From NCBI GenBank assembly GCA_903813345.2, contig CAIIXF020000001.1, positions 12,605,915 to 12,669,914 of the forward strand: a DNA stretch of 64,000 nt, in the 5' to 3' direction. The notes below the pieces were generated by a model. That model searched no databases. It was not told where the DNA came from and was given only the letters and a program-made list of their open reading frames with translations. Shown piece after piece: positions 1-64,000 of this stretch; the stretch's first letter is position 1, and every line of letters begins with the position of its first letter. The position numbers were made by a program, and so were the translations under genes. Source of the stretch: Owenia fusiformis. Its lineage: Eukaryota > Annelida > Polychaeta > Sabellida > Oweniidae.

Positions 1-187
1 GGTACACTGTACTTGTACCTGTCAGAACTATTATTTATTAGAAAATACAGCATAATTGCACCTTTTAATCTTGTATTTGTGGTTGATTAAAATTGTACCT
101 TTAACCCTATACATATTGACACTGATCATCCTGATTTGCTATAATTGTGATTCTACAAAAAGGTTGCAGATCTTTGACAGTGAAAAC
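1..187. other. 5' flank of receptor gene A
   Basis: No separate gene is seen here. The frame that is open across this stretch has no good coding signal before the ATG at 188, so I treat it as promoter/5' UTR of gene A. No clear TATA or initiator element is visible. Confidence 0.4.
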
Positions 188-3100
188 ATGAAAACAATGA
201 CTCTTTTGCTTTGTATCGGACTTATAACAATAATGGAATGTGTGATGGCATTGAACAATGGAGATGGTAGGTTTATTTTTTACATTTTGATTTTCTAAAT
301 TTAACATGAGATTTCTGATTACCATTCTAGTTGCATAGTCCTCATATCACACAACCTACGATTCATTTTTTTATTGTTTCAAATATTATATTTTATGAAA
401 GACTAATAAATATCATAATCTTAGAACCTCCATCTCCAGTCTTATAAGGTGGAGTATAGCAAATATATTTACAATGTGAAATCCTGTTTGGGTTAAAAGC
501 ATGTAAAAATGATATTACATTTTCCAAGGTTAATTCAATTCTACTAGCAGTAACTCATAACTTTTCCAGAATACAACTGTGTCCCTGGGAACTTTCATTT
601 GATCAGAAACACAGAAAACAAAAATGTCAGTAACTGCAAATCGGTTGGCTCAAATCAAGAAGAAAACTTAGATTCATGTACTAAGAGGGCCTGTGAGTGT
701 GGAGGAAATGTTATCAACTGGAAGTCGCAAGAGAATGGGTCTTATTTAGGACTATGTGATGTACGAAGGTGCTACAGAAATGATAATGGAGATGACTGGG
801 ACTTTCAGATTAGAAATGGCTCTGGTTATAAAGTCTATGCCATTCCTCGTAAGTTTTATCATTTTATCTCTAAGTAGAACATTCCTGGAAATAGACATTC
901 TATATTAATTTCATAAATATGAAGCACTACAATAATTACAACAATAACATTGAACTTTCTTTTTATTTTCCAGACCCAAACATACCTACCTGTCCAGACA
1001 GAACCAATAACAATGTAGTACATACTAAGCAGTTCATAAATAGAAGGGACATCTCAGACGGGATGTCTTCTAACTGTCTCCATCTTGCCAATAAAGATAA
1101 TTACACATTGACAAAATGCATGGACTGTGCTTGTCAAAATAAAACAGCTAATGTTATTAACTTCAGATACGAGAAAAATAATAATATTTTTCGATGCTAC
1201 TTAAAACATTGTCAAAAAAACAATATGAATGATTATAACTTTAAGTATACACCAGAATATCACGGATTTTATGTTTATGCATTATCACGTAAGTTCATCA
1301 TCAACTTTATATAATTCTTTTCGTCTAAGAAAATGAAAGGGACATTAGGAATAAATGGTATCAAGTGCAAGAAAAACATATGATCACAGAAATCTGAATT
1401 AAATGAAGTAGAATGGACTGGAATTGAAATAACTTGTGATATTTCTTCATAATGCATACACTTCTTAAATTCTTTATCTGAATTTGTATTCATGCAGTCA
1501 CCATATTAATAGGTGAATTTAAACTTTATAAAATGTTTCAACAACTAAATTCTAGTGAAACCTATTGTGAATGATGACCATGTGCCCAACACCACAGACT
1601 GTACTGCAACAACAACCATATCAACAGAAGCTATGACTTCACCGGAATATCCAACTACAAATGAACCAGAAACCAATGAACCCTCAACAAATAGTGCAAC
1701 TGAAGCAAGTACTGGTACTACAGGAGAGAGCTTGAGTTCAACATGGACAGAGTCTACTACTGCAACAAAGTCTACTCCCTCAGATATAAATTCAACTTTA
1801 ACAGGTACGGACAGCACAGTATTACAGTACAGGGTATTAACATGACACAATTTCGTAACCTTGGTACAATTTAAAAAAAAACATAATCAAACTATTTGTC
1901 ACAGGTGCAAACATTTGAGCATGGTTTTAAGAATGAATGATCAATATATTCATTATTTTAGTTATTCTAATGCGGTGTTAACATGACAAAATTCCAAAGG
2001 TATACTTTTTGTAAAAGGTGCAAACATAGTGGCTTTAACAATGAACATATAGCCACTTCTTGACTGTGGCATGAATTGATTTACTTCAATAAAATGATAA
2101 AGCCCATTCTCTTTGACATCCCTTTCAGGGATAACATCCTCTAGTGGAAGAACAACTGATCCACAACAGTCATCAACTGGTGTAGGGAGTAAGTATTCAT
2201 ATTTCACTATTTAAAGGTTTTGTTCAGCATTTTATACTGTGTGTTTCAAAGAAGAAATTGAAATTATGGCTCAACAGCATGCCAAATGAACTCAGAAGAC
2301 CATAACAGCAATGTTCCCGATATTTTTTTCTAAATTAGGAAAAATTCAAAAATTCCATTATTTTTTTACAGGGTGAGCCCAAAATATATTTATAGTTTAA
2401 GTGTAAAAATTCATTTGTTGTTAATGTAACTGTTCTCAAACTTTCAGTTTATATCATACCTTATTTGTGTTATAAAAGTTCCAAAATTAAGTGACTATGT
2501 GATACTCATCTGAATAGATATTTACATTTATATATGATTTGTGTATGTATTTTGCAGTTATAATTGCAGTTATACTGGGACTCCTTGTAATTATGATTGT
2601 CATCCTTGTTATGGTTGTCATCATCATGTACAGGTAAGTTACGATATAACATAAGACATAAATCAATATTTCAACAAAACAAACCAATACAAATGCTATA
2701 AAATACATACAAAAGGAGCCAATCAGTTAGGTTCAATGTTTTATTCAAATGGATACATCTTAAACTAATAGGAAAATCAAGTTTAGAAAAATGCCCCATA
2801 GAACTAGTCAGCAAGCTTTTGTTTTTTATTTGAGATTAAATGAAATGAATATTTTAAAATCACATTTTAACATAAAATCAACATATTTAACACATGAGTC
2901 AGAATCTGATATTTGGTATAAAGATAAGTAAACATTAATTACACCTCCAAATGTAAAAATACCAATGGGTCCCAAAGTTGCCTCCTCTAACTGACAGTAC
3001 ACAGTCAGCACAAGTAGACTGATGAGTGTACATGGGAAAGGTTAATTGCCTAAAAGATTTTGATGTTAATTCAATATCAAAATCCTCAAATTGAGAAAGC

Positions 3101-3895
3101 TAAAATCATACTTCCTTATTCATTTAATCTATGAGCAAATAGTTGACTTTTCCTCGTGTGATATGACTGTTTAACCTCAATCTTGACATTGTCAAGGGAA
3201 ACACTTTAAATTGATATACAGCAATACAAGTGTACCATTGCAGGAAACAGAAGAGGAGCCAATCAGCTACAAGTAGTGGAGGATTGGACAACAATATGAT
3301 AACTATCTCCAATGACTTATCATCAAGTGGGCCAAACACAGAACATACATACCAAAATGATCCAAGTATAATCCATAACAAAGAAGTACAGTCTGCTTCC
3401 TCTAATATGGGACTCCCAAGCTATGAGGAAGTAACTCTTGATCAATCAAATCAATACGAAAATCCAAAGAAGGCAAATTCAACAAAAACCCCAGTAAGAT
3501 TAAGTGAGCTGTATACTAAAGTTGATTTGAAGAGTAAACCAAAACATATTCAGGCCATTGATGTTGATGATCTCCCTAATGCAAATGCCATCTATCAAAA
3601 TGATGAAATGATTCAAAATTGTAGTACCTCTCAATATGAGAATCTAGCTATACCTACTAAAGGTGATCTGACAAGGGTGTCTCTAGATGCCACTCAGGCC
3701 AATGCCCCAGTGCTAGAAGATAACTCTGCTGATATAAAACAAGATGAGTACTCATTAGCATGGGAGGCAGCATCAGATGATATCAAAGTCACTGTTGGGG
3801 ACAATACAGATGAGGGTTATGATATATTAAAATTAAATAAAAATAAGAAAGAGGAACATTTTGATGATAGTTATAGCAAGGTCAAGAAGTATTAA
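188..3895 (+). CDS. Receptor A: type I membrane protein, two MANSC-like Cys-rich modules, tyrosine-rich tail
   Basis: Seven exons with consensus GT..AG borders: 188-266, 570-848, 974-1288, 1556-1804, 2129-2188, 2558-2633, 3244-3895; joined frame 569 residues. Order: signal peptide (MKTMTLLLCIGLITIMEC); Cys-rich module 1 with core SCTKRACECGGNVINW, a later CDVRRC and an end YKVYAIP; module 2 with KCMDCACQNKTANVINF, CYLKHC and YVYALS; a Thr/Ser/Pro-rich, probably O-glycosylated stalk over two exons; a TM helix (IIIAVILGLLVIMIVILVMV) followed by Arg/Lys; a tail of about 217 residues. The tail holds Y-x-N sites (YQND twice, YENP, YENL) and Y-x-x-hydrophobic sites (YEEV, YTKV, YDIL, YSKV), as expected of SH2-binding receptors. 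Introns before the TM exon are phase 1; the one after it is phase 2. The module resembles MANSC by Cys pattern (C-x3-C, N-V, C-x3-C); a PAN-like fold is the alternative. Exon structure is secure; function is inferred. Confidence 0.8.
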
Positions 3896-4657
3896 AATGA
3901 ATTATATCATTTTTGTTATCTGTAAATTGAAAGCTTCCTCAAAACGTGTATGTGTAACGCAATCGGATTGGTGTAATTATAAGTAGGTATGTAGACCAAT
4001 GATATTATAAAATATAAGCTTATATTGTGTCCCCTTGATTTTGTGATATAACATAATTCATTACGATTTATAATGTCTGGTATTATTATCACTCAGTTAA
4101 AGTAGTTGTACTTACAATTCTGAAAACATATTTTTAGTGTACCACCATGATCAACATTTTATTAGTTAATACACTATTTATCCAAACTATATTTTATTGC
4201 TGTTATTATTCATAAATGTTTATTCTTAAATACAGCATCAATCAAAATCACAATGATGCATATAACGGTGAAAAGTGAGTACAATACAAAGGCATATATG
4301 GTAGACATCCACTTGCATGGGCGTAGGACAACAGATAGTTGCAAACACACTCCATATACAAATAATTTCAAAAAATTTCCCCAGACCCCCTGAATGTCCG
4401 TTTTTTGCTTCGTTTAACTTGTGTTCTCGTTGTGACGCACTACTCATAAAAATAGCACTACGCCCATGACTTGATAACATTCAGGGAAGAGCTTAATCCA
4501 AAACTAGATAGTATGAGTTGATAAATCTCAGCTGACATTTTTAAAACTTAATTTATTAATAATACTTAAAATAAATTTCAACTGGGTTTATTTAAACACA
4601 GATTATTTGAAATACATATCCATTACAACCAACAAGGTCTAGAGTAGCTTCAGAAAA
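3896..4657. other. Intergenic region between receptor genes A and B
   Basis: This is the 3' UTR of gene A and the 5' flank of gene B. It is AT-rich with no exon-like frame. No canonical AATAAA is obvious just after the gene A stop. Open frames on the other strand here look random. Confidence 0.5.
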
Positions 4658-7600
4658 ATGGAAAGAATTGTAAAAATAGTATGTTCATTATATTTATTTC
4701 ACAAAGTGTCTCTTGCACTGATATTGTTCTCAATAAGTGTGGATTGTTCAATGCTTAATTCGGGTGAGTCAAGCAATTTATCATTTTTTCTTTCTCACTA
4801 CTTTTTTAATCTCATTGGAATTCTCTTTTAAGTTACTCTCTAATTGTGACTGATATCAATTTTACCTGATATATTCTGAGTGGTTCTATTCTTGATTTTA
4901 ATAACACACCTCATAAACATAATCTTTTTTAGACTTTACTTGCAATCCTGACAACTTTCATTTGATCAGACACATAGCAGATGACAGATACAGTGACTGT
5001 GATGAATTAGAATCAAATGATATGGACTTAGAACCATGTAAAAGAAAGGCGTGTGAGAAGCAAGGGAATGTTATCAACTGGAGACCAGGCATTCTTTCGT
5101 TATATCAATGTGAAGTTAGAAAATGTGTAAAGAATGAAAGAAATGATGACTGGAGAATTAAAATAAAAACTTCTTTGTTTAGTGGTTGGAAGATCTATAT
5201 TATTCCATGTAAGTATAAACCAAGTACTAGTACAATGCTTTACTACATTTTGTACTTGATATTATATGTTTATAACTTAAATTGGTAGTCAACAGCCCCA
5301 AATTTGTGGCATATGGTACCACAGCCCCTGTATGCACACGCTAATTACCACATAAACATTATACAAGAAAAGCAGTCCTACACACTTATTACCACATAAA
5401 CTTTTTACAGGAAAAACAGTCCTAAACACTTATTACCACATAAACTTTATACAGGAAAAACAGTTCTACACACTTAATACCGCATAAATTGTATACAGGA
5501 AAAACAGTCCTACCTTTTGTCCAAATTCAATGAAAAGTAGGACCTTTTGTAAGATTTTTGATATTCAGAATTTTCATCCAAAGATAATTGAGTTCGCAAA
5601 TTATGAAAATTGTTAAGGTTTGAATTAATTTTTTTCTCCTCTGGTACCCTTATAAGATATAGATCAAAATTAACATGAGATCTATTTTATAGATCCAAAT
5701 GCTCCTAAATGCGAAAAGTGTGAAAATTCAAAACTGCTCAAGAAACAGTTCATCAACAGGAGAAACATGATTGACAGGAAGAGATCAGACTGCCGTGATT
5801 CAGGTTTTTCAAATAGCCATAATTCAACAAGTCTGAAGCAATGTATGGTACAAGCTTGTCGTGACAATGCTAATGTATTCAACTATAGGGACCAGGAATG
5901 CCAAACAAAACGATGCAACTTTGAAAAAATTGATGGTGATTATGATCTTAAATTGGAAACTGATCCAAGAGGATTCTTGGTTTATGCTCTCACAGGTGGG
6001 TAGAATAAAAACTATACTGTACAACAAACTACATACAAATATTGATGATTTATAATTGGCAAAAAATATCCAAATATGATTAAAAATGGATATAAATTGG
6101 TACTAATTTCATTTCAGTGAACCCTCTTGTAGATAATCCTGATGCACCTACTACAATAGAAACAACAACAGGGCCTCTTACAACTCTTCAAAGCACAAAC
6201 ACAGTCACAAGAGAACCAACAACAGGGCCTCTTACAACTCTTCAAAGCACAAACACAGTCACAATAGAACCAACTGGAACTACTGTTACAAATAGAATAA
6301 AAACCACATCTCCTGAACACAGTGGAACAACATATGGTAAAACTACTACACAACCAGGTAACTGCAGTTCATAAACATTTATGCATAAACTGCAGTCATA
6401 CTCTAAAAAACTGCAGTAACTGTAATCTAATGCAGTCATGAATGGTGGTATGATTGAATAAAGTTTTCAAAATAAGATCACACTGGATTGCCATCTCAAG
6501 GGATGCTAATTGCCAATTCCAACAAGACACACAGTGATAAATATCGCACTTTGAAGAGCAAACTGACCACCATGCAATTTACCCAGCATGGCCAAAACCT
6601 AATCAGACCTTGGCACTAGTCTGCTCTTGCATCTGTAAACATTTCAAGTTGATAAGGTTAGCGGTTTTCCTGCAATTTTGATGACAAGAATTTATTTGTA
6701 GTCTTGAACTTTGGGAAGATTTAGATAACATTGTTTGTGACCTAATTTGATGACCTTCGACCTTGAAAATTTCACTTTTTCAGACCTCAGTAGGTCTTTT
6801 GTAATTAGCTGACCTAAATTTAAATCCAAAATATCAATTTAGAAAATCAAATTTTTGACCTTTTCAAGGCCACTGAAGGTCAACGAAAGGTCAAATCTGA
6901 AATCTAAGGTCAGATTTGAACTTCTGAGAACTTGTAGATGTTTTTAAAAAAAAAATTTGGTCAATTTGGAGCAATTTGAAAAATTCAAAATGGCCGCCAA
7001 ATTGAAAAATTCAAAATGGCCACCATGTAATTCAGCCAGCATACCCAAAACCTAATCAGATCTTGGTAATAGTCTGCTCTTGCATCTGTAAAAATTTCAA
7101 GTTGAACGGATAAGTGGTTTTCCTGGAATTTTGATGACAAGATTTGTTGAAAAATTCAAAATGGCCGCCACATAGTTTACCCAGCATGCCCTTTACCTAA
7201 TCAGATCTTGGTACTAGTCTGCTCTTGCATCTGTTTAAATTTCAAGTTGAACAGGTAAGCAGTTATCCTGGAAATTTGATGACAAGATTTGGTTTATGTC
7301 CCGCCCGCCCGCACGCCCAAACGCCCGCACGCCCAAACGCCCGCCCAACAGCACAAGACGACGACAATATAGCACTTTTTCAAAGTGCGATAAAAATGTT
7401 ATGCATTATGAATATGCAGAATCAATGTCTTTTCAGAGGCAGAGACAACTAGTTCTGATGCAAGTAGCACCAGTTCTTTTAATATGGCACTACCAATCAT
7501 AGTACAGGTACCATTAATATATTGTAATATAGATGACATCAATTTGAATGGAGTTCAATGTCTAAGGTATGGAATATACATCAGGATGCTATTTTTATTC

Positions 7601-8780
7601 TAAAAATTCCCTAATGATTACAACAATTAAGGAAGCAATTCTGAAATTGTAGATTTGAAAGAGCATTCTGATTGATCAGATTCCTTTATCTTAAGCTTGA
7701 GAGATATCTAGTTCTCTTCAAGTGATAGTAAAGGTAGAACCCACAATGCTGAAAAAAGAGTTTCATTGCCATTCCCTGGCCATTCGTATCATGTGTATTT
7801 TACAATTATTGCAGCAGTTGGTGTGGTATCTGGGGTGTTTGGACTAGTGATCATTATACTTCTCCTGGTCATCATCTTTATGTACAGGTCAGTATCCATA
7901 CCAAACTCAGACATTCAATATTTTCACATCCAACAATTCATTCAAAGCTTTATGATGTTCCTCACAAAGCAAGTTAATTTCCTTTCACACCATCTGGTAC
8001 ATTTATAAGTACCATAAAATAAGATAAAATTAATAACTTTCGCATCTTCACATTATGAATAAGAATGAAGAAATAAACTTACTTTGTAACAATTGCAGGA
8101 GGAACAAAGGAAGAAATGGCCCAAGTTATACAACAGAACAGATCACCAATATCTCAACCATCTCTCATGATATCCCATCAAGTGCACCTACAGTTGAGCC
8201 TGTCTACCAGAATGAAGTACATGTGTATCAAAATGAAGTAAATCAATCTGAACATGACAATATATGCAATAAGGAAGTCCCTGTAATTCCTTCTCCCACG
8301 CTTCCAACTTATGAAGAAGTAACCATGGATGATAATAAGCCAACAGAGGAAGAAATGAACCAATCCAAACCAACCACTGGTGATGTATATTCAAAGGTGG
8401 GGTTAAAGAATAAATCAGGTCAACCTAAAGACAACCGTAATGATGTCACAATTGATGGTTCCCATGTATATCAGAATGATGATATGGTACATGAAAATCA
8501 AGACAACAACAGACCCAACTTAGATATAGTATCTCCTCGATATATGAACCATGACATTATCATAGATCTACCCAAAGATGACCCAACAGCCACTGATCAG
8601 TTTCCTATGTTAGAGCTGAACTCCATTTATTCTGATAATGATGACTATTCACTGGAACATGAGATCAAACCTAATAATGAAACAAGTATAGAAATCAGAA
8701 ATGGTAATGACAAATTGAACATTACAAAAAAGAACAACTTTGAAGTGCTTGAAAATTATGGCCAGATCAAAAGATATTAA
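4658..8780 (+). CDS. Receptor B: type I membrane protein, paralogue of A
   Basis: Exons: 4658-4763 (signal peptide), 4933-5208 (Cys module 1), 5693-5995 (Cys module 2), 6118-6357 (Thr-rich stalk), TM exon 7815 or 7818 to 7887, 8099-8780 (tail); 558-559 residues. Module 1 starts DFTCNPDNFHLIR, nearly the same as gene A (NFHLIR), with CKRKACEKQGNVINW and CEVRKC. Module 2 has KQFINRR, CMVQACRDNANVFNY and CQTKRC. The TM helix is VFGLVIIILLLVIIFMYR. The tail has 11 tyrosines: YQNE twice, YQND, YMNH, TYEEV, VYSKV, DDYSLE, and an end ENYGQIKRY that parallels gene A's SYSKVKKY. Two in-frame AGs are possible for the TM exon. An extra stalk exon at 7437 (G-AG-GCA-GAG...) with a donor at 7464 would keep phase 1 and add 9 residues, but its donor is weak. 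The stalk contains an internal 54-bp duplication, and the following intron carries a transposable element. Confidence 0.78.
6165..6272 (+). repeat. In-frame 54-bp tandem duplication in the stalk of receptor B
   Basis: Two copies of a 54-bp unit (18 codons, core GPLTTLQSTNTVT) lie head to tail in the Thr-rich stalk exon. They differ by very few bases (an AGA/ATA codon difference near the unit end), so the duplication looks recent. It lengthens the mucin-like stalk without changing frame. Confidence 0.85.
6542..7392. mobile_element. TIR element of about 850 bp in receptor B intron 4
   Basis: The ends are inverted copies, TATCGCACTTTGAA and TTCAAAGTGCGATA. The interior has three degenerate copies of a roughly 130-bp block (CCTAATCAGA.CTTGG...TCTGCTCTTGCATCTGT) and stretches of GACCTT and AAAATGGCCGCC motifs, ending in a C-rich CGCCCGCACGCCC run. 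There is no transposase frame, so it is non-autonomous. Related GACCTT-rich sequence occurs near 50.45-50.8 kb. Confidence 0.6.
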
Positions 8781-8892
8781 CATATTTCAAAATATTTTAT
8801 GAGGAAATGTGACATTTGCTCAAACACTTAAGTAACTTCAAGTGGTCATTTAAAACACAAAATACAATTGTAATGTCATAATAATTAATCAT

Positions 8893-8898
8893 AATAAA
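8893..8898 (+). terminator. Candidate poly(A) signal of receptor B
   Basis: AATAAA lies 113 bases after the gene B stop codon, a normal distance for a short 3' UTR. Confidence 0.4.
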
Positions 8899-9064
8899 CT
8901 GTTTGAAAAACATAAGACTGCTAAATGTACATGTCTCTTTTTAATGTTCTATTATGACCCACTATTTTAGTCTCACCCAACAGATCGAAACAGTGGGACA
9001 AAGCTGAGCTTTGGAAAACATGATACTGTCACAGTCATATAGATGATATTATTAGGAATCAAAT

Positions 9065-12000
9065 ATGGAATTTACATATTTATTATCATTTCTGTTTTAT
9101 ATGACAGTTTATATCAAAGCTAAAGGTAAATATGAATTATTCCAGCTTCTACATCGATATACATTTGAGGTTAATCGATATTCAGTGATTGTTCATTAAA
9201 TGCCTTTTAAAAATTCATCTTGACATACAACTCTATTTAACTCAAAGATATACATCTTGGTAATAGTATTCTCAGTTTGGAGAACGAAGTTCATCAGTCT
9301 ACTGCACGTTACGCCTGCTTTGGACAATTTTGGTATTTTTACATATTGTAGATTTAAATGTCCTCTTTTGAATATCCATAATTTAATTTGGGTGATATTT
9401 CTATATTTTTCATAAAATAATTAGCACAGTACACTGATGAACTTCTTTCTCCAAATCGAAACTAGTGTTTTATTGAACCGGTCTACTGAACATTACGCCT
9501 GCTTCAAAAAATTTTGATATATTTTTACATCTTGTAGATTCAAATGTCCTCTTTTGAATATTCATAATTTAATTTGGGTGATATTTCTATATTTTTCATA
9601 AAAAATTATAGCCCAGGAGACTGTTCTCCAAACCGAGACAAGATGCATGGAGTTTACAAACAGCACATGTACATGATTAAAGGAAGAATTGATTCTAGAA
9701 ATCAAGGGTGGTATTTCAAATAACCTAATATTGTTTCTCTTTCTAGAAATTCACACTAACAATGAGGAAGAATTCCACCTTCTGAGAGCCTCTGAAGATT
9801 ATGTAACTAGTGAGTGTGACCACAAAGACAAGGTGTTTGTTAACCTCTCTCAGTGCCAACAAGAAGCCAGAGATCGAAATTGTAATGTGATCAATTGGTC
9901 CTCTAGTGATGGCAAATGTAATATAAAACACTGTACCAATCAAAGCATAGATGAAGAGTGGGACTTCAAGTTCACAAAATATACAAGTCCACTGTATGAG
10001 GTTCATAGCATAGCATGTGAGTATAAAATTAGAATCCACTGCATATATTTTTTATACAATTCGTGTATGTGATGTGTTTAAAACAATTTGTTAAGGGTGT
10101 TATTTTTGAACAATTGAAACATAAATCTCACTAATCTTATGGTAGTTTTTTAAATAGTTGTTCATATCTGGCTAAAAAACTAATTCATGAAACTGTTACA
10201 GCAGTTAAATAATTGGCTGTTTCAAATGGTTTAAATAACATTATGGTAAGAAAAACTTGCCTTTAAATACATTTGAGTATAATGTCATACTTCTAACAGA
10301 TTTCAAAATTAACGAAAATTTCTGTTTTCTCAATTCTTGTACATGGCCTCTGGGGTTAAGGCCTAATATCAAGGGAACATAATTATGTGTATGAAGAAAA
10401 TGTGTTCACTTTGAATGGACAGATACTTTATATGGATGCTTTGGACAGACTGAAAGAAAGCTTCACTACATTGAACTTCTTTGTTGGGATGAGAAAAGTG
10501 GGACTCAAAGGTTTGACTCCAAGGATAGAGGGTGCAACAAAAATAAGTACATTGGCATTAACATGCAAAATGTCACCACCTGCTATTTGTTACAAACACC
10601 ATTTGTTACAGATGCCAAACAGGATCCACTAAAAGTTGGAGAATATAACAATATGCCCCCACTTCTGGTGGACATAACAACTAATAATGATGATTTGTAC
10701 TATATACAGCACTATGATACTCATGTTACTTGCAAATTAATACTTATGTTTATGTTCAATTTTAGATCCCTCTACCCCTATATGTAAAGGCAATGTATTT
10801 GTCAATCGGAAGACATACAATGATAATAATACTTCTGTTACATCTGAATGTCCTGATGAAGGAGTACAGGAGAAACCTTTCAATCTACATCAATGCATGT
10901 CCAGTGCATGTAGTCAGGGTGCCAATGTGTTCATATACAGTTCAAGCACCCGTTTCTGCCAACCTAAGCGGTGCAACACCAAAGCTGATGGTATGTACAA
11001 CTTGCAGGTTGCAAACATTGATAATGATGATGGAAACCAGAGAGGATATGACATCTATGCTTTATCAGGTATAAAACTTTTTAGGCATTTTTATTTTGAT
11101 ATTTCAACCATCTGAAAACATTTATCATAAGGGAGTAATGCATTGAGAAATATCAGCCAGGCCTCTTTTACCCCAAAAGGACAAGTTCCCTTATGATGAT
11201 TACATTACATTGAACACATTTACTTTATCCCTGATAGCAACACCTGTGCCTTGGACCACAGAGGGAACAACCATGGGTTTTCAAGAGAATGAACCTACCA
11301 CCAGTCCAACAGAGGATATATCTAAAGCCCCACATGGATCTGATATTACATCAGGTATGTACTGTGACACCTATACTGTATGAGTGGTATCTAATCCGAG
11401 CACTTAATTTGCCAAATGGCCAATACTAACTTTTTTAGAATTTTCATTTTCCGACTCGGCAAGACTGTAAAACATACCTTATTCGCACATTGGTTATTCA
11501 TGGATTGTCCATCTTAAACTAATTAAATTCATGTCATGACAAATTCGCGTCTCGGATTGGTCCTGTATACAACATGTTATTTCATGTATAGTAACCTTGA
11601 CCCTGAACAAATAGAGAACAAGGTAAAAAGCTAATTTTGAATAAAAATCAGTTTTCAGAGATTGTTATTTCAGAACCAGTAAAATACACTACATCGGAGA
11701 TGACAATATTTTCTTCCAAAGAGCCGAACATTTCTGCCAAGATAACAAATTCACAATACACTTGGTTCGGAGACAGCAACACTGACTGTATGTATTTATT
11801 CAGACATTTATATTACTTTAAAAGAAACCCCTTCCATTCATTTACACTGCCAATTAACTTAGGGGCACTTTAATACCTTTTTGCTTTACTGAATATGGCA
11901 TTATCTTCCCTAGTATTTTTACAAGACACGATGCTTCAATACCAATCCAATGTATAGACCCTACTCATAGGTACCTTAACAGAGATTGTCTTGCACCAAA

Positions 12001-13064
12001 TATCTGGATGCCCCCCCCCCCTTATAGAGTAGAGTGGGAACACAAGGGCTTGAAGTAAAAACCAAGCCTGTAACATATATTCATATAATGACCACATAAT
12101 GTACAATGTAGTTTGCACAACACATAATTTATAATGTAGTTTATATGACTTTGTTACAGTTATATTGATAGCAGTGATTGGTGTACTTGTTCTAGTGATA
12201 ATTGTGCTGTTAGTCACCAATATTCTAGCTTGCAGGTAAAATATCAATCTAATTCCTCTTACAAAAGGGTATGATACAGCCATGTTCTCTTTAACATGTA
12301 TTTACATGTATATCCATATGACCAACAGTGCATAAAATTCATATAAACGTTATGTTACTAATTTTTTGCTCTTTGAGCACTTTAAAGTTGGTTTCAGTTG
12401 TAATCATTCAGTATGCCTCGAAACAGTATAATATTTCTTTAAAATATTTATGTAATTGTGATATGGTTCCAGGAAACTTAGAGGGAAAAATGCTGATAAT
12501 GGACATGAAAAAAGTGACAGAAATAATGTGGAAATACAGAATGATGAATATGAGGAAAATGTTGTCAAATCTGATTTAGATCAGGGAAACGTTTACTCTG
12601 ACATAAAAACTGGTTCCTCCCCTTTAAATCCAGTTATCAACCAATATGAGGAAGTGGCGATGAAAAAAATACCTGAAAATAACTCCACGTCTGAAGTAGG
12701 TAAACATGGCGAGTCACGACTCTGTGATTTATATGCTATTGTTAAACCAAAAAGTGAAAGAAAACAATATGACAGCGATAAGAATAGTATGAATGCAGAC
12801 ACAAAAATCATACCATCAGAGAGCGGAACTCTTCAGGATAAAAATGGATCAAAACCAAACAATGTTGATGCAACTAGTACAGGGGACTTCTCTTATGTAA
12901 CAGCAGATGTGGGATCTGGCTATCTACCAAAACTGGGAAACAATTCTATTTATGACTCTGAATGTGATGAAAATTATGATGTTTTGAAATTGCCGAAATC
13001 CTCTTCAAATAAAGTCCATGACAAACAAGTTTCTAGTGATTTATACAATCACTTGAAAAAATGA
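9065..13064 (+). CDS. Receptor C: type I membrane protein, divergent paralogue of A and B
   Basis: Exons: 9065-9125 (signal peptide MEFTYLLSFLFYMTVYIKAK), 9747-10016 (Cys module 1), 10766-11068 (module 2), 11238-11354 and 11674-11787 (Ser/Thr-rich stalk), 12160-12235 (TM), 12473-13064 (tail); 510 residues with all phases agreeing. Module 1 keeps FHLLR and NCNVINW plus CNIKHC but lacks the first Cys found in A and B. Module 2 has FVNRK, CMSSACSQGANVFIY and CQPKRC. The TM helix is AVIGVLVLVIIVLLVTNILA. The tail has 10 tyrosines: EYEEN, VYSDI, QYEEV, LYAIV, IYDSE, NYDVL and LYNHL near the end. The first exon is assigned from its signal peptide, phase-1 donor and position; a TIR element lies between it and module 1. 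Convergent with the metal-transporter gene at 13.5 kb. Confidence 0.75.
9270..9638. mobile_element. TIR element copy 1 (CTCGGTTTGGAGAAC family)
   Basis: Starts TCTCAGTTTGGAGAAC and ends with the inverted GTTCTCCAAACCGAGA. The body is two diverged half-units that share a block around TCCTCTTTTGAATAT.CATA. It is a second copy of the element at 56119-56506. No coding capacity; MITE-like. It sits in intron 1 of receptor C. Confidence 0.7.
10555..10680. repeat. Dispersed repeat, CATTAACATGCAAAATGTCA family
   Basis: This block in receptor C intron 2 recurs near 40704-40790 and 59693-59832, with a fragment in inverse orientation near 45525. Copies share ATGCAAAATGTCACCAC and a CCATTTGTTACAGA segment. 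The longest copy begins with GTCACCAC and ends with GTGGTGACAT, suggesting subterminal inverted repeats. Confidence 0.55.
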
Positions 13065-13484
13065 CTGATCAAATACTATTCTTTTTATGAACAACTTCAA
13101 AATATTAAAAACACATTAATGAGATTTTCAAGTGTATATTAATGGGATTTTCAAGTGTATATCAAATCAAAACAAATCCTGGTTGTCAAAAAATCAAAGT
13201 ACTATGTCATATATGAAAACCATAGATGTCATTGTGATATAAAAATTTGTGTGACGCCATCTATCTAAAATTGAAACAATATTTGTACTTATATACAACT
13301 GTACCATAATAAATATGTACACACAATATATACACATCTAAGGACCTAGTTAATAAATCGATGACTTGTATATAATACAACATGATGACAATATTGCACA
13401 TTAAAAATGCGCAATAAAAATGAAAATTGTGATGTAAATATAAACCTTATTGATTGGCTCACCAATGAAAAAAAAAAAACTTAC
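13065..13484. other. 3' region of receptor C, convergent with the transporter gene
   Basis: Non-coding and AT-rich. It includes two near-copies of GAGATTTTCAAGTGTATAT just after the stop and candidate AATAAA sites (13308 and further on). The left end of the last visible exon of the minus-strand transporter borders it. Confidence 0.5.
13308..13313 (+). terminator. Candidate poly(A) signal of receptor C
   Basis: AATAAA about 245 bases after the gene C stop. Other AATAAA matches lie further downstream near 13353 and 13418, so the site used is uncertain. Confidence 0.3.
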
Positions 13485-16400
13485 TAGATTGGCAAAAAAT
13501 GTTATTTTTGCTAATAGTGCTGCCTTTGACCTCAACCTCTGTTGTTCATCTGTGTTCTCCATTGCATCATCTATCTCCAGCTGAGTCTCTTCAAATGCCT
13601 CAATCAGTTCATCTTGAGCCTTGTAATAGTCCCTATATCAAAACACAACAGAGAGTATTTAAGGATCTACACTGAACTACTCATACTGCTGATTCCCCTC
13701 ATATAGCCCCAAGCATGGATAAGTATGGGCCGGTTATATGTATTTGGGAACAAACTTCCAGTGGTATGAGATCTGTAAGAAGCATATTTCAATCTACACA
13801 AAGGAAGTTAGAAATTCAAAAAATTCTTAATCGCTGCCGTCAGATTTTAACTTTTTGTGCATTTAGACTACATGCAGTACATCAATCCTAACAATGTGAC
13901 TTATACAATTTTGAGTCCAAAATGTATCTTTAATGATGAAAGGAAAAAAGAAAAATGATGGTACTTGACACTCTTGGGCAGCTTTCTGTCATCCTTTTGC
14001 TTGCCTCTTTTCTTTGAAGTAAACAGACTTAATGACAGCTTCCAACTGTGATCTGAAAGCACAAATTCAACAACATGGAACCTTATTCTGTTAACTCCAT
14101 TCTCAAGATGGGGATCTGAGATGGAAATAGTCCTGCAATATATTTCATTAAAATATTATTGCTCTGGAATACTATACTAGTATTCTTGGTCTATTTGGTC
14201 CATTATAAATATATATCACATCTCTCTTTATATCTCACTATCAAAAGTAGTCCAATTACCAAGTGACTTGTGTTAAATGGACCTCTGTAAGTAGAACGTC
14301 TCCTGAGTAAAATACTTAAGAGATACAAAAGATGTTCCACTTACACAGGTTTAATTACTCAGATGCGAGTAGGTAGTTACCAGTTTCGCCACCAGGTGGC
14401 TGATTCGGGGGAATTAACATGGCAGGGTATTACAAAATTCCCTTAAACTTGAATATGCATCAGTTTTAATGGTTCACTTTTCATATTACCTTTATGTATC
14501 TGATAGTTATACAAATTAAAATATGCCCAGTAAAAGAAAATATTATCTGCCCAATACAAGAAAAGATATTTCACTTTTTGTGGTTTTACAACATGGGCTC
14601 TATGGGGAATCTCCCCGACCTAGAAGTCACATTTTCAAAGAAAAATAAATTTTCAAAGTTGATAAACTCTTTTCAAAACCACATCTCTAAATGTAATCTT
14701 ACATTTAGATTCCAAATATGACATCGGATTGACTGAATTGTGAATTTTTAATGACGTAAATCAAGAATATTTCTACTCGCATCTGGGATATTGTATTTTC
14801 AAATGGACCATTCCCAATTTTCAATTCACTGACACAGTTTGTCATGTCAAATTCAGTTTTTTATCCTTGTTTGCACTTTAATAGAGTTCAGAATTGTTGA
14901 CAATATTGATGTTGAAAACACACCGAACAAAGCGTTTGCAAATGCAAATAACATCTACCAGATTAACCTATAAATTTTCATAAATTAACCAATCATTTCA
15001 ATGTTGTAACAACCTGTTAGTCGACGATCAATGATCAGTGATCACATGACTTTTTATGCCACTGTTAGGATCGATTTAGACTAAACGCTTAGTTGGCGAA
15101 CAGATCGAAGGTCATTGTTACTTGCTGCTAAATAGGCAAATTAATTCGTTATTTGGGTCAGCAATTTCATTTGACCCGAGAGATGGCAGCTACCGGGATG
15201 CACCACAGGCACTTTTCATATTTAAAATAATTGTAAGTTAATCAACATGTGACTTGAGATATACAATCAAAACACATTTCCAAAAATCGTCAACATTCTA
15301 GACTATCATTGGAACATTTCGTTATCAGAACATTTTGGGGTTACCTCTCTTTGGATTTTGGACTATTTGATCAATACACCAACATACATTTAGGCGCACC
15401 ACAGATTAGACATTCACCATATTATTGTAACTCATTTTGAATTTAAAATAGATTTTTATGAAACAAAGTTGATTCCATGCATAAGTCTGTCTTCACATTC
15501 TGTTATCTTCTGGATCTTCATACAGCTTACCTTCAATTTCATGCTCACTTTTTGTCAAAAATGGGTCACTTTCAACTTTTCCGTCACATTTTGTAACAAG
15601 AGTTTCTAATGCATCCATCATTATGACTTGGTCTCAGTAGCTTATATCATTCGAACAGAAATTCTCATACCTTATATTGGTTTTATTCAATACATTGCTT
15701 AAGATATAAATGATCGCTATGATGTTTATAAAGTCCACATCTGAAATATCTCTGTGTCTATTACCTTTGCACACACTTTGATTAAGCACATGTAATATTG
15801 TTCTACATATAATTGGTGACTAATAAACAAACTCTGCAATATCAATTCTCTAAAACACATTATGAAAGTATTATATCTTGTTTTTTACTCAAATGATGAA
15901 AGAGAGACATCTTTTTTCATAGCAATTTTATGTATCATTTTTATATTGATTTAATCACAATTTGATCTTTGGATACACAAACATGTATACAAAGTCAGTA
16001 AACAAAGTATACATGTAAACAAAGTATACATGTAAACAAAGTAACTGCACTCTTTGCATAAGGAAAATAAGTTTCCCCTGTTAATTTCCTGAGATTCAAA
16101 ATTACGTATTTGGATAATGTCTAAGCAAATGGCTATATCTACATACCATCTATGAAACTAGTACTAGAAGGTGCCACCTCCTGTAAATGAATGTGCCTCT
16201 TAACATGACTGTCCAGGGTCAACTGGGAGATTGTGTGCCCATTGGGTTTACCATCTTCATTGGTCACAGTTATCTTGGGCTAAAAAATAAAATATATCTG
16301 ATATTAGACAAAACGGATGGGTGATGTTTAGGAGAAAGGTGAGGGGGGTGGTCTTTGATAATTTAAATTTAAGGTATTGCCTTTAAGATTTTGTAGGAAC

Positions 16401-19400
16401 AACCCAACAATTGGCTCTGCCAAGACAATGGTACCTATTTCACAGAAAGGTCAAATTATCACAAAGCATTTAGACAAAAAGCTTCAAAATGAAGGATTTT
16501 TTGCCAGTGTAACACCTCAAAAATCATTTGTTACAAAGTTTTTTTCATTTTTTGGAACTCAAATCCAATTACAATGCCAGCACATAGAAAGTTCCATTAT
16601 TAAGCAGCCATATTCTACGAAACCATTGCTTCATGGGTGTCATTCATACTGAATTGAACTCTGGATTTCAGGGAACACATCATTACTGGAAGGAGAGATC
16701 TCTATTTCCAATAATGCTGTCTGTTCATTAAATTAATACATATGACATCCAAAGTTAGACTTTGCCTATAAAAACAATAGACGATTTTTGGTATCAATTT
16801 AACAATGTGTACTTAAGTGTCTTAAGTCTCAAGGGGTATTTCAAAACAATTTACAACATGTAACATAGTCTCAAAAGGTATTTCAAAACAAGATATTTCA
16901 CATGTAATATAATGTTCAGAGATGCAATAGCATATGTTTCATTACAGGTCATTCACATAGCAGATCTGTCAAAATTAAAAACAATAACAGGCATATATCA
17001 TAAGAGAAAAAAAACTGGGTCACACTGACATGAACTTGCAGTATTGTTATTTTCAGACAAAAAATTCAGTAGCATTTTGTAGCCATGTGTTATCATAAGT
17101 CAATGTTGATATGTCTATAATTGTTGTAATAAGATGAGTTTGATTAAAGTTTAAGAGAAGTAATTTTTTAGAATTTCTAGGATGAAAGGCCCAGGATTTT
17201 TTTGGGCAAAAAATATAGGGCCTTAACTGGTAGACCTTTTGGGTATTACATGGTCTTTTTGGGCCTTATTTTTTAATTTTAGGCCAAATCATAAATAAGT
17301 GCCTTAAATTTTCTGACATTTTTTCTGAATTGAAATGTCATATGTTAGCTTCTGGATCCAACAGAGGTTTTATATCTTATGAACAGGCTGATGTAAGAAT
17401 GGTATGAAAGTAAATATTTACAGTTTCGTGGAAATGATCCAAGCTATTCAGACTTGTATAGGCATAGCCATATTATAAAGAAGAATACATTCACCAAAAT
17501 AAAAAAAATCTACATGGGTAATGGAACACCACTGCCTCTCACTCTACATAGGAGGAGGTATACATAACCCATACCAATAAACCATACCTTACCACACCAT
17601 ACCATACCAGACAAAAATTAAAAGCCACTTCAGAAATATAGAGATTGTAAAAAGTTTTAAGATTACAAAAATGAACAAAAAAGTAATAATCAGAGCATTC
17701 AAGCTTCATTAAAACTATTCCCTCCTCAAAACAACATCATTCACATTCCAACACCATACCAAAGATGCCTAGTCTTTCATTTCAGACACAAAAAGACACA
17801 CATTCAATTCTTCCAACTACTATTTCAAAAAAAAGTTTGGTGTGTAAGAAAAACATAAGAAAATAATGGTCTCCTCATTGGTTTAGACTGCGACCTATGT
17901 GAATATATTGTATTAAACATACAACAGGAAGACCATTATATCTGTATGGGACCAATCTTTGTTGATGGGTGGGGGGGGGGTTATAGTGCCAATATCCCTC
18001 AGGAGAGTGTCTACCTCCATTTAAGGACCAATACCTTGCTACAAACAGTACTATTCTTTACCAGAATACCAATACCAGAAACTGTATTTCATCTAAGGCT
18101 TACCACAAGTGTCAGGGGCAAATCCTTTTTGGGAATCTGAAAGATAATGTGTTAAGTATTTCCACCAATGCTGCTATGTAATCAATCAGCTGTGTAAAGA
18201 AGTGAAATACCCTCAGACCAAGGACGATTATGGTGGTCATCACATACTGTTAAATAAACCAGTGTATTCCTTCAATCATAACTTGATGGTTCAAGATGGG
18301 TCATCATGGGCTTTGAAGCGACTATTGCCTCTAAAAATCCTTTGTAGACTGTTGCCATGTTGCATTGTGGCAATTCTGTGAACTCTTTTTATTGGAAAAA
18401 TATGCCTAGTCAAGTTACACATCTTATTACAAATTTAACTGTACTGTTTGATCAGAGGATATTAAAAATAAAATGAAACGGTTGAATGCTGTTCAAACAA
18501 CCATTTGCAGTTTTTAATATTGGATTAACACATCCAGATGAAGATGAATCTAATAATACACATCTTAATTCACATCCAAAGTGCATCTATCAAAGACATT
18601 TTTGAGATAAATCTTAACGTAAAATATCTGTATTAAGATTTATTTTAAAAATGTTTATGATAAACAAACTTTGAAATTGAGTACTACCAGAGAGACAAAC
18701 ATATATTCTCATAAACAAGACATAGCTTCTCAAATGTTAAGGGTGACTTACACATATTCTTAAATCAGTACATCTTAATTTAGAGGCCATTTTAGATGGC
18801 TCAACCCCAAAAGATGATAAATACTAGAGATCTGCTCAAAATTAACGCAAATTGCCCCATTTAGGCAATTTGAGATTTTCCAGACATAAATCTGAAAGAC
18901 AGTAAAATATTTGGGATCTACTCTTATTACAATATATGATATATACTTCTAATAGATTTAAAAATCCTAATTTCAAGACCCTATAACCAAGCCCCTGGAA
19001 TTGCATTGAAAAGCATTCAGTAAAAATAAATAGATATGTTTTAAATACATATGTATATAAAATGTATGATTTCAATGAGAAACAATCATTTTTGGTTGTA
19101 GCTTTATACCATGATACATCTTTCTACCAATATGGAGGCTATTGGTAAATCAGTAGTTATAGCAAGACAGATGTATGGAGGGCTTCAGCACATGTTCTAA
19201 AATTGAGAACATATTTACTTTTAATTTAAGATTTAACTTGGGTCAATGTACAATGATTGTAACCTTTATATCAGAGACTCCTTGATAATGTATCAAATGC
19301 TATCAGGTCTAATTTTAACAGGAGCAAGATTATATTAGCATTACATTTTAATTTGCAATCAAATTAAAACCAATCAATGAGAAACTATTTTGAATTTCAG

Positions 19401-22086
19401 TACAAATTATCACTTAAACTTTTTAATACACATAAGTGCTTGTTTACTATCTAACTGGTCTTGCAAAAATGAGAGCATATCTCTCTCATTAAGTTAAAAA
19501 AATATGTGTTTTGCGAGGATTAATAAATAGTACCATGGGTACTGGGCTCATTTTTTTTCAAAAATGGATCACTTTCAACTTTTCCGTCACATTTTGCTTC
19601 AAGTGTTTCTAATGCATCCATCAAGCTTATGACTTGGCTTTAGCAGATTATATCATATGAACAGAAATTCCCATACCCTATATTAGTTTTATTCAATATA
19701 TAGCTTAAGATATTAATGATTGCTATGATGTCTGAAATACCTCTGTGATTTCAGTCTAATTGATGATTTGCGATCACCGAATGGATTCTGTCTTTTAGTG
19801 ACGTCACAATTAGGTCACACAGCTTTAGATGCTTGATTTTGAGAGATTATCTTCTATATTTCGTGCTTTATTGATTTATTTTTCACGAAAGCGTTCTATT
19901 TGACTAGATCAACATTCATGCTAAGCACATACCAAGTCTAAGGTCTTACTGACATGATTTAGATAGCGGTTTAGCGCCCCCCGATTTTGACAAAAACGGG
20001 GGGCGCTTATAGGCATCGATGTTTAGTATGAATTTCACCCAAACTTCGCATATATATAGACATACTCATGATCTAGTCAAATAGGCATACCTGGTAAATA
20101 TCCGACCCATGGTTTTTATATAAGAAACGACAATATTTTTAGCTCAAAACTGCCACGTGTCCGCCATTTCGTGATTCCATCATGTCTAATATCATTTCTA
20201 TATGACGTCATACCAATAAGACGAAATACGTGACAACAGTATCCATAAACAAAATTCCTGAATTCTGATCGCAAAAGGTCAATTGACAGCCATATTGACT
20301 TCAAAAACTCATTGGTATTTCATATGAGAACACTGTTATTCGAAGCAATAATCCCTGAGTTATAGAAAAAGTGAATTTTCCGCTACCAAAAAATGGTGGC
20401 CATTTTGAACAGATAGTCATAGGGAGCTTTCATGTATTCACAATTAACAAAAGTAATCTAAAACTAGCATTGTATCAACAGAGGTTTTAAAACATGCCAC
20501 TATTGTTAACAGACTGACAGACAAGTGAGTGATTGCAATAGCTCATTATGTGATGTGAGCTAAAACAAATTCATGAATCATTAAAAAAATATGAAAAAAT
20601 TAATATCAATCATCTGCATATGATGTCAGCCATACAAATATCAAACAATTATAAATATCAACATACAATTAGATAAGATGACATCCAGATGTCTGTAGAG
20701 CAATTATCAAATACACATTCTTTTGATAAAGTACTTCAATTTAATGTAAATATGTTTACATAGAATTATCAAAACATTAAAGCAAAACATAAGATCCTGA
20801 AAGAATTAGAGCGAATAATGAATATTTTTTACAAAACAACTAAATATATAGATATATAGACACAGAATATTTTTTCTTAAAACGTTAGACCTCAAGATCT
20901 CATGACTGACCTCTAAATAACCAGACATTTTTTGTAAGTAGTTGATAAGTTATCAAATGAATACACAAAATTGACTTTATACGTGTTAATAGGATGCAAT
21001 TACAAAAAATATTTTACCTGCAAAAAGTACTCAGACACACTGAATAAGCATCATGATAATCCATGACATCTCATTTCTTCTCAGCCCTGAGATGCCATGA
21101 TATAATGAGCTTGATTTGGCGATCTAGGAGAGCCCAAAATTGAGGATTTTTGAGATCTTTCATCCCAGCTCATATTTCATTTAATTGGGGTCATTAAACG
21201 TGTGTACCTGTGCTTGTGCTAATATATGCTGTTAAATACAATGCCTATTATGTTATGTATTGACATTAAGGTAGATGATTACATGATAACAGTCACACTT
21301 ATAACTCTTCCCATCTGATGTGCTCAGATCACAGAATATGCCTCATAATATCAGAGCATGTTTCAGGTGAAACAGAAAGATGCTATGAGTATCAGAATGC
21401 TGAATAAGACACACATAAAGATGTCAAAAATGAATAACCCCATTTTACTCAACTTATCCCTTTTAAAGTCCATTCAATTATTTTTTATGTGAAACACACA
21501 AAGTATGCTTAAGGATTCATACCTTTTTGTTGAGATGGTCCATACTTTTTGTCTTAGTTTGATTATTCGTATACACAGCTTCGCTTGAGTCAAAATCTTG
21601 TAAATGTGGATGAGATAAACTTTTAGTCTGAAAAAATGTCAAAAATCAATATAAACACAGAGTTCGGTTCTTCCTATTTTAAGATACATTATTTCAACAT
21701 ATGGTTGAAGACATCATGGATGAATCTTTGTATAATTTCAAAATTTTAAACTGTCAATTTTTTACAAAGGAAACGAAAATAAATACACTATATGATTTAC
21801 TCACTTTGTGCATATTATAGAGTGTTGGAGAACTGTGTGAGGTGATCTGTCCGTTACATATTGCCTTCTTATCAGGCACATCAGTGTCATCATCACCTAA
21901 TAGGTGATCCCTATCAGAGTCTTCTGGTATATCAAGGACATTAATAGGCGGTGGTATCCTATCTACATTGATGTCATGTTGAGGTTCTTTAGGCCCTATA
22001 GGGAGAAGCGTGTCTCTTTCACCATGTTCGATTTCATTTCCTTCAGAGACTGGCACATCTGGGATTCCCCCTTTATCTTCAGACAT
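13485..22086 (-). CDS. Cation diffusion facilitator (MTP-like metal transporter), N-terminal part only
   Basis: Six exons in order: 22086-21805 (ATG, MSEDKGGIPDVP), 21627-21523, 18136-18104, 16279-16147, 14052-13965, 13632-13485. Splice sites are consensus and phases agree; 263 codons are visible. The last two exons give KQKDDRKLPKSVK followed by DYYKAQDELIEAFEE, the Y-Y-K-x-Q-x-E-x-[LI]-x-x-F signature that precedes the first TM helix in plant and fungal MTP-type CDF proteins, and then ALLAKITFFANL. Such transporters export Mn, Zn or Fe from the cytosol by proton exchange. The first four exons encode an acidic, low-complexity cytosolic tail (ERDTLLPIG resembles a dileucine sorting signal). 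The six-helix domain should follow downstream but no such exon is found at 1-13.4 kb; it is either beyond the window or lost. Family assignment rests on a short motif. Confidence 0.6.
15531..15621 (-). CDS. Candidate alternative first exon of the MTP-like gene
   Basis: ATG-ATG start, then DALETLVTKCDGKVESDP and an acidic end KSEHEIE, closing on a GAAG|GTAAGC donor in phase 1. The transporter exon at 14052 needs a phase-1 partner, so this exon can join it directly and replace the four upstream exons. That would give a shorter N terminus from an internal promoter. Splicing is inferred, not shown. A diverged copy lies at 19520-19621. Confidence 0.5.
19520..19621 (-). pseudogene. Decayed duplicate of the alternative first exon
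   Basis: Encodes MDALETLEAKCDGKVESDP like the exon at 15531-15621, but the region after PFLKK has diverged, the splice donor is gone, and the frame runs to a TAA. Similarity extends roughly 110 bases upstream of the ATG (TTATGACTTGG..., TTTTATTCAATA), so a segment with its 5' flank was duplicated inside the gene. Confidence 0.6.
19799..19806. promoter_or_regulatory. CRE-like palindrome TGACGTCA
   Basis: Perfect CREB/ATF-type octamer about 180 bases upstream of the decayed alternative exon. One of four in 2.7 kb of the transporter locus. Confidence 0.3.
19973..20007. repeat. GC-rich hairpin
   Basis: AGCGCCCCCCG and CGGGGGGCGCT form an 11-bp perfect stem with a 13-base loop that itself has T4/A5 runs. 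It is strikingly GC-rich in an AT-rich intron. Possibly the tip of a small foldback element; no function assigned. Confidence 0.6.
20203..20210. promoter_or_regulatory. CRE-like palindrome TGACGTCA
   Basis: Second perfect octamer, inside the transporter's second intron, near an NNCCACGTG E-box-like CCACGTG at about 20153. Confidence 0.25.
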
Positions 22087-22328
22087 ATTGGGAGAGTAAG
22101 AAGTGTAATGCGTTCTTATTCTCTATTTGTAGTATTCTTACAATCAACTGTATATGACTCCATGTAAAGAAAATAAGACCTAAAACAAAGATGTTAAGAT
22201 ACTGTAGCAATGACAGACAACCTTAGTACAATTTCCTCAGTTAGTAATACATGACTGTATTCACGCCTTCTATAAACATTTCATCTGGGGTATATTCGCA
22301 ATGAATACCCCTGGTAATACGTGTAATG

Positions 22329-22336
22329 TGACGTCA
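22329..22336. promoter_or_regulatory. CRE-like palindrome TGACGTCA upstream of MTP-like gene
   Basis: Perfect CREB/ATF octamer 243 bases upstream of the main ATG, next to ATGGCGGACC. Position suits a proximal promoter element. Confidence 0.4.
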
Positions 22337-22484
22337 TAACGACGGGTAGTAGTAATGGCGGACCATAATGAATATTCAAAACATTTGTGAGTTTTCATGT
22401 TCAAATCGTAATAAAGACCTCAGAGCAGGGGTAATATCGTCAAATAATCGAAAACGTTTGTACCTAGCCCTAAGGGGTTGTATT

Positions 22485-22492
22485 TGACGTCA
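22485..22492. promoter_or_regulatory. CRE-like palindrome TGACGTCA upstream of MTP-like gene
   Basis: A second perfect octamer about 400 bases upstream of the ATG. Confidence 0.35.
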
Positions 22493-23558
22493 TTCGTGTG
22501 CAATATGAATATATTTTTCTATATATTATTGCACAATATTATTTAGATTTCTTATATTTCAGGTTTAACTGCTTGCCCTTGAGCAGGAAGCAGTGTAACA
22601 GACTGTAGTCATTATTTATGTTCACCACTTTACATCAATTATTTTGTATCTATCAGCACTGTAGTCCTGGTCTTGAGCAATAAACCTAGAAACACAATCT
22701 CTCCACATTGTATTGTTTTTCTTGTAAAGCTTGGAAACAATTGCACCTGCAGCCCAACTTGTGCAAGTACAATTGAGTGAATTGACTGTGGTGGATTGAA
22801 TTTTTTTTTCCTTTTTTACTCTTGACTTGAGTTTTGTCTTCTCATTACCGATTTTGAACTCCACTTTGGAATCAGTAAATTACCAGAATAACGTCATATG
22901 TCGGACAAGAAATTGTAGATTTACGTGAAAAGACACTAGAGCTGTGTAATTATGCACTTATGAGTTATCACAAGCCATAGGATATCAGAAAAAACTGTCA
23001 AAACTTTACTCACCTGAAATTATCCAAAGTGAAAATTGAAACTAGGTCAATGTAGCCTCGTTTTCAGTTACACTGAACGAAAAAGGTTTTGAAAGATTTA
23101 ATGTGTCACACTTTCCAGCACCGGGATGCAGCATACCTTTAAGGTTCACCGTTATTAAGACAATGGATAGTGTTCTATGAAAGTGATATTCCATTATAGA
23201 TGATCAAAATATAATTGATATATGAAGGTCACAGGTATTTCAAATATAGATTGGCCTACCACCCACCCCACAAGGATGAAATTGAATTACCTTTTTTGAA
23301 CCACAGTCAGCTCTATCTATTATAAATTTAATATAATAGACTATAGTCTATTCTAATAACTGAATTATGAATGGTAGTGCTCACCTCGCCATTTTCCTTT
23401 TATTAGGCTTCAGGAGGTCAAACATAATTCAATAATGCCATACTACAACTATATTACTAGTATAGTATGCCACTTGTAAATTGTTTTTGTTTTTTAAAAT
23501 CATCTTTTAGTTACCATGAGTTACCACTAGGTATATCAAATTGTAATAGGTGATCACT

Positions 23559-24142
23559 ATGTTTTTTAAATGCCCATTGAAAACCGAACAAATTCTTAAA
23601 TTGAATAGAGATATTGAACTAATCACTGGAAACCAATCTCAGTTCAGGACCCAGATGGACAAAATAAACCTTTACTTATTTGCTCACCCTTCACTTACTC
23701 AGGAACAAATTGACAATCTTTTATCAGTGGTGAGTTTATTTCTTATTGAGCATGCATAGATACATGTACTTGGAAGCTTGTCTACTATTGTTCTCAGTCT
23801 TACCACTCCTATCTCTACTGCTCTTCTCCCCTTGTTTCCTTCTCTTACATTATACTGTAGTACCATGAAGTCTTCTTTGTAATAATGACATATTTAGTTA
23901 TTTCCATTGTAATAAAGTATCATATGCTCTTTGTTATATCATGTGACAAAGTGCTTTGCTTGCTATAGGATAAGATTCAACTAAATATATTTGGCCATTA
24001 GGTATGCACTTTGTGATGTCATAAGAGAGAATTATTATTAAATTATGCTAAAATGCTGTCTCCTTTACTCTGTTTCTAAAAAAACGAGTTTGAAATCTTT
24101 TTGTTTATTCAGTGCAAACAAGAGGTGGATTCAAAGAGGTGA
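23559..24142 (+). CDS. Possible small gene or terminal exons, unknown product
   Basis: Exon 23559-23729 (ATG, FFKCPLKTEQILKLNRD) ends on TCAGTG|GTGAGT in phase 0. A good acceptor (TTTGTTTATTCAG) at 24112 continues the frame as CKQEVDSKR then TGA at 24140. The sequence around FAHPSLTQEQIDNLLSV looks like real soluble helical protein rather than random translation. A candidate acceptor (TTGTAATAG) just upstream of the ATG means 23559 may not be the true start and earlier exons may exist. Product length as drawn is 66 residues. I do not recognise the family. Confidence 0.4.
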
Positions 24143-25576
24143 ATGCAGGTGAATGTATCAGGACTATTTTATGAGTCATTTTTAAAGGTTGTAGTGCCTC
24201 CAAAAAAGGTATGTAGCAAAGTCTATCCATGGTGCATTTCAAAGGTTATCTTGAACATTTAAAATGTTGGGAGTTTAGGGCCCTGTAATATCCAAGTAAT
24301 GTTTCCACTCCATTAATCAACAAACACATTCATGTTCATTTCAAACTGCAAGTAATTAGTTTTTTATTACAGTTTCTCTTTGTAATAGTTCTTTGCATCC
24401 TTATAGATAAATCACATTTCACTCTATCTCTTAAATAGAGAGCACTTTGCATTTTGTGCCTCTTGCGTAATATTGCACCGAGCATGGGCGATGCCCTGGA
24501 CAATATATCAATAACTCTATTATATTTTTTTTTATTAAATAACACTGTCACCCAACACAACAACGTGGTTCGTGACATCACATACAGCAACCACATATAA
24601 AACATTCTGAAATTTTTCTCAAAAAAATAAATTCATTTTTCGAGTTCATATTTTCTTTTCACTATATATTTTGCATATAAGTTATGTCCATATTGCAACA
24701 ATGTATGTTGTGTATAAGTATATGAGAAAAGTACTGTACAGTTTTATATATATATATATATATATATGTTCCCCTTTAACATCTTAACTAACAATAGTAC
24801 ACAGGAGATCAATACATATTTGACATGAGCAAGTTATAATTTTTGTGTAAACATCAAAATAATTCTATCAAATTCAACACTAAAATGGATACACATTTAA
24901 TACTCTATTGTCTGATTGGCAAACTGAACCGTGTAATAACATTATCACTATCAATCAAAACAATTTTCGACATAATAAAAAAAATCTAGCAAAGTGAAGC
25001 TCTATGCTTCAGTTGATATGTCGTCATCACATGAAGGTCTGTCTCGAATTTGAACTAGGCATGATGCAACAGTCATTACATTTCCAGTATACAGTACTTA
25101 TATGACCTAATAATTATTCCCATCTCAGATTTCAAACCAAACTAAAAGATAAAAATAAATGAAAATTACATAACATTAAGGTTTGATAAAGGAGACAGGT
25201 TCTAGTTTCTAGCAGATGATACATATTAACATATTCTAACTCTATTCCATCCCATAATAACAATAACGACAAGTTTCTGGTTAGAACACACATGACCACA
25301 TTATAGGATAAACACCCATCCATGCTAAGCTCCCGGGTTGCATTTTTATTTTTATTTTTTAGAGTTTTCTGCTTATTATTTATATGGAGAGCGAAGCAGG
25401 AAGGATCATCCCCTGCTGAGAGAAGTATAACTAAAACTATTAGCTATATTCTAAGTCCTTATTCCAAGCTTGGATAACATACAAGAAGCTTGTTGTGAAA
25501 TGTTTCAATAGCACAATGCTTTACAGTGCCCAGTGTTGGTGACTAGGGTCCAGCGGTGCACGTGTAATCTAGTACG
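24143..25576. other. 3' flank of vigilin and of the small gene
   Basis: Contains a (TA)n microsatellite at about 24745-24768 and probably the vigilin 3' UTR next to the stop at 25577. T-rich runs at 25343-25360 would read AATAAA-like on the minus strand and could be its poly(A) signal. No further coding signal is seen; a minus-strand open frame at 24336-24605 looks random. Confidence 0.4.
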
Positions 25577-28500
25577 CTAGTGTTTGCGACTAGGGCCCCA
25601 TGAGACAGGTGGTTTGGTAGGGGCTACCTGGGACATCTCAGGGAATTCCTCATCATTATCCAGGTCGGGAGCAGCTGAGCTCCAAGGGGCTCCAGCAACA
25701 AAGTAGCCTTGCTGTTTCTGTTTGTTTGACTTGTCATCTTGCCTCTTTGGGGCAGTGTACTGCTCCATCATTATGGAATCATTGATATCTTGAAGCTGAA
25801 ATAACAAATAATAAAATTTAAAAAAAGATTATTAATGCTAGTTCCATAACATGTGTATCCATTTGAGGAATTTAATTAGGCCTAATTGATGGTCTCAAAT
25901 ATTCACATATTCAGCTTCTGATCTATACACACCAGCTAATATGATAAAATCAGATTTAAATGAATAAAGATTTTAGTGAAAACAATAAGACTCATGAATA
26001 TCTCCTAAGCAAATGATTGGATCCAATTGAGTTGTTAAATTTAAGTTTAACAAGTCAAACATACATATTCTTCCTCGAGCAGAAGCAGTTGATCTTTGCA
26101 GTCTTCCACATCATCCTCAGCTCCAGACACAACCACGATGTTCTGATCAGCTGCTGAAGCTGGAGGGAACTTGATATCTACACGATAGTCATCCATGATC
26201 TTGCGAATGTTACGTCCCTTGCCACCAATTAGACGACGGTGAACACGGCTATCAATAGACACCTCTACGGAATACATGTCCTCCTGTAAGATTATAACAT
26301 ACATGAGTAAAACAAAGAATGTGAATGAGCATAACATGTGGTGGTGACATAACATGCAAAATGGGAAAATTAGATAAATGAATTAATAATTGTTGATAAA
26401 CAATACAATGCATTTAATAAATAAGCCTACCAGATCCTTCACAATCTTCAAAATGTCAGCTTCTGCAGCTTTAGCATTCTCTTCATAGCCGGTGATGGTG
26501 ATCACTTCTTGTTTCTCGCTGCCTCTATCAGGGAACTGAATATTAACATCATTGTCCGTGCGAATCTTGTTGACAACAGCACCGCGACGTCCAATGATCT
26601 TTGGGTGATAAATTGGGTCTACCGTTACATCTAGCTGGAAACTTTTCAGTTCCTAAAATACCCAGAATGTAGATGTTTCATTATCATAGTATAACGGATA
26701 ACTTTCAGATATATATTACACATGTAAGGCCTCAACACAGCATAGGCCCAGTCATACAGTTTTGCACCAATCTTAACTCCTTTCAAGTGGTTTTTGGCCA
26801 ACATTGTCAAATGTGAAACCCCTGGAATTTTTTGAAAAGTGAACCCCTTTGGCAAAAGTGGATTACAGGCCTGCACAGTAAGTTAGTAACAACACACAAT
26901 GACAATAGCTATGCATTCTACCAAGAACACTCTATCCACACCGATTTCTCTCTCAATGTTATATTCCATTTGTACACTACACCTGGAATAATTTAACAAT
27001 AGAAGACCAATATATTAATCCAATAGTATAGAGCTCTCAAAGATTATCCGTAATCTAAATGCAGGTACAATTATTACATATACCCAATAACAATACCATT
27101 GGATTAAGGATTATGACCAGTACAGTACAAGTAGATGTTATTATAGAAATTCTAGAAACTTGACTAAGATGTGAATAAAAAGTGAGTTGGTGCAATAAGG
27201 CTGAGGCTAGAAGATGGCCATTCAAATTAGCAACATAAGTAAAATATTTGCCTCTCCAGGTATATACTTGACTACAATAATATGCTGGCAAATAATTTTT
27301 TTTTTGAAATTTGATGGAAAAACAGGATGTCTGAAAACAAGTAAAAGACATCACAGAGAAATATTCCATACTAATAGAATTGACAAAAGAAAATCAAACA
27401 TTGTCATTGAACAAGGACATCTTCCACGGCTTCTGGAGGAGACAGAACAAGGAACACCAAGAAAGACATTAGTCTTAGGAAATCATAAACCGCATCAAGC
27501 ACCAAAACTGTTGACAATTTTTACAACATTTTCTGAGCATGACAAATCAATGTTTGGAATTCAAAATAACACAATTTGCAATTTTGCACATTTTCCTGGA
27601 AAGATTACAAATCTGGTTGTGTTTGTGACTGAAAGTTTCCATCAGAATCGTCCAATCAAATGTTCACATACCTGTTTGAATGACACAATATGTGATACAG
27701 TACATCCGAAGTGGAGCATTATTCATCTTAACAAAACTCTTATGCCAAATGGCAAGAGACCAATCCTGAAATCAATGTTTCTTGAAGTACAGCGGCAGTT
27801 TAGTTCAGAGTTTTATATGTACACTAACAATGACATCTTGTTTCACACTGACAGACTGCTCAACAGTCTGAAAACCATCAGTGTGCATACAAAGACTGAG
27901 AAAATGAAGAATTACCTCATAACTGGAGGTAGAAGAAATGAGAAATTCTACGATCCAACAAAACAAGCTACAAAAATCTTAAAATCTGGCAAAGATGATG
28001 AAATAATGCAAATAAGCAGAACAGCACAAAAAATGAACGGAAATGATAAGGAATATCTTATCACAGGGAGGGACTCGTTTCCCTGGAAATCAATTCCAAA
28101 CTTTGTGATTGGTGCACCATTTTACGCAGATTGGCTGATCCTATACTGCAACAAGCTATATACTGCAACATTTGATGTGTCATACACTACAATGGCTATA
28201 CACCAAGAAGGCCAAGAGCTTGCTGATAAACACACGCAAATGACAACCAGTCTCGACAACATCAATGCTGATATCTTCAAACGCTTTGTTAAACATGAAT
28301 ATAACATAAAACAAAGTAATTTGAAATGTTGTACCTACAGAACATTGTTTAAGAAGGATTTCAGATTTTATGTACAGAAAAATCCATTGTTCATTTCAAA
28401 AAACTGTATTTTGAAAGACATGCAACTTCCTAATCCAGGTTGAAACACATGCTCAAAATGTTGAGAATAATTGTTTTTCATGTGGAGAACAATTGTTTAT

Positions 28501-31500
28501 TGTCATGCTGACAAGTGTTTTTCATGTAGAAAACTAGTGTATATTGTGTAATGTAAACATTAAATGAATATTCAGACTGAAACAAAATTAAAATGTTTTT
28601 GATCTGTCAAAAGTACATATTATATATGCACAGCTATTGTTAGTAATATTAATTTTTCGCTTCTCTCTTCTTTTGAACGCAATGAAACATTTCTCAGGTC
28701 TCAGCATTTACTTACAATACAAACAATTCACTCACAAATACACCATAAAAAAACACACACACATTACATAGAGCTTTCTTAATATTACTCACTCTGTCTT
28801 CCCTCTCCTTCTCCAGAACTTCAATCTTCTCCAAAAGAGCAGCCTTGGCTTTTTCCACAGCAGCTGGTGCGCCACTGACCTTTACTACCTCAGACTTAGC
28901 CATGGCTGGGGGGATGGATATGCTAACATCAAACTCTTCCATCATCTTGCGCACATCTCGTCCCTTCTGGCCAATGATGAATCGATGGAAGTCATATGGT
29001 ACCATCACCTCTTCAGTTACTGGGACAAGGTCCTGAAAAATTGGATCAATTTCTGATGTCAACAATTTATGGAGACCTTATTGGAATAATATATCCAAAT
29101 ATATGTGACTCATCAATGACAAACAGCATGAAACTCATAATTTATGAACTTTATCTACTTGTAAAAGTTGCATTATATTCATCCGAGATCGAACTTTAAG
29201 TCATGGGCTGGGTACACAAATATATCCCAAATCTAAATGAGAGAAATGTGAATTAACATCATATACAAGTGGTGAATGTCATATCAAGTGTTTTTGTGTA
29301 CAAGTTCTGCTGTACCTTGAGAGCTTGACTAGCTGCCTCACATTTTTCCTTCTGGCCAGTGATGAGGATAATGTCACACTTGCGTGGTGTGGCGACATCA
29401 CCTTCACTGCTGACAGAGTTAGAGTCACCGTTGACAGTTGGCTCCTCACCATCTACACTCTCAGCCGCTACATCACCTGTAAATACACATTTTAATATAT
29501 GTTTGAAATACATAATTTTTTTTGTCTTTTTTGATTAAGTTATTATCTCAAGATCGGTAAATAAAAATGGAAAAATCGATACCTGTTACATTTAAGCGAT
29601 TGCAAACAAGAATGGTTTCTCAGTTTCAAGGTCAACGCTTATTGGTTAAGGTCATCTTAAGGTCAAAGGTTTATATGTAGGTATTTGGCAGTTTAAGGCC
29701 CTCAGAACTGGAGGATTGCTAGTTTCTGTAAAATTGTGATAGAAATATTCCAAGTTTTGAGTTAAAACAAGTAACTTACCATCACCACCACCATTCTGGG
29801 CAGGGGGAGGGATAGGTCTATCAGGGAACTTGATGCCAACATCATGGTCCTTGGTGATTTGTTGCACCTTTGAGCCCTTGGCTCCCATCACTGTGCGGTG
29901 ATACTTCTGCTCAATGACACACTCAATGGTCACTTGGGAAGCCTGGAACATACAGAAAAATCAAGGTGTAAAATATAGCCTACAGTGGCATTTGAACCTG
30001 TTTGTATGAGGGATTATCTTATGTTCAATTGCCTCACTCACTCACTGACCTGGAAAGGTCAATATGAAATATAATAACTCAAATAAATTTATTAGAGGTA
30101 TCATTACCTTTATTTTATAATATAACTGGGCAAAGTAATAGTATGGGACAATAATAAAATGTCAAACCAATAGTAGCTTTTCACCTGATAAACAAATAAA
30201 GTGAATCTTACCAGATCACTCACGATCTCAAGAATGCGATCCTTTGCTCCCTCTACACAATTCTTGGCCCCCTTCAGTACGACTCTGTCACTCTTGACCC
30301 CACTACGTGGGAAGCTGACAGACACACCACCAAAGTCTTCTTCAATTTGACGCAGAACTTCACCACGACGTGCGACAAAGTGTCGATGGTATTTGCTATC
30401 AACATTGATTTCAACTTCAGCAACATTCTCCTACAAATCAGATTTATAAATTTCAATTACTAGGGATTTCATACTATTTTAAGACAACCTTTACTCAAAT
30501 ACAGATAATTAGTAGATTTCCAGAAAGGAAACATAGATTAATTCTGAAATAAAGTCATATGCAAAAATATACCTCTAATTCAAACATTTTCTAGTTCAAA
30601 TTGGTAATCATTATTTTAATTTTTTTTGTCAACATTCACCTATTACAGGGCGTTCAATAAGTATTGCTAATTTTGCTCTAACTTTTGTTCTGTTTGCTTT
30701 TTCTTCATGAAACTTTCACAACATAAGATACACATATACTTTATTCTATCAAAGTTTCAGGACAATCGAGCCAGTACTATTAAAGTTATGGTTACTCAGG
30801 TAACCAGTATCATGGATATGCGGGGCAAATTTCTGACGTCACTTTGGACGACATTTTGAGTGTTGAAAGCAGTATCATTTTATGCCGTTTAACTCTTGGG
30901 ATATGCAGTGCAGTTATAAATAATCCGTTCCAGAGTCACTTCATGATCCATATTAACTTCTGAGGTGCTCAAAACAGGCAGGTACCCTTAACAATGCCTT
31001 AACGTCAATGCACAGTTGCTGTCTGGCGACCCACTCTTGGTACACATTTTTGAAGCCACCCTTAAAGTGTGTGGTTAGGGAGGTGTTCGCTGCAGTTATC
31101 AGCTGATTGAGGTTCTGGTGCGATATTCCCCTCAGATCCCTTTTCACTGAGGCAAATACAACAAAATCAAGAGGGGCCTTATCTAAAAATATGCTACGTG
31201 GGGCAATGCTTCCACGCTAAGCTCTGTTATTGTATTTATATAGGAGAGTAGAGGATCTGTGAGCAGGGGCGTTATCCTGGTGGACCGTATATGTCGATAT
31301 TGCTCTTCGAGGATGTTGAAGTGTGGCTAGGGATGTGCAGTGTTCACTGCAGACATCCGCTGATTGAGATTCTAGACTCTAGTGCAATATTCCTCTCAAA
31401 TCTCTTTTCACCGCTGTTAGATAATACATATAATTCAACTGACAACATCAAGATTTGACCATATCAACTGTTTTTATTCATCAAAGTGTTTATTTGATGT

Positions 31501-34500
31501 ATAACAATAATTCATTATGTAAACCCTTAAGGTTGCCCCACGTATCCTTAACAATGGTTACCCTAGTAACCATAACTTTGTCAATTCTAAGTCGGTTGTC
31601 CAGAAATTTGGATAGAATAAGGTCAGATATGTGTTGCTTATGTTGTAAAAGTTTCATGGAGAAATATGCAACATTACAAAAGTTATAACAAAATTAGCAA
31701 TACTTATTGAACGCCATACAAGCCACAAAACATGTTAATTTACACATGATGCAAAAATAACTGATTACTCTTACCAGTTGCTTGATAAGGGTTTCGAGTT
31801 GAGCTTTTGCTGCTGCAACTTGGTCTTCCTTCCCGATGATGACAATGGTTTCCTTATCTGGATCATCATTTGAAGGGAAAACTACCCGAGCTCCTGTATT
31901 GTCCCGAACCTTTCTGATGTTGACTCCACCTCGACCAATCAGGAACTTGTGGAAATTTGGCTCCGCTTTCACCTCAGCACTGTGGCTTGACTCTTTCTGT
32001 AAATCAAATAACAGTTCTTTTACTCAGCAGGAAAATGAGGGAAAAATAAATCATGAATTGTAACAATAAGAGGACTGAATTCCAGTTTATATTACCCTTT
32101 GTGCTGAACTCACTAAATTACTCTTAAATTTCACCACTCAAATCAACAGCAATTTTGTCTCATGTTTAAATAAGTTAATGTACAGTCAGCATAAGCAAAC
32201 TGCAAAATGATTGATCCAAGTTAGAGGATAGTGTAATACTGTAGGTGTTTACACCAAAATTGGACATTGTTAACTAGATAACGGCAACTCCGCGGAGTAG
32301 CAAATCCCAACGAACAAAATATCAATTACCGAATTCCAATCAATTATACTCATTACTTTGGTTAAAATTGAAAAAATTAGATTTTAGAATTGTGAATTCC
32401 TGCAAAGCAGCCATTTTGAATTTTATGAGGTACAAATCTGAAAAATAATACCATAATTGTGATCTACTCCAAAATTCCTTCAATTTGAGTATAATAAAGC
32501 CATACTTTGAAGGGATCGAAAAATTATTGCAAAATCGTAGATTAGACGGCCATTTTGAATCTTACGAGGCTCAAATAAGAAAAAAGATACAATATTTGCA
32601 ATCTACTCTTAATTGCCTTTCATTTGAGTATAATAAAGCTATACTTCAGAAAGATCTAAAAATTAGCGAAAATTTCTGTTTTCCTGTCCCCCCCACACGG
32701 TCCCTGGGGGTCAGGATGAAAAACACGGAATATATGTGAAATAGATGAATGTTCTGAATATACTACCAAAATTTCAAACAATAATATTAATTACTTTGGT
32801 TTAGAATGAAAAATTTATGATTTTTGCGAAAAAGTCCCGTCATTTTTAAAGTGGCAGCCATCTTGAAAAAAACTAGTATTTGAGTTATCTTCCGGACAGA
32901 CGGACGGACTGACTGACTGACTGACGGATGGACGGCTTCACTATATCCCTACCGAACTTCGTTCGTTGGGATAATTACCTTATCAGCAGCTCTTTCCTCC
33001 AGTTCAACTCTTGCTCTCTCTACATCCTCAATGGGGCCCCGGATCACCACCTTGTCACTGCTTGATCCCTCTGGTGGAAACCTAATGATGACACCACCGC
33101 ATTCCTGGGCTATGGCACGAATCAGATGACCCTTAGCACCAATGATGGTGTTGTGGAACTTGTGAGGAATCTCTATAGTAAGCTCTTTGATGTTGGCCTA
33201 GAAAATTAGTATTAAAATACATGTATTCAATGATAAAAATCTATTAGATCCTTTATTGGGATTTTGTTGCTGATAACCTCACTACAAAATGATAAACTTA
33301 CAAAGTGCTGTTATAATTTGTACATGTGAATCAAAAGTATGACATTAAATTTACTTACCAATTCTTTTTGAATTGCTTCAATTTTGACCTTTGCAGCATC
33401 AACATTAGCTTTTTTACCCGTAATAACGATGACATCACTATCGCTGTTTTCACTTGGCAGATCAATACGCGTGTCAGTGTCATCACGTATGCGCCTGATG
33501 TTAGCTCCACCTTTCCCAATGACATTTTTGTGGAATTGCTTGAATATGTGAACTTCAGACTGGTAGTTTACAGCAATCTAAAATATGAATGTCAACATGA
33601 TTTAGAGAAATGTTACAAGGGATCCTACTCTGTGTAATGTAATTTAGCAATGGCTCACAAATTCATTTTCAATTTTTCAACTATAACTCTGATATATATC
33701 AAAAAAGTGAACCGCATTTTGACAACTATTTTCTCAACAATATTTATAGCACTTTTTAATGATACTCTATAGTTCCTCAACAAAAATTTTCGAACAATTG
33801 CCCTTGCCTATTGCTGAGAAAATACTCAAATTAAAAATTGGGTTTGCCTACTTTGCACACTGCATGTCAGGGAGTTTGACATGTAAGTACCTGTTTAGAA
33901 GCTTATAGATATGTCAAGAGAGAACATACCATATTGTACTGATTTCTTACCAATTCTTGCTGGAGGTTTTGCATATACTTGGCACACTTTTCAACATCTG
34001 TTTTGGGCCCTAGAAGAGTGACAACATCAGTTTTCTTGCCAGGTTCAGGGAACTTCACTTGTACTTGGTTGAATTTATCACGAATCTCTTTGATTTTATC
34101 ACCCTTAGCCCCGATTATATTTTTATGGAAGCGCTGTTCAATCAGAATGTCCTTGGTACGTTCATTCTCCTACAAAAAAGGCAATGCATAAACATTAAGT
34201 AGGGCATGTCCTATGAAAAGTTCAGAGTCAGATTTTCATTTATATTAATTTAGACTAACTAGCAACTCTGAGGTGGTACGATACGAAACGAGTTCAAACT
34301 TTTCACACCATTAAAACAAAACAAAGCTGCAAAAATGATTTCTTTTGTGTGTGCAAATAAATCAATCAATTCACGAGGGTATAGTAATTATAGCCTCTCA
34401 AAACAGCCAAAAGGCAATGGAAATTGTGGGTGAAGTAAACTTGGATGTAAAAAGTGCATGAACTCACCATTCTCTGGACCATTTCCAGTAGTTTATCCTT

Positions 34501-37500
34501 AGCTTGTTTCACACCACTCGGGTCCCCCTCGATACGGATAACCTTGCTGTTCTCCGTGTCAGATGGGATCCGGATGGACACACCTGTTTCATTTTTGATT
34601 TGCCCAACTGAAAACACAACGCAATGTTCTTAGTTTTTGGTCAGACTTAAACCTCATAAATTTAGTCAGTCCCCAATCTAGGATAATGTTGGTAAGTACA
34701 AAATACTAATTTTTGTATAGACAGGTTCTTTATGTCCACACTCAAACTTTGTTTGGTGAAACTGACATTAATAGATAGAAGAAGGGTTAAATTCTTCATT
34801 GTTCTAACCCAAGCAGTTGTAAGAAACAAGATTTTCCAAAAGGACAGGCGAAATCCTCTACATTATAAAAATTGGAAAACAATATAAATAAATATACTTA
34901 CCATTGGCACCTCCTTTACCAATGATGTGGCGATGGTATTTCTGGTCGATTTCAATCTCGGCAAAGTCCATTCGTGTCAACTACAATTACAACAATCACA
35001 TTTCAATAAATTGAAACATGTAGAAGTAAACACATATATAAAGTAATATGAAACATACCCTTAATAATGATTGAAAATTGCATTACATTATTGGACAAAA
35101 AGAGCCTCGGGTATTTTACTTATATAATAGTTTACGCTCATTAAATTAAGAAGGCGTATTGAAAACTGACATAATCTCAATCAAAAAGTGATGTTCAAAC
35201 AGAGGTGACAGCAATGTATTTGTACAATAACTAGTAACAAAACATACATTCAACTTACAGGGCAAAGTACAAAGAGGGATACACATTATGTCAGATGCAA
35301 TTTTCAATTTCATATCATAACTTTTATACTGCTTTATTTTCTTCATCAAATGAAAATAAACTGATTATTCAGAGTATAAAATGGGAAAAATGTGCGACAT
35401 TATATAACCCTTTATTTTGCATTTTGACGAACTATCGTTTGCATTAGAGGAATGTGCATTCATATCAACTCTACCTCAGCCATGATTGCAAAAAGACCGG
35501 AAATGTAACCATTCTTATCTCACTAGGGCACAAATGAAACCACACTCTATTAGGAATCTTATCAGTACAGATCACATATGGTAACTTCACATTTAGAATT
35601 CATTTTATAACACGTGAACGACATTATTGGCCACCATAATATTAATTAAAAGTTAACAATTAAAAGTTTGCCAATGACCGACTTCATCAGATTACTAGAA
35701 TATTTATATATACTTTTTCAAAAAGATTGATATTTATTTATTTATTTTTATATTAAAAAATTCCCAGATTTTTCTTTTGTAATTAGTGTGTATATCATCG
35801 CTTTTTAACTTCATTATGATTCAATTACCTTAAATGAACATATCAAAATTATATCGTATGGTGACATATCAACCAGCTATCAGCCAATCAAAATGGAGGA
35901 TTTCAACAAGGCGTGTAATAATCATACATACTAGGTCTTTTGTAATCTCCTCCAATGCTTTCCTTGCCTCTTCAACCTGCTCAGGTGGACCCTCTACAAT
36001 AATCTTGGCATCACCCTCAGTGAACTCAATATGCACCTAAAACATAAGTGGCATTGTGTATCAACTCAATGTCTGTGTGTATTGTGTCAAGGAAATAACT
36101 TATCTATGATATTTAGAAAGGTGAAACCATTTCAACAGTCATGGAGGATTTCAAGCTGGCTACCAATGTGTTGATAGCCAGACAGCAAGAAAAGTGGGAG
36201 ATGATAAAATCACACATAGTTAGGCAAGGTGTGTCTGATTCCAGCCAATCCGAACACAGTATTTCACATGACAGCAGTGCATAAAATAATCAATTATGCA
36301 CTCAAGGTCACTAGTAAACAGTTGCCATGGTGATAAATGGACTTTTCAGATTCGATTTGATGACTTGCCAACTTGACACTTGCAAAAAATTCCATTACAA
36401 ATGTGTTCTTTTGGTGATTTTGTTCATATTAAATGATTTTGTTGAAAATATTTTGCAATTTGTGAAAATAATTTAAGCCTAAGACGCAATGCATTGTAGC
36501 TGCTTCATTCCGCTCAGGCGTTCTTTCCCAAACTTTGCATTCCCGCTGCGCGATCATGCAAAGATTTGGAAACAACACCTTCATGGTATGATTCAGCAAA
36601 CAATGCACTGAGTCCAGGGCTTAAATCCTTAAACCATGTGAGCTAATAATAAAAAGGACCAATCTTGAATAACAACCATTTTTATTAATTGAAAATTTTC
36701 AAAGTGATTAATATAATATGCTCAATTTGCATATTATTGCTACAACAAATTAACTCATTAATTAACAAATTAACAATTCACACATGTTCTTCTCTCATTA
36801 TTGATGATTAAGTCCATACCTTGGGAAGATCTGCAGTGATCTTGTTAACAGTGGCTCCCTTACGTCCAATGATGAATCTATGAAGCCAGGCAGGTGCATC
36901 AACCTCAGCAATAACGATGCTGTTGGCCTTAATTAAAATAGTTCTAGATCATCAACTGTGCAATATTATGACACATCTCAGATCAATAATGAAACAAAAT
37001 ACAATGTCGTTATTAAGTATACTGTATTATACTTAATTTTAATTCAGAGACGCTTTAAATACCAAGTGTAAAATTTTTTTATAAAAATTTAATCTGTGAA
37101 AGTGGAAAGATCGGTGGAAATATCTGACCCACCAATTTTTTTAAAGTGACTTGCAAACTTCCAAAAAATGATGCCAAACAGAAATACTAAGAATCTAGAA
37201 TGTAAAAGGTAAAGCACAAGCAAAACTATTTAGCCAATCAGGAATATATTTGACATATATAGTATAATGTACCTTTGAATAGACCAGGGTGAGTGCTGGT
37301 CCCAGTTTGTCCTGCTCTCCCCTCAGTGTGATTGTATTGGAGTTGCTCTCTGGTGGAGGGACCTCCACACTCACTCCAGTAGCTGCAAGAATCTCAGAGA
37401 GATTGGTACCACGGGGTCCAATCACATACTTATGCTGTGATTTGCGCACCTCTACTGATACAGGCTGGCATAGGCGTTTCTACAAAACAGGACCATTAAA

Positions 37501-39871
37501 CACATATATTTGATACTCAAAGGGGACAAGTGAAGCATGCCTCAGAAGGATTTTAGCCCTTCTGATCAGTATTAAATTACAGATGTTCTGTTAATTTCTA
37601 CATACACCCTTAAATCATCAGTTTGAATTTCATTTCTCATAGACCAATGAACCCTTGGTTTAGTTCTAAAACTTCAAAATGGACTATTAGTTGAAAGAAA
37701 TCATTCTTACAGTTTTTCAGAATCCAAAGGACAAACAACATTTGTAAGGGATACAGTATGAGCATACCTTTTCTTCATAGACTTTCATGATCTGCTGTTT
37801 GGCTGAGATGACACCATCCTTATCACCAGACACAACAATCTCATCCTTCTCCACGCTGGGTGGGGGCACATTGATACTGGCTCCAGTCTCTTCACGTAGC
37901 TGCTTCAAGATGCTGTTGTTGGGTCCAACAATGAAAGGATGGTATACCTTTGGGATTGGGAGCCTTTCAAAGGCAAGTTTTGACTGAAAAGACAACAGAA
38001 AACACCGGTCAAGAAATGTTTTCTTAATGCAACACAATGTGTCTACCAAGGTTAAAACTACATGTATATGGACTTGATTGTCACTATTTAAATAAATTAC
38101 TTTTCACAGTCCTTATTTTTGAAAATCCAGTATGCAAGTATCTAAATAGCAGGGGTAAGAGTTGAATGTACTGTACTCACCCTCTCTTCAGATATCAGAA
38201 GGATCTCATGCTGGGCTTTATCAATGCCCTCCTTGGTTCCGATGATCTTCACAATGTCAGACTTTTCCTCTGGTCGGGGTATGGTGATCTTGGTCTGGGT
38301 TTCTAATTCAAGTTGTTGCAACTTCTTGCCATCTCTACCGAGCAAGAAACGATGGTGCTCTTTGGGTATTGCCACAGTCGTGTTAGCCTGGAAGATGAGC
38401 ACATTGAATAATATACTTTACTCTAATATATTCTATGGTGGATACAGCTTTAGCTCAGTGAAATCCATCTACCTACCAATGGAGCACATCACATACATGG
38501 TATCAGTGATACATCCATATATCAACATATTATAGTCTTTTAATTCTATAAAAGGAGACATGAAGAGTGTTCAGAACATACGAATTCCATTGATCTTTAA
38601 AGCCAGCCAGTATCAGATCTGTCAAACAGAAACTTTTTCTTTACCATAACGAATAAATACGACCTTATCAAAATTACTAAATAAAGAGATGTCACTGGTT
38701 TCACACCCTATGAGAATTAACTACAGGAAGAACCCTACGCATTTTCTACTATTAAGTATGATTTGACATACCTGAGTTTGCAGTTTGTTGACAACTTCCC
38801 TGCGTGCTCTCATGACTGCATCCATCTTGCCAGTGATGACCACTGTCAAACTTAGATCCTTTGCTAGAGACATCTCAATGGACACACCTTCAAGAAACAG
38901 TTTTGAGGTAATTATCATGTAGTTTTGCGGTAATTTTCATACAGTTTTGAGGTAATTATCATACACCCTTGTATGTAGCTCATTCACTTTCACAAATAGG
39001 GGAAAATACATGGTATTAGAAGAAAGGTATACGATGTAAGATTTGGTTAGATATACGTACAGACTGAGGTAAATGTAACCACGATTGACCTGGCTGCAAA
39101 ACTATATGAACCGTGAATATTCTGATAATATGCATGGATGAAAATTAACAAACAAGATTGTAAGCTTGACATTTCTAAGATTCAGCAGAATAAATTGCTT
39201 CTCAGGTTAATAAATGCAAGCTAATTAATCACACAGTTGTGTTTACAATCTCCCTTGGGATGAATTATAATAGCAAATAGGCATGCATCTCTACACTTTT
39301 GAGTTAACATCATGGGAAATAACCAACTCCAAGGAGTTTGAGGATCAAAATAGCTAATGAATCTCTATGTATGTACCTGTTTTCTGCATGATATCTTGGC
39401 ATATTTTAGACTGCTGTTCTGCTTGCTCACCAAATCCTGTACTGTTCACCTTGTAGCGTCGTTCCTCCAGTGGTACCTTAAACACCTAATAACAGAAGCA
39501 ATTTTTGTAGTTATACATGGGTATATTGAATCAACATTATAAATCACATTCAGTCTAGGCATTGCTTGCAGTTTTTATCACCTTCTTATATTCAATTAAT
39601 ATTCTGAAACTGTAAATTATATAAGTATTAATAAGCTAATCTAAGCTTGTATTATCTCAGGTACCTGGGTAACTTTGGATGACTTGAGGCTGGACATTTT
39701 GACTGGTACATTCCATGATCCCTTGCTCGGAGCTGCCTGTTCTACGGGTCTTGGCACTGGGGCCTCCATGGGTGGGAATGCCTCAGAGTAGGCCTCGACA
39801 CCCACAGGCTCATAGGCCTCATCTTCAATATTATACTCTGCCGGGGTTAAATTCTCCATGTCTAAACTCAT
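25577..39871 (-). CDS. HDLBP: Vigilin (HDLBP), multi-KH RNA-binding protein
   Basis: Twenty-one coding exons: 39871-39665, 39485-39377, 38887-38772, 38387-38181, 37983-37768, 37479-37273, 36927-36820, 36036-35932, 34980-34902, 34607-34468, 34169-33951, 33577-33359, 33197-32979, 31996-31775, 30430-30212, 29942-29780, 29476-29316, 29032-28793, 26652-26431, 26283-26065, 25795-25577. All phases agree and give 1271 residues; human vigilin is 1268. A degenerate N-terminal KH (VFKVPLEERRYK) is followed by 14 KH domains, mostly one per 207-240-base exon; KH4, KH5 and KH11 are split. GxxG loops include GRDG, GPRG, GRKG, GKGG, GAKG, GQKG, GRRG, GGKG; KH2 (GPNN) and KH10 (ARRG) are degenerate. The end WGPSRKH matches vertebrate WGPKR. 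Vigilin binds mRNAs and tRNA at ribosomes/ER. The 5' UTR reaches an acceptor at 39912; the first non-coding exon was not found. Confidence 0.97.
27214..28443 (+). CDS. Single-exon glycosyltransferase-like type II membrane protein, nested in a vigilin intron
   Basis: Uninterrupted 409-codon frame from ATG to TGA, lying antisense inside the 2.1-kb vigilin intron between the KH12 and KH13 exons. An N-terminal hydrophobic segment (IYLTTIICWQIIFFLKF, residues about 17-33) followed by Lys suggests a signal anchor. The lumenal part has motifs I associate with a GT-A-like nucleotide-sugar transferase family of invertebrates: FTTF near residue 103, YTNNDILFHTD (a YxNxDI acidic motif) near 203, ITGGRRNE, then IPNFVIGAPFYADWLI and TTMAIHQEG near the C terminus. 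Donor and acceptor sugars are unknown. The lack of introns in an intron-rich locus suggests retrocopy origin, yet the frame is intact over 1.2 kb, which argues for selection. A candidate ATTAAA lies at 28559. Confidence 0.7.
   Translation: MAIQISNISKIFASPGIYLTTIICWQIIFFLKFDGKTGCLKTSKRHHREIFHTNRIDKRKSNIVIEQGHLPRLLEETEQGTPRKTLVLGNHKPHQAPKLLTIFTTFSEHDKSMFGIQNNTICNFAHFPGKITNLVVFVTESFHQNRPIKCSHTCLNDTICDTVHPKWSIIHLNKTLMPNGKRPILKSMFLEVQRQFSSEFYMYTNNDILFHTDRLLNSLKTISVHTKTEKMKNYLITGGRRNEKFYDPTKQATKILKSGKDDEIMQISRTAQKMNGNDKEYLITGRDSFPWKSIPNFVIGAPFYADWLILYCNKLYTATFDVSYTTMAIHQEGQELADKHTQMTTSLDNINADIFKRFVKHEYNIKQSNLKCCTYRTLFKKDFRFYVQKNPLFISKNCILKDMQLPNPG
30646..31716 (-). mobile_element. Mariner-like transposon remnant in vigilin intron 14
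   Basis: Inverted ends of about 40 bp (GGCGTTCAATAAGTATTGC on the left, its complement GCAATACTTATTGAACGCC on the right) flanked by TA. On the minus strand, VHQDNAPAHRS matches the second catalytic Asp region (HxDNAPAH) of Tc1/mariner transposases, and near 30953-31180 APLDFVVFASVK, DLRGISHQNL and EWVARQQLCID match the C-terminal D-F-F-L-F..L+..LRG and W..R...C segments. Frames are broken and a 3' block is partly duplicated near 31320-31420, so it is inactive. The N-terminal DNA-binding part is not intact. Confidence 0.8.
32305..32971. mobile_element. Inverted-repeat element abutting a vigilin splice donor
   Basis: Left end TCCCAACGAAC and right end GTTCGTTGGGA are inverted. The interior has repeated blocks with AAAATT..GC.ATTTTGAA and a GGACGGACTGACTGACTGACGG run near the right end. 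No coding capacity. The right end is only 7 bases from the 3' edge of vigilin exon 13, so it lies just inside the donor GTAATTATCCC. Confidence 0.55.
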
Positions 39872-39911
39872 AGTCGGGTTTCAGTTCCGAGTCGTACAGT
39901 ACTGGTATTTC

Positions 39912-42130
39912 CTGAAATAACAAATTCAATAAATATATTTAATTTTCTGAGACCAATTGTTGCACTTGTAATATAGGTCTTGCCTTACGTCTCTATTTCC
40001 ACATGATGCCCATATTCAATCATTTTAATAGACTTATTTGTAAGACTATTATTTCACAGATTTAAGACAAGGTCGGGTAGCCCAGAAAGTAGTACACAGT
40101 ATCATCTTGTAATTTATTTATCACATGTGTAACTGTTAAATATGTAGATTAAGTACCAGATTAATCAATACATATCTCGTGACTATGTTTATATTTCTAA
40201 CACAATCATATACCGCATACAAATGCTATAACAAAAAACACAAGGCAATCTAATTATGGTATTCAGCAGGCATGGTAGCCCTGGTAAATCAGGTGGCATT
40301 ATGATGCATAATACACTAATTTTTATAGACAAAGGAGTACGAACTAACAAGAATCTATATTCTAGACCCAGTAATTGAGTTGTAGGTTTAAGTCCCAAGC
40401 AGTCTGATAATTATAGATCATCGAACTGTAATTCATTCATAAGATTGTTTCAGCAACAGGAGTTGACTCATGAAAAAAAGTTGTTGGTCTCACAATTTCC
40501 AAGCATCGATTAAGAATTACAATACAAGCTAAAGTTGTTTAAGTCACACAGGAACTACATATACTTCAAAATCTTTAGTCATAATTTATCACAGATTGTG
40601 TCCTTTATGTTATGAAGTGTCAATGATTAAAGGTAACTAAGATTTTTTAAATCATGTCTTAACCTTAGAAGCCTACAGAGACATTGGTCCTTAAGTTAAA
40701 CAAGGCATCAACATGCAAAATGTCACCACTTGCCATTTGTTTCAAATGCCAACCACCAACACCAACCACCTAATCAGACACGTAATGACCTCAAACACAA
40801 AATAAGATCTTGATCTAGAAATTAACACACATTTTGTTAAACGGTGACTCATAAACAGGTAAAGCAAAATGTCAAGGATAAACGATGAATACAAATGACA
40901 GTGGTACTTATAATGAAAGTATAAATTACAACAAGGCCAAAGGTATTACAACAAGGCCAAAGGTTCACATTCACAAAAACAATGGAATAAGCATTAAGCA
41001 AGGATTAATGAAATAACAATGAAAAGTCAGATAGAAATGTAAAATCACTATTAGTTCATGGTGATGTCTAAGAGAAATGATGTACAAAAAAGCATGACAA
41101 GAGAATTATTTATTTATAAATAAGGCAGCATACAATTCAATCCCTTCCTGTGCCTGGGTTTCACTTGTATTTGAGACTTTGTATATCAAGTTCAAAAGTG
41201 CAAAAGTTGAACAAAAACTTACAGTTAAGGATGGTGTCAAATTATCAAAAGAGAAACAAAGTTAGTTCTGTTAGGGGGAGGGAGTAAATGATGGAAAGGT
41301 TTCATAAGCAAAGTGTGTTTTTTTAACATCCAAGTGAAAGACAAATCAAATTAAAAAGTTTTGTTAGATGGGGGCCCGGGGATGAGGGGAGGAAGGGGTC
41401 AATTGGTCAAACCATAACGAAATAAACTTCATTTTTTGCACAATTGTTGATAATTTGACACTATCCATTACATATAAAAGGCATCATATACTAAAATTGA
41501 AGACTTAGGCCTTTAAAACAGAGTCGCTACATATGAGAATTATGAAAGGGAGACACATGTGTGAGATGTCATTGACAAAAGCTGCAAGTGATGTAAACAT
41601 TTGACTCTTCAACATTACAAACATTAAGTTACAGACATAACCTCTGATGATGCTTTTGTTTATAAATCAGACCACACTGAAATAAGGGCAGTTACCACAA
41701 TATGTAAATTCAATAGAACATCATAGTCAAATGGGTTGATACAGATCAACAACTGTAACATGTTAAATCACAGATTGAGAAATGTAACATACATAATCAC
41801 AGATAGACAAATGTGAGTCTGACACATGTCACACAATCACAGTATTCTCATACGTGACGCATATACTCAAAGATTAATTCATGGCATGAACCAAATTTAC
41901 AGAATTTTGGTATGCGATTCATATTCAGAATTGTGACTGTAGTTTTAGTAACTTGACCCAATAAAATTCTGACACATTGATTTACTAATATTAGTATAGT
42001 CTAGCAATAAAAATATTCAGATCTCTCACAGGCCAAAGATTAATATTCCATATGGGATATCAAGTTAGTAAGAGGAGGTTTATAATCATATGATTTCCAT
42101 GAGCTAAATTGATATATCTGCTGGGGTCAA
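39912..42130. other. Upstream flank of vigilin, no gene seen
   Basis: Vigilin's first intron and/or promoter. It includes a dispersed repeat copy at about 40704-40790 and a direct doublet ACAACAAGGCCAAAGGT near 40931-40964. A 5' non-coding exon of vigilin must lie somewhere upstream; I could not place it. No coding signal. Confidence 0.4.
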
Positions 42131-42280
42131 CCCAGTTGTCCGAAACCCAGTTCTCCGAAACCCAGTTGTCCGAAACCCAGTTGTCCGAAACCCAGTTGTC
42201 CGAAACCCAGTTGTCCGAAACCCGGTTGTCCGAAACCCAGTTGTCCGAAACCCAGTTCTCCGAAACCCAGTTCTCCGAAA
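42131..42280. repeat. 15-bp minisatellite, 10 units, forward
   Basis: Exactly ten units of CCCAGTTGTCCGAAA with G/C variation at position 8 (TTGTCC or TTCTCC) and one CCCGG unit. The same 15-mer recurs in inverted orientation at 46658-46852. Confidence 0.95.
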
Positions 42281-43851
42281 ATTAAAAAACTAAATGTCTT
42301 AGTAACGAATCTTGTCGCAACTTCGCGAATCAGGACAGCATTGGTATCACATTGACATCGGTTAGCCCGGTCAATAATGGGTCCGAAAGTTCACGATCAT
42401 ATATATATATTCTTACTAGATTCTCGGCACATAGACTTATATGGACATTCTACAAATTTTGAACCGCATTGTCCAGCACGAATCGCACTCCTTCTTGGTG
42501 AAAATTCAAGACTGCCGCCAACATTTTAGACAATTATCACAGTCGAAGAGAATATTCTGGCGAAAGGAATATCTATCTCATTAGAATAACGTATGGACGT
42601 CCGTGACAATTATATATATTCATTTGATAATTTTTTTCATTCCCTTTTCTCAATAAAATATGGTTAATTATGTTTTCCAATATCAATTGATAATATTTCT
42701 ACCCTGAAAAATATCTAAAAAGAAGATTTTGGTTGTTCAGTACCACCCATTGATTTCGTCCAAATTTTCGATAAATTAATAAAATATGCTCATTTCGTAT
42801 AACTTATATATGTGGCATATATACATATCAGATGTCTATCCTTTTTTCATCATAATATAAGAGGTTTGTATGTTTTAGTAGAAACGTATTCCTTTCCAAA
42901 CATTTAGATTTAAGAATTTCTCCCATTGGTGATATTGTTCAAAATCAAAACTGTGTTTTGCGATATATTGAACTGTTGAAGTAAGTGTGTAATAGTTTGT
43001 AGTAGAGCCAAGATTTGATCTGTATCATGTACGTACCCTGCATAAAAAAATTCGTTTTTAGTGTGCCATAGATGTCAACCATTAACTATTGCAGAATCAA
43101 AAAAAGTTTTGTGAAAAATTAGGATAATGTTTCAAAAGTTATACACCGGACAATAAATAACTATACTCAATGCAGACAGGGAGTTTTAATTGCCCAAAAA
43201 CTGAGTATCATAATGCATTTGTATCTCTTTAGTATCTTGCATGACTCGTTCATATGAATTCTTTATTTCTACCTCGTTCCTTATACATTCTGAGACAGTT
43301 CAACCTTTGCCCCACGTCCTGTTCGTCGTTAGTATGTTGTGACTCGATATAATAGTATAGTTTCCATATAGTTTTTGAAATCTCGCTAAATCTCGTTTTT
43401 CGTGAGATTTTAAGAGACTTGCATATTAGACCTCTAATGACTTACATTACCTTCTTTTAAATGGCATATTTGATTTCAGTGAAATGTTTTCTCCTTTAAT
43501 AGCTTTGATTTACACAGTTATGTAATTTGAATAATTTTCTATGACAATTTAAAAAAACTTGGGCCAAATGTCCATAGATGCAATGCTAAAATTCTTTAAA
43601 TCCGTGGATTATTTGTATGTCAATCAACATTTGCATGTTTAATCACATCATGTACATAAACAGGGTCATCATGTGGTATATCATTCAAGTTTTATACAGA
43701 TTCAACAAACACATTTTGATAAATCATGAAATTAAGCCATTTTCCAAGATTTTAACATGTAAATGAATGGAGCTCTAGCCCAAGTTAAAAGCTGAATAAA
43801 AGATGGCAGCACGAGATTTCATTGATTTTTCTGCTATTTAGAAACTATCCT

Positions 43852-44269
43852 ATTGCCACGCGGTCCTAACTTCGACCGTTAATTTGAATTTTTGACCTAC
43901 CGGATATTTGAAAATCAATTACGAGTCTCATACTGCACCGTTTCTCTTCAAACTTGTTCCATTCAAAGCATGACAAAAATCTCTTTCTGATGGTACGTTA
44001 TTATCTTAAACAGAGTTCCTACTTCCAGCGTAATTTTGGTCCCCAGCTGTAAGAAGGCCTTCTAACAGCTGGGGAGTGGGGACCAAAACGCTGCTAGAAC
44101 GAGGGACTCTTTACAATAAAGTAATGCACTGACAGAAGTGCAATTTTGTTTTGCTTTTAATGGTATAATGGAAGAAAAACGGTGCAGTATGAGACTCGCA
44201 ATCCTTGATTTTCAAGCATCTGGTAGGTCAAAAATTCCAATTAACGGTCGAAGACCGCGTGATTGCAGA
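43852..44269. repeat. Long imperfect foldback (MITE-like)
   Basis: The left arm (CACGCGGTC...CGACCGTTAATT...TTTTTGACCTACC...GAGTCTCATACTGCACCGTTT) is matched in inverse by the right arm, and the centre is CCCCAGCTGT.AGAAGGCCTTCTAACAGCTGGGG. Arms are about 200 bp. An open frame at 44138-44377 is part of this palindrome and is not a gene. Confidence 0.8.
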
Positions 44270-44626
44270 AAGTCAGAGACAGCACTCCTTTTTTTCTTTT
44301 TAAATCATGTATATATTTCTTATTTTATAACTTTGTATACATCAGGTCATTTTACAATATTGCAATATTTTTTTTAAATAGATACAATTGCAATTATTTA
44401 AAACATTATTACAATAGTTTACAAATATAATGTAACATAAGTTGTTTAACCATTCATCAAAATAAGTATACTTAGTGTCTTGTACCTTATAGCCAAAGAC
44501 AAGAGTTTTATACTTTTTCAAGCTTAATTCAATTTTAAAATCATCTAAAATATAATTTTCAAGTGGGTCTATTACATTAGTAGGCCTACTCTATGATATT
44601 GAAAGAACAAATGTTTATAGTATTCT

Positions 44627-44840
44627 CAGGCCCGTAGCCAGGGGGGGGGGGGTTGGCAGGGTTCGGGTGAACCCCCCCCCCTGGCCAAAAATTCTTTCAA
44701 AATCATGCAGTTTTTCACCATTTTTAGCACTTTTCAAGTGATTTTGATCATATTTGGGCCTAAATTGTCAAATGTGAACCCCCCTGCGAATTTTTGAAAA
44801 CTGAACCCCCCCTCCTTGGAAAATCCTGGCTACGGGCCTG
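44627..44840. mobile_element. Short TIR element, CAGGCCCGTAGCCAGG ends
   Basis: Perfect 16-bp inverted ends around a 182-base body that includes G12 and C9 runs and the block AATTGTCAAATGTGAAC. A fragment of the same body lies near 26790-26870 in a vigilin intron. Non-coding, MITE-like. Confidence 0.75.
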
Positions 44841-46657
44841 ATTCTACTTGTCTGAAAATATCACACTTGTCATTAACAATTAGTTTCCATCATGATCTTA
44901 GGAGTCACTGGCGAACCCAGAAAAAGCCTAAAAAGACCCTTTTGGTCAATACTGGGCCTTTTAAGGCCTTATTTTTCAATTTCAGGCCAAATTTTTAAGA
45001 AAACGGTCCTCAAAATTTCAAAATTTTGGCCAACTTTTGGGTTTTAGGGAAGTTTTTTCTCATGACCTGAATTTGACCCCCTTGTTGGTTTCCAGATCCG
45101 CCCCTGGAAGTAATTGTTTGCATGGTAGAATGTAATGTAAAAGTTTGTATTTGAAATTGGCCACTTTTTATTTTTGGATTGCTTTAAAAGAATCCAAGTA
45201 TGTTGAAACAGCATTTGACTATTTTGAATTTCACAAAGATTAATTCAAAATGATTCCAAATATGTTTAGTTGCTATAATTTCCAGCAAGATTGAATATAT
45301 GTCTGTAGGACTTGCATGTTTATCCAAAAATCTATAATGCTTCAATTTACAGTCATAAAACCTTAAACTTACATTTGTATTAACATATATACGTACATCT
45401 GCTTGCCTCACTAAATATTTTAACTATATATTGAAATGGCAAAGATTGCTTAACAGTTATATATTCTGCCATCCGTTTGACCCTAGATTTGAGCTTCAGA
45501 CCCTATATTTAAGGGGTCAGTACCCGGTGTTTGTAACAAATGGCAGGCTGTAACAATGTAAATGTTAATGCCTTAATCGTTAATGGATGAAGTGGGATGG
45601 GAGGTATCCCACTTATAGAGGTCCATTTAACATTAATGAGTTGGTCTTGGCACTCTGAAATGTTCCACTTGACATATTTCACTCCAATCCATCTAGCTCT
45701 ATGAACGAGCACTCTTTCATTGGTAAAGGGTGTATTTGAGAGTAAATATCAACTGAACGATTCCTCCATCATGTCCATGGGCTAGTATTTAGCCTAATAA
45801 AAACTGTCGAAAGATGAAAATACAGGTGATACAGATCTTCAAATAAACAAAGTTAAATTATGCTATTCTCATTGCAAAGTGGCGTTTACATATTAACATA
45901 CATGATAGGGGTCTACAATTTTTAAACCAATTTTCTTTATGCCCCATGGGGCTTTTTGAGAGGGAACAACATTTTTCCAATGCGTGATGGGCGTTCATAA
46001 AAGGGAAATAGTTTTCCCAAGCCAGTGGGCATTTATTTAGTAAAGTTGACGTCGTGTACATCTTTTGAAACCAAAAATTATTCTTCATTTAGGTACTCTG
46101 TTCGAGAAATAGAGATTAAATTCAAAAAGATGAAGTGAGTACATGGCGAAAATGAAACTTCTTGCGAATGGGAGAACATCCAATTTGATACGAGGACGGC
46201 CTGTCTTCGTTTCCAGTTAATCCCAAGTGATTACGTTTAGAATGTTTTGTTCTTTTACATTTTACGATTTGATAAGAGACAGAGACTAAGAAATTAAATG
46301 CGACGAAACATTTTGACAACGTAATATGTGTACTGTTTATTCTTAAAGTGTTATGCGTTAACTTATTTTATCGGTTTCAAAATGTTTCATTTTATTTTTC
46401 CTATATAAAATGTATTGAATAAGATAAGATCAACTGTTCCGTAATATATATTGTCTTTTGATGACCTTTTTTAGAATCACAATGTAAAATAAATCCCCCG
46501 TTCCTGTCATTCTGGTAACGCCGTGTAATGGATGCAATACAACGTGAGAGAGAGATCTATACATCAGAATGCGTCCATGCCATTAATTTTGCCAAATACA
46601 TGACATGAAACTGGCTTGAGGTGCGTCCCCCTTTATCTGGTAAATTATGACTAAATT

Positions 46658-46852
46658 TTTCGGACAACTGGGTTTCGGACAACTGGGTTTCGGAGAACTG
46701 GGTTTCGGAAAAATGGGTTTCGGAGAACTGGGTTTCGGGAAAATGGGTTTCGGAGAACTGGGTTTCGGACAACTGGGTTTCGGAGAACTGGGTTTCGGAC
46801 AACTGGGTTTCGGACAACTGGGTTTCGGACAACTGGGTTTCGGACAACTGGG
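46658..46852. repeat. 15-bp minisatellite, 13 units, inverse orientation
   Basis: Thirteen units of TTTCGGACAACTGGG, the reverse complement of the array at 42131-42280, with variants GAGAACTGGG and GAAAAATGGG. Because the period is a multiple of three, every frame stays open (for example repeated LSETQ), which produces spurious open frames. Confidence 0.95.
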
Positions 46853-48895
46853 GTGCACCCATATCTGCTTCTTTATTAAGAATGATTGAAAAGCCAGGGC
46901 AAGCTGACCAATAGCTATTTTCAGCCTTACACACAAATACATGTCAATACTTTAAGACATAATGGCGAGTCTCATTACTATCTTATTTCATCTATGATGG
47001 AGATAAGGTCTTCCATATGGTATCTGTGCATAACCAATATAGATCTTATCAAGTTAACATTACTTAAGCATATTTTACATAAAGGCATGCCTATACGCCA
47101 CCTCAGCATATTTTAGCATGTGCACGAACAGAAGACATGAATGTTTCAATAATGCAAGTTCAATAAAAATAATCTACATATGTATTTTAATATATTAATT
47201 TCCATCCAGAGTATATGATGAGAAACATGTGTGAATGACATATAAAATCAATTAACCATTCACTGGCATTCAGTATATAAACAGATTCAATAATTCAACA
47301 GATGCAACATTTATACAATTTCAAATGATTCTACTGAATACTTGATTCACACATCTAAGACCCAATCATGCAAAATTGCAGTATGTGCCGACCACAAAAG
47401 TAGTTGTGTGCAACTCTCTACAAAAATGCTATTCACAGAGATCCAGTGGCAGTGACATACGCAAAAGTGAGGGAAATAGAAATTTGTCAACTAGTGTTTC
47501 TGTACATCTACTATCTCATTATATCTCTGTATAGCTTGTATTGAGAAACTATCTGCAGAAGATTCAACGCACGATACCCTGTATCTAGAGAGTATTGATA
47601 TTTTTTGAGTTGTATCATTTACATGTTATGTATAGTGAATGCTGCATTCAGTCGGGATTTTTAATATTATTCATTTGGAAAAGAGAAAACCGCATCAACC
47701 TGGATGAAATTCCTTGACAGCACATAAGTTCCACCAGTTATAAAGGAAAAGATGAGACTTGTAAACGGAAATATATAAATAAATATTATGGTATGTCGTA
47801 ATTTCATGTTTCAAACAAGAAATAAAAGAATGCATCAATCACTTTCAGAAGGATTATACAGTTGTCACCAATGATGATAATTTGTAGTAGAATACTATTA
47901 TGAAGCAAATCAATATTTCTATGAACAGCTAAACTTAGATTATATATCAGTTGACGAGGTCTAATTTGCTCTATATAAGTTCAAACTTCATTAAGAATCA
48001 AATTATAGCAATAAGACATAGTTATCAATTCATAGTTCACGTTTGAACGTGACTTTCGGGATCAAAACATTTATAGTAAAGCCTGTAAAGTGGAACACCA
48101 CTTTCACTAGAACATTACAGAGTCACAAGATCTATAAATGGAACACCTCCCAAGTAGAACACCTTTTAAAGGTACCAATGGTGTTTTAATTAGACATCTT
48201 TTACTACATTGTACTATATTTTAAACATGATATAAAGGTATAACTCAAACAACTTCATATCAGCAAATAACATTAGGAACACCATGACATCAAACTAAAT
48301 CGATATGATTCAAGAGTTACAATGCTTTTCTGTGAATACAATTCATAACAAGCATCCATGTGTACATATGGTGCAATGTTTTTTATATGTAACAAGATCT
48401 TTGTCATGATTCCATGATATACAGTATGAGTATATTGATCTTAACCACAACAAACACACATTTTTTACACAGAAGCCATTAATAATGCACTGATCAATAT
48501 CTGCAATATTGTCATCATATCCACCTTATTCCAATCAACAGCTTGGGTGCTTTCTATTTCTTTTCTTTCCTTACAGTGTATATATATTTGAGATCGAAAT
48601 ACTTTATATGGATACATTTCAAAAATGAAAACATTTCAATAGTCATAGAGGATTTCGAATTAGCTACCAATGTTGACAGAAGAGCAGGGCACGCCTTTAG
48701 CGTCGGACAGCTGGTCATTATCTGGTTACTTTTGATACTGACCAGTTGATTTTTTCACTAGGTATAGGAAAATAACATTGCAACTGGTCAGTAATGCCTT
48801 TTTGACCAGCAGCTCTGGAATCCTTAGGGCATACACTGCAGAAGAGTCGACGATTACAATTAGCTCACCCATGTGAGCTAATAATAAAGTGTATG
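46853..48895. other. Intergenic, no gene seen
   Basis: AT-rich sequence without exon-like frames. A segment near 48619-48673 (CATTTCAATAGTCATAGAGG) resembles one in a vigilin intron near 36122-36172, showing another dispersed repeat. Confidence 0.4.
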
Positions 48896-49791
48896 CAAAC
48901 CTTCACTTAGCACATAAGAAGCCATATATTCGTGAAATCTCTGAATTACTGTAATTTCAAGGTTTGGATGGAAACCTTCACTTAGCACATAAGAAGCCAT
49001 ATATTCCTGAAATCTTTGAATTACCGTAATTTCAAGGTTTGGATGGAAACCTTCACTTAGCACATAAGAAGCCATATATTCCTGAAATCTTTGAATTCAA
49101 TTTCAAGGTTTGGATGGAAACCTTCACTTAGCACATAAGAAGCCATATATTCGTGAAATCTCTGAATTACTGAAATTTCAAGGTTTGGATAGAAACCTTC
49201 ACTTAGCACATAAGAAGCCAAATATTGGTGAAATCTCTGAATTACTGTAATTTCAAGGTTTGGATGGAAACCTTCACGTAGCACATAAGAAGCCATATAT
49301 TCGTGAAATCTTTGAAATACTGTAATTTCAAGGTTTGGATGGAAACCTTCACTTAGCACATAAGAAGCCATATATTCGTGAAATCTTTGAATTTAATTTC
49401 AAGGTTTGGATGGAAACCTTCACTTAGCACATAAGAAGCCATATATTCGTGAAATCTCTGAATTACTGAAATTTCAAGGTTTGGATAGAAACCTTCACTT
49501 AGCACATAAGAAGCCAAATATTGGTGAAATCTCTGAATTACTGTAATTTCAAGGTTTGGATGGAAACCTTCACGTAGCACATAAGAAGCCATATATTCGT
49601 GAAATCTTTGAAATACTGTAATTTAAAGGTTTGGATGGAAACCTTCACTTAGCACATAAGAAGCCATATATTCGTGAAATCTTTGAAATACTGTAATTTC
49701 AAGGTTTGGATGGAAACCTTCACTTAGCACATAAGAAGCCATGTATTTGGTGAAATCTCTAAATTACTGTAATTTCAAGGTTTGGATGGTT
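48896..49791. repeat. 75-bp tandem repeat array, about 12 copies
   Basis: Unit of 75 bp including CCTTCACTTAGCACATAAGA and ATTTCAAGGTTTGGATGG. Some copies are 71 bp (they lack part of TTACTGTAA), which shifts frame. A higher-order pattern is visible: the block with TTGGTGAAATCTCTGAATTA and the CACGTAGCAC variant recurs at a distance of about 300 bp. The minus strand reads a 25-residue peptide repeat (YMASYVLSEGFHPNLEI), but frame shifts and the absence of splice sites or start context argue against coding. Confidence 0.92.
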
Positions 49792-51516
49792 GTCAATTTT
49801 ACAACCCTTTCAAGTTTAGATTTGAGCAGACACAATTACAAAATATTTCAATTTTGAAATCCTTATTTTTCAAGTCAAAGGAATGATTTTAATTAACTTT
49901 CATATAGATAGCACCAAACCTTTACACCATGATACCTACAGTAGATGTAACTTGTTGATCTATTGGCTCAGGGCTGTGAACTATTATTTCTACAAGCTAT
50001 TTATACTTCTCTTTTAGTAAGTGACTAGTTAACAACTTCCCTAGGGAACTGACATTCATGTTATGAAGTACTACCCGTCTATAATTGCTAACAATAATCT
50101 AATTCTAGTATAGCGACTAACAACAAGACAAGAATAGCTCTAGCAATATCAAGGATATCAACTATGAAAACATTAATCAGCATTCAAGCGAATCTGTAAT
50201 ACCAGCTAATTTAACATGATATACTAGTAAGGGATTCCATATTCAATATTGCGTAAGAGCAATAAGAAAGAGAGAGAGTACATATTATAAGTCTGTTAAA
50301 TATTTCTATACAAGTGCTGCAAGTGACATCAAATTTCAATACTGGTATGACGTATATCTGATTTCGTACTCATTTGCAGTGCCTCGAAAAGTAAAAAAAA
50401 AGGCACTAACATGAGAAAATGTCAATTTAAAGCAAGTTGAAAAAAGACCCTTTTTGACCCTGAGAAGATCATTGAAGGTGAAATCTTAAATCTTAAGTCA
50501 GATTTGACCTTCTGAGAACTTCTAGATGATTTTGAAAAAAAAAATATTGGTCAATTTGAAGCAAGATGAAAAAAGACCTTTTTGACCTTGAGAAGGTCAT
50601 TGAATGTCAAATTTTTTTTTACCTTGGGATTGTCATTGAAGGTTATAGTCAGATTTGAACTTCTGATAACTTGTAGATGATTTTGGTTAATTTGAAGCAC
50701 GTTGAAAAAAGACCTTTTTAACCTTTTTTTGACCTTGAGAAGGGCAAATCTTATAAAGTCAGCTATAAAGTCAGACTTGAACTTCTGAAAAAAAATTAAG
50801 TCAGTCTGAACAGTATTTGTTAAATTATTGGAAGTTGTAAGAATTTGTTACAGACGCCGATTGCCAAACGCCATAAAAAAAACAGAGACCACTTTTTGGT
50901 GGTGATATAAAAAAGTGATTCGTTTTTGATCCCTATGAAAACCTTATTCTTAACCTTTTATTCTAATTCCGACACTCTTTTGACCTTCTTTATGTGCCTC
51001 ATATTCCACCTATCATACCAAAAGAGTCTGAATGAGAGAATTTAAGCTGTTAAACTAATCTTTGAAGAGCATTTGAAGAGCAATGAACCAAACACTTCCT
51101 GGTAGAAAATTTAGGATAATTTCTTGCTAATTGATGCTGTTTTACAAAAGAACAATGCAAAATCAGAGCACATCAATAGCCCATTTAGGGAGAGGTATGT
51201 ATTAGCATCTTCTTAACATGCTATTGTCTTCACACAACATCCAGCTACTTCTGGTAATACTGTGCACTAGTCTAAACTAAGTTACTCAAAAATGTGTAAT
51301 TAAAATACATGAATACAATGGCATTGGTAAACTAAAGGCTATATTCTGTCAGAGGCTTATATTTTTTCATGTTAGAAAGGATAAGCCAGGCATATTGATG
51401 AAGTAACAATCATTTAATCGAAAGTCAATGCTCTTGTTCTCTTGGTTTACAACTGTCAGCAAAATCATAAGTTATTGAGCATGCTGCACTTTAAGAATTT
51501 TTTCTGTTCTATTGTA
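49792..51516. other. Intergenic with GACCTT-rich repeat
   Basis: From about 50440 to 50960 there are degenerate blocks of TTTTTGACCTTGAGAAGGTCATTGAAGGTCAAAT and GAACTTCTGA.AACTT.TAGATGATTTT, related to the interior of the element at 6542-7392. The rest shows nothing I can assign. Confidence 0.45.
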
Positions 51517-52424
51517 CACGGGTAACTAGAGTATCCGTGTATATTGAGTATGACCGGTTCTTAGGCTACGAATATGACCTGTTTTGGAAAGTCATGAGAG
51601 GCACAGCTGCTTAAAAATGGAAAATAAAGGTTAACTTCTATATTATCCTTTTTGAAATTGTGTTTGTTGAATATAGTTTATGCTGTATTTAATAGTAATG
51701 TAACAAAAAAATGTTAAACATGAGCTATTTTAGCAATGTAGCTGTTCATAATGGAATATCAATCAGAAAGTACAGATTTCTCGCCTTAGAGCCAAATCAT
51801 TAATATCACAGTAGAAAAAAACAAATCCCAAACCTTTTTATGGCTAACCTGAACAAGATCTCCAAATCTCAGTTTATATGATCCCCCGTAGAGTGAGCAA
51901 GAGAAGGATTTATCTTTTCCCAGAGGATACGCTTGTGAAATGTCATGGAAACGAGTGTAACACGGCCCACTGATTGTTTCACAATCGTATTGTCGAATAA
52001 TGGGGCACCAGTGACATTCGTATTCTCAAAAATTCAAAGATGTATCATATTTGGACAGAGCAGGCTAAATTATTTAAAATATTCATGACTAATTCGTAGA
52101 TCTAGCTATACATAAGATGTGTCATCCTCTTCGGAGTTGCGTTGTGTTAAACAAAAACTGATCAAAGATGCTGGAAACTAGGATTTTACGGCTTCAATCT
52201 AATATTAATACTTTTTCTCTTGATTAAGGCCCCTTGTGATATGCCTGGCATTATAAGTATACCAAGTATCATTCATTGACCAAGTAGGATAAAAAGAAAA
52301 CGTTCGAAAGTGTTCATAAAAAGCAAGTACTCACCTCGTCTGTTTATAGGAACAGAAATACATTCACACTCGTAAGCTTAGAACCGGTCATACTCAATAT
52401 ACGCGGATATTCTAGTATCCCGTG
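51517..52424. mobile_element. Element of about 0.9 kb with ~45-bp inverted ends
   Basis: Left end CACGGGTAACTAGAGTATCC then GTGTATATTGAGTATGACCGG; the right end is its inverse (CCGGTCATACTCAATATACG, then GGATATTCTAGTATCCCGTG), imperfect at a few bases. No transposase frame is seen inside. A possible minus-strand splice donor (GACGAG|GTGAGT) near 52335 sits inside and could be unrelated. Confidence 0.55.
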
Positions 52425-52911
52425 TTGTTTTTGCTTTGAGATCTTTAATTTATCTCTAGATTTACAGCGAAACCTGTATATCCAAACAACTCTCAATGTG
52501 AACACTTTTTGTCTTGGTCCCCAGTTTGTTATAAACCTGCTGATCCGAATACTTTTGGCTGGTCGCTGACGCATTCGGAATAGACAGGTTTTTACTATAT
52601 CACATTTTGTAATTATAATTCTTTAAAATTTCAGAATATTAATCTATCCTCTCTATTAAATTATCTTCACCCTGCTTAAAATAGAATACTGTGTCTCAAA
52701 GGATGAAGGTCACATTGAAATGTCAAAATTCCTAAATAAACCTGGTCACATCCTTTATTTTCTGGCTTAATATGCCATGATATAGTATGTGAGGTTAAGC
52801 AATCCATTTAAGAATCTAGCTAAAACATTGAAATCTTTCATCTTGGCTTATATATATCATTTAATTGGAAGTCACAAATATATTAAGATATCACCTGTAT
52901 CTAAATCTATA

Positions 52912-53386
52912 TACTGTACTCCGGGTAAATTTCGACGCTATAAAATTTCGCGAGTTTTCAAAATTGCAATTTCGCGGATATTTAATATCGCGGATTTGAG
53001 TTGATGACATTTCGCAGATTGCACATGTTGAATTTTTTCTGATTGCCGTGAATCAATGCGAGAATCCGAATAATGTTTGTATTTCCCACGTTTATGGCAT
53101 TTATTTGAATATTCTTGAATGGCTTTTTCAACTTCAATTTGTAGGATATCATTGTCGTCAACAGTTCTTGCCTTTGTTGGCCTAATAAGCCAATTCAAAA
53201 TGATTTTAGGCCTTCGCCCAACAACACTGGAAGAAAAGTTTCACACTGAACGAAACATATCAAAAGCCCCGGGTCAAATCCCCGGGGATTTAAGACAAAT
53301 TTCGCGACGATAAATGTTCGCGATTTTACTACATTCGCGAACAAAGCAAAATTAAATCGCACGCGAACATTACCCGGAGTACAGTA
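52912..53386. mobile_element. 475-bp TIR element, TACTGTACTCCGGGTAA ends
   Basis: Perfect 17-bp inverted ends (TACTGTACTCCGGGTAA / TTACCCGGAGTACAGTA) flanked by TA. The interior is rich in TTTCGCG and CGCGAA motifs, giving unusually high CpG for this window. Short open frames on both strands lie inside and are not convincing genes. Confidence 0.8.
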
Positions 53387-53522
53387 TAAAAGAATTAGAG
53401 CTACTCTAAAATAAATAGACATTCCATTTTCCCATTGCCTACTTCTAGTCATAAAATACATTAACACCAAATTTGATAAAAATGTTACTTTTGCAACTCT
53501 CTATCCATAAAAAATCTAACAG

Positions 53523-53731
53523 ATTGGGAGCACACTGTTTATTTTCATGATCTACTTATTTTTGCAATCCCATGTAAGGCTAAGTCATATACTCATTTGT
53601 ATAAAGCCAGCTTATAATGTTAATAGCCTGGTTTTAATGAGGAAGGTTAACTATACAAGGAGTATATGACTTAGCCTTACATGGGATTGCAAAAATAAGT
53701 AGATCATGAAAATAAACAGTGTGCTCCCAAT
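53523..53731. repeat. Perfect 71-bp inverted repeat with 67-bp spacer
   Basis: Arm 53523-53593 (ATTGGGAGCACACTG...) is the exact reverse complement of 53661-53731 (...CAGTGTGCTCCCAAT). No mismatch was found over 71 positions. Confidence 0.95.
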
Positions 53732-55785
53732 GTATTACACATTTAATCCACAAATTATAACTATGATGGAATTACACAAGTGTATATCAATTAGGTTAAT
53801 GTAAATTTCAATGAATATGTCATATAAGACTCATATCAGAAGTGACAAAGTTGCTAATAAATGAACCAATATGTGATGCACTATTTTTTTTACAAGTTTT
53901 ATCAAATACTTGATTTTTGCCAATTATCTAATAATTATTTTTGAGTACATTATGGACATTACCAAAGTGAGATTACATCCGGTTTCTTTGGTAGGAATTT
54001 ACCAGATGTAACCTCTCTCTGTAAAAGAAGCAATGTATTCCGCAATTATTCCCCGACGCCTATGTTAATGGTGAACATTTTGAACTATCTAAAGATTGAA
54101 GTGTATACAGTTGGGGACAAAAATAAATGACAGGTCGATTTTCGATCACCATTTCCTAATTATGGTGGTCTGAAAGCCCATAATTTCCAATATTGTCTAG
54201 ATACATATCGCTTAAAATTTGTATATTTTACATTTTGTATAATCTCATCCACTGATTTATGGCCTCTTGTAAATTCTCTTATTTTTAACATGGGAAATCC
54301 TCACTTCTGCAAATCCACCTGTCATTTATTTATGTCCCCAACTGTACCTCTGTAATGTGTGACAACCACATATTTTAGAACTTTGCACCACATCCGATTT
54401 GAATTAGCCAATAAACATGATAGGGGTGTGAGAACTTGAAATTTTTTCTGACGATGTGAATGACGGAACAAAGGTGATATGGTTTCATTAAGATTCGGGT
54501 TCTAACCTTTAGAAGGTAAGTCAGACTCCCAAACGTCAGCTAACTCTTATATTTAGCATGTTAGCGACGCAGTCAGGCCTTGAAAAAAGTAGTACCATTA
54601 CCTATTTAAATCAGGCAGGATTGCATGATTTGAACTAATCTTTGACTGACCCATCTTATTGACCATGTACTTAGATCTAAATAAACTTAGCCTAAATTAC
54701 AACATTCGGGTACCATTACCCCAACATTCAAACATGGATTATGGCAAACTTATCTCAGTTTCTCACTGGGCTTTGAGATGCTGCATATCAATTATCATCT
54801 TCAAAAAACTAGTACAACTGTTCAAACATTATATTTTGGAACTAACTTTTAGCAATATAAATGTTTAGCTAGGTAAGAATCAAAATATCAAAGTAACAAT
54901 GACTCACTTATCTTCCAAGGCTACACTTACATTACAAATTCGACCAAGGTGTGTGACGTGGACAAACTTTACGAAAATACTTCTAAAAATTATCCAATTA
55001 TTTCGTATATAAGCATTCCAAACATCGATGAATTTTAAATTTAAAATGTATATTAATCTCCGAGTGGTTTCAGCCATAAATCTTTATCTTGTGTATTGTT
55101 TCCACACGCAAAAAGATGAAAAGAAATTGATCTTCTTTTTGGCCCAGAAAGTTGCCAAAGTTTCAAGATGGACAATTTTAAAAGTTACTCACAGTACTGT
55201 ATCCGCAATAAATCCGTCCTAATGTCAGCTATCTTCTTTGATATGCTCCAATGTGGCTGTTAGTCAGTCTAAAAATAAAAACAAATGTTTAGAAACAGGT
55301 AAATTGTGATAAAATCGACAAACCAATTTCGAACATCGGCCATTACGTACCACGGTCAAAGTAAAAGACCTCATTACCCGGTGACACAAATATATCCTTC
55401 CGAAGAAAATAAGTATCGTTTTCAATTAGTGATTTGTAAACCTCTATATTTTAATATTGGTCATATAATATTTTAACATATTATGCATAATAACTCAAGA
55501 TATGAAACAAAATAAACGAAGCATTAGAAGTACAAATATGGAACTATATATTAGCGGAGTGATATAAATAAAGCAAGGGTCAAGGACTACCTGCGTTCAA
55601 TGATATTTAGGGATGACATCTTTTGAACTTTAATAAAGTTAAAATAATCAAAATTCTTGCAGAGAATTACCTTCTTCATCCAAAAAGGCATTATTTTCCA
55701 TTTCTCTATTTGTAGTGGTAAAACATGGTGCAAATGTATAATTTCTGTGTAAATTCATCACTCTGGTAATATATTGATAATAACT
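53732..55785. other. Intergenic, no gene seen
   Basis: AT-rich. Two GGGACA.AAATAAATGACAGG / CCTGTCATTTATTTATGTCCCC blocks near 54113-54135 and 54317-54345 are inverted, probably a further small TIR element of about 230 bp. No coding signal. Confidence 0.4.
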
Positions 55786-55851
55786 TAAGTTCATTTACTT
55801 CAGAGTAAAATGTTTTATTTTGAACATTTTACTCTGAAGTAAATGAACTTA
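55786..55851. repeat. Perfect 29-bp hairpin with 8-base loop
   Basis: TAAGTTCATTTACTTCAGAG...AAAATGTT at 55786-55814 pairs exactly with 55823-55851. The tight loop would give a stable RNA hairpin if transcribed; it has a pre-miRNA-like size, but no conservation evidence is available. Confidence 0.85.
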
Positions 55852-56118
55852 GTAGACTACTCTTAGTTATTATTTTCCTATTATTCTGATAGTTCAGCTA
55901 ACAATATGCAGTAATCAAATAAAATCATGTGCTTTCAAGAGGATTGGGAACAGGCCCAGGAAGAATATTTAAATCCCCCCACTCACTGCATAATAAATGT
56001 AATCTTTTTTCTACCTAATACGGCCCCATATGCCTACATGTAATACATGATGAGTGGGAGGGGCCCTAAAACCCCAAAGTGGGCCCTTTTGAAATTTGGA
56101 GGCCCATTTTCTTCAAAA

Positions 56119-56506
56119 GGACGATTCTCGGTTTGGAGAACGAAGTTCATCAATCTAAATGAGCATTATCCCTGCTTCGTACAAATTTGATTTTTTTACA
56201 TAATATAGATTTGAATGTCTTCTTTTAAATAGTCATAATTTAATTTGGGTAATATTTCTAGATTTTTCGCAAAAAAATATTCGCGCAGTACACTGATGAA
56301 CTTCTTTCCCTAAATCGAGACTTGTAATTTATTGAATCGGTCAAATTGAGCGTTATCCCTGCTTCAGACCAATTTGTTATTTTTACATCTTGTAGATCTA
56401 AATGTCCTCTTTTGAATATTCATAGTTTAATTTGGGTAATATTTCTAGATTTTTCATGAAAACAATTATTAGCCCAGGAGACTGTTCTCCAAACCGAGAA
56501 TCGTCC
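56119..56506. mobile_element. TIR element copy 2 (CTCGGTTTGGAGAAC family)
   Basis: Perfect inverted ends GGACGATTCTCGGTTTGGAG...AAC. The body is two diverged half-units, as in the copy at 9270-9638 (shared TAATTTAATTTGGGT.ATATTTCT). It lies inside a GGCCC/GGCCTT-rich repeat (GGCCTTAAAAGGCCCA) present also near 17.2 and 44.9 kb, so this is a nested insertion. Confidence 0.8.
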
Positions 56507-59500
56507 TTTGGCCTGAAATTAAAAAATAAGGCCTTAAAAGGCCCAGTAATGATCAAAAAGGCCCACTTTTTGGAGCCTTAAAGGCCTTTTTTGGCCCAAA
56601 ATCTTTTTTGGGCCCACCCAAGTGAGGGGGGCCCAGGCCCACAGATGTGCCAGTAGGGATGAACTCTTGTTCCCGTGGCTGTGCTCCAATACTTAGTCTA
56701 AATATATGAGATTCAAACATGACATTTGTCTAATTGAGTTTCTCAACCAATCAGAATACAGCATAGCCGTGCATAATTCCCCACACCATGCATCTATTCA
56801 TGCCCGTATATCATATATATGATAGGCAAAGGCCATTCAATATTCCTTAATATCAAATCACTCACAAGATAAGTAAATGATCATATAATGAACCATCATA
56901 TGAACTTATTAAAAATGTAACAATCTGGTAAAAATTTGTTACAGAAGTTGATGCTGACAGTGACAACACTGAAAACTGGTCACAGAAATACAGTGGTTGT
57001 AACAATACAAATGAGTCAATGTCAAATGAGTCTCATCTCCATCTACAGCCAAAATATGGTACCAAGTGTGGTATATCATTGGAATGTTCGTCCAAAGTTA
57101 TGTTGATTGGTGTATCTGGTACCTGTCAACCAATGTCTCAAATTGTGACATTGTACTAATTGATGTAACAGACAATAGAACTAGAAACAATTGGCAATTG
57201 GCGCATTTGGAAGGGTTTTAAGAGAGCCAAATAACTTCAAGATGACAACATATATAATATATATTACAGTGAATTTAACCAATTTGTAGATAGGGTTAGA
57301 TGTGCAGAATAAACTTTTGCTGATGTCATATTTTCATTTTGATGCAATAAAAGCTGGAGGAGGGCACACTAACTACTACAGTCTAAGGTATATCACATTT
57401 CCACCGCATGTAGGTCACAAATTTAGGGATCAAATGTGCCCGACCTCAAGTGACCTACGTAAGATTTTTTGTGTTTTACTCTCATATTCTGATGTATGAA
57501 ATATTGTTGCCATCTTTATATTGAAGCAGCTATCATTCCAAACAATAAGAGGAGGGCATGTACTAAGGACATCATGAACATATAAGTAAATTTCATCCAA
57601 AATACAATGTATATACTTGAGAATTGGTGAGTTAATGCATTTGGTTTTCAAATTACTTTTGTGTAAAACTAAGCTTTAATTTTGGTAAAACACTACATTT
57701 TGAAATGCCTGTAACTTTTTCCCATTTGTGAGTTGAACCATGATACTTGGCAAATCAATGTAACTTTGGATAAGCTTTAAAGTAATATATGATACATACT
57801 ATGGGGACATTGGTGTATGTCTGCCTAGGGGGGGGGGCCCATGCTTTCGGGACACCCTGTATATTGGACATTTTTGAAAGGGCTAACAGAGGCTTGTAGC
57901 TAGACTACTGCACTTCTACTTTATTTGGCAGATAATTTGGCAAATCCACCAAATTGTTTAAGTCCGCCAAATTAAGTTGCTGCCAAAATACCCAGTCATT
58001 TTACTACCATGTAAATTAGTACTATTAGTAATATTCCAAGTCTGCCAAATTAAGTAACCGCCAAATGTTCAAAACAGCGAATCCACTAAAATAAGTACAT
58101 GTAGTGCCAAATTAAGTAGAAGTACAGTATGTTGCTTCAGTCGATACAAAAACAATATTTTCGATTAAATTGGAATTTTTTATTTGATTATCAATATCTT
58201 AAAAAATAAATATTAACATCTAATCAAAAATGCAATCCAGTTGCATATCGTTATGATGTGTACTTACTACTACATGTATAATTAAAAATCATACATGTAC
58301 ATGTTTATATATAAAACAATAAAAATACATCAATAAAATACCATTTTATGTAATTATTGCCACTAAAAATGGTTGAAAAGAATTAGAAATGTCTTAATGC
58401 TGAATCTTCTACAGTAGGCCTATATACTCTATATAGGCCCATCCAAAGGGGGTTAGGGGCCATATTTTGTTAAAGAAAATTCTTTTTACAGAGATTTGTA
58501 TTTGTATTTAATGATGCAAATAAGTCTCTCAGATATGCTTGCAACCCCTAGCTTGAGGCCCTCCACAACGTCCATGCTGGAGACACAAGCCATCCAAACG
58601 ATCTTAGGCTATCAGAATTTTCAAAATTGAGCCCTTTTATATCCTATATATATATATATATCAATGTAATGTATATATACCATTATCCTATGCCAAGTAG
58701 AGTTTTAGGGAGATAAGTTGGTAAGATATATCCCTTATCCTGATTTTGAGGTTTCCATATCCAGAACCTCCATATCTATCTCCCGCCATATCTCCTGCTT
58801 CGGTGCGTATCTTCCCACTTTGGTGCATATCTTCCCGCTTCCGGTAAGTAGTGGAAATGCAATAAAATGACTTTGCATATGAATGAATTGTTTATTACAC
58901 CTTGTACTACTGAAATGGCCATATGCCCCTGAAAACTCTACTTGGTATAGGATAAAGCAGTTATGTACTGTCAGTTTGGATATTGGGTTCATCCCTCGTG
59001 AGATATGCATATCTCCCTCTGGATAAACCCCATATCCAAAACCTCCAGTACATAACCCTTATATACATTATGTGGTGGGGACATAATAAAATGGTTAAAC
59101 ATATAACTGATACACTACATAATGTATTACAGCAAAACATTGTTTATTATCATAAACATAAAAATAATGTTCATGATTTCATCATCACTGAACAGAAAAC
59201 TACTTGTTGAATACAATTAATGTTGTACAATTTCCATGATAAATAAAATTAATGCAAAAATACCATTAATGTCAGATTGTAAGCAGCTATAATAAGAAGC
59301 ACCAACACTTATTTTTTAAAACAATTCAAGACAAGGCTTGACTAGAAGCCAAACAAATTAACATAATTTTTACAGTGTGATGTGATTCCTGAATGGCTAG
59401 GTAAGGGGGAGGGTGTTAAACATTGTTTCTTAGTGTTTGATCATAGCATTGTGATATCAGGGGTTTGATTTCCTTATGACAGCTTGCTTCTTTTTGTATA

Positions 59501-59692
59501 TATTGTAATACTCTTACGTCTTTCACATTTTGGCACTTGTGCTACATATTGTAAACATAACACATATTAATTTTTTTAATTATCGGATGGTAGGTCATAT
59601 AAAATACATTTCCATATTTGAGTATAGATGGTTGGAGGGGCAATTTTATGCTCCATTCTATAACTGATAACATTCAACACATCATTCTAACA
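56507..59692. other. Intergenic, no gene seen
   Basis: Holds remnants of GGCC-rich repeat (to about 56640), a G10 run near 57830, a (TA)n tract near 58648-58662, and blocks around CCCATATCCA.AACCTCC / GTTTCCATATCCAGAACCTCC (58748-59045) that look like a dispersed repeat. Short open frames are not convincing. The 3' UTR of the C2 gene ends somewhere in its right part. Confidence 0.4.
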
Positions 59693-59832
59693 AGGCATTA
59701 ACATGCAAAATGTCACCACTTGCCATTTGTTACAGATTCAAATGCCAACCACCAAACACTGAACACTGTCCAAAAAAAAGTTGATGACTTTAACAATATG
59801 CCATGACTTCTACTAGTGGTGACATAAAAATA
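59693..59832. repeat. Dispersed repeat, CATTAACATGCAAAATGTCA family
   Basis: Fullest of the copies (others near 10555 and 40704). It starts GCATTAACATGCAAAATGTCA and ends GTGGTGACATA, with ATGTCACCAC/GTGGTGACAT inverted. It lies in the probable 3' UTR of the C2 gene. Confidence 0.55.
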
Positions 59833-59923
59833 TGAATGAAAAAGACACACATCGTAAAAGCAAAGAAGCATAAATCCATAGATGGCAAAAAGCAATGGCA
59901 TAACATAACATGCATTATATAAA

Positions 59924-62716
59924 TTACAATTCTGTTGTAGGGTAAGAATGGACGGAGGGGACATCAATATTTACACCACCTGGCACAGCATCATAGGGCT
60001 CTATGGCCCTCTCTGTACAGTCCCTGAGAGTTTCACTATGTTCATATGCACTACTTGGACTGTCTAATATAGTCCGATGTAGAAAGTTCATCTTCTCTTG
60101 CTGTGAACTTAAAGTTTGCATTTTTGCTGCACGTTTCAGATATTTCTGTTTCAATTTTTGTTTCTCTGAGTGTGATATTTCCTCTTTGAGTTCAATTTCT
60201 TGGATCTGTTCACTGTTGTTATTTGTACTGCTTTTTGTATGATGGTCATCCCACAGTTTCTTAGGGTGGAATGTTTTTTCAATGGTTTCGTTAGATTGCA
60301 TTGATGATATGGATGAGACATTTGTGGTAGCTGCTGTATCCCTGGGAGATGGAGTCTTAGCCCTCACTCTGTCCCCAGTCCTGGCTCTGTAGGGATTCGG
60401 TGAGTTAGGAGGGTGGGGCTGATTAGGGCTAGGTATGGGAGGAGGTGGTTCTGGGGTAGATTTAATAGCCTTCACAAAGTCTACCACAGTGCTTTGAAGT
60501 TCTTCAAGTTTTCTTGGACTACTGTCTGGTGTTTCAGGCAAGTGACGTCTCCTAGAAGCTTTAACAGGGGTCTTATCAAGTTCATGGACAGTAGCATATG
60601 TGTGTACTTCTGCAAAGGAAGTGTTTGGTGAATTCTCCTTTGATCTCATTCTCCTGTGTCTACTTCTAGGGGATCTAATAGGAGATCCTAGTTGTGTCTC
60701 TTCTTCAGTAGTGAACTTTAAGATATCATTTCCTGGCTCTTTCACATCCTTAAGTTCTATAACCTCCGTACTACCCACTGTCTTCGCTTTCATTTTCTTT
60801 CCTTTTTCAATCAATGAATACACATCTTTCTTTCCTTTTGCTATTGCTTTTGCAAAAGTACCATGTTGCTTACTGAGACTATTCTCTAATTCACTCATAT
60901 CGGAATCTTCGGTGCTAGATAAGTCTGGTGTACTTTTTGATTTCTTTATTTTATTTGGCACTTTTTCTATACTTATATTCGGCAAGTCAATTAAATCTTC
61001 ATCTGAAATCTCTCCTGGCATATGGACCAAGTTTGATGTACTTTTACTCAAATATTGTTTGGTTACAGGATCAAGTTCCTCTAGTATTGTGATTTCCTCA
61101 AGAGGAGACTGACCACGGTCATCTTCATCTGGGGGTAATGAGAGAGTAATAGATGGTGCTTTTGACACTTTAACAACTTGGACCCGTTTCAGGTCTGAGT
61201 CACTGGAAGCACGTTCTGAGGATTGGGCAGTTAAATTCGCTAATGATGGATTACGTATGTCAGGGTTACTGCTAAAGTTTCTCGCAGAGCTAATAATGGA
61301 CAATTCATGTGCGCTGTAGACTTTCATGTTTTCTGGTATGCCCGTTGATAAACATGGCCTAAGAGGTATTTTTTCACGTACAAGTTTTTTCACTGCAGAT
61401 TTCAGTGGAAGGTTCATGTTTGCTATAACAAAACTTTTCCTAGTGTATTTCTGGGTTATACACACCTGTAGATCAACTGTCTTACTCGCTACAATCTCAG
61501 GAGTAATATCTTTATATTCTAATGGCTTTGAGAATTTAAACATGGATGGTTTAAAAATCGTCTGTATTGCAAATTCAGGCAGATTGTCTGTAGATTTTGG
61601 TGAATCCACCTTTACTTGAGGGGGTTCTGGCTTTTCAATTTTCACTTCATCAGTTTTGCGTTTTGTTACCCTTTTCTTGTCAGGAAGAAGATAGCCTTTC
61701 ACATACACTGATTGTATCATTGATGTATCAGCTGGAAAACATAAATATACAGAACATGACAAGTCATAATAAAAAGTCATATGATACAAGTCATAATAAC
61801 TCTAGCATCAATGTTACAAATCTCTATTTTACATATTTTTTCCCAGTGTTTCTCTAAGGATTATACCCTATTGATATGAATGGAATACAACTTTGACAAA
61901 ATGAATAAGTAGGGCTATATCCTTTCCAATCACTGATTAGCAAAAGAGAAATCACGCCCAGTGATCGGAAGAAATGAATGGAGGGGGAGTAGCTGATTTT
62001 CCATTCAACTTTCTCTTAAAAAAACAAATCTTCCAGATTTGTTGAATTTTCTAGCGAAAATCAGCTACTCCCCCCTCCGTTCATTTCTTCCGATAATGGA
62101 ATAAACAGAACTGAGAATTAATTGATTTTTTACTCACCAGGAGGTAGAAGTATATCAGATAGCTGCCATACTCTTACTTTTAGACTAGATTTACGAGAAT
62201 TGTACTCAAATGATAACTGCAAGAATCCCATGACTGAAAAATGCAATAAAATAACATAATAACACTACGTGTATTAGGGTTTATAACATAAGAAACTGAT
62301 CAAGTGTGGAAATTATGACAAACATTGTTTAACTTTTCAGAGAAGCAAAGTTCATTCACTTTTGTGATATTTGCATATACGTAAATGGCACCCTTCTGCA
62401 CAAGACAATGTTATTCAAAATTTCAATTAAACATTTGTAAGGCCAGATACAAGTATATTTGTTCAAATAAGTGGCTTACTTGTTTCTTTTTTCTCTTTTG
62501 GTTTCTGCCATGCTTTCTCTGGCATTTTTTCTGTTGCACATTTATCAGCCTCCTGCTTGCTTTCATCTTTGGGCTCATTTTCATTGTTATTACCAGGTGG
62601 TTTACTGTGCTCAGTAGCGTTGTCAACATGTTGTAGTTTGTTCCAGTTTTTCTCCTCCACCTCAAGACTGTCCTCTTTAGCTTGTTTAACAGTGGTCTTA
62701 ATGAGATCCTTTACTC
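59924..62716 (-). CDS. C2-domain protein with long disordered tail (3' part of gene; C2CD2/synaptotagmin-like)
   Basis: Three exons: 62716-62480, 62233-62138, 61731-59924, all with phase-1 joins; 712 residues visible and the 5' end lies outside. A charged linker is followed by a C2 domain: MGFLQLSFEYNSRKSSLKVR starts strand 1, and VYVKGYLLPDKKR with KRKT is the typical C2 core of synaptotagmin-like proteins. A long insertion separates it from FKFSKPLEYKDI and IANMNLPL. The usual D-P-Y-V is Q-S-V-Y-V, so Ca2+ binding is doubtful. The rest is Ser/Pro-rich with basic patches (SPRSRHRRMRSKENSP, KGKKMKAK), a proline run (PEPPPPIPSP), a short coiled coil near EELKEEISHSEKQK-like residues, and a C-terminal PTTEL that fits a class I PDZ ligand. 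C2CD2/TMEM24 lipid-transfer proteins share a C2 plus phospho-regulated basic tail, but the SMP domain needed to prove that would be upstream. Confidence 0.8.
61964..62094. repeat. Inverted repeat in C2-gene intron
   Basis: ATCGGAAGAAATGAATGGAG...CAGCTGATTTT-type left arm (61964-62000) pairs with 62057-62094 (AAAATCAGCTACTCCCCCCT...TCCGAT) with one or two differences. It occupies the short intron between the two C2-domain exons. MITE-like hairpin. Confidence 0.75.
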
Positions 62717-64000
62717 CTGAAAAACATGTACATGTAGTTTATCAAGACCTTTTTGAATTGACCTTTTTCCATATGGAAAATAGATGGCATCATGGGTATC
62801 GATGGGGCTATGGTAGCGCTAGAATACATGTAAATGTATTGCCAGAGTCACTTAATTTTTTGATTTAAGAAGTAATTCCATTTGGATAAACTTAAAACAC
62901 CATTGGAATGTAACTATATGATCTTAATGACATATGGATTGTGATTTCACATTAAAATTGTGATCCTTGTAAGAGTAAATGAAGTTTTAAAGGTTTTTCA
63001 GCATTGTGTCAATGGGGATTTAGCCCGACCTTCTAGACAACTAGAAAATCATTAGAATTTGAATAAAGGCAAATAACAGTGCAAATCAAAGTTGTTTTGA
63101 TAGAAAATTACACAGGGAATTCAAATATGCCATCAAATGGAAGAAAATTTTAGTCTTTAATGGTTAAAAATGCAGATCTCCTAAAATCTCATTAAAAACC
63201 AGACTTTAACAAGATTTCAAAGCTATATGGAAAAAGGACCATTCCATATGAAACAAAATAAAAAATAAAAAAGGCACCAAAAAAAGTCTCACAAGTCGAG
63301 TTTGTATACTTTGAAAAATGTGATATTTTAATGATAAAATGGATATGAACATAAGTTCAGAATGTATGAGTGGGTTATTACTATTAGTATTACATAAACT
63401 CACTATGAAATCCAAAATGCAGTTCTAATTAGAAGTTTGAAGTGTGATTTGAAAAATATTAACTTTTATCAGTCTACTGCTGACTTTTCAAGTGTCTAAT
63501 GAGCCTATTTATTAACAGTCAGATCATATATTCCTACAGCATTTATAACATGTTTCTACTTGATAATTTTTTGATATAATATTGTGTTCCTTTGATTTCA
63601 TGATTATACAAACTGAGATACTAGATACCTATACACTTGAGCAATCATTTTACACTCCATATTTATCAATCTTTGTACAAAGTCTGCCACAAGATTAGAG
63701 CAGACATAAAGTAATATAATGCCACTTTCGTAACTTATGTAATATTTGAGAATGAGATACACTTGAAATGTAGTACCCTAGCAGCCAGATAAAGACCCAC
63801 TCCATGAATTTATTAAGGAAATGAGAAACTCAAGTTCATGTAACACTACCAATTTCTTAAAGGCTGTATCAAATATCAATTTTGTTATGGGGATAGAGGT
63901 AAAATGCCACATTTTGTTTTGAAACAAATCAGGGAAACAATCATAATGAAAGTAAATTCTAGATGGTCAAATCTTTGACCATGGGTATTTTCTGACCATA
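62717..64000. other. Intron of the C2-domain gene
   Basis: The exon at 62480-62716 begins with a phase-1 acceptor, so earlier exons must lie beyond 64000 or unrecognised in this stretch. Nothing exon-like was found between 62717 and the window end. Confidence 0.45.

Follow-up and report, generated by a model that had tools for sequence, protein, structure and literature searches.

Three tandem annelid genes combining paired PAN/apple-like modules with conserved tyrosine motifs in predicted receptor tails

A 64,000-nucleotide stretch of Owenia fusiformis DNA (the window) contains three seven-exon genes arranged in tandem on the + strand: A (188–3895), B (4658–8780) and C (9065–13064). We consider it reasonably probable that they form a tandem family of single-pass receptors without a kinase, in which an ectodomain of PAN/apple (MANEC-like) type is joined to a phosphotyrosine tail for SH2 docking, and that recognition is their candidate role. 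The gene structure, architecture, relatedness and motif conservation of the family are established on the predicted gene models; the module fold is predicted from structural models, and the phosphorylation, partners, ligand and role of the receptors are what we infer from these.

Gene structure and architecture

An earlier note on this DNA proposed that A, B and C share one plan, and they do: signal peptide, two Cys modules, stalk, transmembrane (TM) helix and tail follow one another over the same seven exons (Table 1), with identical intron phases in the predicted spliced models and open frames of 569 (A), 567 (B) and 510 (C) amino acids. Each Cys module is a single exon, as is the tail, and the TM helix has its own exon. 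Signal peptides are predicted solely from N-terminal hydropathy (A 1.89, B 1.96, C 0.77). Thr and Ser make up 44%, 41% and 33% of the stalks of A, B and C, and the last exons encode 10, 11 and 10 tyrosines, as previously counted.

All three models were predicted from genomic sequence alone, so wrong joins might have been made or one gene might be a pseudogene. Exon 5 of gene B is uncertain and may be skipped, as it is 27 nt long and its donor matches 5 of 9 consensus bases, a score that 49% of GTs equal or better; 4 of the 18 donors score below 7/9, and several acceptors are unremarkable. Nevertheless, the same exon order and phases recur in three genes, with no internal stop in any of them, and we regard an artefact of this kind as very improbable.

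Because gene A begins at base 188, the cluster may extend upstream of the window. Module and tail profiles run against the 1,466 stop-to-stop open reading frames (ORFs) of at least 25 amino acids in the window found no convincing further copy. A minus-strand ORF (6606–6779; profile E 0.0083–0.22) overlaps a repeat in an intron of gene B and was taken as a chance match. No RNA families or tRNAs were found in the window.

Table 1. Exons of the three predicted genes, with the basis of each assignment
Feature	Position	Strand	Basis
Gene A exon 1: start and signal peptide	188..266	+	spliced model, donor phase 1
Gene A exon 2: Cys module 1, 7 Cys	570..848	+	spliced model, module profiles
Gene A exon 3: Cys module 2, 7 Cys	974..1288	+	spliced model, AlphaFold model, sub-cutoff Pfam MANEC (E 0.0025)
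Gene A exon 4: Thr/Ser-rich stalk	1556..1804	+	spliced model, composition
Gene A exon 5: stalk	2129..2188	+	spliced model, composition
Gene A exon 6: predicted TM helix	2558..2633	+	mean hydropathy 3.67
Gene A exon 7: cytoplasmic tail, 10 Tyr, 4 YxN	3244..3895	+	spliced model, motif counts
Gene B exon 1: start and signal peptide	4658..4763	+	spliced model
Gene B exon 2: Cys module 1, 6 Cys	4933..5208	+	AlphaFold model, best match HAI-1 MANEC
Gene B exon 3: Cys module 2, 7 Cys	5693..5995	+	spliced model, module profiles
Gene B exon 4: stalk; 6153-6260 is a tandem duplication of 54 nt	6118..6357	+	spliced model, composition
Gene B exon 5: short stalk exon with a weak donor, uncertain	7437..7463	+	spliced model
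Gene B exon 6: predicted TM helix	7818..7887	+	mean hydropathy 3.18
Gene B exon 7: cytoplasmic tail, 11 Tyr, 4 YxN	8099..8780	+	spliced model, motif counts
Gene C exon 1: start and signal peptide (least hydrophobic)	9065..9125	+	spliced model
Gene C exon 2: Cys module 1, 5 Cys	9747..10016	+	lacks first Cys and Cys of A-C pair
Gene C exon 3: Cys module 2, 6 Cys	10766..11068	+	spliced model, module profiles
Gene C exon 4: stalk	11238..11354	+	spliced model, composition
Gene C exon 5: stalk	11674..11787	+	spliced model, composition
Gene C exon 6: predicted TM helix	12160..12235	+	mean hydropathy 3.26
Gene C exon 7: cytoplasmic tail, 10 Tyr, no YxN	12473..13064	+	spliced model, motif counts

Relatedness of the Cys modules

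The two modules of each gene are related. A module-1 profile searched against the same ORFs recovers all three second modules (E 1.8e-10, 4.5e-10 and 2.5e-6) and a module-2 profile all three first modules (E 8.6e-13, 7.5e-11 and 4e-10). Profiles built with one gene left out recover the modules of that gene at E 1.5e-11 to 1.2e-21, and their next-best ORF reaches only E 0.0083. The modules are real, although the Cys pattern first proposed for them fits no module in full: N-V-[IF]-[NI]-[WFY] is present in all six and C-x3-A-C in five (all except C module 1), but C-x3-C occurs in none (the spacing is C-x4-C throughout), and the ending [YV]-x-[VI]-Y-A-[LI] occurs in two, or four when written as [YFW]-x-[VI]-Y-A-[LI].

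Rapid divergence, which had been suggested for the ectodomain, is not special to it: dN between gene pairs is 0.71–0.95 for the tails and 0.50–0.76 for the modules. We do not claim positive selection because dS is too high, being not correctable in four of six module pairs and 1.05–2.81 in the other two and the three tail pairs.

Fold of the modules

We assign the modules to the PAN/apple superfamily as MANEC-like members outside strict MANSC, because the structure matches of the two modules modelled are mostly to PAN/apple proteins, Pfam MANEC matches one of six below its cutoff, and the modules contain 5–7 cysteines. The resemblance to MANSC originally noticed stands as a distant likeness and falls as strict membership.

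AlphaFold (AF2) structures, the comparison with MANSC and PAN that the earlier note had suggested, were predicted for two of the six modules: A module 2 (pLDDT 79.5) and B module 1 (pLDDT 78.3). The first Foldseek match of B module 1 in the PDB is HAI-1 MANEC (2MSX; probability 0.99, TM 0.65/0.54, E 0.15), with factor XI and prekallikrein also among the top matches. For A module 2, the top matches include factor XI, SML-2 and HAI-1; 2MSX ranks sixth (probability 0.72), and the HAI-1 overlay is poor (rmsd 6.9 and 7.3). Both models also have thyroglobulin among their leading matches (rank 10 for A module 2; ranks 4, 6 and 9 for B module 1), and neither module has a match at E <0.1. Factor XI, prekallikrein, plasminogen, TgMIC4, the SML-2 lectin and plant SRK hold PAN/apple modules, and the two modelled modules have, by prediction, a PAN/apple fold.

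Pfam MANEC (PF07502) matches only A module 2 (18.5 bits, E 0.0025), below its gathering score of 25.5, and is absent from the Pfam listing of the other five modules and of full-length A, B and C at E 10, a setting at which HMMER filters discard most matches above about 0.1. PAN_1 matches only C module 1 (14.5 bits, E 0.032; gathering score 21.4), and no PAN model is listed for the other five modules. A module 2 also has weaker, unrelated Pfam matches (E 0.029 and 0.081), and unrelated matches at E 0.06–0.18 are listed for A module 1 and for C module 2. None of ten shuffles of A module 2 with cysteines fixed matches MANEC or PAN at E 1 (best E for any family, 0.11), and family consensus sequences searched against Pfam reach neither. 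Against PDB sequences, the module profile has a single match, TgMIC4 (E 0.16), and single-module searches with two of the six modules give unrelated matches at E 0.21 or worse. A three-protein profile gives 15 PDB matches, of which those at E <1 cover the stalk and TM region, led by sodium channel beta-4 (E 9.3e-4); these were set aside.

MANEC is described as a PAN subclass with eight cysteines and four disulfides, one disulfide linking the N terminus to a helix (PMC12940448), whereas the founding MANSC paper gives seven cysteines in its title (reference in PMC6134521). No module here has eight cysteines and three have seven; strict MANEC membership fails on this count. In C module 1, neither the first Cys nor that of the A-C pair is present, which is consistent with a disulfide of this kind between the two, but another Cys lies nearby.

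Tyrosine motifs of the tails

Pairwise identity among the tails is 21–30%, and leave-one-gene-out profiles recover the omitted tail at E 7.1e-5 to 2.8e-16. Three tyrosines are invariant across A, B and C in all six MAFFT alignments tried, each in a Yxx[V/I/L] context (YEEV, Y[TSA][KI]V and Y[SGN][KQH][VIL]); retention of tyrosines relative to other tail residues is borderline (3/10 versus 17–19/206 or 18/207; P 0.054–0.069). Yxx[V/I/L] would be of SH2-docking type, YxN is a Grb2-type site, and YEEV resembles pYEEI, the preferred ligand of Src-family SH2 domains.

Relative to shuffled tails, and with P values uncorrected for the testing of several motifs, YxN or Yxx[ILVM] contexts hold 8/10 tyrosines in A (P 0.0014), 7/11 in B (P 0.02) and 5/10 in C (P 0.09). 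YxN alone is in excess in A (4, P 0.006) and B (4, P 0.04), and Yxx[ILVM] alone in A (5, P 0.019) and C (5, P 0.017) but not in B (3, P 0.38). Acidic residues are not enriched upstream of the tail tyrosines (P 0.43–0.80). Motif conservation in the tails supports phosphotyrosine signalling as a proposal, in which the tyrosines would be phosphorylated and then bound by SH2 proteins.

The tails do not fit the ITAM/ITIM receptor class. The strict ITAM (Yxx[LI]-x6-12-Yxx[LI]) is absent from all three; the strict ITIM ([STILV]xYxx[ILV]) occurs once, in A, at chance level (P 0.46; shuffle means 0.59, 0.63 and 0.56 for A, B and C); and a loose ITAM occurs once each in A and C (P 0.11 in both) and not in B.

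The genes might instead encode adhesion or structural epithelial glycoproteins, with functional stalk and modules and a disordered tail in which most tyrosines are neutral. The low identity of the tails, their dN (equal to or above that of most module pairs) and the 7 of 10 tyrosines of A that are not invariant are in keeping with this, but the three Yxx[VIL] sites retained in an otherwise drifting tail and the motif excess in A and B make it quite unlikely. The same three sites, with V, I or L at +3, also fit Yxx-phi, and could be AP-2 sorting signals of endocytic or scavenger receptors that internalise a ligand; KIAA0319L (the AAV receptor), a MANEC protein that traffics, would be a model, and the Thr/Ser-rich stalk and matches to the PAN lectin SML-2 suit a capture receptor. 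However, 10–11 tyrosines plus the YxN sites of A and B surpass the needs of sorting, and acidic +1 and +2 residues, as in YEEV, are untypical of AP-2 signals; we consider this reading unlikely.

Comparison with known systems

LRP11, KIAA0319L and MANSC1 are MANSC/MANEC proteins, and MANSC1 has a mucin stalk and one TM, as do A, B and C. HAI-1 and KIAA0319 also belong to this group (PMC12940448, PMC5905272). The likeness lies in a PAN-like fold with additional cysteines, 2MSX being the top match of B module 1; those proteins have one module with eight cysteines, whereas A, B and C have two modules and a long tyrosine-rich tail, and no Kunitz or PKD domain in the Pfam listing. Other PAN/apple proteins share the predicted fold and, in several cases, repeated modules, but scant sequence similarity, and A, B and C add a TM and a signalling-type tail. 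CD5 and CD6 have a disulfide-rich tandem ectodomain, a stalk, one TM and a long kinase-less tail that nucleates SH2 complexes through its tyrosines; this layout is like that of A, B and C but with SRCR rather than PAN domains, and we claim functional likeness, not homology. The 1-IgSF FREP of Biomphalaria, from a defence-linked molluscan gene family, joins a PAN/Apple domain to fibrinogen and Ig domains, and the portion of that account used here mentions no tyrosine-rich tail (PMC7588048).

Pfam TMEM154 (A E 1.3e-5, C E 2.3e-4) and SIT (A E 0.45, C E 0.011) match the stalk and TM below curated cutoffs; these matches cover low-complexity sequence of the stalk, the TM and the juxtamembrane region and are probably compositional. 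Titles and abstract openings among the literature matches listed describe no such architecture, a weak negative given that most matches lay beyond those listed. PAN/apple-like modules with a tyrosine-studded, probably signalling tail may form an unusual combination.

Proposed mechanism and implications

In the receptor reading that we favour, the two modules on their Thr/Ser-rich stalk would bind a ligand, either protein or carbohydrate; both kinds of binding are reported for PAN/apple domains (PMC7588048). Clustering would then lead to phosphorylation of the tail by a cytoplasmic kinase, probably of the Src family, and the phosphotyrosines would recruit SH2 proteins, through the three Yxx[V/I/L] sites that A, B and C share and, in A and B only, through Grb2-type YxN as well. 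The working mode would resemble the CD5/CD6 class, with a docking scaffold in the receptor's own tail, rather than strict ITAM/ITIM receptors. Recognition—of non-self or self, or in cell adhesion—is the likeliest use, and an immune role may be among these.

More doubtfully, the genes could represent an invertebrate recognition family that is specific to its lineage and expanding in tandem. Its phosphotyrosine-signalling receptors would have paired MANEC-like PAN modules as their ectodomain where others have Ig, SRCR or lectin domains, and outputs would differ within the cluster, since C is without the Grb2-type sites of A and B.

If the receptor reading is correct, the PAN/MANEC-type ectodomain would join the folds that animal recognition receptors are known to couple to phosphotyrosine tails, the MANEC subclass would extend to a signalling receptor, and this compact cluster would be directly testable for expression, binding and phosphorylation.

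Organization of the tandem genes

Gene models reconstructed from splice sites give A, B and C a common plan of signal peptide, two cysteine-rich modules (A1 to C2), a Thr/Ser-rich stalk, a transmembrane segment and a tail exon. Intron phases are identical in all three (1, 1, 1, 1, 1, 2), and 14 of the 18 donors agree with the consensus at 7 or more of 9 bases. The weakest donor (5/9) belongs to exon 5 of gene B, which from its reading frame could be skipped with the frame intact. GC content is 32–37% across the window in 4-kb steps, and the presence of genes with introns gives the sequence a eukaryotic look.

Profiles built with one gene left out were run against the 1,466 stop-to-stop ORFs (≥25 amino acids) of the window. 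They recovered the omitted modules of gene A (E = 1.2e-21 and 5.6e-15), gene B (4.5e-20 and 9.3e-21) and gene C (1.8e-14 and 1.5e-11), as well as the tails (2.8e-16, 9.3e-14 and 7.1e-5 for A, B and C). These recoveries and the shared intron phases support the three-gene cluster of common plan proposed in the earlier note and, judged from sequence, A, B and C are a real tandem receptor family. No further convincing copy was found among the ORFs of the 64-kb window by profile searches. Gene A starts 188 bases from the window edge and the cluster may therefore continue upstream.

Features of the receptor cluster and its surroundings
Feature	Position	Strand	Details
Gene A exons	188–266, 570–848, 974–1288, 1556–1804, 2129–2188, 2558–2633, 3244–3895	+	569 aa
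Gene B exons	4658–4763, 4933–5208, 5693–5995, 6118–6357, 7437–7463, 7818–7887, 8099–8780	+	567 aa
Gene C exons	9065–9125, 9747–10016, 10766–11068, 11238–11354, 11674–11787, 12160–12235, 12473–13064	+	510 aa
Gene B, intron separating module exons	5336–5513		44-bp tandem unit × 4
Gene B, stalk exon	6153–6260		54-nt in-frame tandem duplication (18 residues), 96% identical
Gene B, intron	6549–7291		145-nt repeat × 3; two others 81 and 87% like reference
Gene C, intron 1	9334–9603		pair of 84-nt repeats, 96% alike
Exon-sized ORFs with KH-like sequence	25577–39880	−	run
Open frame	27211–28443	+	410 codons, uninterrupted; opposite strand to KH gene, between its exon-sized ORFs
KH_1 ORF	28715–29077		E = 3.2e-15
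Minisatellite	42129–42280		15 bp, 10 copies
Minisatellite	46658–46852		15 bp, 13 copies; ~4.4 kb from the other
Tandem repeat	48893–49789		75-bp unit × 12, 93% matches; periods 221 and 296 likewise detected
Open frame	59924–61801	−	625 codons

Module 1 and module 2 profiles match each other in 3/3 genes, confirming that the paired modules are related. Module doubling probably came before gene copying, because the module 1s cluster together in the six-module tree (support 0.98) and identities agree: 44% (A1–B1), 30% (A1–C1) and 27% (B1–C1) within module 1 and 40% (A2–B2), 39% (B2–C2) and 30% (A2–C2) within module 2, against 24–27% between modules inside one gene and 19–31% across genes, although C1 is almost as distant from A1 and B1 as module 1s are from module 2s. 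Tails are 30% (A–B), 25% (A–C) and 21% (B–C) identical; A resembles B more than either resembles C in module 1, the tail and, by the narrowest margin, module 2.

Thr and Ser make up 44%, 41% and 33% of the A, B and C stalks. Given the identity of its copies, the duplication in the gene B stalk is probably recent, and stalk length may differ among individuals. The 145-nt repeat perhaps belongs to a mobile element.

Neighbouring sequences

The minus-strand run adjoining the cluster is probably a vigilin-like multi-KH gene; one ORF was scanned and the KH likeness of the others was judged by eye. The 410-codon frame had no match in Pfam at E = 0.01 or in the PDB at E = 1. The 625-codon frame had none in Pfam at E = 0.01; C2-domain proteins in the PDB gave weak matches (E = 0.45 and 0.66) close to its beginning. 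The two minisatellites share one unit in inverted orientation (consensus units compared by eye).

Predicted fold of the modules

Pfam MANEC (MANSC, PF07502) matches one of the six modules, A2 (E = 0.0025, 18.5 bits, below the cutoff of 25.5), and PAN_1 likewise matches one, C1 (E = 0.032, also below cutoff); family consensus sequences found neither in Pfam. Among ten Cys-fixed shuffles of A2, none matched MANEC or PAN at E = 1 and four matched other families (best E = 0.11).

AlphaFold models from the six aligned sequences reached pLDDT 79.5 and pTM 0.73 for A2 and 78.3 and 0.71 for B1, with wide spreads over five models (41–80 and 57–78). Among the best 50 of 84 Foldseek matches to the PDB for each, none had E < 0.1; A2 ranked factor XI (probability 0.99, TM 0.51), SML-2 lectin and HAI-1 (5H7V 0.77; 2MSX 0.72) above plasminogen, thyroglobulin, prekallikrein and plant SRK, and B1 ranked HAI-1 MANEC 2MSX first (0.99, TM 0.65/0.54), followed by factor XI, prekallikrein and thyroglobulin. 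We read the predicted fold as PAN/apple superfamily, leaning to the MANEC subclass. The MANSC resemblance noted earlier finds support, as a distant likeness, in the B1 model and the A2 match, but falls short of the Pfam cutoff and of the MANEC cysteine count.

One study describes MANEC as a subclass of PAN, that of HAI-1 having four disulfides from eight cysteines, with distinctive bonds tying the N terminus to a helix (PMC12940448); our modules have 7 (A1, A2, B2), 6 (B1, C2) or 5 (C1). C1 lacks both the first cysteine and that of the A–C pair, a joint loss which hints that these two are bonded to each other as in MANEC, clouded by another cysteine nearby.

This architecture is not described in titles or abstract starts of the open-access literature, among the matches listed (a small part for some queries). 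PAN/Apple domains have been reported from mollusc genes, one of FREP type, for which the available part of the source mentions no comparable tyrosine-rich tail (PMC7588048).

Tail tyrosines and possible signalling

The tail exons (216, 226 and 196 residues in A, B and C) contain 10, 11 and 10 tyrosines, as first counted. Three are invariant in 6/6 MAFFT alignments, at YEEV/YEEV/YEEV, YTKV/YSKV/YAIV and YSKV/YGQI/YNHL (A/B/C), all with V, I or L at +3; preferential retention of tyrosine over other tail residues is borderline (P = 0.054–0.069). Relative to shuffled tails, and with nominal P values after several motifs were tried, tyrosines in YxN or Yxx[ILVM] are in clear excess in A (P = 0.0014), in moderate excess in B (P = 0.02) and not significantly so in C (P = 0.09); Yxx[ILVM] alone gives 5 sites in A (P = 0.019), 3 in B (P = 0.38) and 5 in C (P = 0.017). 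YxN sites number 4, 4 and 0. A motif scan found no strict ITAM in the three tails.

The chief rival reading takes the Yxx[V/I/L] sites as AP-2 endocytic signals. Acidic YEEV and YxN would speak for SH2 docking rather than AP-2 signalling. On the SH2 reading, suggested by the anatomy of the proteins, ectodomain binding would cluster the receptors, a cytoplasmic kinase would phosphorylate the tails, and SH2 proteins would dock at Yxx[V/I/L] and, in A and B, also at YxN.
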